Of a stretch of DNA of 64,000 bases, positions 1-64,000 are shown piece by piece. Origin of the DNA: Escallonia rubra (lineage: Eukaryota > Streptophyta > Magnoliopsida > Escalloniales > Escalloniaceae). Numbering within the stretch: position 1 is the stretch's first letter; every line of letters begins with the position of its first letter. The stretch covers positions 62,001 to 126,000 of the forward strand of contig JAVXUO010001465.1 in NCBI GenBank assembly GCA_033065855.1. Reading direction: 5' to 3'. Both the position numbers and the translations under genes were made by a program. Under the pieces are notes generated by a model. It made no database searches, had not been told where the DNA came from, and saw only the letters and a program-made list of their open reading frames with translations.

Positions 1-1890
1 TTATGGTAACGGTATAAGTAATGAGATGGAAGTTCAGAGACGTCTATTCGAGCCTAAAGAGCATTTTTTTCACGGACGTTGATTGGGCACATGCTGCAGT
101 TATTGCAAGCCCTCTTAAAAGCAATGATGCTAGAGTATGGCATCCCGAGCATGATGAGTTAAGAGTGGGTCTAATTTTCAAGGATAAAGGCGAGTTTGTG
201 AAGGCTATTTTAAGGTACCACGTGAAGCATAATTTGATCTACAAGGTGAAGCAATCTATCCCAACTATGGTGGCTTTGAAATGTAAGTTTCCAAATTAGT
301 GTAATTTTTATCTCCGTGCAACATGTAAGAAGAGCCATAAATATTTTGAAATTACATGCTATCAGGGACCTCATATATGTCCATTGAGGAAGGCCTTGAA
401 CCAAGACCAACACCATGTAAACTATAGACTGATTACTGGATCAATCCGCAATATAGTTGAAACTGATCCGATAGTTAGAATTACCTCCTTAATTACAGCT
501 GTCAAGGAAAAATATGAATACACTGTTTCATCTAAAAAGGCGTGGAAGGCCAAAGTTGCGGTTATTGCAGATTTATATGGGAATTGGGAAAAGTCATATC
601 GGATATTGCCAAAATTATTGGCTGCCATCCAAAAGTATAATGCTGGTACCATTGTCGAATACGACCCAAAAACTTGTGGAGAAACTAATGCAATATGCTT
701 TAGACGAGTTTTTTTGGGCATTTAAGCCATGCATCATGGGATTTAGATTTTGTCGTCCTGTTATCAGCATTGATGGCATGTTTCTTCATGGGAAGTACTT
801 AGGGACCATGTTAATTGCCGTAGTAGCCGATGGAAACAACCAATTCTTGCCGCTTGCATTTGCTATCGTTGAAGGGGAGAACCATGATAGCTGGAATTGG
901 TTTTTGCAGCATGTTAAAGATTATTTTGTCCCTAACTATAAGGATATTTTCTTGATCTCAGATCGCCATCCCGGTATCTTAAGCACTGTGAGGAAAATCA
1001 ATTATGGCAGCCACCTTAAGCCCATCACATGTTTTGCTCGAGACATATTCGTAGCAATTTCACAAAGAAATTCAGTAGTACGGAGCTTAAGAAGCTTATT
1101 TGGGCTGCGGGGAAGGCTACTCAAGTTTGCAAATTCAACGAGTTGATGGAAGAGGTCCGAAAGCTTTTTGTAGAAGCAAAAAATTGGTGTGATGAGATAC
1201 CCGTTGAACAATGGACACTTGCACATGATGGTGGTAAATGTTTTGGAATGATAACGACCAACATTTCTGAAGTATTTAACAGTGTTTTGAAAGGATCTCG
1301 AGGCTCACCTATCACAGCACTAGTCCACACCTCTTTTCACCGCTGTGTACATTACTTTAATTTGAGAAGAAACCTTGTGGTAGCCTCTATGGCAGATCAA
1401 ATGCATTATGTCCCTTTCGTCATTATTGCAATTCAACAAGCGAAAAGGAAAATTGGTTCTATGTTTGTGCAACGTTATAACACAACCGACGATCGGGGGA
1501 ATTTTTTGGTAAGAAATAAACGCGGCCAAAATGCACTGGTTGTGCGGCTTCAAGATAAAACATGTATATGCGGGAAGTTAACGACATATGGAATCTTATG
1601 TTCCCATGTTCTAGCATGTTGTGCAGTGGCAAAGCTAGATCCTTATGCTTTTATCAGTCCTTGGTTTTAGGTTTGGGAATATAGAAAGATATGGGCTGGA
1701 ATGTTTCAACCACTAGAGCATCCAGATTACTGGGAGGAGTGGATCGACTGTACATTCATGCCCCCTGCTGTAAATAGAGGGAGGGGTCGACCAAGATCAG
1801 TCCATTTGCGCAATGAAATGGATATTCGTCTAGAATGACAGCCAAAACATTATGGATTATGTAAAAATATTGGCCACGACAAGCATACAT
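1..1890 (+). pseudogene. Mutator-like (MuDR-type MULE) transposase gene, decayed, 5' end outside the window
   Basis: Remains of a MULE transposase, which would cut and paste its own element. In order: a MuDR N-terminal DNA-binding region (about 150-700, with the 'KAWKAKV' stretch), the transposase core (about 690-1330, with 'VISIDGMFLHGKY' holding the first Asp, 'LISDRHPGI' the second, and 'NISEVFNSVLKG' in the usual catalytic-Glu neighbourhood), a SWIM zinc finger ('CICGK..ILCSHVLACC', about 1560-1625) and a tail ending in a zinc-knuckle-like 'GHDKHTC' near 1885. The frame is broken by a stop near 298, frame changes near 690 and 1030, and stops at 1668-1670 and about 1836, so it is a pseudogene. 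No terminal inverted repeats were identified; the left end is off the window. The family call is firm. Confidence 0.85.
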
Positions 1891-2640
1891 GTCATGCAAA
1901 TAAAACAACCACGACCAATGAGTGACACTTGACAAGAGTCTGCTCCCATCCTTTTTGTTAATATTGTTTATGTTGTATATTACAGTCAAACTTTTGTACA
2001 AAGAACATAGTCTTTTGGTTGAAAACTCTATGTCATGTACATATCATTAGTTTTGAAACTTTTGAAAGTTGGAAGTTAAACTCCACGTAGATCAACACAA
2101 TGTTATGATACAAACATAATCAAGAGTGACTAACCTTATTTCACCATATAAGGCAGTCACTTCTTAGGCCCTTTTCGTTGCACTTTTCTCCTTAACCAAC
2201 CAACATCTACCTTAATCATTTCCCGCTCTTGATTACTTCAAAGAAACCTTTTTGTATTTGCTTCTCGTCTTCTCCGGATGACTTGAAGGATCTCAGCCTG
2301 CCCTCATATGCTCTGCGAAGAAAATGGTGACTGGAAAATTACCTTTGTCTGGTTGATGAGTGGCTGATTTTTTTCACAAGCTTCGGAAGAGCACAAAACT
2401 GAAGTAAGGTGAGAATCATCTACATCTAGTTGATGCCATCATGGTTCCATGTCTTTGTCATGCTTTCTTTGTCGTATAGATTGAAGAATCTCATGTGGCA
2501 TGTGGGTGATCTGCAAAGAAGCTGGTGATTGTGTAAATAACATTGGTTGATGGTCAAAAGAAAATATAGGTTGATGGTCAAAAGAAAATATGAAATTAGT
2601 ATCAATATAACATTATTCACACACTTGCTTATTTTGCAGG
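1891..2640. other. Non-coding stretch between two pseudogenes
   Basis: AT-rich sequence with no supported gene. It ends in a splice-acceptor-like TTATTTTGCAG at 2630-2640 just before the next coding-like stretch. It may be intron or 3' flank of the preceding MULE, but nothing decides this. Confidence 0.4.
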
Positions 2641-3641
2641 CACAACAAATCAATCGCATATTCCACCTTGTTAATACTACTGACCTTAATGCAACCATTG
2701 AATCCCTTGCAAGTATTAAGGTTGTGTGTCAAGAAGCACTGTCGGCAATTTGTGAGGCTGAACGAATCTCAGCCGGTGCACTGCCAGAGCCACGAATCCA
2801 GGACCCAATACAAGCAATTACACAGCCACGACGACCACCGCGTGCACATCGAAAGGGACCAAGACCGACCATGAAGCCGGTCAACGTGGCATCGATAGGT
2901 ACATCGGGACCAAATACTGCATCAACGTCACACATGCCACCATCAGTCCAACCTCATTTGCAGGTTGTGCCTTCACCATCACCTGTAACAGCCATAAAGC
3001 ATGTGCCTTTGACATCCCATTCCACAATCAGGACACCATCTTCTCATGGACCATCATCTTCCACACTTGAGAGATCCAATCGACCTCGTATACCAGGATC
3101 AAATGCCCCTCTATCAGCAAATGAGACATCAGTTGTACATCACATGACATCACTGCTGCTTCATGAATATCAGATGGAAGGTATAGTCATGGATAGACCT
3201 TCGGAAACCCCTCGCACATCTACTGACCTACTTGCTTCTTATGAGATTATACAAGAAAGTTGGAACCTATTGAGAAAGAGACATGTGTCGGTTCCATATC
3301 ACAGAGGTAGAGGTTGCGTTAGAGCTGGTAGCTGAGTATCAAGTCGTGGACAAAATGTGTGTCAAGGTAGATGAGGATGCAATTCTGACCAGTTTTTTTA
3401 TGCCATTCCACGAGCTCGGCGAAGTGAACATCCCTATCGTCTTAGAGCACCTCATGTTCATACATCTTCACCTGTGAGAGATTCAGTTTCACATGTTACA
3501 GAAGAGCCTCTTCCTACGTCGAATTATGGATCACAATGGGTTGTGATGGAGCATCCTGCAAAGTGCCCTAAACTAAAGACGTACGCCAAGAAGAATCCTC
3601 TGAGGGAAAAGAAAGGAGTACGAGCACCATGTGGAACTTAG
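2641..3641 (+). pseudogene. Unrecognised Pro/Ser/Thr-rich coding-like stretch
   Basis: I do not recognise this family. One frame reads from after a splice-acceptor-like AG at 2639-2640 to a TAG at 3639-3641 with two internal TGA codons near 3333 and 3370. The translation begins 'QQINRIFHLVNTTDLNATI', continues as a low-complexity Pro/Ser/Thr-rich and Arg-rich section (about 2790-3130), then 'RGRGCVRAGS', then a basic end 'LKTYAKKNPLREKKGVRAPC'. Codon-like structure survives past both stops, which suggests a recently broken exon rather than chance. RGRG-type tails occur in plant mobile-domain and transposase-related proteins, but that is only a hint. It may belong to the same decayed element as the upstream MULE. 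Confidence 0.4.
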
Positions 3642-4454
3642 CTTTGCAGATTAGCACACTCATGAAAAAGTCCCCTAACCTTAGTAAAGGCAACATGTTG
3701 ACTTAGCTATTTTGAAAACATGTATGATAATCGTCTGTCATTTTTTAGATGGTATGTAATGGTTACTCTTTGAAGTGGCGATGGAATGTAGCATTTAGAT
3801 TAATGCATGTTAAGTATACGATGGATTGCGCTCGTAATTGATGGTTGAATGCATCATTTAGATTAAATATGTACTATGAGATACATAAAGTGAACTAATC
3901 TTTGGATAATGGGAAAAATAGTACATAGCTAAAAGCACGCTATATATAGTTTCGAATGGATTATAAACGGCAGAGGTGTTGTAATAGACCCTACCAATTA
4001 CGCAAAGTACACGTGTGTAGCCACAAAAGTAGTACATAAACAAATGCTTTAAAATAATAGACAAATGCAGTGGCGAGGTTCGCTTATTACAATGACGTGC
4101 AAAACTGATAATGGAATAAAATCCTAACACATAGTGGGAAGAGGTATATTTCAGTCTTCATTCAACATATATTCATCAGATAAGTACTGATCATTGGTTA
4201 AAATATTGTTTCTCTCGTTTGAACTGAGGTGCCTCCCACTAGCCTCTGCCATTTCTTTGGCAAGTTGAAGCATGTAAAATCATTTTCTACGCAGCAACAT
4301 CCGGTTATTCTCCTTTCGAATTCAACTCACAGCTTTCTTACACTGCTTAACATTAGGCTGTGACATACTAAGTGAACGACGATGCAGCACGGGTGCTCTC
4401 AGCCCGATGAGATCTTGGTGTAGTGCTTCTGATTCCTTAACTCTTTATGCCCAT
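3642..4454. other. Spacer with a weak minus-strand coding relic at about 4155-4440
   Basis: No gene can be supported. On the minus strand, 4155-4440 reads as a broken frame containing 'IRKENNRM' (codons at 4299-4322) and an acidic end. This resembles in outline the small frame at 14.4-14.68 kb. The rest is AT-rich sequence without visible structure. Confidence 0.3.
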
Positions 4455-7400
4455 TGTAACACCCCAACTTTTATATTACCTGGACGCTTAATTTTATTAT
4501 AAAGCGTGACTTTCTTACGCAAGTTTTAGCGTAGATTTCCGTGAGCGAAAATCTTATTGGCAATCTTTAGCAACAAATTTAAAGTTTATTAACGTCGATA
4601 TAAAATTTTTAGCGCCGATATATTTCATTATTTAACGTCGACGTGTATTTTAGCGATGAATTAATTTTAAGCATTAGTATACTTTTGTAGCGACAATTAA
4701 ACTTCTTTGGTACCGGTGTACTTATTAGCGACGATTTGTCAAACGGGATGGCGTAACAAACCATTTATAATTTCCCTAACACATCACGTATCATAAGTAT
4801 TTTATTATGGGATCATTTCCGATATAATAAGATTGGGGTTAGAAGGTTTTAGCGACAAAAGGATTTTAAAAGGTTTTCTTTTCATTTTTCCAATTAGGGT
4901 TTCTTTTAACCTATATATATATATAAAGCTTTATCTGGGCAGCCACCCTTTAGGCCGCCAGACGCATTCGAGAGGAAGAATTAGAGGGAAGGAGAACGGG
5001 ACAAGATTTCTGGCGATCGAGTTGGTATTCCGGTAAGTTTGCTTCCTCTTTATCTCAACTCTATTCTGTATTTTATGGGATTAAGGGGCTGGGTTGCAGC
5101 TTTGTGTACGTGGGTGAGGAAGCCGTGATTTACAGGGTAGTGGAAAGCTTTAATTTGATACACGTGATGATTATATATACATATATTCATAGGTGACCAT
5201 GATATACATAAATGGGTCTCGTTTTTATTGTTTTGTGAAGATCTGTGAATGGGGTGACCTTGGGTGAGGAGACCGTGAGATAGTGGGTTCTTGTGGGCTG
5301 CCGAAATTCAACCGAGATGTCGGGTGTTGGTTATGGAACGGAATTCACGGCTGCCATGACCATTTTCTTTTTGTGTGTGAAATTAGTGGATGTTCATGGG
5401 TGTGAATAAGTGTATATTTGTGTACAAAGAGCAGGTGTAAACCGTGTCTGTGTCTCCATAAGTATGCTGGGTGTTTATGTGGGCATTGCGTGCTTGATGT
5501 GAGTGTATGCGGTGCATTTTGGGAAGAAATGTGAGGTGTTGTATACCTGTGTGAGGGCTGAGTGGGGAGTGAGAACTAAGGTGTGTGGGTGAGTGTTTTT
5601 ACAGGGGTGAGATGGAAGGAATTGTGCAGGGGATGGGTGAGGGGATGAATGATGTGTTTTGTATGTGTGTCGTTGGTGAGGACAGCTGAACAAATGAGAG
5701 GAACACCACTGCATGAAGCAGTGGGTTCAGTGGACACCATGGCCGTGCGTTTGTGGGTTATCAGTGGATGTAAGGATAGACCCACTGCCATGAGGCAGTG
5801 GGTATGAAAAATCATATGGGTTTGCAAGAATGTGAAGAGCATTTGTGAGTGTGAGTGAGTCTGTGAAGGATTTTATACTATATATGTAGAATATAATGGA
5901 ATGAAAGAAGAAGAAGGAGACAGGGGTATGGCAATGGACACATTTTCAATTATATGTAGTAAGTGTTTATATGTATACAAAGGTGTGTGCCTGTGGTTTT
6001 TGAGAGAATAAGGACCATAAGTTGTGGGTGTAAATTTTAGAGACAGAGAGAGACAGAGAGAGATGAGGACCATAGAGTGCAGCCGTGTAGTGGGGGTGGT
6101 GAAGTGCGTGTGTGTGTGTGTGACAATTCTGAGTGCATTAGTGTGCGAGAGTGGCTGGAGAAGTGCTGTGTTGTGCTGTGCTGTGCGTGTGTGTGTGTGT
6201 AGGTTAACGTTAAGCTTAGCATGAACTTTTCATAGTGTATAGTGAATATTAGAATGTGAAAATTTATAATATAGTACCTGAGACTATGCTAGAATTACTG
6301 GTAAAATTTTATAATTTTCTGAGATCATATGTATTTTTAATATTTTCTGTAAGGTTAGAATGGTAAAATTCTTTTGAAGCCCTTAAACCCTAAAAATGTT
6401 CTAGCAAAAATTACAGTAACACTTTTATAGTATAATAAAGACTCAGTGTAAATTTGGTGATTTTAGAGTACATTTGCTATCATTTTTCTATCGCATTGAA
6501 TTTAACAAAAAGGAAGCTTTTTAAAATATTTTAACGCCTTTTTATTTCTAATTTCAATTTCAGAAATTTTTATAAGTCTTCTAAAGCTGTTACAAAAATT
6601 ATGAGCCTTTATTTCCAGCTAGAAGAAATTATGGCAATTTATTGGTTTTAGTGTATTTAAGGAAATTATTTTTATTCGAAAATATTCAAAAAATTATATT
6701 TTTATCCCATATGCTATATTAAGCTATAAATAATGTTAAATGAACGATTAGAGCATTTTTGGGATATTTCTGAGTCTCGGGACGTGTGGCGAACTTCGGG
6801 GTAGGTTGGCCGTGTGAGAAATCGCTCCGAGTTTCATCATATCCGGGTAGAGAAATGGGTACGCTATGGATAATTATATTAAGATTTTAATGTAGTGGCA
6901 TGAATAAGTGTTCTGATAAATGACTTTGCCAACCTAGGTTAACTTCGAGGATTTGTTCGAAAGTGTTTTAGCTTCAGCGCTTGGATGGAGGTAAGGGAAT
7001 TTCATCCGAACCTAACTCCTCTATTTGATTCATATGTTATTCTGATTTGCTATCGTTATTTCTTTGGACTCAATTATAATTGTGATGAAATTGTATCGTT
7101 TGTCATTAATAACCTTTGTTTGAGCCTGGCACGTTTATTGAAAATCTCATTCGATGCTCAGTACTTATTTCTCTTTGAGTGTCGATTTGTTCATTGTAAT
7201 ATCGCTTATTGCATTCTGCATATTGGCATGAGGTAGTGTATTGAGGAGTTATAAGGATGGTCTGTATCGGGGGTGATATAAGGATGGTCTGTTATTGTCG
7301 GGAAATGCTAGTACCTTGAGGGTCTAGCTAGTGTTCATATGCATATGTAACCATATTGTTATTAAGCACTGCCTGTGTGGCTTTGCTAAGTGTTACCCTG

Positions 7401-7904
7401 CACTGCCTGTGTGGCTTTGCAATATACTCATGTCCAATATCATCTGTATTACTTCAGTGAAATCGAAAGTGTACTTATTGAATCTTGAATTGAGAAATTT
7501 GAGAATATTGTTTCTATACTGTCATTGATATAACCTTCTGACCAAATCGTTGTAATCCCTACTAAATGTTGAGCGACCTTACTGAGCTCTCGAAAGCTCA
7601 CTCCCTTTTTCTGTTCCTTTCTGCAGGAAATAACTGTCAGTAAGATTTCAGGACGGACGAGCTTGAACTTTAAAGTAGTTTATGTTTTTACATTATTATT
7701 TTTGAGCCTTGTTAGAGAACCGTTATGTAATTTAATAATTTAAGTACTTTACTATTGTTTTGGGTCGGTTTGTTAAGACAGTTGATGGATTGTAGTGCTC
7801 TGACATGGATGTTGTTGGGTTATCATCATTGGAAATGAATAAATTGAACAGTTGAGATTCGATGGATTGATCGGTTAACGATCCGAGAATTTCGGGTTGT
7901 TACA
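4455..7904 (+). repeat. 5' LTR of the LARD-like element
   Basis: Runs from TGTAACACCCC to TGTTACA. It contains a TATATATATATA stretch at about 4912-4923 as a candidate promoter, a long GT-rich section (about 5380-6210), and a conserved box GAGCGACCTTACTGAGCTCT near 7570. The box recurs, reverse-complemented, in the lone LTR at 51.5-54.4 kb. No gene lies in it; open frames here are incidental. Confidence 0.8.
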
Positions 7905-10226
7905 GTTGGTATCAGAGCTTAGGTATGAGATTCTGTAGACTCATAACCATAAGATAATCTGTGACGGAGATTGGACTTTGAAAACTTTTATTAGGTTTCG
8001 AAGACTTATTTGAGGTCTTAACATTGGATTGGGATTTGCGCTGAGTATGCAGTAGTAGATGGATTACTTACCTAAGAATTTTTGGATCTCAAGTATTAAC
8101 CAAGGAAGGTGATTGAAGGATAAGAGTATAATCTTTTGGTTTCTTTGATTAGCTCCATCGAATAGAGGCTATAAATGGTGAAGGTTGTGATTGCTAATGG
8201 ATGTGCAATACAATACATGTGTCTTTAGAATTAGAATCTTGGATCCTTTAAAGCAATACATTCAACGTGATGGATTCGGGAATAGTTTAAACTGGTTTGG
8301 TTTGATATCAGAGTGCCTAGAGAAAATATATTGGTGTGTAGTTTGGGGATTTGGGTGTGACATCTAAGTGGTTTTAGAATTTTCTATCCATATTGGCCAA
8401 GTCTTAGCGGTATGTTTTGAAGGTTATTCGATGTTATCAACTATGGTGACAAAAAAAAAAGGAGTGGGTCAAGTGATCACATGGTTTTGATTAGTGAATT
8501 TCACAGACATAGCATTATTACTATTTTAGTTAGACCTTACACATTGAGTCATGGTCTTGGTAGTCAATGGAATACGGATAGGAAAATTTGAGTTTGATTC
8601 TATGTTGAGTTATCACGTGATTGAAGGATTAAGATGTTTATGGCCATAGAGTATATGACTCTAAAAATTTGATGTTGGCAATAGGAACAAAAATGCATTA
8701 GGCTGAAAGCGTGCCAATAATGTAGCTACATTAGTTAATGGTTAACCTCACCGACATGTTATTAAGAGAAAATTTAGATGACTCTAATTGTGGCTTTGAT
8801 AAGAATGGAGGTTAAACTCAAGGCTTAGAGTGCAAGTTTCATGTAGTGAGGAAATTTCTTAGTACTCGGGTATACCTTTGGTTAGAAGTGTGTTATTCTG
8901 GCAGCATTTGAGTTCTGAGAGTTCTTTATAATAAAATGAACTTTATGGTTTTATTTTATTTATTATTTATTTTTGAGAATTTTATCGCGATGTAGATAAT
9001 TTGATTAGAATGGGTTGTGTAATGGTTTTAATCGTTCTGTTGAATCTTTGTATTGAAGGGGATTATTAATTAAAGGAATGAACTCTCTTTGATTAGGTCT
9101 TATAGATATTTATATTATGGATTTAGGTGCTCTGTTTATGCCTGGGGATATTAGTAATTTGGTTGGATTAATATTTCATTTTAAGAACCTTGATAGCAGT
9201 TATGACTTACTATTTTAGGAGTGTACGTGACAAGGTTGGGTTCCGTAGTGCTTAGAGCTTAAGTAATGATATAGCTGATTGGGTTCTAAAAACCTAAGTT
9301 ATAATCAGAATCCTTGAAACATTTGAAGTTACTGAATTACAATTTTGTGTTTTTGTCAAATGTTTTGGACAATTATTTATAAAGTCACGAGGACTTTTAA
9401 TGTATGAGTGAAGCACGCTTAAGATGGTAAGGAGACATGCGAGTATAGTTGGCGAAAAACCTAATTAAGGTTATCGATAGCAGGTAACATGATCGATATA
9501 TAGAGCTTTTGTAAGCCTGTGGTCTAAAACGTTGGAATTTTGAGATTTTAGAAATTTTTAGAAGGTTATATGATTCTGTAGACTCATAACTAGGCCGATG
9601 AGAGCGGAAGTTAGAACTCAAGGTTGGACACTTTAGAGTGAAAGTCATGAGATAATTGCTTAGTACCTTAGTATAGCATAGGCTTGGAGTTAAGCTTGTT
9701 ATTGTTTGCAGATCGTGCGAGAAGTATAGCTTAGTATGTTATCTGAAAAGCGTAGCGGAAGTACGATAATTAGAAACTTAGTTAAAGGGTTGAGTTTGAA
9801 GTGGAGTAATATAGTCCAGCGAGCTTCGTACTACATAAGGCATAATTATTTTGAGGTTGAGTAATGATATCCGTTTAGTTAGATTATGGAATATAGGTTA
9901 TAATCTGAAACCTTATAGTATCGTGAAATGCTTGTAGTGCTATGAATTTTATTGAAGCTGGTATTGATGTTCTCGACTCATATTTTGGAGGTTATGTGTA
10001 AGATTAGATTATACATTCATTTGGCAGTTACGCAGTGAAGCCGTAGTGCTTCGATATCATAATAGGTAAGTGAAATTTCGAGGACGAAATTTTATAAGTG
10101 GGGGAGAATGTAACACCCCAACTTTTATATTACCTGGACGCTTAATTTTATTATAAAGCGTGACTTTCTTACGCAAGTTTTAGCGTAGATTTCCGTGAGC
10201 GAAAATCTTATCGGCAATCTTTAGCA
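4455..10226 (+). mobile_element. Large non-coding LTR retrotransposon (LARD-like, Ty3/gypsy-type signals), 3' LTR truncated
   Basis: A 5' LTR of about 3.45 kb (4455-7904, TGTAACACCCC...TGTTACA) is followed by an initiator-tRNA-Met primer-binding site TGGTATCAGAGC (7907-7918), about 2.2 kb of internal sequence in which I see no gag or pol, a polypurine tract GGGGGAGAA (10100-10108), and the first 118 bp of the 3' LTR (10109-10226). The retained 3' LTR piece matches the 5' LTR with about one difference, so the insertion looks recent. The sequence just before the polypurine tract resembles the pol 3' end of Tekay/Del chromoviruses, which suggests a Ty3/gypsy parent. The lack of any coding domain makes it a non-autonomous fossil. 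Confidence 0.8.
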
Positions 10227-10690
10227 ACTAGAGCTTCATTTGTACTCATTTCCTTTCAAGAGGGTTTCTTTGTACACATTTGATCTTTGTAAAAGGATTG
10301 TGATCAAGGCTTGGGTTTGTCAAGTCTTGGGTGAGCTTTGTGGATTCAAGGCTTGTGCTTGGTTTGGGGATATCACCAAGTGTTGTAAGGGTTTTGATCT
10401 TGACCCGGAAGAAGATTGTTGCTAGTGGATTCAAGTGCTCTTGTAAGGAACTTCCTTGAAGAGGTGGACATAGGCTTAAGGGTAGTTCAAGCCGAACCAT
10501 TTAAATTTCATTGTCAAGCATTTCTAACTCAATCTCTTTACTTATTGCTCTACAATTTCTTGAGATTGTGTAGTTGGCATCTTCATTGAAGTATTACTTG
10601 GTTTGATTGAGTTTCATGATTGTTGCTTAGTTTAAATTCCCATTATATTTCAAAAACCCTATTCACCCCCCTCTAGGGTTATTTTATTGG
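10227..10690 (+). mobile_element. Copia-like LTR 3' portion (fragment)
   Basis: Starts abruptly where the preceding 3' LTR stops. It ends with CCCTATTCACCCCCCTCTAGG (about 10659), a sequence typical of the end of SIRE/Maximus-type copia 5' LTRs and leaders in plants. No coding region or partner LTR is present. Family assignment is from remembered consensus only. Confidence 0.45.
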
Positions 10691-10710
10691 TTTCAAATAT
10701 ATTATTGTGA

Positions 10711-11285
10711 GAACTAGACAAGATAAGTGAGTGACAAGACAAGTCTCTGGCTACTTACACTATGTTTTATTGGTAGTCCAAGGCCTTTCCAGTGAAATGC
10801 TACATCAACCACGTGCTTTTGTCTAAAGTAAAAGACAAATCATTTTTCTCATTTGTATTTTAGCCATAAAGGTTCAAGGCTTTCAAAAAAGGTTATTTGT
10901 CGGTCGAAAATTTGTGTTCAATCAGCTGATTTAATTAGGAGGCTTCTTGTTGAAACTTCACATAGTCGGATGGTGTCTTAAATCGGCAAGAAGAAAATAG
11001 ACACAAGTATGATCTATTGCCAGAATACAAGTCTCTACTCACCGATAACTTCTTTCATTGGTATTCTAAGGCTTTTCTAGCAAAGTATTACATCATTCTT
11101 GCGCTTTTGCATATAGTGAAAAACCGATTAGAAGTTTCATATGTACTTTAGCTACATAATTTTAAAACTTCACATAGAGTTATCTGGCGGTTAGAAGTTT
11201 GTTTTGAATCAAGTAATTTAAAAGGCTTTTTTTGCTGTAACATCACGTACTTGGCATGTCCTAAACCACTAAAAAGACAAACTAT
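10711..11285 (+). repeat. Dimeric repeat, copy 1
   Basis: A block of about 575 bp nearly repeated at 13345-13911. Each copy is itself two diverged monomers of about 285-300 bp: the segment around GTCCAAGGCCTTTCCAG (10777) corresponds to that around TTCTAAGGCTTTTCTAG (11068), and both go on to a GTGCTTTTG/GCGCTTTTG segment. It has no TG...CA ends and no recognised coding content. Confidence 0.7.
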
Positions 11286-11359
11286 ACTTTTAATGCGATG
11301 AGCTTGACTAATTTATATAACCAAGCATACACACATACACAATATATTATTGTGAGAAC

Positions 11360-13344
11360 AAGATGTTCCCATCCTGTTCTGGTCGCACCCAATGGCCCAC
11401 CAGGGGCCCCCGTTTTGCGTGACACATCACATATTCAACGGTCAATTTTTTAATGCTTTCAACCGGTCAATGCATCTTTTATTGAACGTTCGTGGCAATT
11501 CATGACAACGTATTTTTGTCGGCAACGTAGCGACGTCAGCGACACCAACACTTAGGAAAAGCATGCAAGTGAGCGACACCACCTTGAGGGCTCGGCCACC
11601 TCCCTCTAAAAAGGGGGGGTGGGTCGGCCACCATCTTTTAGGAGGGGTCGGCCACCCTAGCCACGGGGGGCAGCTGACACCTATTTTTGCATCTAATTCA
11701 AACGCAGTCTCTGCAATGCTCACTTAGCACCCGTGGCTGCATGACGCTCGTCGTCACCCGTGTGCCGTCGCCGTGGCAACCGTCGCTCACGACCGTGCAC
11801 TATTGCCCTGATCTCGTCTCCGCAACGCCCGTCGCCTATACACTGTCTCCAACATTTCGCCGGCTCGTGCGCCCTTGTGCGCCACTTCCATGACATGTGC
11901 CCCCGGGCACCAGGTATTGTCCCGCGACGGTCGTCGCCGCGCCCGTGTGCCACTTTCATGACATGTGCCCACGACACCAGGTATTGTCTCGCGACGGTTG
12001 TCGCCGCGCCCATGCGCCACAATTAATGTCTCATGTCGTTGGCATTGCGCCCATGCGCCATAATCATGTCTCCTGCTGTAGGCACCGCGCCCATGCGCCA
12101 TAATCATGTCTCCTGCTGTAGGCATCGCGCCCATGCACCACAATCATATTACAGGCCTCCAGGCATCACACTCATTCACCACACCATGGACGTGGAACAT
12201 GCTTCGACCCACTCTTTGGAGTGCAGCATTTCGAGGGGCTCCGCTCGTAGTGTTCTGGCACGAGGACCCTTCGCAGCGGGATAGGCTCGTTACCACAAAG
12301 CTATCGCCGTCTTCCTTACGGGGGGCTTCGCTCGTAGTGCTCCGGTATGAGGACCCTTCGCAGTGGGATAGGCTCGTTACCACAAAGCTATCGCCGTCTG
12401 GGATGACTTGCATGACACTAGGCACTGAGCTGCGACCATATCCACTCACGTTACCTGTAATATCCCACATCGGTTGTGGGAGAGTTTGCAATTGGCCTTA
12501 TAAGACCCTACCTATAAACTCATAAGTACCTACTTGGCTAGCGCTTTTGAGGGAGGCATTGCCCTGTGGTGGGGCCGTGGATCAGGTCGTTACATTACCG
12601 GTGATCATCGGCGCCCCCAGGACGATGACCCCCGGGACACTCCGAGACGGGAGCAGGTCCTTAGAGGGCATCGCGCCTAGTCCGCCTGACAGTTGGCTAT
12701 ATGGGTAACCCTCACCGCTGTTAGGTTCTCTACGCGTCTCTTGACGCACCTTGTGGGATTCAGTAAGGGCTTGGACTGGTGGCTAGGGCAACGGGCTTAC
12801 TCTGATCATGTCGTCGTGTGTGGTCAGTCTTCTCAGACAGGTAGAGAGATGCTGTGTGAGGCAAGACAATGCGAATTTGAGAACTGACAGTCTGACGGAG
12901 AACCGGTATTTATGGACCCCCTGGTGACGTGTCAGTCCCAGGGGATGACACGTGTCAACTGATGACACATGCACACTTTTCCCTAAAAATAGGGGACTTT
13001 GGAACTCATTTACAGGATTCTCTCTCATTTGACATTTTTCACTTTCTCTCTAAAATCCATTCTCTCTGAAATTCTAGAGAGAGAAATACATTTAAACTTC
13101 TGACATCAGACCCCTGACGCTGTACCCCTGTCTTGGACCCTAGCTTGGATTGTCGACTTCTAGCCCTGTTCGTCTCCGCCTTGTTTGCGTAGCACTGCCA
13201 GCCCTCACGGCCTGTCTGGGGAGCCTTGCTCTATGCCCTTACTCCGCCCTTACTGTCTCTCACTTTGCATACTTGGAAGCTGACTCGGATTGCAGCCTTT
13301 GTGGCACCTCTACGTAGACACGAACCCACTTTCCTTGGCATCAC
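11360..13344. repeat. GC-rich complex repeat block, probably LTR-derived
   Basis: Lies between the two dimeric-repeat copies and is markedly more GC-rich than its surroundings. It contains a duplication with a period of about 67 bp (11880-12010), four units of exactly 40 bp (starts 12001, 12041, 12081, 12121) and an 87-bp duplication (starts 12235 and 12322). After a TGTAATATCCCACATCGG start (12456), the rest resembles LTR promoter and leader sequence, with CTCTCT-rich tracts around 13020-13085. The overlapping open frames on both strands come from GC-rich repetition and are not genes. Confidence 0.5.
12462..12504 (+). promoter_or_regulatory. snRNA-type USE plus TATA with Pol III (U6-like) spacing
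   Basis: ATCCCACATCG at 12462-12472 matches the plant snRNA upstream sequence element RTCCCACATCG. It is followed after 26 nt by TATAAG (12499-12504). This spacing is what plant U6 (Pol III) promoters use; Pol II snRNA promoters have about ten more. No U6 or other snRNA sequence follows, and a T-run at 12546-12549 would end a Pol III transcript early. It may be a promoter-like part of a repeat family. Confidence 0.5.
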
Positions 13345-13911
13345 TAGACAAGACAAGTGAGTGACAAGACAAGTCTCTGGCCACTTACACTCTGTTTTAT
13401 TGGTAGTCCAAGGCCTTTCCAGTGAAATACAACATCAACCACGTGCTTTTGTCTAAAGTAAAAGACAAATGATTTTTCTCATTACTTTAGCCATAAATGT
13501 TCAAGGCTTACAAAAAAGGTTATTTGTCGGTCGGAAATTTGTGTTCAATCAGCTGATTTAATTAGGAGGCTTCTTGTTGAAACTTCACATAGTTGGATGG
13601 TGTCTTAAATCGGCGAGAAGAAAATAGACACAAGTATGATCTATTGCCAGAATACAAGTCTCTACTCTCTGATAACTTCTTTCTTTGGTATTCTAAGGCT
13701 TTTACAGCGAAGTATTACATCATTCTTGCGCTTTTGCTTATAGTGAAAGACCGATTAGAAGTTTCATATGCACTTTAGCTACATAATTTTAAAACTTCAC
13801 ATAGAGTTATCTGGCTGTCAAACGTTTGTTTTTAATCAAGTAATTTAAAAGGCTTTTTTTGCTGTAACATCACGTACTTGGCATGTCCTAAACCACTAAA
13901 AAGACAAACTA
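13345..13911 (+). repeat. Dimeric repeat, copy 2
   Basis: Second copy of the block at 10711-11285, same orientation, starting CTAGACAAGACAAGTGAG and ending in AAAAAGACAAACTATACTT. The two copies differ at scattered positions. Beyond 13911 and 11285 the flanks diverge. Confidence 0.7.
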
Positions 13912-14239
13912 TACTTCTAAATTAGCACGTCATATCAATCTGATGAGCAACAACTACGCTTTGATTTTACTATAGCTATAGACTTTCATGGTGAATTGTC
14001 CTTCACTCTGGAATGACGGTTCAAGGATTGATGAAGCTCTTAACGAGCTATTATCCTTTCAACAACTAATATATCTCATTCATCAACTACTTTAAAGAAA
14101 CTTGTAGCGACTTGTCACATCTCAAAAAATTGAACACGTAGCATTTATTGAAGTGGTCCCTTATCAAGCATTATATAAGTATTAATAGTGGATGAAGGGC
14201 AAAGGGCATAGAGTGTTATAATCCTTGTTGTGTAAGAAC

Positions 14240-14678
14240 TCTGGAAATGTTATATACTCCACGAGACATTTTTGAAGCAATGGGTTGTTACTGGGCGGGG
14301 GAAGATGAATTTTTCTATTCTTTGCGTCCAAGTTTGCGTTACTTATCACGATATGTTAATACATTACATGCATAATAGTCTTATCGGTTGAATGAATATG
14401 AGGTCCTCGTAGCTGATTCACGAAGCATGAATATACCCGTACCTCGGCAAAAAGCAATCAACATGCCTCGGAATACACATATAGAGCTTGAAAGGGCACT
14501 GCATCGTCTACGTGAAGAAAACAATAGAATGAGAGTTCGTCAAAGTAGGCATAACCTACGTCGTATGGCACATGAAAGCTATGCCGATGGCAACAACAAT
14601 GAAGCACGTTTATATTGGAACATGAGCTTTGAACCTGAATCTGTTTATGATGCTCCAATGTCTGATGAAGATGACTAA
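14240..14678 (+). pseudogene. Small unrecognised acidic-tailed reading frame
   Basis: Not recognised. An open frame from ATG 14388 to TAA 14678 gives 96 residues: a basic, heptad-like middle ('LHRLREENNRMRVRQ'), then an acidic end ('DAPMSDEDD'). Upstream, at about 14270-14370, the same frame reads 'MGCYWAGEDEFFYSLRP' and 'LRYLSRYVNTLHA' and is then cut by stops. The annotated ATG may therefore be an internal Met of a longer, broken exon. The motif 'ENNRM' recurs in a minus-strand relic at 4.3 kb, suggesting a dispersed, probably element-borne gene. No splice partner is clear. Confidence 0.35.
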
Positions 14679-15060
14679 AAATGATTAGTGTTGAGGTTGA
14701 CCTGTTTATCAGCGTGGTCAAGTCAACAATGCTGCTTCTTTGTAATTTACTTTTAAAATTTCTATGTTGTATTTCCTTATGTTCAGATGAAGATGACTAC
14801 AAATGATTAGTGGTCAACAATGCACGTCATTAATATGAACATGGCAGAGTACCAAGTTTTTCATGACACTAGACCATCTACATGGTCACAACCAACGGTG
14901 AACCTATATTTTCTTTAGTGTCGAAATCCTAATTTTATCACTACCTTTACCAATAACTAGTCACAAGCTTTTTCAGCCATTGCAGTGCAAGACCATTAAA
15001 GTCATGTCCATTTTTACTTTCTTAAACCGTTTGGTTGTGGAAAGTTGATAAACCTCTAAA
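14679..15060. other. Spacer without visible features
   Basis: AT-rich sequence between the small frame and the palindrome array. The tail of the frame is partly repeated (GATGAAGATGACTA at about 14667 and 14788). Confidence 0.4.
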
Positions 15061-17460
15061 GTTTTGCTAGCAATCATTATAATTGTGAAAAGAAAAAACA
15101 TTTTTTTAGGAAAAATGTTTATCTTGAAAACGTGTTTAAGAACCACGATTTAAAATATCAACTTAAATCGTCCTTCCTAACAACGACTTTTAATAAAACG
15201 TATTCAAGAAAAACGACTTCCGTTGAAAACACCTTTCTCGAAAAGTGATTTATATTATTGAACCTTTGTTTTCATTTCAATAAAAAATCGTGGTTGCAAA
15301 CCACGACTTCAAGCGAAAATGCCTTTCATAAAAACGATTTCAGTTGAATTGTTGAAGCTTGGTTTTTCACTTCAACCAAAATCGTGGTTGCAAACCACGA
15401 CTTCAAAGAAAAACACTTTTCGTAACAACGATTTCAGTTGAAAACGTGGTAAACCAAGTTTTTGCTTCAACAAAAACGACTTCAAAGGAAAACGCCTTTT
15501 GTAACTACGATTTCAGTTGAAGTTTGGTTTTTCACTTCAACAAAAATCGTGGTTGCAAACCACGGCTTTTGGAAAAAACGCCTTTCGTAACAACGATTTC
15601 TGTTGAAAATGTGCTACTATTTTCAGTTGAAGCTTGGTTTTCACTTCAACAAAAATCGTGGTTGCAAACCAGGCCTTCCAAGGAAAACGCCTTTTTTGTA
15701 ACAACGATTTTTGTTCCGCCCCGCCCCGGTAGTACTTATACACTGTTCCACCCCGCCATTGAGTCAAGGGAGGAGAATACCATCCCCGATCCGGTGGTTT
15801 TTTTTAAAATCCGATCCCGCCCCGATCCGCCCGGGGCAATCTACAGAACTATATTGCTAAAAAGAAGTAAAACAAAAATCAAATTAATGTTCAAAATCCC
15901 TAAAGACTTCAGAACTAGATTCATCAGCAACACGAATTTGAGATTGTGGAGCTGGTGGATGAACTTCAAGTTGTCACTGTCTGGTTTGCCACCTGAAGAA
16001 TGAAGATCAGGAGAATCAATCTTTGGAGTTTTAAAAGTAGCACTATCCTCGGAATCTGACATTAGAAAGGTAGATTGATTAACAGATTCATTCTCGATTC
16101 CACCAGCAGGTTCATGCTTGGCTGTTCACATGAGGAGCACCAGATGGTGAAATCTTCTCTACTTTCGTTCCCTTGACGTGGATTTTACATGCACATAGTC
16201 ACTTTAACAGATAAGCTTCCAAATCTTCTTCACTCTTCTGCCATCTTACACCTAACATCAAGAATGGGTCTCGCGAAGAACTCTAAATCCCACTATAAAT
16301 GTGAAAGATCAAAAATCACATTGAATCAGATTTGGTCTCAAGATGATTAACATTTCAACATGAAAACAATCATTAATAAAAAATTAGATCAAATCAAACC
16401 TTCAGGGCAGCATAGTTTTCCTTATCGTGGACCTTCAGAAAACGCATCCACAGATTCGGCGGCGAGGTGGAGGTGGTCCGTGAGGGGTTGATGGTGCAGG
16501 GGAGAAGGGAGACATTGACCGTCGTGGTAGAGAGAGAAGAAGAGAGCAGCGTGGTTCAACACCGCACGGAGACAGAAACATCGCAACAGAAAGAGAAGAA
16601 GGAGAGAACATTATGATAGGGTTTCCTTTTTACTACTTATAAGGCTAAGATAGACGGCTATGATTGTACATTAGTTTAGGGCTTGGATTAAATGGCAACG
16701 GGGCGGGGCGAGTCGGATACCGGGGCGGAGTAAAGTATATACCAAACTCGCCCCGTACCCGCTGCGGGTTAAAAATTTAAGTACCATACCCGCCCTTGAC
16801 CCGATCAAAGTAAAAATAACCCGCTCCTATCAGGGCGGGGTGGGGCGGATCAACTTGCCATCCCTAATTTCTGTTGAAAACGTGCTACGATTTTAGTGGA
16901 AGCTTGGTTTTCACTTCAACAAAAATCGTAGTTGGAAAACCACGGCTTCCATGGAAAACGCATTTTGTAACTATGATTTCAACTGAAAACGTGGTACGAT
17001 TTCAGTTGAACCTTGTTTTTCACTTAAAAAAAAATCATGGTTGCAAACCACATCTTCAACGAAAATCACGGTTGAGAACCATGATTTTCAGTTGGAAACG
17101 TGTTTCTCAAATGCGATTTATATTATTGAACCTTGGTTTCGTTTCATCAATAGTCGTGGTTAGCAACCACGACTTCAAGAGAAAATGCGTTTAGTAAAAA
17201 CGATTTCCATTAAAACGTGATTTACGTTATTCAACTTTTGTATGTCCTAAAAGGTTGTTATTTCTTCTGAAGACGTTGTTTCAAAATGCGATTTTATATT
17301 TTCCAACAGAATATATTTTTCTTTCCAATTTTTTCTTTCAATTTTGTTTAAATTAGACAAATAGAATGGAAAACATATATATAGATTGAAAACGTGGTTC
17401 CAAACCACGTTTTCTCTTTGAAGTCGCGGTTCTGAACCGCGATTTTCAAAAGTGTGATAT
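15061..17460. repeat. Array of short perfect palindromes (CGTGGTT-n-AACCACG), split by a transposon
   Basis: Irregular repeats carrying short inverted repeats that would fold as hairpins with 7-bp stems and 3-nt loops. CGTGGTTGCAAACCACG lies at 15289-15305, 15383-15399 and 15548-15564; a variant is at 15657-15673. After the insertion there are diverged copies near 16927, 17036 and 17066, CGTGGTTAGCAACCACG at 17154-17170, CGTGGTTCCAAACCACG at 17393-17409, and a C/G-substituted version CGCGGTTCTGAACCGCG at 17425-17441. Between stems come recurring GAAAACGCCTTT, AACGATTTCAGTTGAA and TTCACTTCAAC segments. Spacing is uneven (94, 165, 109 bp). It has no coding content and is not CRISPR-like, because spacers are repeats themselves. 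Confidence 0.8.
15715..16866. mobile_element. Non-autonomous hAT-type element with probable gene-fragment cargo
   Basis: Inserted in the palindrome array with near-identical 8-bp flanks ATTTTTGT (15707-15714) and ATTTCTGT (16867-16874). The right end reads, reverse-complemented, TAGGGATGGCAAGTTGATCC; the left end starts at the inner part TCCGCCCC, so about 17 terminal bases are missing there. Subterminal CGGGGCGGG-rich tracts lie at both ends. On the minus strand the interior looks exonic: 'LWMRFLKVHDKENYAALK' followed by a GT donor (about 16400-16455), and 'NESVNQSTFLMSDSEDSATF' (about 16000-16100). This suggests captured host-gene pieces. The source gene was not recognised. Confidence 0.65.
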
Positions 17461-17757
17461 GCGGGTGAATAAGTTTGAAAATGGAGTAAATATATGATTA
17501 AGTTTTAAAATAGTATTATTTAAAGAAAAAACTTTCCAAAAGTTCATACTTAATATTATAAATTTTTTTTTTGCACACAAAACACGTGTGCCACGATAAA
17601 TGGCACAAATAAAAACTTAGATAGTAAATAAGTACTCATAATGACATGTTTGATTTTTATAATTTAAAATTTGTTCCACATTCAATAAATACTTATATGT
17701 GATACTTAAAATTTTTATTATTAATTTAATGTTTGCATACGCATCGAATCAAGTGTA

Positions 17758-17789
<32 letters not shown>

Positions 17790-18094
17790 TGTAATAATAA
17801 TAAAATATTATATTATTATAATATTTATTAATTCGAGAACAGTTGAGCTGCGAAGGCATGTCTATAAGCACGCTTTACACGTGTTTATGACGTCCGCATA
17901 TTACCTGAGACGCTGAAAATGCAGTAAACGTGCAGTGGAACACTTGATTAATTCAAAGACTCCTGCAAGCCCAAACCCTAACCCTAACCCTAAACCCCAT
18001 CTTCCCCCCTTATTGACGCACACCTCACCTCAAAGCTCACAACAATCTTTGCCATTTCCCTACAAGAACACCCCCCTTCCCCGATGAGACCACC
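17461..18094 (+). promoter_or_regulatory. Promoter and 5' leader region of the RRP6-like gene, with Site II and telo-box motifs
   Basis: AT-rich DNA gives way to a C-rich leader at about 17960. AGCCCA (17968-17973, Site II core) abuts and shares one base with AAACCCTAA (17973-17981, telo-box), followed by further CCCTAA units to about 17997. In plants this pair is common upstream of genes for ribosome biogenesis and translation, fitting an rRNA-processing exonuclease. A pyrimidine-rich leader follows up to the start codon. No clear TATA box at a suitable distance was identified. Confidence 0.6.
17759..17786. repeat. (TA)n microsatellite
   Basis: About 14 TA units in the AT-rich region upstream of the RRP6-like gene. 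Confidence 0.9.
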
Positions 18095-18098
18095 ATGA
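18084..18098 (+). CDS. Minimal upstream ORF (4 codons) overlapping the main start as ATGA
   Basis: ATG-AGA-CCA-CCA-TGA: the stop codon overlaps the ATG of the main frame at 18095. The upstream ATG has C at -3 (weak), whereas the main ATG has A at -3 (CCACCATGA, stronger). It would be translated only if this ATG is in the mRNA, which the sequence does not prove. Confidence 0.45.
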   Translation: MRPP

Positions 18099-18700
18099 CC
18101 CACCGCGAACCAATGGACACCGACCCCCCAACCCAGAAACTCCGAACCCTCACTACCGGCACCGGCCATTTATCATCATCCATAGCCAAACTCTCAGGCT
18201 CTTCTCGCGGCATACCTTCTAACAAAGACTTCCATTTCTATTACAACTTTGACGAATTCAAACTCCCGGTCAAACAAATTGCTGCCAAATCCCACTCCAT
18301 CCTCCAAACAATCGGCTCCAAAGCGACACCGTATCCAGATGACAACAATGATGCCTACGATTGGCTGGTCAACACCAACGACGACGTGTACGAGAAATTC
18401 GACACTTCGCTTGACGAGTTTAAGAGGATCAGGAAGAAAGAGGAGGAAACAGGGGTGAGAGTGGTGGGGCCCGACAATGACGGGTTTCAGTTGGTGGCTG
18501 GGAAGAAGAAGAAAGAGGTGGAGGTCGGTGGTAGGGAGGATAGGGGTCTGGTGGGGGCGAAGGCAAAGGTGCCGTTTCATATAGCGACGATACCGCGACC
18601 GCAGGATGAGTATAAGATACTGGTCAATAATTCGAATCAGCCATTTGACCATGTTTGGCTGCAGAGGAGCGAGGATGGGTCCAGGTTCATACATCCCTTG
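18095..18700 (+). CDS. RRP6L: RRP6-like exon 1: N-terminal exosome-cofactor (PMC2NT-type) region
   Basis: Codes for residues 1-202 and ends in phase 0 before GTTAG. The segment '[20 protein letters not shown]' and the following '[14 protein letters not shown]' are typical of the N-terminal domain that binds the C1D/RRP47-type cofactor. A Lys-rich stretch ('AGKKKKEV', about residue 135) could serve as a nuclear signal. The last residues, '[18 protein letters not shown]', lead into the exonuclease domain. Confidence 0.9.
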
Positions 18701-20361
18701 GTTAGTTCTTCTGGCTCTTGCTCTTGATTTTGATTATCTTTGTTGCTATGGTCTATTGTTTTAGCTAGTCTTGGTGAGATGGTTTTCTGGATATCGAGTG
18801 GGTGATTGTATGTGTCTGAGCTGTATGATCAGAATCTTCCTTTTGGTTGTTTGGTGTGGGGGGGGCATATGGAGTTTTACATTGCAATGGTAAAATGTGT
18901 TGACTCGATCTCTCAACTTCTTCTGTAATGGGATCCGACTCTGCCTTAAGACATTTACCACCCTCGCAAACGAAGCGCCAAGGAACCGTCCCACTCAGAG
19001 GGTACCTGGCAAACCCGCTACATTTGCAAACTATAAACTTCCATGTGCTAGCACTTCCCCAAATCAGTTCTCAAGCCTAACACTGCTTTGAGCATTGAAG
19101 TATGCACGTCAAGTACCTCAAGAGTTTCCGCTGCCCACCAAGAGAAAGGATATTGTCGCGTAGAAAGAGAAATAACACAAGAGCGAACCCTGAAACTTCC
19201 TACAATAAAACGCTTTAGGAGCCTTCTGGCTACAATTCTCCTGATCACTTTTATCACCACAAGAAAGAAAGAGGATACTGGAGCACCTTGTCTGATTCCT
19301 TGTGAAGTGTTGAAAACTTTTCCATTCTCCTATGGTTTTCGGGCTCCCGATGTTTCAGTCACCCGCTCTATTAGGGCGTTCCTACAGAAAGATTACAGTG
19401 ACTGTTTTGGAGCTTTCAACAGTAACTCCTTAGTCTCAAGTACAAAGTAGGTGAGGAGAAGCAGATATGAGCTACTTATCCAAAAAATAAAAAAAAAAGA
19501 CGGATAGAAAAAGAAACAGCAGCTATGAATGTACATGGTTGTGCCCCTTGAGGTTGTTGGTTTTGTCTATAAAATAGTTCTTGTTTCTTTTTAGTATTCT
19601 TTTGATTGAAACATTTTATTGCATTGTATTTGATTTGCTCACCTACTTATGACGTACCATTTGTTTTCATTTCACAATATATAAAGTTTCTCTGTTACGT
19701 TTGAATTTATTTTTATCTGATTGCACGTGTAGGAAAAATTCTCTGTTTTCGACTTTGTTGATACAAGTGTTGGTTGTGCTGAACCAATTAAACCACCTCC
19801 AATAGAGTGCACTCCGTTCAAGCTTGTGGAAGAAGTCAAAGATTTGAAGGAATTAGCTGCTAAGTTGCATGGCGTCGATGAATTTGCGGTAATTTAGCAC
19901 TAGTGAATGATATTCTTTAAATGTATACATTTGGCACATACCGTCGAATCACCAAGATTAAGTGAATGGTATTCTGAATATGCAAAGAATTAACTTTTTG
20001 GCATGTAATGCTTCTTGTCATGAAAATAAATAAGGTTCTTTTAGAAGGATTCGTCATCTGTGACAAACAGTAGCTATTTTACTGGATTTATGGCTAGGTT
20101 TTCCTAGCCCATTGTTGCACTGAGCGCTGTTAACTTCCAGTCTTCATAGCTTTACATCTACTTTGCTTTCCCCTCTTGTCGTTTAATGTCCTTCAAACAG
20201 CTATCTTAGTCTATAATCTAAAGTATTAACAGAATCTTAGTTTGGAGTTTCATGCCGTTGTAAATGACCTTGGGAGCTAGATTCAAACTTTTGTCGACTC
20301 TCTGTCTCCACATATATATACACACATGCATACATCTACATACAAAATGTGTACGTTATAT

Positions 20362-20397
<36 letters not shown>

Positions 20398-23300
20398 TTG
20401 TGAAGGTATAAGGTTCTAAAAGTTTGCTATACTATTCACATGAGCTGATGTAGCAAATTCCTTTACATTCACTGTACAGAGCCCAGTGCCTGCATACTAT
20501 ATTTTGAGTTGGCCTTGTCTGTTCAAGAAATCAGTATATAAGAGTAGCTTGATACAGAATAGGAGCGCTTTCTAGTAGTAAGGTGGAGTTGCGATAGGAA
20601 GTATGGTATTAAATGGGGAAAGGCAACTATTTCTTTAAATGCTTTTGATTAGAAGCAAAAGACATTAGTTTCGGCCTGAGGATTGGCACGCTGGATGCTT
20701 AGCCTTCTACAGCCTACCGAACAATGAATTGGTGCCACTATGTGGTGGTCTATAATTTTCTTTTTTCCAATTTAGAATCAAATTTATGGTAATTTTCTTC
20801 ATTTCAAGAGCTAGTTTGGCCATTCTAAAGCGCGTGAGTGCTATGATGCTATATTCGATCATCAGAGTTTGTTAAAGTTCCTTAGCTGATTGGTTTTGAA
20901 AATTAGAGCTTAAAAAGATTTTGGTCTTTGTTAAAGGAAGAAAAGTTGGAGAAGGCTATTTTTGGTAGTAGATCTTTGGCACGCATTACTTACGCAGGAT
21001 CAAATCTTTGGAAATTGTATTCAAATCAATAGGCTCCTCAGGTGACGCTTAAGAGTTGTGTGAGAACTGTCCTGGTTAAATTTGAGAAAAGAAGTTTGGT
21101 AAAGTTCCTTAGCTGAAACTGTTATTGGTCTGTGTTTCTTAAGGTCATTGGATCCCGGGGGTTTAGTTGTTTATCATGTTTTTATCATCATTTAAGACCT
21201 CTTGAATGTGAAGTTTCACAGTTTGTGGCCTTATGACCATCGTATGGGACTCTCTTTAAATGCTTCAAAGTCTTAGTATTGTAGTTTAAGATACTAGCTG
21301 CCCTTTTAATATGGTGGAAGCTGTTTCAAGTGACACATTAGTGCTGTGTTGTATACTTTTATTTCTATCATAGTTCTAATTTGCCTTCCCTTTGGTTGTT
21401 TCTCTATATATTACTTGTGCCTAGGTTGATTTGGAACATAACCAGTATCGATCTTTTCAAGGATTGACTTGCCTGATGCAAATATCAACCAGGGCTGAAG
21501 ATTTTGTCGTAGATACACTGAAGCTCCGCATTCACATTGGTCCGTATCTGAGGGACGTTTTTAAAGACCCTAAGAAGAAAAAGGTGGGTCTCTCGCATAT
21601 TATGCTCTTTTGCATATAGCCGCAGACTTTGTTAATCATGTATTTTTAACCTCTTAGGTCATGCATGGAGCAGATCGGGATATTATCTGGTTACAAAGAG
21701 ACTTTGGCATGTATATCTGCAATTTGTTTGACACTGGACAGGTTTTCTTTTAAACTCTGACTTTGTTTGTGTTTATTTGGTTTTTTCTGTACTGGACGCT
21801 TGTGGAGTTTTTATCGGAGAAATGTTTCCTAGAGAGAGTAAAACAAATAATCTGCTGCTTTTAGTTATTCTGAAACGTATATGGCATGTCAGCCTGTTTC
21901 GGGTGTTGAGTTTCTTTTGTCGGACTGAGTCGTATTTATTAATTACCTCACTTTTCCTTTTCTGAGGATAAAAGGATATACATTCCAAATAGTGGTATAT
22001 GGATTGTAATTTATTTGTTTTCGTGCTACTATTTTTTGAAAACTTTTGGTGCAATGTGAACTTTATTACTGTGTATAGCTTTTTACTGGTCTATTTTTTT
22101 TCCGGTTCTTTATTTTGCATATTCTCCTCTTTGATGGGGCAGGACAGGACTAAAATGTCGCACGGACAAACTAGGGTAGATCTTTCACTTGACAAACCGT
22201 TTTGACTTTCGGTTTTGTTGGCCTTGGCAAGATTAATATCTCCTGAAGCTCCAACCCGCTTCTTTTATTTCCTCGTTCTTCCATTTGGCATAAAGATACT
22301 AGCATATCGCTGGGGTTCTTTTGACGCATCACCCTCGTATTTATGGTACCAACATGATTACTTGTGTACGTGTGCTCTCTTGGCAAAAGATAGATGATAC
22401 TTTGGGCGGAGAGAACAGGTTGGGACATCTGGCTTGGTGGGTACTTTAGTTTTACTGCGCCCAGGTTTCAGAGTGTGTCATTCTTTCATCCTATGGAGGA
22501 TTTTGGGATCTGCATTGTTTAGATACGTGAACATACCAACTTGTTGCTTGTCAATGCTTTAATACACATGAGGAAGTATTTAAATATATTGTTCAGTATC
22601 TAATATTTCACTTTGTTAGGTGACTGGGTATTGAGGAACAGTACCATGCATTGAACACACTTTTGATGTACACTGCTCACAGGTGACTGACCAGTCAGTA
22701 TTTAGAACCTCAATTGGATTATTTTGCACAGGAACTGAAAGAACAATGGTCAGATGACCAGTGGCAGAGCCACATATATATAGTTGGAAAAAACTTAGCC
22801 ATTAGTACCACTGAATTCTGAAAAATTGATAGGATTAATGGCGAATTCCATCGAAAGATAACCATAAAAACTTAGGGGTTGCTACCTTATGCAACTTGAT
22901 GCGCACAGAACCTTGTGTAGTAAAATTGACGTATGCCTGAGTGCAGTCCCACTTCTTATACAGTTTTGATGTCTTAGGCTAAGATCGATGTTCCTTTCCT
23001 GCTCCATATAGAGGAAACTCTCCTTAGTTAGTGGTTATATTAAAATTTTGAGGTCTACCAATAAAATTTAAGCTAAAGCAATAGTGGCTTTTGCCATGGC
23101 AAAAATGTCTTTGATCAGAAATTTCTTCATACCTTCTCTTTCCCTCGGTAATCAGCAGCCATTGAACTCCATAAACCACCCCTTCCCTGCTCCTATCCCC
23201 ACCATGTTAAATTAGAGATATATATTGTTCAACGGCGATGGGAGTAGAAAGAGAAAGAAGGGGATCTTCGACGATTTACGGGTGGTACAATGAAGATGGC

Positions 23301-26300
23301 ACTTTCAGGGAGATTCACCACGAGTCATTTGTTACTCTATTCTTAGCTTCTCCAACTAGTAGAATTCCAACTTTCTTCATCCCCAAACACAGCCCTTGCT
23401 AGTTTGCAATGATGGATTTGATTGGGTTGCTGATGCCATCTCAGTTGTATTTTCTCTTTGATTTATTTTGACAGTACTCACTTAAAAAGTCAAAAGTCTG
23501 ATTAGGCAATACCAACATCAAAGACAATGAAGATCGATTCAAATGTTTAGGGAAGAGATTCAAGGGAATGCTACTACTGACATCAGTTTATATGCGTGAA
23601 TTTGGGGTAGTGAAAGCTGAGAGAAATTAATAACAGGTTAGGTGGAGTAATAATAGAAGAGGTTTTATTGTCCTTGATGCCGAAACCAAGTAGAACATGA
23701 CTGAAGGTTGCTGTGGTAGATCTGGGCTCTTACCCTTGAAGCCATAATTGCTGTGACTCCAGAAATTGAAGATAACAAAGCTAGAAAGAAATGGTAGCCT
23801 AATCTTGCCATTTTTTCTTCTAACTGCTTCCTTTGATCTGGCCGGATGTTGGTTTCGGTGATGAAGGCAATGGTTTTGTAGGAGAGATAATGAGAGGGAG
23901 AAGAGAGTACAGTTGGAATTTTTTTGACTAAAAGGGCATTATTGTCTATTGTCATTTAGGGTTTATCTTTTCCTAGGGCTTGGCTTCAAAACTTCGGAGT
24001 GGATTAGGGTAGAGGAACTCCCAACTTAGCCTGGTACAAATTCCATTCTATCGTTCCACTTCTCATGGCTCTGGAGTCTCTAATAGTTCGCTTTCCCAGT
24101 CTACATCTTGTCCGTGTTGAAGCACCCGCACCCAGTCTGCACACTGTGGGAGAAAAAGTTAGCACTCACTATTGCTTTACTTTTTCTTTGTTTCCATCTT
24201 TTTGGTATCTTTATTCTTTTGGGTCATAATGTTATTTGATTGTTAGATACTGTAGTAACTTTGTCTTTGTTCCATTTATGAGATAACACCTTTTATTACC
24301 ATTCCTTTTATCTCTTCTCTGACCAGTTCGAATTTTCATCCTTAGGGCTCAAGGGTATTGAAGTTAGAGAGAAACAGTCTTGAGTATCTACTGCACCACT
24401 TCTGTGGAGTTGCAGCAAATAAAGAGTAGGTTTTTCTTTTGGAAATTATTAATATATCTTTACTTGCCACGCACAAACACGGAAAAGAGGAAAAAAGAAA
24501 AAAATAAGGGGTGAAAAAATAGAAGAAAGGAAAACCGTTCTCCAATTGACCAGATCTGTTGTGCAGGTACCAAAATGCAGACTGGAGACTACGCCCACTT
24601 CCCAAAGAAATGATCAGGTTTACCTTAAACCTGTCAGCACATAGTTTACGTCCTAGAAGAATTTTTCTCTGCCATTCTGTGCCTATTTCTCTTTTAAATT
24701 GCCATCTGCTCTAAAAGTATTACCATCTGATCTAGAAGCAAGTTTTTTGGAGAGTGGGCCCAAACAATGTATATCATGCTTAACACTCCTTGCATGTGGA
24801 GAGACAAATCAAGGTGCACTACTACAATCAAGCACAAACACGGGTGCGGATACGATATTTTTGAAAATTCTAGGATACGGGTACGGCGGAGATACGACAA
24901 ATTTTGTAAATGTATATTTTTTTAATATGTAAACATCGTATTGAATTTCGAAACAATTTGAATCTTAAGAATAACAATATATGTATTAGATATGTGTAAA
25001 AAAATATTAATATTTCAACCAAAGTAGTGAGTTTTAAGTTTAATGGGCTCTTTCGTAATTTTTGAAGTTTTCAACCAAATTAGTGAGAGTTTGTTAAGTT
25101 TAATGGGCTGTTTTATATAAATATTAAAATTGTATAGCTGAATAGAATAAAGTTTGTAAGGTATTACTCCCATTTCTTTGAAGTACTGGGGTTAGTTTAA
25201 GTAATATCTTAATTGGGTACTTAAATAAAATGTCAAAAGTCAACCATTTAAATAGGTGATCAATCTCCGGCCAACTTCGATAACATTCCTTGTCTGTTCT
25301 TCTTCTTCGGAGCCAATCGCACCCACTTCGCCGCACGCCGCCTTCGGTCATCGGTGAGTCCTTCTTCCTTCTCCTTCTCCTTCTCCTTCTCCTGCTGCTG
25401 CTTCGTCTTCTCTCCAGTCCCCTCCCTCTTCTCAGCTTCCTTGCTGATGGTTGTAAAAGGTGGTCGATGGAGTCGCTGGTGGTCACAGATCTGCCTCGGA
25501 TACGAGACATTAAAAAAAAAAATCAAAAGTACGAGACGCGCTCCAGACACGCACTCATGCCGCACCCGACGCGCACCCGGTGCTGGTGCTTAACGCAAAG
25601 TGGCGCATCCGTGCTTCATCGGGGAACCAAATGTAAAAGGGAAGAATTGAGCTATGAGAGCTGTTAGAGAATGGGCCGACATTGTATATCATGCGCAATA
25701 TAACCTGATAGGCATCAGAGTTTTAGAATTCTATATACATAAATGTGCCAATTAATGGACTGCATATAGCATCAATATATTGGGGGAACCAAATGTAAGT
25801 ATGAAGAATTGAGCTACGAGAGCTGTTAGAGAATGGGCCGACATTGTATATCATGCTCAATGAAACCTGATAGGCATTAGAGTTTTTAAACTTTGTATAC
25901 ATAAACATGCCAATTATATGTGCGCGCATGCGTAATGGTTATGTTAGGATACTCTCCCATGGTGTAGCCTAACAAATACGCCAGGAAGATTATACTCTCC
26001 CTTGGTGTAGGCCAGTGTTATTAAAGGCGCAGGCGCACCTAAGGCGCAAAAGGTCCTTGGAGCCTAGGCGCAAGGCGCAGGTGCGCGCCTTTTTGAAGTA
26101 AGGCGCAATATTAAAATAAATAAATAAATAATAGTGCATTAAAACAATAAAATTTAAGTAAAAAAAATTCGAAACATGATAATTAATATACTTCCAAATA
26201 ATTGAAAAAGTTTCAAATATCATAACATCATAATATAACAAGCTTCCAATGTTAGAAAAGTCTTAAATCCACTGAATCATAGCAAATCACTAAAATTTAA

Positions 26301-29300
26301 GTGAACATAACACCACCGTCTTCATCATCGCTAAGGGCCAAGGCAACAACGCATTCTTCAAATGGAATCATAGGCTCTAAGTCTGGTAGAGACTCCTCCT
26401 CAACTTCATCTTGTTCATCTACCACGTGGACTAAAGAACTAGATATAGTTGACGTTACAGCCCTATCTGATGACGGCCTTCTTGCTGTTGACCTTGAATG
26501 GTAGTTCGGCTCCGTGCCACCTGAAGGGTCACTTTCAAACACGTCAACGTCTTCATCTGCATCTTCATCAGGCCTCCCAAGCAACCACTCATTACTTTCA
26601 TCGATATTATCCAATACAACAGGATCAATCGTGTCGCGCGAATTGTATCGCCGCTTTAACGCTCTATTGTATTTCACAAATACCAAATCATTCAAGCGAC
26701 TTTGTTCAAGCCTATTCCTTTTCTTGCTATGAAGCTGTAAAGTACAGTAAACAAATTGATTAGTAGTCATTGCATAAGAAATAAATATAAATGTTAGCGT
26801 AAAACTTTACTACTAGATTTAGACTTACATGCTCAAAAACGCTCCAGTTACGTTCACAGCCAAAAGCACTACAAGTGAGACTCAAAACCTTTATTGCAAA
26901 CTTTTGCAAGTGAGGCGTTGATGACCCGTATGAAGCCCACCATTCCGCTATTCAATGCATGAAAATTGCAAAACTAATAAGTGATGTAACTATTCATTAA
27001 TTTACATATCATAATGAGTGCTATAAAACAAAAAAATAATACCTGGTGCTTTTCTATCTCTCATCCTCTTTGATGTGGGATTCCCAAATAAACCCCCTGC
27101 TCTTTTATACTTACTCAACTCATTGTCAATTGCATCTTGTACTGCCATATCAGGGTTCAACCTTTGAATGCAATCATACAAACCCGTCATAATAGTTTCA
27201 TCACTCTCAATGTCTGGGGTTGAGTAGTTATACTCAGGGTTCAAGAAATAACCAGCAGCATGCAAAGGACGATGGAGTTGAATACTCCATCTACTGTCAA
27301 TAATCTCAAAAACCTCCTTGTACTTCAACTCGTTCCCATGGAAAGCACTTGCAATAGCATATTTAGCTTTATCCATAGCCTTGTAAATGTAACCCATTGG
27401 AGGTTTTTTCTCACCATCAACCAATCTAAGTACCGGAATAAGAGGGCATGCTACCTTTAATGTATACACAACATTATTCCAAAATGAAGGCATTAATACT
27501 ATTTTTGCCACTCTTTTGCCTTGTATCTCCTTTGACCATTTGCTATTGCCCCACTCTTCCGACGTAAACATTTTTTTCAAGTTATTTTGCTCTTCATGAA
27601 TCCTTGACAAAGTGATAATGGCAGTAGCAAACCTCGTTTTGCCAGGCTTAAGCAACTCTCTTTTTGCAAATTTCCTTAACAAGTTTACGACACCCGAGCG
27701 ATTATATATGTAAGCATTCAAAGCAAGAGCCTTTTGAAACGTTGACTTCATCTTAGGTAACTTAAATATGTCCTCTAAGATCAAGTCAATGCAATGCGCA
27801 GCACATGGTGTCCAAAATAAGTGTGGATAACCACGCTCCAATAACTTGCCTATCATACAAAATTGCAAATAGATTGAAAAATTAAATGTTGAAGTATCTA
27901 TTAGCTAATAATATTGTATATATTAAAAATTAAGTTACTTGAGCTATACTATATGTAAAAATATACTAACCTGCCTTGACGTTGTTCGAGGCACTGTCAG
28001 TGACAACTTGAACCACATTCTTTGGCCCGACCTTCTCAACGGTCTTCTTAATCAAGTCATACATCAAGTCTCCGGTCTTCGAATATTCAGAAGCATCAAC
28101 GGACTCAAGAAACAAACTTCCTCTAGGACTATTCGCTAAAAAGTTAATTAAAGTCCTTTCTTTCTTTTCCTTCCATCCATCACACATAATCGAACAACCG
28201 CTTTTCTCCCACTCTTCTTCATGATCCTTCATCAACTTACGCGTATTATCCACCTCTTTCTGCAATAGGGTAACCCTAATCTCATGATAACTCGGTGGCT
28301 TTAAACCCGGACCATATTGCCCAATAGCCTCAACCATAGCCGAAAAGCTGTCAAAGTTCACGGCATTGAATGCAATCCCCACATCATAAAAAAATCTTGC
28401 TATTGCACCACAAGCCCGATTTCTCATCTCCTTTTTCGCTTCTTCATTTTCAAAAACCGTGGATTGCTTCATCTTTCTCTTTCTCACTACCTCTTCCGGG
28501 TCCGGGGTGAAGTACACGTCAATTGGGCCCTTAGCCTTTGGATTCCTACAAGGAGGTTGACAAGAACTCCCGCCGGATGAAACTCCCTTCTTCCTGGATA
28601 TCTTAACTACATCATCGTCCTCGTCTTCTTCTTCATCGTTGAAAACGCTATCAAAATCTGGGATGCACTTAGCTAATTCTTTCTTTTCCTTGACAGAATG
28701 TAGCAATTCTTTCATCTCATTTCTTACATGTTCTGGGTACTCTCGACATGTTGAAGCGTTCCTATAACCTCCAACAAGGTGTTGCTTATGTCGATAAATG
28801 CCACCCCTTGTAATGTAATTTTTTGACAAAAATTACAAGTGACTGCATTTTTATCGCTCGGATTAGCCGTACATCCATATTTCCAAGCTGGGTCCTTTGT
28901 ATCAGTGCTTGCGTTCGACATGTATATTCCTGAGATTGAATTATATTGATACTAAAATTGCTTAAAAACCTTAAAATAATACAAAAACTAATAACGTAAA
29001 AAATAAGTATAAAAACATAACCAATATCACCAATGAGTTGATAAGGCACAAGCCAAAAACCATGGTTTAAGTGCAAGCAATAGCCAATCAAGTAAAACAC
29101 TCTAAACAGGATGTGCAAGCAAAAGTTAGCTAGTTTCAACGGAGCAGAGTATCTTTAACCATAAGACTTACACTGAGAATAATGCTAAACAAGATCTTTC
29201 TGACCCCCAAGTCTTAGCCCACTATGGATAATGTAACTAAATTATTATTTTTTTCTTTTGTTGACAACTTAGACCTAATTACTAATTACTTATTACTAGA

Positions 29301-32300
29301 ATAGGTTAAGCATCTTCTCTTAGTGTGACTTGTTACTCAATCAAGTATGTTTATGCATCTTCTCTGGCAAGTGTTTCTCAATCTCTCTCCCATTTAACTT
29401 ACAAAGCCTAATTATTTCCTCATTCATCTGACTTTATTAAGAGGAAGTGCATTTTCATTCAGGAATAGCACCAATGACAGAATACATCAGCAATCTTCAC
29501 ATTAACTGGCATTACAGAATACAGCAGCAATCTTCTAGAGATAAATTACATAATACAGCAGAAATCAAAGTCACATTAACTCAGAAATCAAAGTCCATGA
29601 CCTCTCTATATAAGAGGTTGAATTCTGTCGCATGCAAATCTTGGTACAAGAAACAAATTGGCTGCATGATAACCTCTTGGGGGCAGTGATATTTGACACA
29701 CAAACACTAAAAACACTAATCGTACAAGACACTAAAAACACTGGCGAAGAGGAGACTATGAACATGAACAGAGAGAGACAGAGAGAGACTATGGAGCAAA
29801 AGCTCACCCGAGATAGAGAGAGACTATGAAGACTGAGAGCTTCACTTCACGAGAAGAGCAGCTGCTTCAATTGACTTGACCAGCGGCGGAGCAGCAGGGC
29901 GAACTGGCGAAGAGGAGCAGCAATCGAGGCTGAAGCAGAGCCAGCGAATGGAGCAGCAGACGATCGGCGAAGATGGGAGATGCGACGGCGACGACTGGCG
30001 GTGACGTGTTATGCGACGGTGACGACCGGCGGTGACAGGTTATGCGACGGCGAGGTGAGACTTGAGAGTGAGACCGTGAGAGATTTGTTCGTGAGTCTGC
30101 TCAGCTGATTTGGGGTTTTTAGGTTTTAGTTTTAGTTTGTTTTGACTTGGTAAAGATGAAAAGGAAAAAAAAAATAGTAAGGAAATCAACAGCCCACGTG
30201 AAGCCACGAATTCAAATCGAACGGCTACTATTCTTGCGCCCGGCTTTGCGCCTCCACCACCGCTGCGCGCCTGGGCGCACTGGGCGCGTGCCTTCTTGAA
30301 CGCGCTGCGCCTAGGCCTAGGCGAGGCGCTAAGAGTGAGCCTAGGCGCGCTTTTAGTAACACTGGTGTAGGCCCTTCAGTTTAATGTGTAATAAGGTTAC
30401 TAAGGTAGTTCGGTATATTTCCTTTCTTCGTCATCTTTCCATTCCGTTTTTTCACTGCTGGTATATTCTCGCAACTATCATATGCTTTTTACTTTGTAAA
30501 TCCTTTATAATTCTATCTAAGAGGAAGGAGAAGGAAGAAGAAAATGGGTTCCCATGGTTCGAAGAGACGGATGGTAATCAGATAATTGATGAAGATGTGT
30601 GGAAGTACTTGAATGGGATATTTTTGGAAGAGAGGGAGAGGAGTCCAATGGTGGCTGTGATCCAGGCAAGGTTAACGCCTCACCTAGTCCTAGGCATTGT
30701 CCCTTCGAAAAGGCATACCACTAAAGCCATACGGCACTGGGTCCACTCAAGGCACGCTTTGTATTATGTGAGTGAGTTTTTTTAGGTGGACTCCATATTA
30801 GATAGCATTAATTGAGTAATCATGTAATATCTTGGATTAAAAGTGAGGTAAGTCGAAAAAAAAAGGTAAAAGTCGAAGTGTTTGCGGAAAAAGACTTAAG
30901 TGCATCCACTTTTAGCAGATTTGAATTGTGAAATTCGAGCAACATATCGAAGAATTGAGATTTCATATTGGACAAGCGAATTACTGAGTTATTGATTCTG
31001 GCTTGATAACTGAGTTGCTAAACTCTGTGATGCATGTTTTACAAACTGATGCTTTATATCGTTAGTTTTGATGTTATAAGAATTATTTTGTCGAGTCTTG
31101 CTTCGATTAGGTGCATGCCTGTGCCTTGCGTCTAGACTCCGGGAGACCTTTTCGCTTTGTGTGCTCCTGCGCAACAACAATATGTGTATATACGTGTGTA
31201 TATACACACACACATGTATATATATGTATACGCGTATGCATACATGTACGCGCAGATATGTATACATATTAATAAGCCATCTTTTTGGTCCAACGCATGC
31301 AATACCAACCTATCCTTCCTATGCGGACAAGCGGGTCAGTTGGAAATTTGACTTACCAATTGCCCTGAATGCAATAAAAAGAATTTTGAAATGTCATTCT
31401 AAACCTAATCGGGCAAGTAAAGGGTGGCTTAGTTCTGTCATAGGTTGGTCTAAAGAATGGGAGTTGGCTTATATAAATAAAAAGCTATATATATATATAT
31501 ATATATATATATCTGATCTGTGTGTAGAGCTGATTCCTTGCCACCGTGAGCAACTTAAGCTAAATTGTCTCACCAGCGCGGATGGACTACCCAGATCAGC
31601 TTTTTTTTGAGAACTCCCCGTCCCCATTATGGGCCTAACTGTCCATTTGACTAAAATGGTCCTCTGTAGTCGCTATTGGAGGGCTACTGTAACCGTTATA
31701 GGGCTTGACAGACCCATTCTGGGCGGACGAACCATCATTATTTGCAGCTACTTGCCTCCCCGTTTAGCTCCACTCAAGCCCTTGAAGATCCTTCTCGATT
31801 TAATTCATCCAGCTCTAGTCAAGTGAGGTAGATTTGTGACCTTCCTGGCTTATTGGTATCTAGGTTTTGTAATCTAGGAAAGTTACGAGGAGCGTGGTTG
31901 TCATGTTAATTTTAGTGTGAGATTAGACCTGGCAATCGGGTAAAATCGCCGGGTACGGGTTAAACCGAGTCGGGTAATAATTACCCGATTTTTCCCGGGT
32001 AGTCTTTCCAATGTTCGTACACTACCCTTGCGGGTCGGGTAAACCCGCGGGTTAAATATTACTTTTGACATTTTTTTTCTTACATCAAATAATTAAATTC
32101 TTGAACTTATTTTCTTTTTCCTCCTCCTTCAGTACACAAACACAACTTCAAAAACCATTACACAATTTCAAAATCCATTACGCAACAATCGCAACTTCAA
32201 AATCCATTACACAACCACCACAAGATTTACTGGAAGTCTACCCAACAACCACAACATTGAAATCGAGATTAGGCCTTCTCGAATTAACAAAATAAAAAAA

Positions 32301-35173
32301 TAATCAAGATCAGGACTCTCAAGAACAGAAGTGAGGATGAAATAACTCATAATTGTTTCTCCTTGCTCTTGCGAAGGCCTGACCTTGGCTCTTGAGCAAT
32401 GGTCACAGCAGATATGGTCAGCAACAGACAGATCTGGTCGGCGACAGGGTGACGGCACCGACCAGTTGCTACGGTGACGGAGGAGTGACGACGGGACTGG
32501 CGGCGGAGCTGCGGTTGATCCGTGGCGCAATGGAGTATTGTAGTTTGGTCACGACTTTGGTGGAGTTGTGAGAGAGATACTTGAAAGGATGAATCTACGA
32601 GAGAGAGAAAGACTTGAGAGGATGAATTTGTGAGAGAGGGGATCTGTGACTATTGTGAGGGTGAGAGACTTTGAGAGAGGCGGCAGAAGTGAGAGACTTT
32701 GAGAGAGAAAAATGAATAGGAAAACCCTAAAATCATATGTATACTCAAATAACCAGTAAACCCGGGTACTCGGTATCCAACCCAACCGAACCGAAATTTA
32801 CGGGTCGGTTCGGGTACGAGTCTGTTTTCAGCGGGTCTCCTTATTATGTACCCGTACCCGGGTTTTTTGAGCGGGTACGGGTAGACCCACGGGTCCGGAT
32901 CAATTTTTGCCAGGTCTATGTGAGATTATGGTTTGTAGTGTGATTATACGTGTTTGAAATATTTTTATTGTTATGTCTTTTTTTAAAACTTTTTTCTGAA
33001 ACTTTTTATTTGTCATGTTTAGAAAAATGTTATTCCCTTCGTCCCTAATTAATTGATCATATTTGCTTTTTGGGCTGTCCCAAAAAAATTGATCACTTTC
33101 CAAATTAAGAAAGATGTTGTAGGTGTTTTTCCATATTTACCCTTTTTACACTTTTTTAATTCTACTTCTTTCTCCGCATTTAATTTTCTACGGACCCATT
33201 TTTCTCTCTTCTGACCCATTTTTTTCCCTCTCTTTTGCTTTCTTGCGGTAGAATGGAAAACTCATATAATATGACTCATATCTTAAATAAGCGTGCAAGT
33301 CAAACACGATCAATTAATTATGGACGGAGGGAGTATAATTTTGAAACTAAAACATATGATTTGTTATTCTTAGGTCTTGTTTCACAATGTCTGATATTTG
33401 AGCAAGCTCAAACCAACCACTAGATGCTAGTGACCCTTATCTAGGGTGAACTTTCAAAACATTGGAAGAAGTCGAAGGATGTTTACGCTTGGATTTGAAG
33501 AGACTTCGTTTTGAGATAAGAATCAAGACAAATAGAACAAGTAAGATAACAAAGAAAGTATGTTCACAGTTATTTGAGTCTCATATGGGTCGACTACCAT
33601 TCCAAAATGGCAAAGATGCCATTTAAGATGACAATGACGACGGAGGAACAAGCAAGAGAACGGGGCTCTGTTTTGTGGGTACAGAGTGTAAGGTCAAGAT
33701 ATATGTAAGCTATAACTAGAAAGAAGATTGTGGGCTTATTACTAGTCAGGAATTGGCGCATTGTCACTCGTTAGTAACACTTTCAATGGTGAGTGAAATG
33801 CCTCAAATACAAAAAGATTACCCCTGTTGCAAGGTGCTTGATTCATACAGCGAGTGCAACACGTATATTACCTACTGGCATTATTATTGTTCTCGCTGAA
33901 CAAGTGGGGTCATTGAAAATTTGTATTTCGATGTGACATTCGTAAGGTAGTTTGAAGCCAAAGACGAGATGCGTTTTACCTCAATGATGCTCAAGCCACT
34001 GAAGCAGATGCAATGAAAGTCTCGGGGATTTACGTAAGTCTAGACGAGGAGCACAGAGTAGCGACAATTTTTTGGGTTGATGGGTGTTTAGATTGCAAGT
34101 CAATTATTGGCTCCAAAGATTGTACGAAGTTAAACATAAATAGATTAGCGTTTACACCGAAGGGTATTTTGCTGCGTGCAACTGTTATGTAGGTGAACTA
34201 TGAGCATAAAGGGTATCTAAACAATGCTTAAAAAGCGGTTGCAGAGATATTCGTGAGAAAGGGCTGCTGATTTTACAACCACGTATAAACAAAGAAGATT
34301 GGTGCTTGAGTCCCTGTTGGAGTTGAATGGTGCGAAAGTTATATGAAGGAGATGTACGGACAATAGCAAATAGAGCTAAAAAAATTGGGCCGATACAATG
34401 TACAGAAGTTGGCTACAGAGAGCACTACTTCATGCGAAGTTTATTCTTTAACAAACAGCTTTGCTTGTGAGGAAATGCATAGAGACTACATTTTAGACAT
34501 GATAGAAAGGGATGCAATAACATGTGTTTGAATGAAGTTTGAATTCTTTGGTGTGTTGTGTGGACACATTTTACGAGTTTTTACTCAAAAGAATATGAAG
34601 GAAATCCCCAGGAACTCGTAATGACGCGGTGGACTGAATTTACAAACAAGTTACATCGTACTTGTTGCCTTTCCAGAGTATTGCAGAGTTTCAAGGAACA
34701 GAGATATTTCGTTATAATTATCTCATGACCATGTTCACGAGTTTGTCTGTCAAAAGGTGCTTATACAAACAAAGGCGGGATATAAATATCTCCCAATCTA
34801 GCCCAGAACAAGATCCCGTCATGGACAACTTGATCCCAACCTTGACCAGTTGGTCTGCGTCATCAAAAAACTTAATGATATGGGCGATATGGGTATGAGG
34901 AATGTAAGTCGTGATTGCCCGTTTCTTCTTTCCATCTGAGCATCACTGTTACCCGTTATGTTTTAGCAGTCTCATTAGATTAGTGCTTTAGGATACGTAT
35001 CTTGCCTACCACGTTTTCTAGTCTTCAAAAGTTAGATGTAAGCATTGATGACCGTATCATCTGTCCAACCATCTACGGCAAGGGTGGAAAGACTGCCATG
35101 GTTGATTTGATAATTTTGACCAGAATAATAATCTTGAGACAGAGATGTTGTGGTGGTGGGTTTTTGGGGGTGT

Positions 35174-35205
<32 letters not shown>

Positions 35206-38200
35206 GGGTTGTTGTCAAAGCAGTTCTGATCAACGAATTTCTTCTTTTTCAGTCTCAAGGGTTTCAAAGGATAACCTGCAAGCTCAGCGCGGGGTATATT
35301 TTCTTCGATACACTGTGTCCTTGGTCTTGAGGCTCTGACGACGGGATGTGCATTGCTTCTGATACACACAAGTTCTCCAAGTTCAAATCTCGTGTGACTT
35401 GACTTTGAAACTGTTGTATCTCACCCATCTTGCTGACAAATCCGTCTCACCCACCTCGCCAATTCCTTAATTTATACCCGAAAGGCTGCCCCTATAGGTG
35501 CTCTCAAACTGTCCGCACCCCTAATATCTCAGCTTGGACAAGAAGATCATTTCCCATTGCCTCGAGAAGATCTTTTGGCTTGGTTAACTTCTTGTAAAAT
35601 GCGTGGCTGACATCAAGCTACAAAAAGACTGATTAGTAGTAACTTAAGAGAGTTTAAGACCATGCTTGAGAAAAAAATACAGTTTTAGATAGAGATTACT
35701 CATGAGATCAAAGGCTACTCTTAATCTATTACACTATTGGGCTTGTATTTCTCGTCTCTGTGTCACGATGCAGGGTTTATTCTCTTTTGGGTTACACGTT
35801 GGTATCGGGACCTTGTGTGTGGGGGTGTTTTCTGTGGGGTTGGGGGGGGGGAGGGATTTCAGTTCGCCCAGTTTTTAGCAAGAAACAATAGTATGATTAT
35901 TCAGACCGGAAATTGGACTTGTTGACCATTCTAACACCGGCTGGTTGGTTTTACAAGCATCGTACCCGACCCATCTCTAGCTGCTAAACCTCTTTCTGTG
36001 TGTGTACAGTTCGCCCAGCTTTTAGCAAGAAACAATAGTATGATTATCCAGACCGGAAATTGGACTTGTTGACCATTCTAACACCGGCTGGTTGGTTTTA
36101 TCGTACCCAACCCATCTCTAGCTGCTAAACCTCTTTCTGTGTGTGTGTACAACGGGGGCGAACTAGTTTAAATCACAAATTGCCCTCATGTATGCACAGG
36201 CTTTTGTTCCAGGAATTGCACTCATCCCATAAATTGGTCAATTTGACTCTTCACTATCCCCACCCCTCCATCCCCCCCTCGTGGAAGAAAAGGTCCTTGG
36301 TTCGTTTCTATTAACTTCTTAGAGTGGGAAAATAATTTGGCCTTTTACAATTTGTTGTGCTTCAGAATATCAGTTTCTGAGGTACAAGCATTCCATGCTC
36401 CACTGTTTATTTTTTGCAACAGTGGTTTATATATGATTTTGTTAGTTACACTCATTTCTTCTCTTGTTTTCAGTCGACCTCTTTAATGTTTAGTTGCTCA
36501 TGATTTCTGCTAAGTGACTCTGTCGCCAAACTTTGTTTGAGGCAGGTCTTGTTTGGTCGTGATTACTGTTCTGGTGCATTTTGTTGTTAAAGAGCTTAGA
36601 TTTTGTTGCCGTCCTTACATTTTCATTAATTTAGTTATCAATCTTTATGTTGATAGATATGCCAGAGAGGATACACACTATCTGTTACATATATACGATC
36701 TAATGAAAATCAGTTTACTCTCGTCATCTTCTGAGTCTGAACATTTGGAAACTCCTCTGGTAGAGGTATGCTGTCACAATTTTCTTCTTTATAATGAATA
36801 TGCTAATGCATAAAGCTATGTGGCTGTTGGTTTGGTGATGGGTCTAATGTGCATATGTTATTTCTGCTCGTGTATATAATGCATGTTACTAGTATTAATT
36901 TGTATGTACTTAGAAAGAATTAAGTGCCTTAATTTTTGTGTAATGCATATGGTGGTGTAAATGTAAGTTTCAATCACTTGCTTGATATTAAATTGATATA
37001 CCCTATATGTCTAAGGTTGTAAGTTTCTAGTCTATGAAGCACCGGCAACGGGTACGCGTCGGGTGCGGCACCAGTGCTTGTCAGGTTTGTGTCCAATTTT
37101 TTTTTATTTTTTAAAATCTTAAATATCGGGTGCGTATCCGGCAATTTGTGACCACCGGCCACTCCAGCGACACCGGCGACCACCGGCAAGGACTCTGACG
37201 AGAGAGGAGACTAGAGAGAAGAAGTAGAAGCAACAAAAGAAGGAGAAGGACTTACCGGCGACGGCCACGGTGTGCGGAGTGCGGAGTGCGGCCAGAGAAG
37301 AAGAACGGTCGGTCGGTCGATGTTATCTATGGAGATGAGACTCTTGACACAGTTTGTTATTTTATGTTAAGTACCCATTGTTAAGTTATTACATAAACCA
37401 CCCCAGTACTTCAAAGAAATAAAAGTGATACCACATAAAAACTTTATTCTTTTCAAATTTACAATTTTAATATTTATAAAACAGCCCATTAAACTTAACA
37501 AATTCTCACTAATTTGGTTGAAAGCTTTAAAATTTACGAAAGAGCCCATTAAACTTAAAAACTCACTACTTTGTTTGGAATATTAATATCTTTTTACATA
37601 TATCAAACACATATATTATGATTATTGAGATTCAAACTGTTTAAAAATTTAATACTAAGTGTATATAATTAAAAAAAAAATTTATAAAATTTGCCGTATC
37701 CCCGCCGCACCCGTATCCTAAAATTTTCAAAAATGCAGTATCCGCGTATCCGCACCCGTGTTGTATCCGCACCTGCATCCGTGCTTCTTAGTTTCTAGTA
37801 CTTGGTTACAATGGGTTTATGGGCTTGTCATCATTTTGTGCAGACCATTGTATGGATACCCAAAACCTATTTAAGTGACCCAAAAACCTTTCCTAAGGGG
37901 GCTAAGGTACTAAATACTCATTGAACTAATTGAATATTATTGCTACATAAAAGCTAATTATTCATCTAGTCAAGTTATGTAATAAAAACAAATGAATGAT
38001 TACTATTTACAAAGAAACGGCATCGAAATGTTTTTGACATTGAGAACATGTTTTTGGATTGATTCTCAAAAACAGTTTTTGGATGAAAAAATACAGAATT
38101 TTCAAAAAAAACAGTTTTAATTAGTGTTTAGCAGAATTGGTTTCCGTTTGACAAAAGTTGTAGAAGCAGTTGCTGAAAGCTTTGAAAGGTGTTTGGGCAA

Positions 38201-41200
38201 AACGTATTGAAAACAAATTAAACAATTTTACTGCAGGAAATGACCAAGAAGGGATTTAAAGAACATGCTAGATTCTTGATGTTTTCGGTTACCAAAAATT
38301 ACAAATAAGCAACTGTATATTGTGGCTGCTTCTTCATCCTTTTGTATTTTCATATCCCCTGTAAATATTTTTAAATGAAAGAATGGTTAATGACACAACT
38401 TGAACTTAGCAACAATTAACTTTGAAAGAAAGCGCAAAGAGCCAAAACATAAAAAATGGTTTAGAAAATAGTTCTCCTCCAAAATTCTAATAATCATGTC
38501 GTTCTTGCATCATTATACTGTTAGTGAAACCAATTAAATCTCTTTCACCATCTAGTCGATGATTTCCTTTTAATAGGACCCAAAGAGTTAATATTTATTT
38601 ACAAATAATGTCTCAGGATCGAAGAGATTAACAAACTAGAACATATTGATAACACATCCACAATCTTGATGCATAATTCCTCAGCTTACATCACAAATTT
38701 GGTTACATGGTATCAGATATTCATCTAAAACCAATTGCGTCACAAATAACATCTTGTACATTCATTATGTAAAATTCATCTCCAATCACAACAATGAATG
38801 TATTGCCTCCCGCTTTGCAATTATCAATAACACACCTAGTTGCGACCAAACCTATTTATAACATTGTTTGCGTGCCCAACAAAACAAGTGCCCCGTGGTG
38901 TACCATAGCTCCTAATGCATTGCTACAAAAAGATCAACATCTTTCAATTGAATCAACGTGGAGACCAAAGAAAACAAAAGTGGCTTTCTTTTCACAAAAA
39001 GCATCAAATATCTGCTTGCATACTATATAGTTTCCTGTGGTGTCGTCTAAGGCCCCGTATATGACAGTAAAAGAAAAGAAAGTCAACTTTCTTGCAACTT
39101 TTAAGTGTTCATTTAGCAAGAAAGTTATGGACCCATTTTCCCCGACTTTCCCAAGATGATCACCTTTCCCGTGTGTGACAGTAAAAGAAAAGAAAGTCAA
39201 CTTTCTTGCAACTTTTAAGTGTTCATTTAGCAAGAAAGTTATGGACCCATTTTCCCTGACTTTCCCAAGATGATCACCTTTCCGAAAAATGTTTTCTTGC
39301 TAAATTCACAAGATTTTGCAAGACAGTATCATAACAAAGTTATAGTATATTCCTCATCAGCTTAAACATTCTTAGTATAATATGCTGAATAATGTAAGCT
39401 AATTTTTCTTAGTTCTGTTTTTCAAAAGTAGAAATAAAAGTAAGTTCTTTGTCTTAGATTTTTTTAATTCTATTGAAGATACTAAAATGACATATACAGA
39501 TAATTTTGTTTCTGAAATGCATTAGTGAATGGTTTTTGTTCATAAACTAACTTTCTAGACACCTGATCGACCAAATTTTGCGACATCCAAAAAAAAAAAA
39601 AAAAAATATAGATATAATTTTTTATTTCAAAGAAAATCCATTGTCAAATGAACACGACAAGGAAACTAATTTTCTTTTCTTTTACTTCACTTTATTTCAT
39701 TGTTCTCAAGAAACACTTAATCACATGACATTCTTGACAAATGAATGGAGCCGAAGATGGAAGAAGTCCATGGAAGCAACTCAGCATCTTCAATTCATGT
39801 TAAGCAAATTCATACCTATGATGAGAGGACCCCTAGTTTAATGTCCCCGACGAGCCTCCAATAATTTCTCAATGAGCCTCCGACTTCTCTCTTCCCCTCC
39901 CTCTCTTTCTTTGTGGTTGCACATATTGTTATCAAAGGCGCACCTACGCGCAAGGCGTACTCCCTGCACCTCGCCTAGGGCTAGGTGCAGCCTCTTCAAA
40001 AAGGCGCACGGCTTGTGCACCTAGGCACAAGGTGGTGGTTGAAAATGGCAAAAAAAAATCTCAATTTTTGATTTTTGCATCGTGGCATCATCTCAATCGT
40101 TCGTTATTTTTAATTCTTTGCTTCATAACATGATAGATCAATATCTAAACCACAAAAAAAGTATAAAAACCTAAATCCCTAATCAACCAATTCTCGTATT
40201 GTTGTTCATTGTGCTAGCGTCCTGTCTTCAATTGTTACCCTTTTTAAGTAAATCTACTCCTTCACTTCACTTTGTAGACAAAGAAGATGAAATTGAGGAG
40301 AAATCTCTACCAGAATTGGAGCCTATGATTCCTTTTGAGGAAAACATTGTTGCCTTAACCCTCACTAATGATGAGGATGACGTTATCATATTTACTTAGG
40401 ATTAATTATTTCTCATTGAATTTGAAACTTTTTCTAGTGTTCAAAATTTGTTAAATTGCCATGTTCTGAATTTCTGTGATTTTATTGGTTTAATGCCTAA
40501 TATCTATTTATTTTTATTTTGCGCCTCACTTCGAAAAGGCGCGCGCTTGTGCCTAGGCTCAAGGGACTCTTTGCGCCTTAGGTGCGCCTGCACTTTTAGT
40601 AACTATGGTTGCACACAGTAAGAATAGTGAAACCCTCTATGTCATTTGTCTAAAAATGTGAGGGTAGTACTTTTGTTGGTCAAACCTATTTCTCCAAACA
40701 CCATAGATCTGATTTTGGAGGTTTTTAAAACGCTTTGGTTTTTGGCCAGGTACCACACAAATTGGTTTTGAAATGGGTTTGCCCACTCTAGAATCAATTC
40801 CAAACATCCTTTAAGGCATAAATTATCCTACACGATTGCTACGGTTGACTAACAGTTTGGATAATTGAAAGCTAGAAAGTTGGCAGTACTTAGTTACCAA
40901 TAGTGAAAAGGATCAATCTATACCAAGTGTTCAATCTTGCCTAGAACCTTTTGGAGGTCAGCTCCATCATTAGAACATTCTACAATAACCAGACTCCTTC
41001 AATTCTGGGGGAGACCCTGGCCTAGAACCTTTTGTAGGAATATTCCATAATAACCAGACTGGAGGCCCTGGCACCCACTTGCCTCTCCCTAAAATCCGTC
41101 CCTGCCCTGCAATTGCACTCTAACATGTGGTTGTTGCCATATTTTGCAATGGGCTCCTGTTGCCTCATACACAATCAGCAACACAAGAACTCTAACGGGG

Positions 41201-44200
41201 TCAGTGATATATCCTGCCTACACTTGTTAAAGCACCTGCAGACAAGATAGAACTATGCAGAGCAGATATTGTCTTAGTGCTGACAACTCTAGTGTTAGTA
41301 TGGCCGTTACCATTATCACAGTGGGCCTAGTGTTGGCCTGTGTAACGCGTTAACATGTGGTTGTTGACATACTAAGGCCCCAACTCTTAGCCAGTTCTCC
41401 CTCTTCTATGAGTAGGCCCTAAGGAAACATATTAGAAGCATATACACAAGCACAATTATGAGGTGGGTCCACTTACAAGTAGGGTGGAGAACTAAAATTG
41501 TACTTTTGACCCTTGACATGTGTAGGTGGTAATGGCATTAAGCATGATAGCTTTGATGAGCATGTTATCATGTCCCCCTCCCTCCCTCTATTCGGCATAT
41601 TTCTTATCTATCTCATCAGCAAACAGTACAACCACACGCACCTCCATGGACCCCCCCTTCTACCCGCGTCCCCCTCTTACGTACTCCAAATACATTTCTC
41701 CTCGTATTCCTACTTCCCTCCTTTTTACATTACAGCAACAAAAACCTCTAGCCTCATGCACGACTACCATGGCCAGACACTCAAGGAATATAACTTCTAA
41801 CTTATCAGGCTGTGAGAGAGAGGGAAAGTTATGATTTTCAACTTGTTTTTGTATCAATTTCAAAGCTATAAGGTGTCACATTTATTGCAGTTCTTTGTTG
41901 ACTATGCACTAGGACTTGCATCAGGATAATTAGGCAAAGAAGTTAACGGATAGGTTTTTTTTTTATTTGAAATTGAGAAGTCAGTGTGGATATCTTCAAT
42001 TGGACATATAGGGCCACACATGCAACCGCATTCTATTGATTTGGATCCATCAACTTTATATATATAAATTATATGCCACGAACTTCCATATAAAACATCT
42101 ATAAGAGTATTTCGGCAACTGATTACTCTTGCTGCGGTGGGGTGAGTCAGTGAGAGAGGGAGGGAGGGCGTTTGTTAATGGAAAAGTTGCTATTTACCTG
42201 ACTCCTTAGAATCTTTTAAATTACAGGTATACAAGCGCAGTTATGATATATGCATGCAGCTTTATGAGAAAGAGGTCATGACGGATTTTTCTTATCTCTA
42301 CATATACGGGTAACCCTTCTGTTCTCTTTGGTGCAAGGGCTTACAATTTCCTTAGTTGCTTGAATAGTTATCATGTGTATCTTAACAGTGACATGAGCAG
42401 TGAAGTTTTTCATTTCATATCTTTACTCCTCCTTTGAGCTTCTGCTTTGTTGACACAGGGTTCAGGGTGCCGATCTCAATTCTCAGCAGCTGGCCATTGT
42501 TTCAGTAAGTTATATTCCATTCTTCTCTCCCCAAGTAATGTTTTTCCTTTAATTATTGTTCGTTTTTTTTTAATGCTTTTGCTTAATGTTACTTCGATTT
42601 GCAAGGGTAAACCTACACATGCCTCATTCTTTTTTTGGGGTGTGTATGGGTTTGTGGGGGGGTGCGAAGGAGGGGTGTTCTGTGTTACAGCCGCCAATGC
42701 GCATATGTTAGAACAAGTTGGATAGGATATTTCAGTAACTGGTTAGCAGTCACATTCCTTTTTTTTTTGGGGGGGGGAGGGGAGGGAAGATAGAGGGGTA
42801 TTCGGTGTTGCAGCCGCCAAAGCACGTATGCTTGCACAAGTTGGATAGGATATTTCAGTAACTGGTTAGCAGTTAATTTCCCTTGTTCCGCATTCTTTTA
42901 TGCTAATTTTCTTTAATATTATCTCCTGAATGGCTTTTAGGGGCTCTGTGAATGGAGAGATGTTGTTGCCCGTGCAGAAGATGAAAGTACTGGCTATATT
43001 CTGCCAAACAAAACTCTTCTCGAAATTGGTACTTTAAAACTAATGCAACTTTTATCAATGTTTGATTTGCTTTGTTTCCTTGCCACAAGTTAGTTGTCTA
43101 AGTGTTTCTTGTCTTATTTTATTTTCCTTCTTCTGTTAATTTAAAGCTAAACAGATGCCGGTTACTGCAAGCAAGCTTCGCCGTGTTCTGAAGTCGAAGC
43201 ATCCCTATATTGAGCGGAATCTAAGCTCTGTTGTTAGCATCATTAGGCATTCCATCCAAAATGCTGCTGCATTTGAAGCTGCTGCTGAACAACTTAAGGA
43301 AGCTCGCAAGGAATCAGTAAGACGTCGTGATATTTAACCTCCATGAATTGCTAAGGGTTTGACATTAGACGTTGCATATATACATGTATGTGGCTGAGAA
43401 TAAACTCAGATAAAGCTGTGAAATTAGTGATGAGTGATTATTTTCACATTAAGACAAGTTTTTTGATACTTTTCTATAGGAATGAGTGCATCTTAAATCT
43501 CATTGTCTGCTGCGGAAAAAATAAGTGTAGGCCTTACACTTGCTGAAATTCAATTTTTGTGATTTTGCAACTTGGAGGGGAATTGACTTTGTCCTGCACC
43601 TCCTTTGCTAAAGATGGCTGAAAGTGCTGCTAAAGCTTGAATTTAGCTTCAGTTAGGTAAATTATTCTAGAAGGTTTTAGTATGACATTGAATAAATGCT
43701 AAGGCTTAAAATCTTCTGTAATCAATTTTAAGTTCTTAGAAATAATATCTTGCTGGTTTTTGGCATGTGAACACGGGGTCCTATTTCAAGGATTATGTAA
43801 TGCTTTGGAGTGCATTACTTTCATCAAATTCTTACTGGGAATATTATATGCTTCCTGTGCTTCGGCTATCTATCTCAAAAAAAGGAAAAAAAAGGGAGTA
43901 AGAATGAAAGGAAGGAATACTTTTACACACTCAACATCCTCTTCAGCCTGTTGACGCCCAATTGGGTCATAGCATGTGGGCAGTGAGGAGGTGTTCACTT
44001 GACTTATCATATTACGCAGTCTGCAAAACAGGCGTCTCCGTGTTGAGCAGTGGCGATTCACTTGGTTTCCAAGTTTTTTGGCCAATTGATTTGAGAACCT
44101 AAAGTGCTAATTTGTTTGCTTGCTAAGCATATAAAGGTTTATTACCAAATTTATTTATTTCTGTACCTTAATCTGATGTGATGCATCTGTTACTGTACAA

Positions 44201-45799
44201 TGATACTGGCTTTTACATTATTCAGGAATCTGCTGGTAACATAGTTGTTGATGTTGGACCTGAAGCATTGCCTCCTCTTGAGACTCCTGCGAGTTTGGAA
44301 ACTGTAACAGGAGCTGGAGATGCCTGCTACACTGATGGTTTTTCTGGACATCGACCAGCTTTCTTGCAGTTTAAAGATGGGTCTTTGGTGCCTGGAATTG
44401 ATGCTGCTGGATTGTGCAAAGGCTCTTCTGGGCCTTCTGGAGATAATGGGAATGTAAAGAGAGAGGCAGGTAGCCATATTGCTCCCACGTCAGGAGAGAT
44501 GAGAGATACAGAGAATCGGATGAATGTCTCAAACTCAGTATGTTTGTTCCTTTTGAATTTGAATGATATTTTGTAATTCTACGTGGAATTAATTTGTTTC
44601 AGTAACAAACTCGTTTGTATATATAGTCCTCTGAAGCAACCATTCTGGTGTTAAAGAAGCCAAGCTGCTCTTTTGGAGTGTTGTTGGGAAATTCAACTGC
44701 AAAGAGGAAATTCGATACCAGTAGAAAAGTGAGTTCTACAATCTTTAAATCTTATTTACTTTACGTTAATCTCTCCTCTGTTAGTATATGCAATTTTAGT
44801 GTTGGAGTTTAGAGAGCGTAACCACTATTATGCTTGTGTAACGTGGCTCACCTGCAATTTGTTGAATGGGCAAGTAGTAATTAGTTTTTCTTCACATTTA
44901 TATGTGAACTGGGTTGTTGCAACTATCATTTTGTACTTTACCCATGTTCTGTAGTTGCCTTTTCTTCATTCTATGTTTTGGATGACCTGTCCTGCATAAG
45001 ACTTCTCTATGTAACTTGGCAAAGATTATACACATGCATGCACACAGACACAAATACATATTGCCTTTTGACTTTCATGAACTTCAGAAATTAAACTTAT
45101 TTACTGATAAATCTTTCCTTTCTTCTATTTTTCGCTTCAACTTCAAAGGGAAAGGAAGAGATCAAGCTGGAGAAGATCAAATCTTCGGTGAACCTTCCTT
45201 TCCATTCCTTTTCCGGCAGGGATGAAACTTTACAGCCAGTTGTAAGAGAGCATGCTAAACCATCCGATAGCTTGCATCAAGAAGATCGCGCTGCCAAGTT
45301 AGCTACTAAAACCAATTCAGAAGCTGTTATGTCATTGGATAGTGACTCTGATGTTGAGAAGTCTGTAACTGGTGAATTGAATTCCGATTGTGGTGAATCG
45401 CACCCCAAGGAAGACAACACTGCAGGGCCTGCTTTGGATATGGACGACGAGGATGAGCCTATGACTCTCTCCGATCTATCTTCCAGCTTTCAGAAGTGCT
45501 TCAAGTCACCTCAGCAAACAAGAGGAGCAAAACAACTTGAGAAATGCGACGACATCTTGGAGTTGACGCCGTTCGACTATGAGGCAGCAATGAAGCAGGT
45601 TAGATTTGGGGAAGATCGAGGTGGGAAGGTGCGGGAAGGGGGTGGTGAGGATCATATCAGTAGGCATGGTAGAGGTAAGAGGAAAGAAGATTCAGTTGTA
45701 GACCAGTCCCAAAAAGGGGTAGGCGCTGGAGATTTTTCACAGGGTAGAAGGCGCCAAGCATTTCCTGCGACTGGAAACCGGAGTGCTACATTTCGTTAG
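18095..45799 (+). CDS. RRP6L: RRP6-like 3'-5' exoribonuclease (nuclear exosome, EXOSC10/RRP6 family), 14 exons
   Basis: The product trims and degrades nuclear RNAs, such as rRNA and snoRNA precursors and cryptic transcripts, with the core exosome. Exon model, all GT-AG: 18095-18700, 19733-19888, 21425-21583, 21658-21741, 24346-24425, 24567-24617, 36657-36765, 42227-42309, 42459-42504, 42941-43028, 43147-43316, 44226-44537, 44627-44728, 45149-45799. They sum to 2697 nt, 898 codons plus stop, with no internal stop. An N-terminal exosome-cofactor region lies in exon 1, a DEDDy exonuclease at about 200-400 (D256, E258; D315; Y380, D384), HRDC at about 450-530, then a charged tail. The start is the ATG in best context, preceding '[18 protein letters not shown]'. 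Introns 6 (12.0 kb) and 7 (5.5 kb) are full of transposons. Family is firm; whether it is the L1 or L2 type is not decided, though the length and tail suggest L2. Confidence 0.93.
18880..19335 (-). pseudogene. LINE (L1-type) reverse-transcriptase fragment in intron 1
   Basis: On the minus strand, '[12 protein letters not shown]' (about 19263-19300) matches the LINE RT motif GLRQGDPLSPFLF. It is followed by '[10 protein letters not shown]', '[14 protein letters not shown]' and then '[12 protein letters not shown]', which correspond in order to downstream RT blocks (…SGLKINLSKS…LGLPLGA…). The FADD box is not recognisable and the frame is broken several times. It is an old 5'- and 3'-truncated fragment antisense to the host gene. 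Confidence 0.6.
19733..24617 (+). CDS. RRP6L: RRP6-like exons 2-6: ExoI and ExoII motifs of the DEDDy nuclease
   Basis: Exons 19733-19888, 21425-21583, 21658-21741, 24346-24425 and 24567-24617. Exon 3 opens with '[20 protein letters not shown]', holding D256 and E258 of ExoI. Exon 4 carries '[15 protein letters not shown]', with D315 of ExoII. Exons 5 and 6 continue with '[20 protein letters not shown]' and '[14 protein letters not shown]'. Exon 6 ends inside an Arg codon (AG|gtttac) completed by exon 7, 12 kb away. The donors of exons 4 and 6 (GTTTTC, GTTTAC) are weak matches to the plant consensus. Confidence 0.9.
19889..21424. other. Intron 2 of the RRP6-like gene, with a (CA)n(TA)n microsatellite
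   Basis: About 1.5 kb of intron with no gene. A compound microsatellite of CA then TA units lies at 20361-20397. Confidence 0.8.
21742..24345. other. Intron 4 of the RRP6-like gene
   Basis: About 2.6 kb bounded by CAG|GTTTTC and CTTAG|GGC. Short open frames on both strands show no recognisable protein. No terminal repeats or element ends were identified, though its length suggests old insertions. Confidence 0.7.
24830..25591 (-). mobile_element. Non-autonomous terminal-inverted-repeat element, copy 1 (MULE-like?)
   Basis: Starts AAGCACAAACACGGGTGCGG and ends ACCCGGTGCTGGTGCTT; it is the reverse complement, with divergence, of the element at 37032-37789. Shared landmarks include TTTAATGGGCTCTTTCGTAA and the GGATACGGGTACGG-type ends. 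The interior has a CT-rich tract (about 25365-25440) like a captured leader, with a GTGAGT after it. No transposase is present and no clear target duplication was seen. Confidence 0.65.
25621..25944 (+). repeat. 162-bp tandem duplication
   Basis: GGGGAACCAAATGTAA starts at 25621 and 25783. Both copies run through GAATTGAGCT, GAGAGCTGTTAGAGAATGGG and TTGTATATCATGC. A more distant third copy of the GGGCC..TGTATATCATGC piece lies near 24755-24785. Confidence 0.8.
26013..30364 (-). mobile_element. Full-length hAT transposon with 8-bp target duplication
   Basis: Ends CAGTGTTATTAAAGGCGC (left) and, reverse-complemented, CAGTGTTACTAAAAGCGC (right). It is flanked on both sides by GTGTAGGC (26005-26012 and 30365-30372). 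An 8-bp duplication and CAGTGTTA-type ends define hAT. Subterminal regions are rich in short GGCGC/GCCTAGGCG repeats, as expected for transposase-binding sites. It carries a multi-exon transposase on the minus strand, antisense to the host gene. Flank identity and the mostly open frame point to a young insertion. Confidence 0.92.
26297..28921 (-). CDS. hAT transposase (BED finger, DUF659, hAT dimerisation domain), one frameshift
   Basis: Minus-strand exons: 28921-27971, 27849-27043, 26947-26829 and 26734-26297, all GT-AG and in phase. Order: BED zinc finger ('VTCNFCQK' ... '[13 protein letters not shown]'), a Lys/Glu-rich linker, the DUF659 core ('[13 protein letters not shown]' with the first catalytic Asp, 'VVTDSASNN' with the second), '[16 protein letters not shown]', the hAT C-terminal domain ('[19 protein letters not shown]', '[10 protein letters not shown]', '[17 protein letters not shown]') and an acidic tail ending '[11 protein letters not shown]'. 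The only break seen is in the BED finger near 28810-28820, where ATTAC is doubled and shifts the frame. Otherwise length and motifs look complete. Confidence 0.85.
31486..31512. repeat. (AT)n microsatellite in intron 6
   Basis: About 13 AT units. The neighbourhood (31180-31280) also holds alternating TATACAC/TACGTG sequence. Confidence 0.85.
31924..32918. mobile_element. Non-autonomous hAT element, 995 bp, 8-bp target duplication
   Basis: Termini TAGACCTGGCAA and TTGCCAGGTCTA, flanked by TGTGAGAT at 31916-31923 and 32919-32926. Subterminal repeats of CGGGTACGGG type lie at both ends. The inner terminal sequence TTGATCCG matches that of the element at 15715-16866, so the two belong to related families. 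The interior has no transposase; the minus strand shows a GA/CT-rich, gene-leader-like section (32560-32720). Confidence 0.85.
33033..33334. mobile_element. Stowaway-type MITE (Tc1/mariner)
   Basis: Ends TTCCCTTCGTCCCTAATTAA and, reverse-complemented, CTCCCTCCGTCCATAATTAA, each bordered by TA. CTCCCTCCGTCC with a TA target duplication is the Stowaway signature. About 300 bp, AT-rich, no coding sequence. Confidence 0.85.
33440..34925 (+). pseudogene. FAR1/FHY3-related (FRS, MULE-derived) pseudogene
   Basis: Plus-strand pieces in family order: a FAR1-type N-terminal region ('[13 protein letters not shown]', then 'LAHCHSLVT'), the core start ('[17 protein letters not shown]', about 34035-34095), and the SWIM finger region ('[17 protein letters not shown]', then 'NMKEIP', about 34530-34610). 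Several stops and frame changes break it. FRS proteins are transcription factors domesticated from Jittery-like MULEs; whether this was an FRS gene copy or an element is unclear. It is sense-oriented within intron 6 of the host gene. Confidence 0.65.
35169..35206. repeat. (TG)n followed by a long G-run
   Basis: TG units run straight into about 16 G in the intron. Another G-rich run is at 35840-35852. The G-rich strand is the transcribed RNA sequence. Confidence 0.85.
35861..36150 (+). repeat. 147-bp tandem duplication in intron 6
   Basis: AGTTCGCCCAG starts at 35861 and 36008. The second copy lacks about 6 bp (GGTTTTACAAGCATCG versus GGTTTTATCG) and otherwise matches closely, ending in CTTTCTGTGTGTGTGTACA. 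Confidence 0.85.
36657..36765 (+). CDS. RRP6L: RRP6-like exon 7: ExoIII motif (catalytic Tyr and Asp)
   Basis: A 109-nt exon reading '(R)[17 protein letters not shown]' then a Ser-rich end. Y380 and D384 complete the DEDDy active site. It sits between the 12.0-kb and 5.5-kb introns. Because 109 is not a multiple of three, skipping it would shift the frame as well as remove the active-site Tyr and Asp. Confidence 0.92.
37032..37789 (+). mobile_element. Non-autonomous terminal-inverted-repeat element, copy 2
   Basis: Flanked by AGTTTCTAGT at 37022-37031 and 37790-37799, a 9-10-bp direct repeat as left by Mutator-like elements. Ends read GAAGCACCGG on the left and, reverse-complemented, GAAGCACGGATGCAGG on the right. 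It is homologous and inverted relative to 24830-25591. The interior has a purine-rich, gene-leader-like tract (37190-37260) and no transposase. Confidence 0.7.
39063..39290 (+). repeat. 114-bp tandem duplication in intron 7
   Basis: GACAGTAAAAGAAAAGAAAG starts at 39063 and 39177. Both copies extend through AGCAAGAAAGTTATGGACCC to GATCACCTTTCC and are almost identical, so the duplication is recent. Confidence 0.9.
39923..40606 (+). mobile_element. Deletion derivative of the intron-6 hAT family
   Basis: Flanked by GGTTGCAC at 39915-39922 and 40607-40614. Ends carry the same GTTATCAAAGGCGC / GTTACTAAAAGTGC motifs and GGCGC-rich subterminal tracts as the 4.35-kb hAT. The only coding remnant (about 40283-40399) reads '[20 protein letters not shown]', matching the last residues of that transposase, '[20 protein letters not shown]'. 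It is in the opposite orientation (plus strand). Most of the transposase is deleted. Confidence 0.88.
42227..43316 (+). CDS. RRP6L: RRP6-like exons 8-11: HRDC region
   Basis: Exons 42227-42309, 42459-42504, 42941-43028 and 43147-43316. They encode '[16 protein letters not shown]', '[15 protein letters not shown]', '[20 protein letters not shown]' and '[20 protein letters not shown]'. This is the HRDC domain that packs against the catalytic domain and contacts RNA and the exosome. Phases agree across all junctions. Intron 9 contains a short tandem duplication. Confidence 0.92.
42505..42940. other. Intron 9 with a duplicated segment of about 126 bp
   Basis: The string GTTGGATAGGATATTTCAGTA occurs at about 42717 and 42841. 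Both are preceded by a GTTACAGCCGCCAA or GTTGCAGCCGCCAA segment and by G-rich runs. The repeated AG-ending segments could act as decoy splice acceptors. Confidence 0.75.
44226..45799 (+). CDS. RRP6L: RRP6-like exons 12-14: charged C-terminal tail
   Basis: Exons 44226-44537, 44627-44728 and 45149-45799, residues 545-898. The tail is low in predicted structure but contains conserved-looking pieces: '[20 protein letters not shown]' in exon 13, '[20 protein letters not shown]' and '[17 protein letters not shown]' in exon 14, and the end '[16 protein letters not shown]' before TAG 45797-45799. Clusters of Lys and Arg suit nuclear targeting and RNA contact. The last intron is 420 bp. Confidence 0.88.
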
Positions 45800-47179
45800 G
45801 GTCTGGAGCAGCTGGATTTTCGAGTGCACATCCAAGTTGTGCTTAGTAAAACCATATATGAATTCAAATGAAATTAGAAGTCGTCTGCTCCTGAAATTTG
45901 CCCTTAATGAATTGCTTGGCTGGGAAGTGATGATGTTGGTTCTCTTTTCAGTATATGTTGGTCGGAACTGACAGGTGCGATAATTTGGGTTAATTGCAGT
46001 GCTTTGGCCATCTTTGCCCACCAACAAGTACATAGTTGGAGAAGTATCTATTGATCCACTTTCTATGGTGCTCCAGTGTTTCTCCTGGTCTCCCAGTGTG
46101 TTCGCGTCCATGCTCGTGCTCGTGCTCGTGCTCTCTTCTCAAATGGTTGGATTCTGTTACCATTCCTTTATTATTGCTTCTCTTCAGATTTAATGGAACT
46201 TTCGTAATGACAAGAGCTAGCTCTGACAATATCAAATTCCCATTCAACTTCTTTAGTTCCGGAATTCAGCTTTGTTCACGTCTTTTGTCCTTATCCGATG
46301 GCCTCTGCTCTTGAAATTCCCATCAATCATCGTATCTTCTCTTTAAGCCCACCCGTTTTTTTAATTAGTTACAAGACAAGTACACTTCTTCTCCTCTCTT
46401 GGTTAATGAACTTCGTCCAATCCCACTTTCATAACCCCCTTTTCACCCCTTCTGCGTCCTCTCTGGTTCGCTTCAGTTCAGTATGGGATGGACCCTCCGT
46501 AACACCAAAGGTCCCTAGCAACATCCCTTCCTCACCCTACCAACCTAAGCCAAATTTAATATCCCCGAATCTACCTCCATATTTTAATAAATAATCAAAG
46601 TCTCATTCTAATTCATTTTGGATTCGATGAAAATAGGATTTTCGGTATAAGGAATAATCTAAACAAACCAAAACCGTGGATAAATAAAAGCTAATAATAT
46701 CCCCACCAGTCTTAGCGCAATGTTTGTAGATAATGCTTATTTAGTACAAGTTGCTCGTTCTTTTAAGGACAAAAGTGTTCATGGGAAGCTCCAGTGATGT
46801 GAAGTTGTTCTCTTAGTGCAGATTACGCTAGCGCCTGCAAGGGTTTGTGAGGGGAAAAATTACCTAATCTATTGTTTTTGTACTTTGAATCTGCACGAGG
46901 CTAACCTGGTCCTATATTGGCCTTGGACGATTGAAGGGGCAACCCTTGACAGAGCATGTGGTTTATTCCTCGATTAGGTTCCTACAATGAATATGTAGGT
47001 TCTGTTATTGTATCTATCTAGCCAAACAAGTAGGCATTGTGATTGGGGTAACCAATTGCATTGATTGGTCGGCGATCGGGGCGAATTATATAGACTACGT
47101 TCGTATCGTAAATCGAGTCCTTGTCGATGCTTCTCTCTTAACTAGAATATTTCTTATTTTGCTGATATTATTACCTGTC
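45800..47179 (+). other. 3' flank of the RRP6-like gene
   Basis: Probable 3' UTR followed by spacer. AATAAA-like signals occur at about 46585 and 46682 but none can be assigned as the poly(A) signal. A short GTGCTC repeat lies at about 46111-46133. Open frames here have no recognisable protein. Confidence 0.5.
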
Positions 47180-48388
47180 TGTTTGCAACACAAAATATCT
47201 TTTTTCACTAATAAGTTTACTTTGATTAAATACCACTAAATGATACCACTAAATGACATTTACTTTTTATTATTTCTAAAGAGATAATGGAAGATTCAAG
47301 AAGTGAAAGAAATCAACTTCTGAAAATGTATCCTATTGATAAGGAATAAGTGTGGTTGGTTACTTATTAGTGTGATTATTTTTTAAGTGAGTAGTTTATC
47401 TCTAAGTGGGTAATTTGTCTTGTAATGGTAGTTATTTTTTACAAAGCGTCTAGTATAAATAGTGGGTCAAAGAAGAAAGAATGATCACAATCATCAACCA
47501 GACAAATCAAGACTTGGAAGTCTTTTTCTTTATTTTGTTTAGAGCCTTTTACTGCCATCAATAGAAAGTTCAGTTTCCAGACTTGGAAACATTGTTGTGT
47601 AAACATTCACAAACAATCGAAAGCTCTCTTTGTCATTTATGGACGCGCAATCGTTCTACTTTAATTTCCATCTGTTCGTTGAAGTTTCTCGCTTTCAGAG
47701 AAGTCCCCAGGCCCGAGGGGCAAAAAAGACCCCGCGCTTTTAATCAATTGTGCTGCCAGGGCACAAATCGATTATGAGTTTGTCCAGTAGCGCAAACATT
47801 GGCACGCCTGGTGGGACCACCACATGAAGAAATTGTGAAGACAGGGCAAATGGATCGGCAGCAGCGGTTGATAAACAGTTTCTGGAGTAGGCAGTTATCA
47901 GCACGATTGAGAGGACTTAGGATGAAAACAGTCGATCATGGGGCCTGAGAAGTTCTTCCTAATAAAGATAAGGAAGGGCAGTTGCAGAAAAGAGACGATT
48001 ACGAATGATGCACGTATAAAAGGAGATATAAGGCAACAGGAAAAGCGGTCGTCAATCCATCAAGAAAAAGTTAGAATAGGAAGATAGTCTGTTTAGATCT
48101 TTTAGTCAGTATATTAGATGATTTGTCTAGTATTGATAGGAAATCCAGTACGCTGTCAAAATTGTGTTCGTTGTTTTGTAAAAGTTGTCTTTATTATTTC
48201 AGTGGGCGCATCGTCTTTAGATCTGTTTAGCATATCATCATCAGTTAGTTTTCCTTTTTAGTGAAGTCCTCAGGCCCGAGAGATAAAAAAGATCTCACAC
48301 TGTTCATCAGTTGTGTTGCAGGCGCGCGATCAATTATGAGTTTGGCCAGCAGCGTAAACATTGGCACGCCCGGTGGGACCCTTTTAAT

Positions 48389-48898
48389 ATGAAAGTAGGA
48401 AATGCTAACAATATGTTTCCAAGCAATTCCTTGGAACTTCAGGCCCGATTTGAAGAATTAAGGGCCAACTTTTGTATTGATTTGATGAGAGGCTGTAGAT
48501 CGGCATCTTTAGTGCCTAGAAACGAACAACGGTTTGTGTTTTCAACTTATATGAATGCAATGCTGACTGATTTAAGAAATTTCTGGGCTGATCTTGTGAC
48601 TTGTGTGAATGCAAATTATAATTTACCTATTTTGCCAACCATTTTGGCAGACACAATTTATGAGTTACAAAGGTTAGAAAATCATATAAGAGGATACAAT
48701 GGTTTAGATTATCTACCGGCAATCTCAGAGGATATTTTAGATGATGTTAGATGGATGAGGAAGGAAGTAAAATTATTCCTTTCCACACTTGCTGAGGTTG
48801 AAAAGTTTCAAACCGATGGTCATTCTTTGACTATTGCAAATGAGATGATGCCAAACTTGACTGAAACAAGACAATATTTAGAAGATGGATGCAACTAA
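48389..48898 (+). CDS. Unrecognised 169-residue open frame inside the LTR element
   Basis: An open frame from ATG 48389 beginning 'MKVGNANNMFPSNSLELQAR' and ending 'NLTETRQYLEDGCN'. It is probably helical, with many Leu, Glu and Arg. I see no zinc knuckle, protease, polymerase or integrase motif. It starts about 17 nt after the second primer-site-like tract, where gag would begin, but similarity to gag is not evident. Treat it as a fossil reading frame of unknown nature. Confidence 0.35.
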   Translation: MKVGNANNMFPSNSLELQARFEELRANFCIDLMRGCRSASLVPRNEQRFVFSTYMNAMLTDLRNFWADLVTCVNANYNLPILPTILADTIYELQRLENHIRGYNGLDYLPAISEDILDDVRWMRKEVKLFLSTLAEVEKFQTDGHSLTIANEMMPNLTETRQYLEDGCN

Positions 48899-49694
48899 TT
48901 CATGGTTACTAAAAATAATACGACTACATATCAAGAGGAGTCGTTGCACAATAGCTAACTTCAAGTGTTATCTCCAGGCAATTCAAGTGAGTTATTTGAT
49001 GAACTACATTAAAGTGCTTATTGTGGGGAAATCATTTGAATGCATTAATACAAGTGGCTGAAACTTACACCAAAAGTGGTGTAAGTAATTTCCGTAAGAT
49101 CAACATCGTGCCAAAAATGGCAGAAAAAGTTGAACAACCATGTCCATTCTCATATGGGATTGATATGTCAAAAGGAGATTTAATCGATATGGCTGGGGGC
49201 AAGTTTGCAAGCCTATTTTGGTTTAAAGCAAAAAAGAGCCATTTTCATGCGCCATGTAAAGCGAGCCAACCGTGGCTATTGATTCAAAATTCCCCATTGT
49301 TAGTGAGTTTGAAGCTTTTGACACCATAAAAAATGATGAAGAACATGTATTTTGGGAACCAATTGGAGTCACATTTTTTTTGGAGAAAGATACCCTATTT
49401 GGGTTTGTGGAGCACACCAAGGTAGAATATTAATTCAATGGTTATCCAGAACTGCAAATAGTCAAATATTATTTGTTCTATTTTTTTCATGCATGTTCAG
49501 AATTAAGAAATGCTCAATCGATTGGCTTATCAGTAGCCATTCTATATGTTGATTTGGTTAGTAGCTAGACCAAAAATGGTCATGGTTTGTTTAGTGGCTT
49601 GGCCAACTATGGTCATTGACATCGGTATATGGAGAGCAAAAACCAATCGATGGCTAATAGATGGCGAAAAAAGTGTCACTTTGAAGAATACAAG

Positions 49695-49973
49695 TCTATC
49701 GATCGTGAAAGGTTATCGATCGTGAAAGGCTATATATTGATCGTGAAAGTCTATTGATAGTGAAAAAAGGCATTGCCTTTGAAATGACTCTTCACAATCG
49801 ATAGTGAAAAATACAAGCCTATCGATAGTGAGAGACTATCAATCGTGAAAGGCAATCGATTGTGAAATGCTATCGATCAAGCAAGGCTATCGATCTTGAA
49901 AAGCTATGGATAATGAAAGGTTATCGGTCGTGAAAGGCTATATATCGATCGTGAAAGTCTATCGATAATGAGA
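49695..49973. repeat. 17-bp minisatellite (CTATCGATCGTGAAAGG)
   Basis: About 13 diverged units of roughly 17 bp within the LTR element, most containing the ATCGAT palindrome or a variant. Two units are 4 bp longer (CTATATATCGATCGTGAAAGT type). It lies shortly before the polypurine tract. Confidence 0.8.
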
Positions 49974-50645
49974 AAATACTACCCCTTTAAAAGACATGAC
50001 CCTTCGCAATTTTCAAGTATTCAATTGCTTGAGCCAGGGGGCAATGTTTGCACCACAAAATATCTTTTTTCACTAATAAGTTCACTTTGATTAAATGCCA
50101 CTAAATGACATTTACTTTTTATTATTTCTGAAGAGATAATGGAAGATTCAAGAAGGGAAATAAACCAACTTCTGAAAATGTGTCATATTGATAAGGGATA
50201 AGTGTGGTTGGTTACTTATTAGTGGGTGTTTATTTTCTAAGTGAGTAGTTTATCTCTAAGTGGATAGTTTGTCTTGTAATGGTAGTTATTTTCTACAAAG
50301 CCACTAGTATAAATGGTGGCTCAAAGAAGAAAGAATGATCACAATCATCAACCAGACAAATCAAGACTTGAAGTCCTTTTTTTTTTTAGAGGCTTTTACT
50401 GCCATCAATAGGAAGTTTAGTTTCCAAACTTGGAAACATTGTTGTGTAAACATTCACACACAATCGAAAGCTCTCTTTGTCATTTATGGGCATGCAATCG
50501 TTCTACTTTAATTTCCATATGTTTGTCGAAGTTTCTCACTTTCAAGGAAGTCCCCAAGCCCGAGGGGAAAAAAAGGTCCTGCACTTTTAATCGATTGTGC
50601 CGCCAGCGCACAAATCGATTGTGAGTTTGTCCAGTAGCGCAAACA

Positions 50646-51455
50646 CTGTCTTAATTTCTGTTTCAAAAAAATCTCCCACATTTGCTAGTACTGTGGATGT
50701 TACTCGCTGCTGGAAGGATGCAAATTTGATTCGTGAGGCTTTCCTTATCAGATGGAACAAACGCATAATACTTTTCTGAACACACTAATGTTTGAATTAG
50801 AGCAACCAATGTATGGAGATTTTCTTTGAGCCTTTTCTAATACGAACTTCCAACTGGTCATGTCGAAATGCCTTTCGGTCCAGAGCTACATCACATTTGC
50901 ACATCTTTTTCCCTTTTGGTGTCGTCGGAGGCATCTATGGATTCTGAATACATTTCTTTTGAATATTGGGGAGATGACCCACCGGTAGCAGAACTAGAAA
51001 AAGATCCTATTGAAATGGATAAAGCAAGTAGCAAAGTACCCTCTCCCCTGTCATCGCAAATCTCATCGCCAAGTCCTGCTCCAAGAAATGCAGATGCACA
51101 TTCATGTCAGACTTTTAATTAAATTCGGACTCAGTCGTGCAACCTTTCTCCCAAATTATATGTGGCTCAGAGGCCTACCAAGTCATCCCCAAACTGACTG
51201 CGTGGCAAGTGCAAGGCAGTGACTCATGACAGGCTGAGGTTGGCCAAGCTATGGGAAGTTGTGGCAATAATGGTCCATATACGCGAAACCCCCTTGAACT
51301 AGGATTCAATAATTTACTATCCAAATTGAAAATTGGGTTGGGCCTATATAAATGATTGGCTCCAGATTAGTTATATATAATGGTTGGGCTTAGATAGCTC
51401 AATCACCCTTCCGCCCTTAATAGACCTAACTCAATCCCTACTCTTATACCGCCAT
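50646..51455. other. Spacer between two LTR features, with short coding-like stretches
   Basis: The plus strand reads 'TRCWKDANLIREAFLIRWNK' (about 50700-50765) and, from 50940, 'MDSEYISFEYWGDDPPVAEL' up to a stop at about 51122. These look like codon-biased remnants, but no family was recognised and no splice structure is apparent. The rest is non-coding. Confidence 0.3.
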
Positions 51456-54410
51456 TGTAACGATCCAAAAATTTGGAGCCCCACCGCCTTGAACCCTTAG
51501 AGCTTTAACTACATCAAATCACATCACACCTTGTTTTGACACAAACTTTTGAGCTTCTAAATAGACATTGAGTCAAATTTTCCAAAAGTACAATCATAAA
51601 AACAAAACAAACTAATTAAGCTACTAAAACTTAAGTTCTTTACAGAACGGCTACAGTGCCGACCCATGCATGAATCCTACTATGCAAAATAGTGGCAAGT
51701 ACTCCAAAAATCTTACTTTGGCTCTAACCCGTCCCCGAGCAATCTACTGGTGCTCATTATCTGCAGAAAGAAACGAAAAAGGATGAGCTTTTGAGAGCTC
51801 AGTAAGGTCGCTCACAAAACCAATGGATTATGAAAAGATTCAAGATTCGAATAATTTTTCAAAGGATTTCAAACAATCACAAATATTTTGATAACAATAT
51901 GGGGAAGAGCTTCATTTTAATCCCCTGCAATCTGATATCAAAACTATCATTTCCAACACAATATAAACAAGTTTAGCTAACATTGACCATGAACACAAGT
52001 AAAGCCACACAAGCAATGCGCAATACAAACTACATGTGCATATGTACAAATACCAGTCCATCAAGGTACTAGCCTGCGTCCCACGCAGTAAACACACCAA
52101 TGCCCCCACACTAACTTCCTCCATTACATACCAAAAAAAAAAAAATCTTATATCAATACACAAAAGAACAATGATCATTAAATCAATAATAGCTCAAAGC
52201 TTGACATGCAATAAAAGACGAGCATCAATAAGAATTTGAATAACCGATTCAGGCTCAATATTAGGGTTTTACTGGTATTACATGCTGATATCAAGGCATA
52301 TCTCAGAGTTCGATAATAGCCATAAACAAAACGAAAAAATACGAACACAAGTTTATGAACTTAAGGTTTGGATAGAAACCCTTACCTCAGTGTTTAGATA
52401 GAAATTCGTGTCTGGATCCTAAACTAAGCTATCCTAATCGAAAAATCTTTTTATGTTACTCTAAACGGAACAATCAAATAATCAGAATACAATATATGCT
52501 ACTATCCTATAAACACAATACCAACTTACTCTTGTTCTTAGAATGACCCGCTCATTGAGTACGTAAAATAAAAAAAAATTCTCTTGCGTGTAAAATTACC
52601 AAAAACACCCATCTCATATCTAAATCACCATAATGTCATTCTCGTAAGTAAAATCATCAAAATATCCCTATGGTATGTAAATTTACCAAAACTGCCATCT
52701 TGTATGTAAAATTACCAAAGCACTCCCTGGTGGCTATCGCACCGAAAAATTTCAAAAATAATTTAAAAATAACCTTTTAAGCAACCTAAACTGATTTTTA
52801 GGATAAAAAATATTTCAAAGCAGTTTTCGCTCGAAAATTCCTAACCAGTATCTGAATCGAGTGCTCAAAGGCCAATTCCTTTAAAAATAGCTATCGGCAT
52901 CAAAATGCTACAAAAGTTTATACACTGAAACATCTCAGCAATATAAAGTTCTCCTAAGGTTTTCGGACAAAAATAACCTGATTAGGTATATCAAATAAAT
53001 TAAAAACTCCCTTTTTGCCGAAATAATTATTTAGCATCCTTTGCAGATACGAAAAAATCTCAAAAATTTTCACGGTGTGTGTCTCGTAAAAATAATAGGG
53101 GTTCTTGTTTTGAAAATTTTCACGGTGAGTAGAACTATTTTTGAAAATTAGAATTCGGGACTGCCTAAAAATTCACTACCTATAGTGACAATTACAGCTA
53201 CTACTCACATTTATATAGATTAATCAATCACACACACACACACACACTAAAACACCCTGAAAACACACTCTCTCCTACCTTACCTCACTGCCAAAACCAC
53301 ACACAATCGCGTGCGCGCGCGCGCTCGCACACACACACACACACACTGCTACACCCCTAAACACACACTAAAACCTAGAACACACAGACTTATACGCACA
53401 CAATCACACACACACAAAAACCACCTGTGCGTGCGCACACAAATATACAGTCTTTTACATAAGTGTTCTAATAAAAAGGAATTTACAGAGTGTACAGAAT
53501 TAGGTGGTGTATTGATTTCATTGGGACAGAGTCCTTAAATAGAATAAACCATAAGAAAATTGGTAACTTTGATTACTCTCAAGTTAGTTCATGACGAGGG
53601 TTGGGGTGCAGAAGCATTAACAAGAGCTAGACAGTTCCTTTGGCTCACATGCTAAGAGGAAATCTGCTACAAGGAATTGAAATGACAAGTAAGCATAACT
53701 CTTACTAGAATGCATCTTTGCCTTGCTAGGGAGAAATTTACTATCCGCACATTCTGGGTGTTGTAAACCATAAACAAATTGGTAATTTTGTTTACTCCAT
53801 ACCATTCACACACACCCACACAATACACCAACAAAAACACGAGCGCGCATGTACACACACATGGCCGTGACAGCCACACACACGCACACACAACCAAACA
53901 CAACTAACGCACTAATATTACACAAACTAAAGAAGAAGACTACCTTGGATAATTTTCCATATTTTGTTCCTTCTCTTCTCTCCCTTCTTCTTTCCTCTCT
54001 CTCTCTCTCTCTTTCTTCCCTATTTTCCTCCTGTCGTAATCTCATGTTCTTCTTCTTCTCTGTTTTCTATTTTTCCCTCTATTTTCTTTTCTTTCTTCTA
54101 TTTTCCTTAAAATCCTATCCCTTCAATTCTACAATGTATTTTTTTGATTAGTCACCATTTAAATAAAGAATGAGGTGGCATCAATTAAGAGAATTCATTT
54201 CTAAAATTTTTACACATGTGGTGCCTATTTTTCATAATTGCAAAATAGCCCAAACGCTTCCATAATTACAAAATGACCCCCAACTTTCTGAAATTATATT
54301 TTGACCCCAAAATATTTTTACCTTTCATATTATACCTATTCTCGATTATCACTACAAATTATAGTCCTTTTAATTTTTTCGACAGTTAGGAAAAGCACGG
54401 GGTGTTATAA
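51456..54410 (-). mobile_element. Lone LTR related to the LARD-like element
   Basis: On the minus strand it starts ATAACACCCCGTGCTTTTCC and ends in GTTACA, about 2.95 kb. It shares with the 4455-7904 LTR the TGAGCTCTCAAAAGCTCA / GAGCGACCTTACTGAGCTC box (51790-51815) and a long GT-rich section (as CA on the plus strand, 53220-53900). No primer-binding site or internal region adjoins, so it is a lone LTR. No matching target duplication was recognised. Confidence 0.65.
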
Positions 54411-54853
54411 CTTGTCAACAACAATCCATCTTAATCTAATTTCTTTGGGCCCACCCCGTTTGAACTTAGGCCTTTTATTAATAACCAAACTAAACTCTTT
54501 ACAAAAACTAGCCTAGTTCCAAATAGTTCTAACCCATTAACTACCCCTTTCTTCTTCAACGACCCATTCTTACCTTTCTTTGTAGTGTATACTTATCCAC
54601 CATTTCACTCTCAAACAGACTACCGTAAAACCCTACCACACCAAGTTTCTCAATCATCCACCCATCAGGTAACCCCGAGCCCTCAAAATTTGGTTAACCC
54701 TCAACGTACCCCCAACACAAGGACTCTACATGAAGTAAGCCCGATAAAAATCTATGATATCCATGCCTGATCGTGATCTCCCTATGACCAACGTACAACC
54801 TAAACACATGGAGGTAGCTATGATGGCTAGAAGTAGTGGGATCTGTTAGCAGT
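54411..54853. other. Spacer without a recognisable gene
   Basis: C- and T-rich sequence between the lone LTR and the Tat-type LTR. Open frames are short and unlike known proteins. Confidence 0.4.
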
Positions 54854-56365
54854 TGTAGACACCCCATTTTCGGAGGATTACTTTATGATTTATTTGTTAG
54901 TTATTGGACTAATTTAGGCTTTTATTGTTGTTATTGGTCCAGTAATAAATAATAAGCTTAATTAATTAATTAAGTCCAGTCCAAGAAGCAGTCCAGTTAG
55001 GGGTCCAGCCTAGTTAGTTGGTCCAGTTACTTGGGTTTAACCCAGGTTAAGGCCTAGCTAGGATGTGAGGATTTTAGCTTGATTTTGATGACATTTGGTT
55101 TGGATTCCCGAAATATGGATTATCCCATGTTTTAGGGGTCTCTTTGATCATAATTTGGTGTTAATTCCCTTGGATTTAGTTTAAAATTCGTATCAGATAA
55201 AGTGATAAAACTAGCCAGTTTTTGAACTACCGGCAGGTAAGCTGTTAAATTCGGTCGATTAGATTATGCTAACCAGCCAGTAAACCCAGTTTACCTACCA
55301 GAAAAGGGAACTTTTGGGCTTTTCACCTTATTTCATTGTTGTCTTTTGGAAAAGATAAACTCGGCTGTAAGGGTCTGTTTTATCATGTTGACAGCCCAGA
55401 CTTTTCTAAATAGATTATTTAGGCCTTAGAAAAAGGGGACTTTTTCTTAGAGGAAAAACTCTGAAGAATCTCACAAGGAGAGAGAAAACACAATCCACAT
55501 CCAGCCCAGTCCTCAGACCAATTCCAAGGGGTCTTCCAATGCGTATCCCATCCTTAACCGGTCTCAGTGTATCATGATTCATCCCAATTTCCTATCAAGC
55601 AGTCGAAGCGAGTCAAGTCTCAAGGTGCATTTCTAGACTATAGTCTTGTATTCTTCACTTCTTATATTTGTGGCTTAGGTTAAGAGTCATAGATTGATTT
55701 CCCATCCCCCACGACTTAATTTAGGTCTAAAAAGGATAAAAAGCCAAGATTGAAGTAAGATTCCTAATAGTAATAGAAGTATGATAGTATTAGAATCTAT
55801 TGAAATTAAGACTCTATTTTACTTAGAATTCTAAGACAGCTAGAAGTGTTAGTCGAATGGAATTCTAGATAGACTCAGTTAGAAGAAGTTGAGTTCATCA
55901 GATCTACAGGAAGTAAGATCGAAATCTAGGTTGCCTGCTATAGGGTTGGTCAGAACTACATGATTTTGATCCCGGCTAGTCCGAACGAGTAAATAGGCCA
56001 CTCAAACCTTGATGTTGGGTTCAAACCAAACTTAGGATTAGTTTAGTTTTTGTTTTATGCACATTTCAATATTTGTCATGTTTTGGATATGAATCGAAAA
56101 TCACTAGGAATATAGTAGAGAACATTAGAATACAACACGATGCCTAACATTTTCTCGTTGCATAATTTAGTCCGAAGACTCATAATTTCTTATTTTGTAT
56201 GATTAGACGCCTAAGTGGCAAATTTAGGGTCGTAAAAAGGTTTTTTCATTATTTTTCCTTTATCAATGTTAATGCTAAAATAAGATAGTGACTTGGTATT
56301 CCCTAGACCTTCTTGGGTCTAAGGAAATTTTTTAAGGTATTTCACCACAGTGGTGACTCTGCTGG
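54854..56365 (+). mobile_element. Tat/Ogre-lineage LTR, copy A
   Basis: Starts TGTAGACACCCCATTTT, contains the recurrent TCCAGTCCAG-rich section, the 'GGTTTTGATCCCGGCTAGTC'-like box near 55960 (here GATTTTGATC), and ends at TTCACCA (about 56346). It is followed directly by a primer-site-like TGGTGACTCTGCTGG. Only an LTR and a few bases of leader remain before another LTR fragment begins. Confidence 0.65.
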
Positions 56366-56379
56366 TGAAGAATTAGGAG

Positions 56380-57702
56380 GACTAGACTCAATCCAATGAT
56401 TGTCTAGTAATTGATTAGACTCATTCCAATTATGATTAGTCTAGGCCTAGTAATATATAATAAGCGTGATTTAACTAATTAGGTTCAATCCAATAAATGG
56501 TTCAATCCGGTCAATAGTCCAGTGCAGTCGGTTAAACCAGTCTAGTTAGTTGGTCCAATTATTTGGGTATAGCCAAGGTTAAGGTAGAGAGGTTTTTGCT
56601 TGACCTAGAGTTAATTTGGGATTGATTTTTGAAATCGGGTGTATCATTGATTTAGAGAATGACTTGCGATTGATTCTCAAAATTTGGTAGATCCTATATC
56701 CTTTTAAGAGATTGTACTCGAATTTGGGTTGATTATCCCCTAAATTCGAGATGAAATAATATCTGGTTAAGGCATAAAACTGACCGGTAAAGCTTTTCGG
56801 TTGAGTAAAATGGGCCAATAAGAGGACTTCTTAGACCTTTTAATTTAATTATGATATTATAAATTTCTTAAGGATATGTACGGAAAAAAAATCAAGTTTA
56901 TCACTTTGTCAGCCCTTAGACCACCACAAATAGATCTCTTGCGCTATAGAAAAGAGGGACTTTCACCGACCTTCTTTTCTAGAGGATAAATTCTACAAAA
57001 AGAACCATGAGGAGAGAGACCATACCCCATTTCCATTCCTTGCCCAATTATAATCCCTTAGCTAGTCTACTCGCATCGTGGATCCATCTCGACATCATAC
57101 CGAGCAGTCTAAGCAAGCCAAATCTCGAGATATTGTCTTTACTTTCTTTTCATTTCTAGGTTAGAGTTTAGATTAAGAGTCTTAGACTAATTTACCCTTC
57201 CATGCGACCAGATCTTGCTTAAAAAAGGAAGACAAAAATATATTTTATCTGGAATTCTAGTGTTGCTAAAAGTGTAGTCATATAGAGTTCTAAATCCACT
57301 TACTAGAAAAACAAAGAATAAGATCTATGTCGCCTCCATAGAGTCCGATCTGAATTACGTGGTTTTGATCCCGGCTTGTCAGACCGGGTACATAGGCCAC
57401 TCGAAGAGGGGAGATCCCAATTTTGAAGTCGACTGGCAATATGAGTCCCATGATGAGGGGAAGACAAGTGTCCCAGAATGGAAGGAAAAGCTGGTAGCAT
57501 TGGTATCACAATTGCTCATATGAGGAGAGCAAACAAATCAATGGATCTTAGTAGTGCCTTTACCTTAGGTCTGGAAGATATACTCTCTCCAAAATTTAAG
57601 ATGCATGATACAAATAAGTTCAATGGGATTTTGGATCCATAAAATGCACGTGAAGATATACATGCGTGCGTTAGCTCCTCATGAAGATAACAAAAACCAG
57701 TT
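56380..57702 (+). mobile_element. Tat/Ogre-lineage fragment, copy B (partial LTR plus gag-like piece)
   Basis: A diverged partial LTR (56380 to about 57400) sharing the CCAATTATTTGGG and GATCCCGGCTTGTC landmarks with copies A and C. It is followed by a gag-like segment: 'LSPKFKMHDTNKFNG' (about 57580-57625) resembles the Tat gag 'PKFKMPEFDKYNGT'. It is broken and heavily reduced. Confidence 0.55.
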
Positions 57703-60700
57703 ATAGACACTCTATTTTGTAGTCCTTTTATTTCTCAAATAACTATTAGGCTTTATTATTAATGAATGCTTATTATTATAGGTGCATGCCTAATCATGTA
57801 TTGAACTTAATTTATTTATTCCAGTCCAGTAATTAGTCTAGTCCAGTTGTCCAGTCTAGTCCAGTTGTCCATCACAGTAGAGTTGACCAATCCAGTCCAT
57901 TCTAGCAATTGGACTCAGTCCAGTCCAATTAGGTGGGACCAGTCTAGTAGAAGACTTCGATTTTACTAGATAATTTAAGATTATTTGTGATTCATCCTTC
58001 ATGCACATGATTAATCCTTGATTTACATGAAGTATGAAGATAATTCCTGAATCTGGTACATCCCATCTGATTAAATCAGAGGTAATTACTGAATTATGTG
58101 CAGATAATGTCCTGATATTCGGGAAAATATATTAACATATTATGGGATGAACCGACCGATTTTCGACAGACCGACCGGTTAGTTGACTTTTCTCAGTTTG
58201 TGATTTCTATCAACCATTCTATTTTATCTCTTGATTACAAACAGAGATAGTCATCTTTATCATTTTTGACACCCTAGACTTCTATAAAAAGGGTTTTTGA
58301 GCTACCTTTTTTGGGGACAATCTTTTTTTTCTCTAGAGTTTTTATACCATTTCATTCATAGAAGTGATAAATCATCTCTAAGGGGATGTTAGCATTTCAT
58401 ATTTCATTTCTCTAATAAGTCACTTGCATTGTGGAACCGTCACAAAGCGTTCCCGAGTCTTCTAGGCAAGCGCATTTTCAAGGTATATTATTATTGCTTT
58501 ATATATAGTTTAGAATATAACAGTCTAGAGTGTTTCCCATCCTGGCGATCATATTTCCATTATACTAAAATTATCAAAAAGAGTCTTTTATTTCATGTCG
58601 CACTTCAAGTCTAAGACTAAAATGTAGGTCACCACCGATAGGGCCTGGTCGAACTACGATGGTTTTGATTTTGGTTTGTCCGGATGCGTAGACAATCTGA
58701 CTTCTGCTGTCGAATTCAAACTAATATAATAGAATCAGAACTAGGATTTGTTTTATTACATATTTATGGGTTTAACACCAAAAATCTATAAGAATGAAGT
58801 AGAGACCTAAAGGGTATGGCGGGTGCCTAACACCTTCCGTCGTATAACTTACTCTCTGAACCATAATATATTAGCAGTCTTTGGACATTTAGAGTCTTTT
58901 TAGGGTTTTCCTTGTTTCTCTTTTGTTTAATAAAATAAGAAGGCGACTCCTAATTTTAGACCCTTCCCATGTCTAGGAACGTATTGAGCCGGTTCACCAT
59001 GGTGGCAACTCTGTTGGGGACTAAAAAAACTAAGAGGAGTAGATTTGAAATTTTTTTTATTACTTTTTGGCCTTTTTTGTTTTATTTGTCGTAACATGTA
59101 CAATACGCTATAATTGTGATAATTGTGATAATCGTGCTCTTATTTTATGCCTCACAGACACGCATGATTGTCCTTAACCCACCCACTCGAGCACAACGCT
59201 TGAAACCCCCGGGCTTTCTTGCTATCAGGGCGAATTCGACTGTACTCTCACCTTCAAGGCCTAGTACCAAAAGGCTTCTTGGTACATTAAATGACTTGTG
59301 TACACGTACCAGTGATCACCCATCATTAACTACTTGAGTCATAGGTGGGATGTATATCATACAAGTTAAGCCGACAGAGTGACCTTACACCGGCTTTGAG
59401 AGAGAAACCACACACCCCGACCATTCCAGTGTTCTACCCTTTTCTAGGAAAATACTTGTTTGGCCTATGTTAGTAGGGAAACCAATCGATATTCTATAAG
59501 CTAGCTGGTATTGTTGCAGAAAAGGAAGACTCCGATTAACCAATCGATTTTCCGAGCAACCAATCGAACGGTTAGTCAGTAAGTGCTATCCTTGCAAATT
59601 CGAACTGGTTGGTTTATACCTAGACCTTTCCAATCAAGCCTTTGAGCCTACGACACACTAAAAGAGAAGTGATTGGTACAATCAAGCTCCCGATTACTGT
59701 AAGAACTGCTAGTTTTGAAGTTAAGTTCCAAGTTTTGAATATATCTGTCGCGTTTAATCTCCTGTTGGGAAGACAATAGATACACTCGGTATGTGCAATC
59801 CCCTCTACATTGCACTAGAAGGTTAAATTCGTTTTAGACAAGGTCATCTTCACCATCATGAGTGATTCACAGTTACCCCAGATCGGGCAGGTAGAGAAAG
59901 ACAAGGATAGTGTTCAGGTGTCACATGACTCGTTGGATATTGATAACCCAATACATTGTTTAGAATATGAGGAAGTTTGTCAAGGTGAAAACTTCCTCAC
60001 CTTTGCCCCTTACAGCAATACGACAGTGCTTCCCTTGATGAGAAGGTTTTACTACTTCCCTAAGAAATGTTTGGGCCGAAACGGTCAAGGAATTCCCAGC
60101 TTTCCAGAAATCGAGAATTAGAAGGACCAGTTTGGCTTAGCGTATAAGCCAACTTAGAAGGAAAAGAAGGAAGCGATCAGAAAAATTGCCCAGGCCAAAA
60201 AGGACGAAGAAAGCGGTGACTGCACGAACATCAAAGGCATAGCCAAGGTCCCCTACCATGAATCGATGCTTCGTCAAGGAAGGGAAGAAATGACCTTTTT
60301 ATTGATTTTCAGAACTCGTCCAATTCCGTGCATCGCCTTGTGCTGGAGTGATTAGGCTTCGGGGGTTCATGATCTGGTCATCCACTTCACAAATATGAAC
60401 TAGGATATGCATATAAGCGAAGCATGCTGCCATTGCTTCTGATTCCATCACATCCATCCAATCTGAAACTTCTTTGGTACTCGACTCAGTCAAAACTGAC
60501 AGTTCTTCGTCTTCAACCCATTCGCAATGGTAGAATATCTCCATCCTTTGATCTGTATCCCTATTTTGATGTTATGATTGAGTACGAACTGTTGACTGTG
60601 AGAGATATTATCGAAGGAAGTCCTACTGCTGAAGATACTCTGGAATCAGAAGACTTGGATGGTTATGTCACCTTAGCCAATTTGAATTTGCTCACTTACT

Positions 60701-60954
60701 ATGTTTTTCCGGACTTTTCATTGATAATATGATGGTTGATTTTGATTACTCCTTGGTTGCTGATATAGGTTATGATGAATCAACACGGTTAATGATGAGT
60801 CATAACTAATGGACACGAAAGAGAAAAAATACTTAAAAGAAATTGAAAATCGAGAATCTGGTTGTGTCAAGCCAGTGACCGAAGAAACTGTCAAAGTCAA
60901 CATAGGCATGCCCAAATATATAAAGAAATCAAAATAGGGGCTAACCTAGATATA

Positions 60955-60968
60955 TGTGTGTGTGTGTA

Positions 60969-61002
<34 letters not shown>

Positions 61003-61031
61003 AGATAGATAGAGAAGAAGAAGAAGAAGAA
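60955..61031. repeat. Compound microsatellite (TG)n(AG)n(GATA)n(GAA)n
   Basis: Ordered runs of TG, AG, GATA and GAA units inside the Tat-type element, upstream of the reverse-transcriptase region. Confidence 0.9.
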
Positions 61032-62884
61032 ATCACTGCACTCCTTAGGAAATTTATTGATGTATTTGTTTGGTCATATAGTGATATGCCCAGTATAAAC
61101 CCATCGATTTTTTAACACCACCTGCCTACCCTACCTGAAGCCAAACCTGTCAAGCAAAAACTCCAAAAGTTGAGAGTTAGATTCATCAGAGTGATTGAGT
61201 ACCCTACCTAGTTAGCCAACATCGTACCAATTCCTAAACCAACTGGTCAAGTCAGGATGCATGTTTGAAGAATGCCAGGGCTACATACCAACGAGCCGCT
61301 ACCACCCTGTTCCATAATATGATTCACAAGGAGGTAGAAATGTATGTCGATGATATGATCATAAAGTCTAGAAAGCGGGAAGATCATTGCATAGTGCTGA
61401 TGAAGTATTTTAAGAGGTTAAGGCCGTAAAATATGAGGCTAAACAAGCAGAAGTGTATGTTCGGAGTTCCAATTGGAAAATTTCTAGGTTTTATGGTGAG
61501 CAGACGGGGAATAGAGGTGGACCCGGCCAAGATCAAATCCATAGTTAAAATGCCACCACCCAAGAGTGAGAAAGAAATCTAAGGATTCTTGGGTAGAATC
61601 CAGTACATTAGTAGATTCATATCCCAACTAACCATGATCTATGAGCATGTGTTTAAGTTATTGAAGAATGACTGAACCAAAGAGTAGAACCTTTTTAGCT
61701 GGTAACGAAGATAAAATATGAGCTTGTTTTAGAAGCCTTCGACAAGATCAAACAGTACCCTAGCACCCCCTCGGTCCTAAGCCCCCCAATACCTAGTAGT
61801 CCTTATACGTTATACCTAACCGTAACTGATAATGCAGCCGAAGCTATGTTAGCCCAACATTTGGATAATTCTTTGGTTGAGAGAGCCATTTACTATGTCC
61901 GTAAGAAGTTGACCCAAAGAGAGATGAATTAATCAGCCTTAGAGAAGATGTGTGTATCTCTGGTTTGGGTAACACAGAGATTGAGACATTCTTTTTTGGC
62001 TTACCCCATCAGGTTGTTGGCTAGAATTGATCCTATTTAAAATACTTGTTTGAGAAACCAATCTTGTCTAACTGCACTGCTAAATGGCTTTTGTTGCTGT
62101 CAAAAATTTGATATCACATATCTCACCCAAAAGTCGATTAAAGGGAAAGTTACTAGCAGATGGGAGGCAAAGTTCCTGGATGAAGGAGTGTGTGTTGTTC
62201 GATCAGAGATGAAGTGTTAATTATATTTTGACGGAGTAGCAAATAATAAGGGATTTGGAGTATGGATATTGCTAATCTCACCAGACGGAGTCCATTCACC
62301 TATAGCAGTCAAGCTGACTTTCGACGGTACTAACAACACCGCCGAATATGAGACTTGTATCATTGGTTTAAAGATGGCCATAAGCTTAGGAGTTCGAAAG
62401 ATTACAGTATAAAGAGACTCAGCACTGATCATATACCAGATTCAGGGTATGTGGAGAACCAGAGATAAACGTGTGTGGGCATACCACGCCCACTTGGAGA
62501 AAATTGTAGACCAGTTTGAGGATGTGGAATTCTACTATTTATCCCAGCTTAAGAACAATTTTGCTGATGCCTTAGCCATACTCACAACTATGGTGGACAT
62601 ACGCAAGGGACAGGAAATTGAACCATTCGTGACATAAAAAAAAGGTAGACCAACTTATCGCTTTGTGATAGCACTTGTAAAGGAGGACAAAGTAGCCGAG
62701 CCTTGGTACACAATAAAGGTAAGACATCTAGGAAAATGATCGATGTGCAGAACTTTATCAGCGACGATAAATACCCTGATGGATGTTCCACAAAAGACCG
62801 TGTATCTTTGAGAAAGGTGGGCAATGCAGTTTATCATGTACGACCGAAGGTTATACAAGAGACATTACAATGGAGAACACATAC

Positions 62885-62919
62885 TGTGTGTGTGAGTGTG
62901 TGTGTGAGTGAGTGAGTGA

Positions 62920-62954
<35 letters not shown>

Positions 62955-62973
62955 AGAGAGAGATAGATAGATA
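62885..62973. repeat. Compound microsatellite (TG/AGTG)n(AG)n(GATA)n
   Basis: Same order of TG, AG and GATA units as the tract about 1.9 kb upstream, here between the second RNase H and the integrase region. Confidence 0.9.
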
Positions 62974-63405
62974 AAGCAATCAGATCATGAAGGATATATA
63001 AGCAGGACAATGTGGACCGCACATGAATGGGCGAATGTTAGCGAAAAAGATTCTTAGACATGGATATTATTTTGTACGATGCAGTAGGATCGTGTCGAGT
63101 ATGTAAGGAGGTGTCACAAGTGTCAAGTGTATGCCAACCTGTAGCATCTCCCTCCCCGAGTGTTATATAACATGACATCTTCTTGGCCTTTCTCAATTCG
63201 GGAATAGATGTGATAGGGAAGATCAACCCTAAAGCCTATAATGGACATGAGTTTATGCTGATAGCTATAGACTACTTCACGAAATGGGTGGAAGTCAGTT
63301 CGTATGTCGTGCTTAATGCCAAAAAGGTGGCTCAGTTCATCCAGATGAACATCATTTGTCGATACGGAGTGCCCCCAGAGTTGATCTCAGACAACGAGTG
63401 AACTA

Positions 63406-64000
63406 TGAATGACCTGATCCTCTTTAGGAAAAAATTTCAGCGCACACACATTGATGTAACACTTCGATAGAGGTACATAGGCAACATATAAATTTACCTC
63501 GGGTGCAGTCAAATTTTAATAGAAGTTTTTTATTCCACTGGTTAAGATACTGACTACACTTCTGAGAAAAATAATAAAAGTGCCCGCTAGGACAAAAACC
63601 TTGCAAGGGCAACCTAGACAAAAGTTAGGGCTAAGAAAAAATAAAAATAGCCTACTAGGACGAAAACCTTGCAAATGGCGGTCTAGGCAAAAGTTAGGGC
63701 AAAAATAAGAATTCTAGATCCTATTAGCAACCTATGGATAATCTATCAACATGTCTAATTTTTCTTCTTCAGAGTCGGAGGGTCTTCTTCGTCCAAACAT
63801 ATGATTGATTTTCATGTTTCCATGCTCTTCTTATAAGTCAACCTCTGAGATACCGGAATCACGTCCTCCAACTCCTCTACCTCGAAATCTGATTTCCCGG
63901 TCTCTACCAGCTTTGATAGACGATGGCCTCTTCTGTTGTTTCTCCATAGGCAGCAAATAAGGGTGTCGTCGGGGCTCATCCATGTGCAGAGACAGTATCG
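63406..64000. other. End of window, Tat element internal sequence
   Basis: No protein was recognised after the integrase core piece. A tandem pair GGACAAAAACCTTGCAA / GGACGAAAACCTTGCAA (about 63590 and 63659) lies within a duplicated stretch of about 70 bp. Confidence 0.4.

Follow-up and report, generated by a model that had tools for sequence, protein, structure and literature searches.

Crossing inverted pairs of DNA transposons around exon 7 of an RRP6-like gene in Escallonia rubra, with a potential for RNA pairing that is most likely neutral

The two longest introns of an RRP6-like gene of Escallonia rubra each carry one copy of the same two transposon families, A and B, and both pairs lie in inverted orientation across exon 7, the exon that holds Tyr380 and Asp384. 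This arrangement is what the earlier note on the sequence had described, and self-matches and a gene model with an intact frame bear it out almost to the base across the window, that is, the whole stretch of 64,000 nucleotides that was analysed. Cofolding indicates that pair A could make a long, interrupted duplex in the pre-mRNA. It is most likely that such pairing is neutral, while low-level back-splicing or skipping of exon 7 is possible and selected regulation through the pairing is unlikely.

The gene and the exons concerned are as follows.

18095..45799, + strand: coding span of the RRP6-like gene, 14 exons, 898 aa (PMC2NT, DEDDy exonuclease, HRDC); gene model, domain and PDB matches
24567..24617, + strand: exon 6, 51 nt; gene model
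36657..36765, + strand: exon 7, 109 nt, with Tyr380 and Asp384; gene model and PDB alignment
42227..42309, + strand: exon 8, 83 nt; gene model

The gene model is one chosen from 64 open exon chains, which vary in their choice among neighbouring splice sites, and its reading frame runs through the 14 exons without an internal stop. Matches to PF08066 (residues 36-110), PF01612 (234-396) and PF00570 (453-520), each above the curated cut-off, give the order PMC2NT, DEDD 3'-5' exonuclease and HRDC that marks the RRP6 / EXOSC10 family, and the top PDB match of the first 544 aa is Exosome component 10 (E 2.2e-89). Residues 380-384 read YARED and stand opposite YARDD of Exosome component 10 in the alignment, a Tyr-x3-Asp motif that we take to be of the DEDDy type. 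Skipping of exon 7, as computed from the gene model, shifts the frame, removes both residues and brings a stop at codon 397; the position, length and content of the exon and the frame shift had all been predicted correctly. The frame also stays open with another exon 7 donor, at 36759, which makes the exon 103 nt long; its skipping likewise shifts the frame. Since the 898-aa frame is intact, exon 7 is presumably included as normal. Introns 6 and 7, of 12,039 and 5,461 nt, hold the four elements.

24830..25619, + strand: A6, terminal-inverted-repeat element of family A in intron 6; self-match, alignment, 3' end extended from other genomic copies
37032..37791, - strand: A7, inverted family A copy in intron 7, with the 8-bp target duplication TTTCTAGT; self-match, alignment
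26013..30364, - strand: B6, 4.35-kb hAT-type element in intron 6 with a broken coding region and the target duplication GTGTAGGC; domain matches, boundaries
39923..40606, + strand: B7, 684-bp non-autonomous copy in intron 7 of a high-copy family, with ends in common with B6 and the target duplication GGTTGCAC; self-match, alignment

Members of the hAT superfamily are recognised by 8-bp target duplications and terminal inverted repeats. Both family B copies fit: their target duplications are perfect 8-bp repeats, which also confirms the boundaries first proposed for them, and the inverted ends of B6 are of the CAGTGTTA type, in keeping with its initial assignment to hAT. Two of the three pieces of B6 that were scanned match DUF659 on the minus strand (27966-28832 and 27002-27904), a domain presumably linked to hAT; the hAT C-terminal dimerisation domain was absent from the domain matches of all three pieces, and stops occur in each of the three minus-strand frames. 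For family A, the starts given earlier (24830 and 37032) hold, while the ends move: A7 closes at 37791 rather than 37789, and A6 probably near 25619 rather than 25591, as six of the seven other fetched copies align beyond that point (L002-L005, L007 and L008; not L006). The 8-bp duplication at A7 is perfect, as is that of L005 alone among the seven other copies examined, and none was found at the boundaries of A6. Both families are high-copy, with 890 first-look genomic candidates for A and 1,496 for B, 40 of which were scored in each case.

Within the window, 43 self-matches reach E up to 1e-5, and six of these lie on the minus strand: pair A (24837-25591 against 37762-37037, E 1.8e-130), the two matches of pair B (26017-26450 against 40603-40246, E 2.7e-33; 30253-30342 against 40042-39953, E 3.7e-6), one of 57 bp (7570/51814) and two of simple repeats. 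No other strong inverted copy that might compete with pair A is present among the window's self-matches at this threshold. A scan of 23000-44000 added, within intron 6, a short local inverted repeat (33024-33065/33301-33342, 42 nt, 83%), and none of 4227 Rfam families matched the window at its gathering score. A6 and A7 are identical at 574 of 748 aligned positions with short flanks (111 gap columns) and at 552 of 703 without them; the similarity of B6 and B7 was detected at the element ends.

The target duplications at A7, B6 and B7 differ, so these copies are separate insertions. It might be supposed that one inverted duplication of an intron segment placed both families in both introns; such an event would, however, have ordered the intron 7 copies B-A, whereas the order is A-B in both introns. 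Moreover, A6 is closer to L002 elsewhere in the genome (84% over 18-666 of 762; 79.9% over almost the entire element) than to A7 (74.6%). Target duplications, copy order and copy relationships together led us to reject a single duplication, the least credible of the accounts considered here. By a naive estimate, two copies would land in introns 6 and 7, one apiece, with a chance of 0.21, or 0.105 if inverted, figures from which nothing is drawn because the introns are long through insertions and the pattern was chosen after the fact.

The identity of the arms is not too low for stems, a weakness that the earlier note had allowed for. Cofolding of pair A gains -451 kcal/mol, with 612 inter-arm pairs and a longest uninterrupted stack of 58 pairs, against -12.9 kcal/mol when one arm is reversed as a control; the left end of pair B gains -188 (reversed, -10.6) and its other end -43 (reversed, -9.0). 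Twelve random windows of intron 6 paired with windows of intron 7 (~347 nt) range from -0.8 to -15.4 kcal/mol, where the outer half of A gives -290, and pairing across families is negligible (A6 with B7 and B6 left with A7, -3.4 kcal/mol each). Self-match, alignment and cofolding therefore agree that the introns flanking exon 7 are able to pair, as is looked for in exons that give circular RNAs (circRNAs). The copies nevertheless follow the order A6-B6-A7-B7, so that the pairs cross rather than nest; they are alternatives or would form a pseudoknot, and are not simply additive. In a 6-kb fold, computed without pseudoknots, A forms with 606 pairs and B6 makes none with B7. Hence each pair could indeed base-pair around the exon as the earlier note held, but not as two nested stems at once, and mutual reinforcement of the pairs was rejected.

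For the outcome at the RNA level, we infer that four old, separate insertions of probable hAT type, three with 8-bp target duplications, came by chance to lie in opposite orientation across exon 7 in both families. In unspliced RNA, A6 and A7 would pair over ~750 nt; B6 would pair with B7 only where the A duplex is absent, or else in a pseudoknot. Exon 7 would normally be included, with at most a few exon 7 circles or transcripts joining exons 6 and 8, and the pairing would have no effect or only a trace of one. We consider this account probable. The intact frame, the separate insertions, the high copy numbers, the even balance of pair-keeping and pair-breaking transitions (counts below), mid-strength exon 7 splice sites, the distant A arm, the short exon and the rarity of complementary flanks at plant circRNAs speak for it. 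Against it stand the stability of pair A relative to other intron stretches, the lack of a strong competing inverted copy in the window, the long flanking introns typical of plant circRNA exons and the reports on maize and poplar transposons.

A less likely outcome, though one to be taken seriously, is that A6:A7 pairing loops out ~11.4 kb including exon 7 and measurably favours its back-splicing or the joining of exons 6 and 8; as the skipped RNA meets its early stop and is degraded, the insertions would then lower RRP6L output. The duplex strength against reversed-arm controls and the choice of pair A in the 6-kb fold argue for this, as does the near arm, which begins 267 nt beyond the exon 7 donor (about 270 nt had been noted). 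The exon 6 donor, moreover, scores lowest of the gene's 13 donors, and inverted introns serve to make circles in rice and bamboo constructs (rice: PMC4647462). On the other hand, ~11 kb separate A6 from the acceptor of exon 7, and longer exons are reported to form circles more readily in fission yeast and, as cited there, in human (PMC4479058). Weak exon 7 splice sites were rejected as a cause of skipping: scored with a matrix trained, leave-one-out, on the small set of the gene's own 13 introns, the donor ranks fourth and the acceptor sixth of 13. Natural plant circRNAs, as their reports describe them, also seldom have such flanks: complementary ones are given for 20 of 2354 circRNAs in rice (PMC4647462) and 2.7% in soybean (PMC5514102), they are called seldom in tea (PMC9861842), and in cotton the complementary stretches are neither longer nor more complementary than at random exons (PMC13008959). 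The rice survey is described as covering 500 bp beside back-splice sites, so a far arm such as A6 would be missed. Long introns are, by the same tea, soybean and cotton reports, typical of plant circRNA exons.

It is rather improbable that the duplex acts chiefly as a Dicer-like substrate, giving siRNAs of the A arms from unspliced RNA or lariats and affecting intron methylation instead of splicing. The long stack and the many inter-arm pairs would suit this, the hairpin of inverted introns in the rice construct is reported to be cut by Dicer (PMC4647462), and a review names MITE hairpins as siRNA sources; high-copy families may, however, yield siRNAs regardless, so the A pair need not matter for them. 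Very improbable is a switch between mutually exclusive pairs, in which A6:A7 would loop out exon 7 and B6:B7 another loop, the balance of duplexes would set the amount of active RRP6L, and the exosome acting on the skipped or circular product would feed back. Still more doubtful is that selection maintains the pairing to regulate RRP6L dose, the one point in its favour being the arrangement itself. Transitions that keep a pair as G-U against those that break it number 40:39 in A, 22:31 in B left and 11:12 in the other end of B, so that no bias toward pair-keeping appears in 155 transitions (73 keep, 82 break); the test is weak because the divergence lies partly between subfamilies and predates insertion.

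If the pairing does act, the gene would offer a clean natural test, in a plant, of the looping-out of a catalytic exon by old DNA-transposon pairs in the introns around it, a matter on which plant and animal circRNA data differ. Given that a single exon is involved, that without it the frame shifts and active-site residues are lost, and that one pair is clearly the stronger, ordinary RNA-seq could provide the answer. If it does not act, this is another working gene whose introns are filled with transposons.

Inverted transposon copies flanking an exon are of a type already known; among the titles listed in a literature search combining RRP6 with circRNA, none concerned circles from an RRP6 gene. 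Mammalian inverted pairs of Alu and other transposons are likewise described as opposite copies of one family that flank an exon and are predicted to dimerise (PMC8516420); unlike these, the present elements are plant DNA transposons, of hAT type in family B and probably in family A, with arms ~12 kb apart and ~23% diverged. Closer are the plant transposons in circRNA flanks covered by two reviews (PMC11276256, PMC12595863), which report LINE1-like reverse-complementary pairs at circRNA regions in maize and, in poplar, hAT and PIF-Harbinger MITEs, the hAT MITEs being enriched there and of the same superfamily as family B and probably family A. As reviewed, those cases draw on transcript data, and in poplar also on constructs in which MITE changes reduced the product, whereas ours draws on the genomic letters. 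The gene itself is of the same kind as Arabidopsis RRP6L1 and RRP6L2, described as genes for RRP6-like nuclear exosome nucleases (PMC4161302).

The inverted arrangement of transposable elements around exon 7 of the RRP6-like nuclease gene is real and was well described in the earlier note, which had assigned each of two families one copy to intron 6 and a second, oppositely oriented copy to intron 7. Comparison of the window with itself (blastn) returned 43 matches at E <=1e-5, six of them on the minus strand, and among these are the following.

24830-25619 (A6, intron 6) with 37032-37791 (A7, intron 7), copies of the terminal-inverted-repeat family A, here pair A: minus-strand self-match, E 1.8e-130 (blastn)
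26013-30364 (B6, hAT-type, intron 6) with 39923-40606 (B7, non-autonomous, intron 7), here pair B, left arm: minus-strand self-match, E 2.7e-33 (blastn)
The same two elements, other matching end of pair B: minus-strand self-match, E 3.7e-6 (blastn)

The remaining minus-strand self-matches are one distant 57-bp match and two between simple repeats. When short flanks are included in the alignment, identities number 574/748 for pair A (111 gap columns) and, for pair B, 286/391 (left arm) and 106/158 (other end).

Target duplications of 8 bp are typical of hAT elements, and perfect 8-bp direct repeats bound A7 (TTTCTAGT), B6 (GTGTAGGC) and B7 (GGTTGCAC); no flanking 8-bp direct repeat was found at A6. 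The A6 element, earlier set at 24830-25591, holds as such, but its 3' end probably extends about 28 bases further, to about 25619, the point to which six of the seven other genomic copies compared align. Since a 134-bp direct repeat (25621-25754 and 25783-25916, 88% identical, blastn) adjoins A6 directly on its 3' side, this edge may be rearranged. A diverged stretch like this repeat is also seen by eye 5' of A6, near 24750, and the insertion site may be rearranged. B6 carries two minus-strand pieces with a DUF659 domain and, given its 75 to 97 stops per frame in all three frames, looks like a dead hAT. A search of the genome (566 Mb, 3222 contigs) gave 890 first-look candidates for family A and 1,496 for the ~690-bp family of B7, with 40 scored in each, both counts being lower bounds in which candidates beyond the 40 scored are unconfirmed. 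The idea that B7 is a private deletion product of B6 was rejected on its membership of this family, of which the 39 scored candidates besides B7 stand at 81-88% identity.

Other repeats are also present in the window. Intron 6 holds a short inverted repeat at 33024-33342 (42-nt arms, 83%, 235 nt apart), small-MITE-like by eye, and a direct repeat of about 146 bp (35860-36146, 94% identical, blastn) lies about 500 nt 5' of exon 7; intron 7 has a 116-bp tandem duplication (39054-39283, 97% identical, blastn). Beyond the gene are direct repeats of about 580 bp at 10713-13920 (95% identical, 2 kb apart, blastn) and of about 600 bp at 47180-50648 (89% identical, 2.2 kb apart), the latter beginning TGTTTGCA and enclosing a 203-aa stop-to-stop open frame (48287-48898) with no Pfam match. 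A MULE transposase fragment (E 9.4e-13) is found at 493-1146.

The gene itself (18095-45799) joins 14 exons across GT-AG introns into an 898-aa protein with no internal stops, in which PMC2NT (36-110), 3'-5' exonuclease (234-396) and HRDC (453-520) domains each exceed the Pfam cut-offs. Among solved structures, residues 1-544 of the protein best match Exosome component 10 (E 2.2e-89), followed by RRP6-named entries. Exon 7 (36657-36765, 109 nt) encodes a stretch starting at residue 380 that aligns with YARDDTHYLL of Exosome component 10; in nucleases of the DEDDy type this is the final catalytic motif. Leaving exon 7 out brings a stop at codon 397. The earlier account of an RRP6-like gene with a 109-nt exon 7 that bears the last catalytic motif, and of a frame upset by loss of that exon, agrees with these results. 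A telo-box-like run, AACCCTAACCCTAACCCTAAACCC, lies at 17974-17997, about 100 nt 5' of the start codon (18095), the telo-box being a motif that many plant genes for ribosome biogenesis carry in their promoters.

By predicted folding energies the arms can pair, and the refuting condition named in the earlier note, an identity too low for stems, does not apply. Cofolding of pair A gains -451 kcal/mol over separate folds, with 612 inter-arm pairs and a longest uninterrupted stack of 58, against -12.9 kcal/mol with a reversed arm; pair B gains -188 (left arm) and -43 kcal/mol (other end), with reversed-arm controls of -10.6 and -9.0. The outer half of A alone gives -290 kcal/mol inverted versus -10.9 with one arm reversed, and 12 random intron 6/intron 7 windows of ~347 nt gave -0.8 to -15.4 kcal/mol. 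In 50-nt bins along the A stem, counting G-U, pairing is best at 24980-25129 (143 of 148 aligned positions) and worst at 25230-25329 (51 of 82).

Each pair can thus base-pair around exon 7 as had been proposed, but the two cannot simply do so together. The order along the RNA is A6, B6, exon 7, A7, B7; pair A closes 24830-37791, and pair B begins within that loop and ends beyond it, so that both are jointly possible only as a pseudoknot with kilobase loops. Because the pairs cross, and because a 5,992-nt fold (24560-26500 joined to 36600-40650, leaving out 26501-36599 and the far B6 end) forms 606 A6:A7 pairs but no B6:B7 pair, only A amounts to a serious stem, and the two pairs do not add up.

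The K2P distance between copies is 0.255 for A, 0.298 for B left and 0.395 for B other end. Transitions keeping versus breaking a G-U pair (A 40:39; B left 22:31; B other end 11:12) appear as expected without selection for pairing, in a test that is weak because part of the divergence is older than the insertions. A6 is 84% identical to L002, another genomic copy of family A, over part of its length and 79.9% over nearly all, above its 74.6% with A7, so part of the A6/A7 difference predates the insertions.

The near arm of A starts 267 nt 3' of exon 7, close to the ~270 nt first given; its partner in intron 6 stops some 11 kb short of the exon 7 acceptor (11,066 nt from 25591). The exon 6 donor lies 220 nt 5' of A6, and the exon 8 acceptor 4,436 nt 3' of A7; introns 6 and 7 are the gene's longest two (12,039 and 5,461 nt). 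In a leave-one-out matrix trained on the gene's own 13 introns, a poor training set whose ranks are indicative only, the exon 7 donor ranks 4th and its acceptor 6th, the exon 6 acceptor 12th, and the exon 6 donor (24618, CAG|GTTTAC), which faces the 12-kb intron, lowest of 13.

On balance, the putative effect of the arrangement on the RNA, suggested earlier as circular RNA or exon skipping, is probably slight. In the parts of the published reports drawn on here, complementary flanks of >=18 bp within 500 bp of back-splice sites occur in 20 of 2354 rice circRNAs, a limit by which an arm 11 kb off would be missed, and MITEs or such flanks at 92; a rice circRNA was overexpressed from an inverted-intron construct, whose hairpin is said to be Dicer-cut (PMC4647462). 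The corresponding portion of the soybean report gives 2.7% and cites figures of 0.3% in Arabidopsis and 6.2% in rice (PMC5514102), and that on tea describes complementary flanks as seldom, with long, repeat-rich flanking introns (PMC9861842). For cotton, as far as the excerpt goes, flanking inverted sequences equal those of random exons in length and complementarity, which points in the same direction as a slight effect, and repeats are fewer and flanking introns longer (PMC13008959). Natural circles in Moso bamboo are described as lacking obvious flanking pairing, and constructs were built with 139-bp inverted introns (PMC10787125). Reviews, in the sections available, give 17.3% for maize LINE1-like pairs (PMC11276256), and for poplar an enrichment of circRNA regions in hAT and PIF/Harbinger MITEs, with less product from constructs in which MITEs were altered (PMC12595863). 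Circularisation is reportedly readier for longer exons (PMC4479058). Among the matches listed for RRP6 and circRNA, no title concerned circles from an RRP6 gene. In mammals, the part of the source used states, young transposons form the most frequent dimers (PMC8516420), whereas pair A, 23% diverged, is probably not young. Overall, the arrangement around exon 7 is a clear and testable instance of an already known kind.
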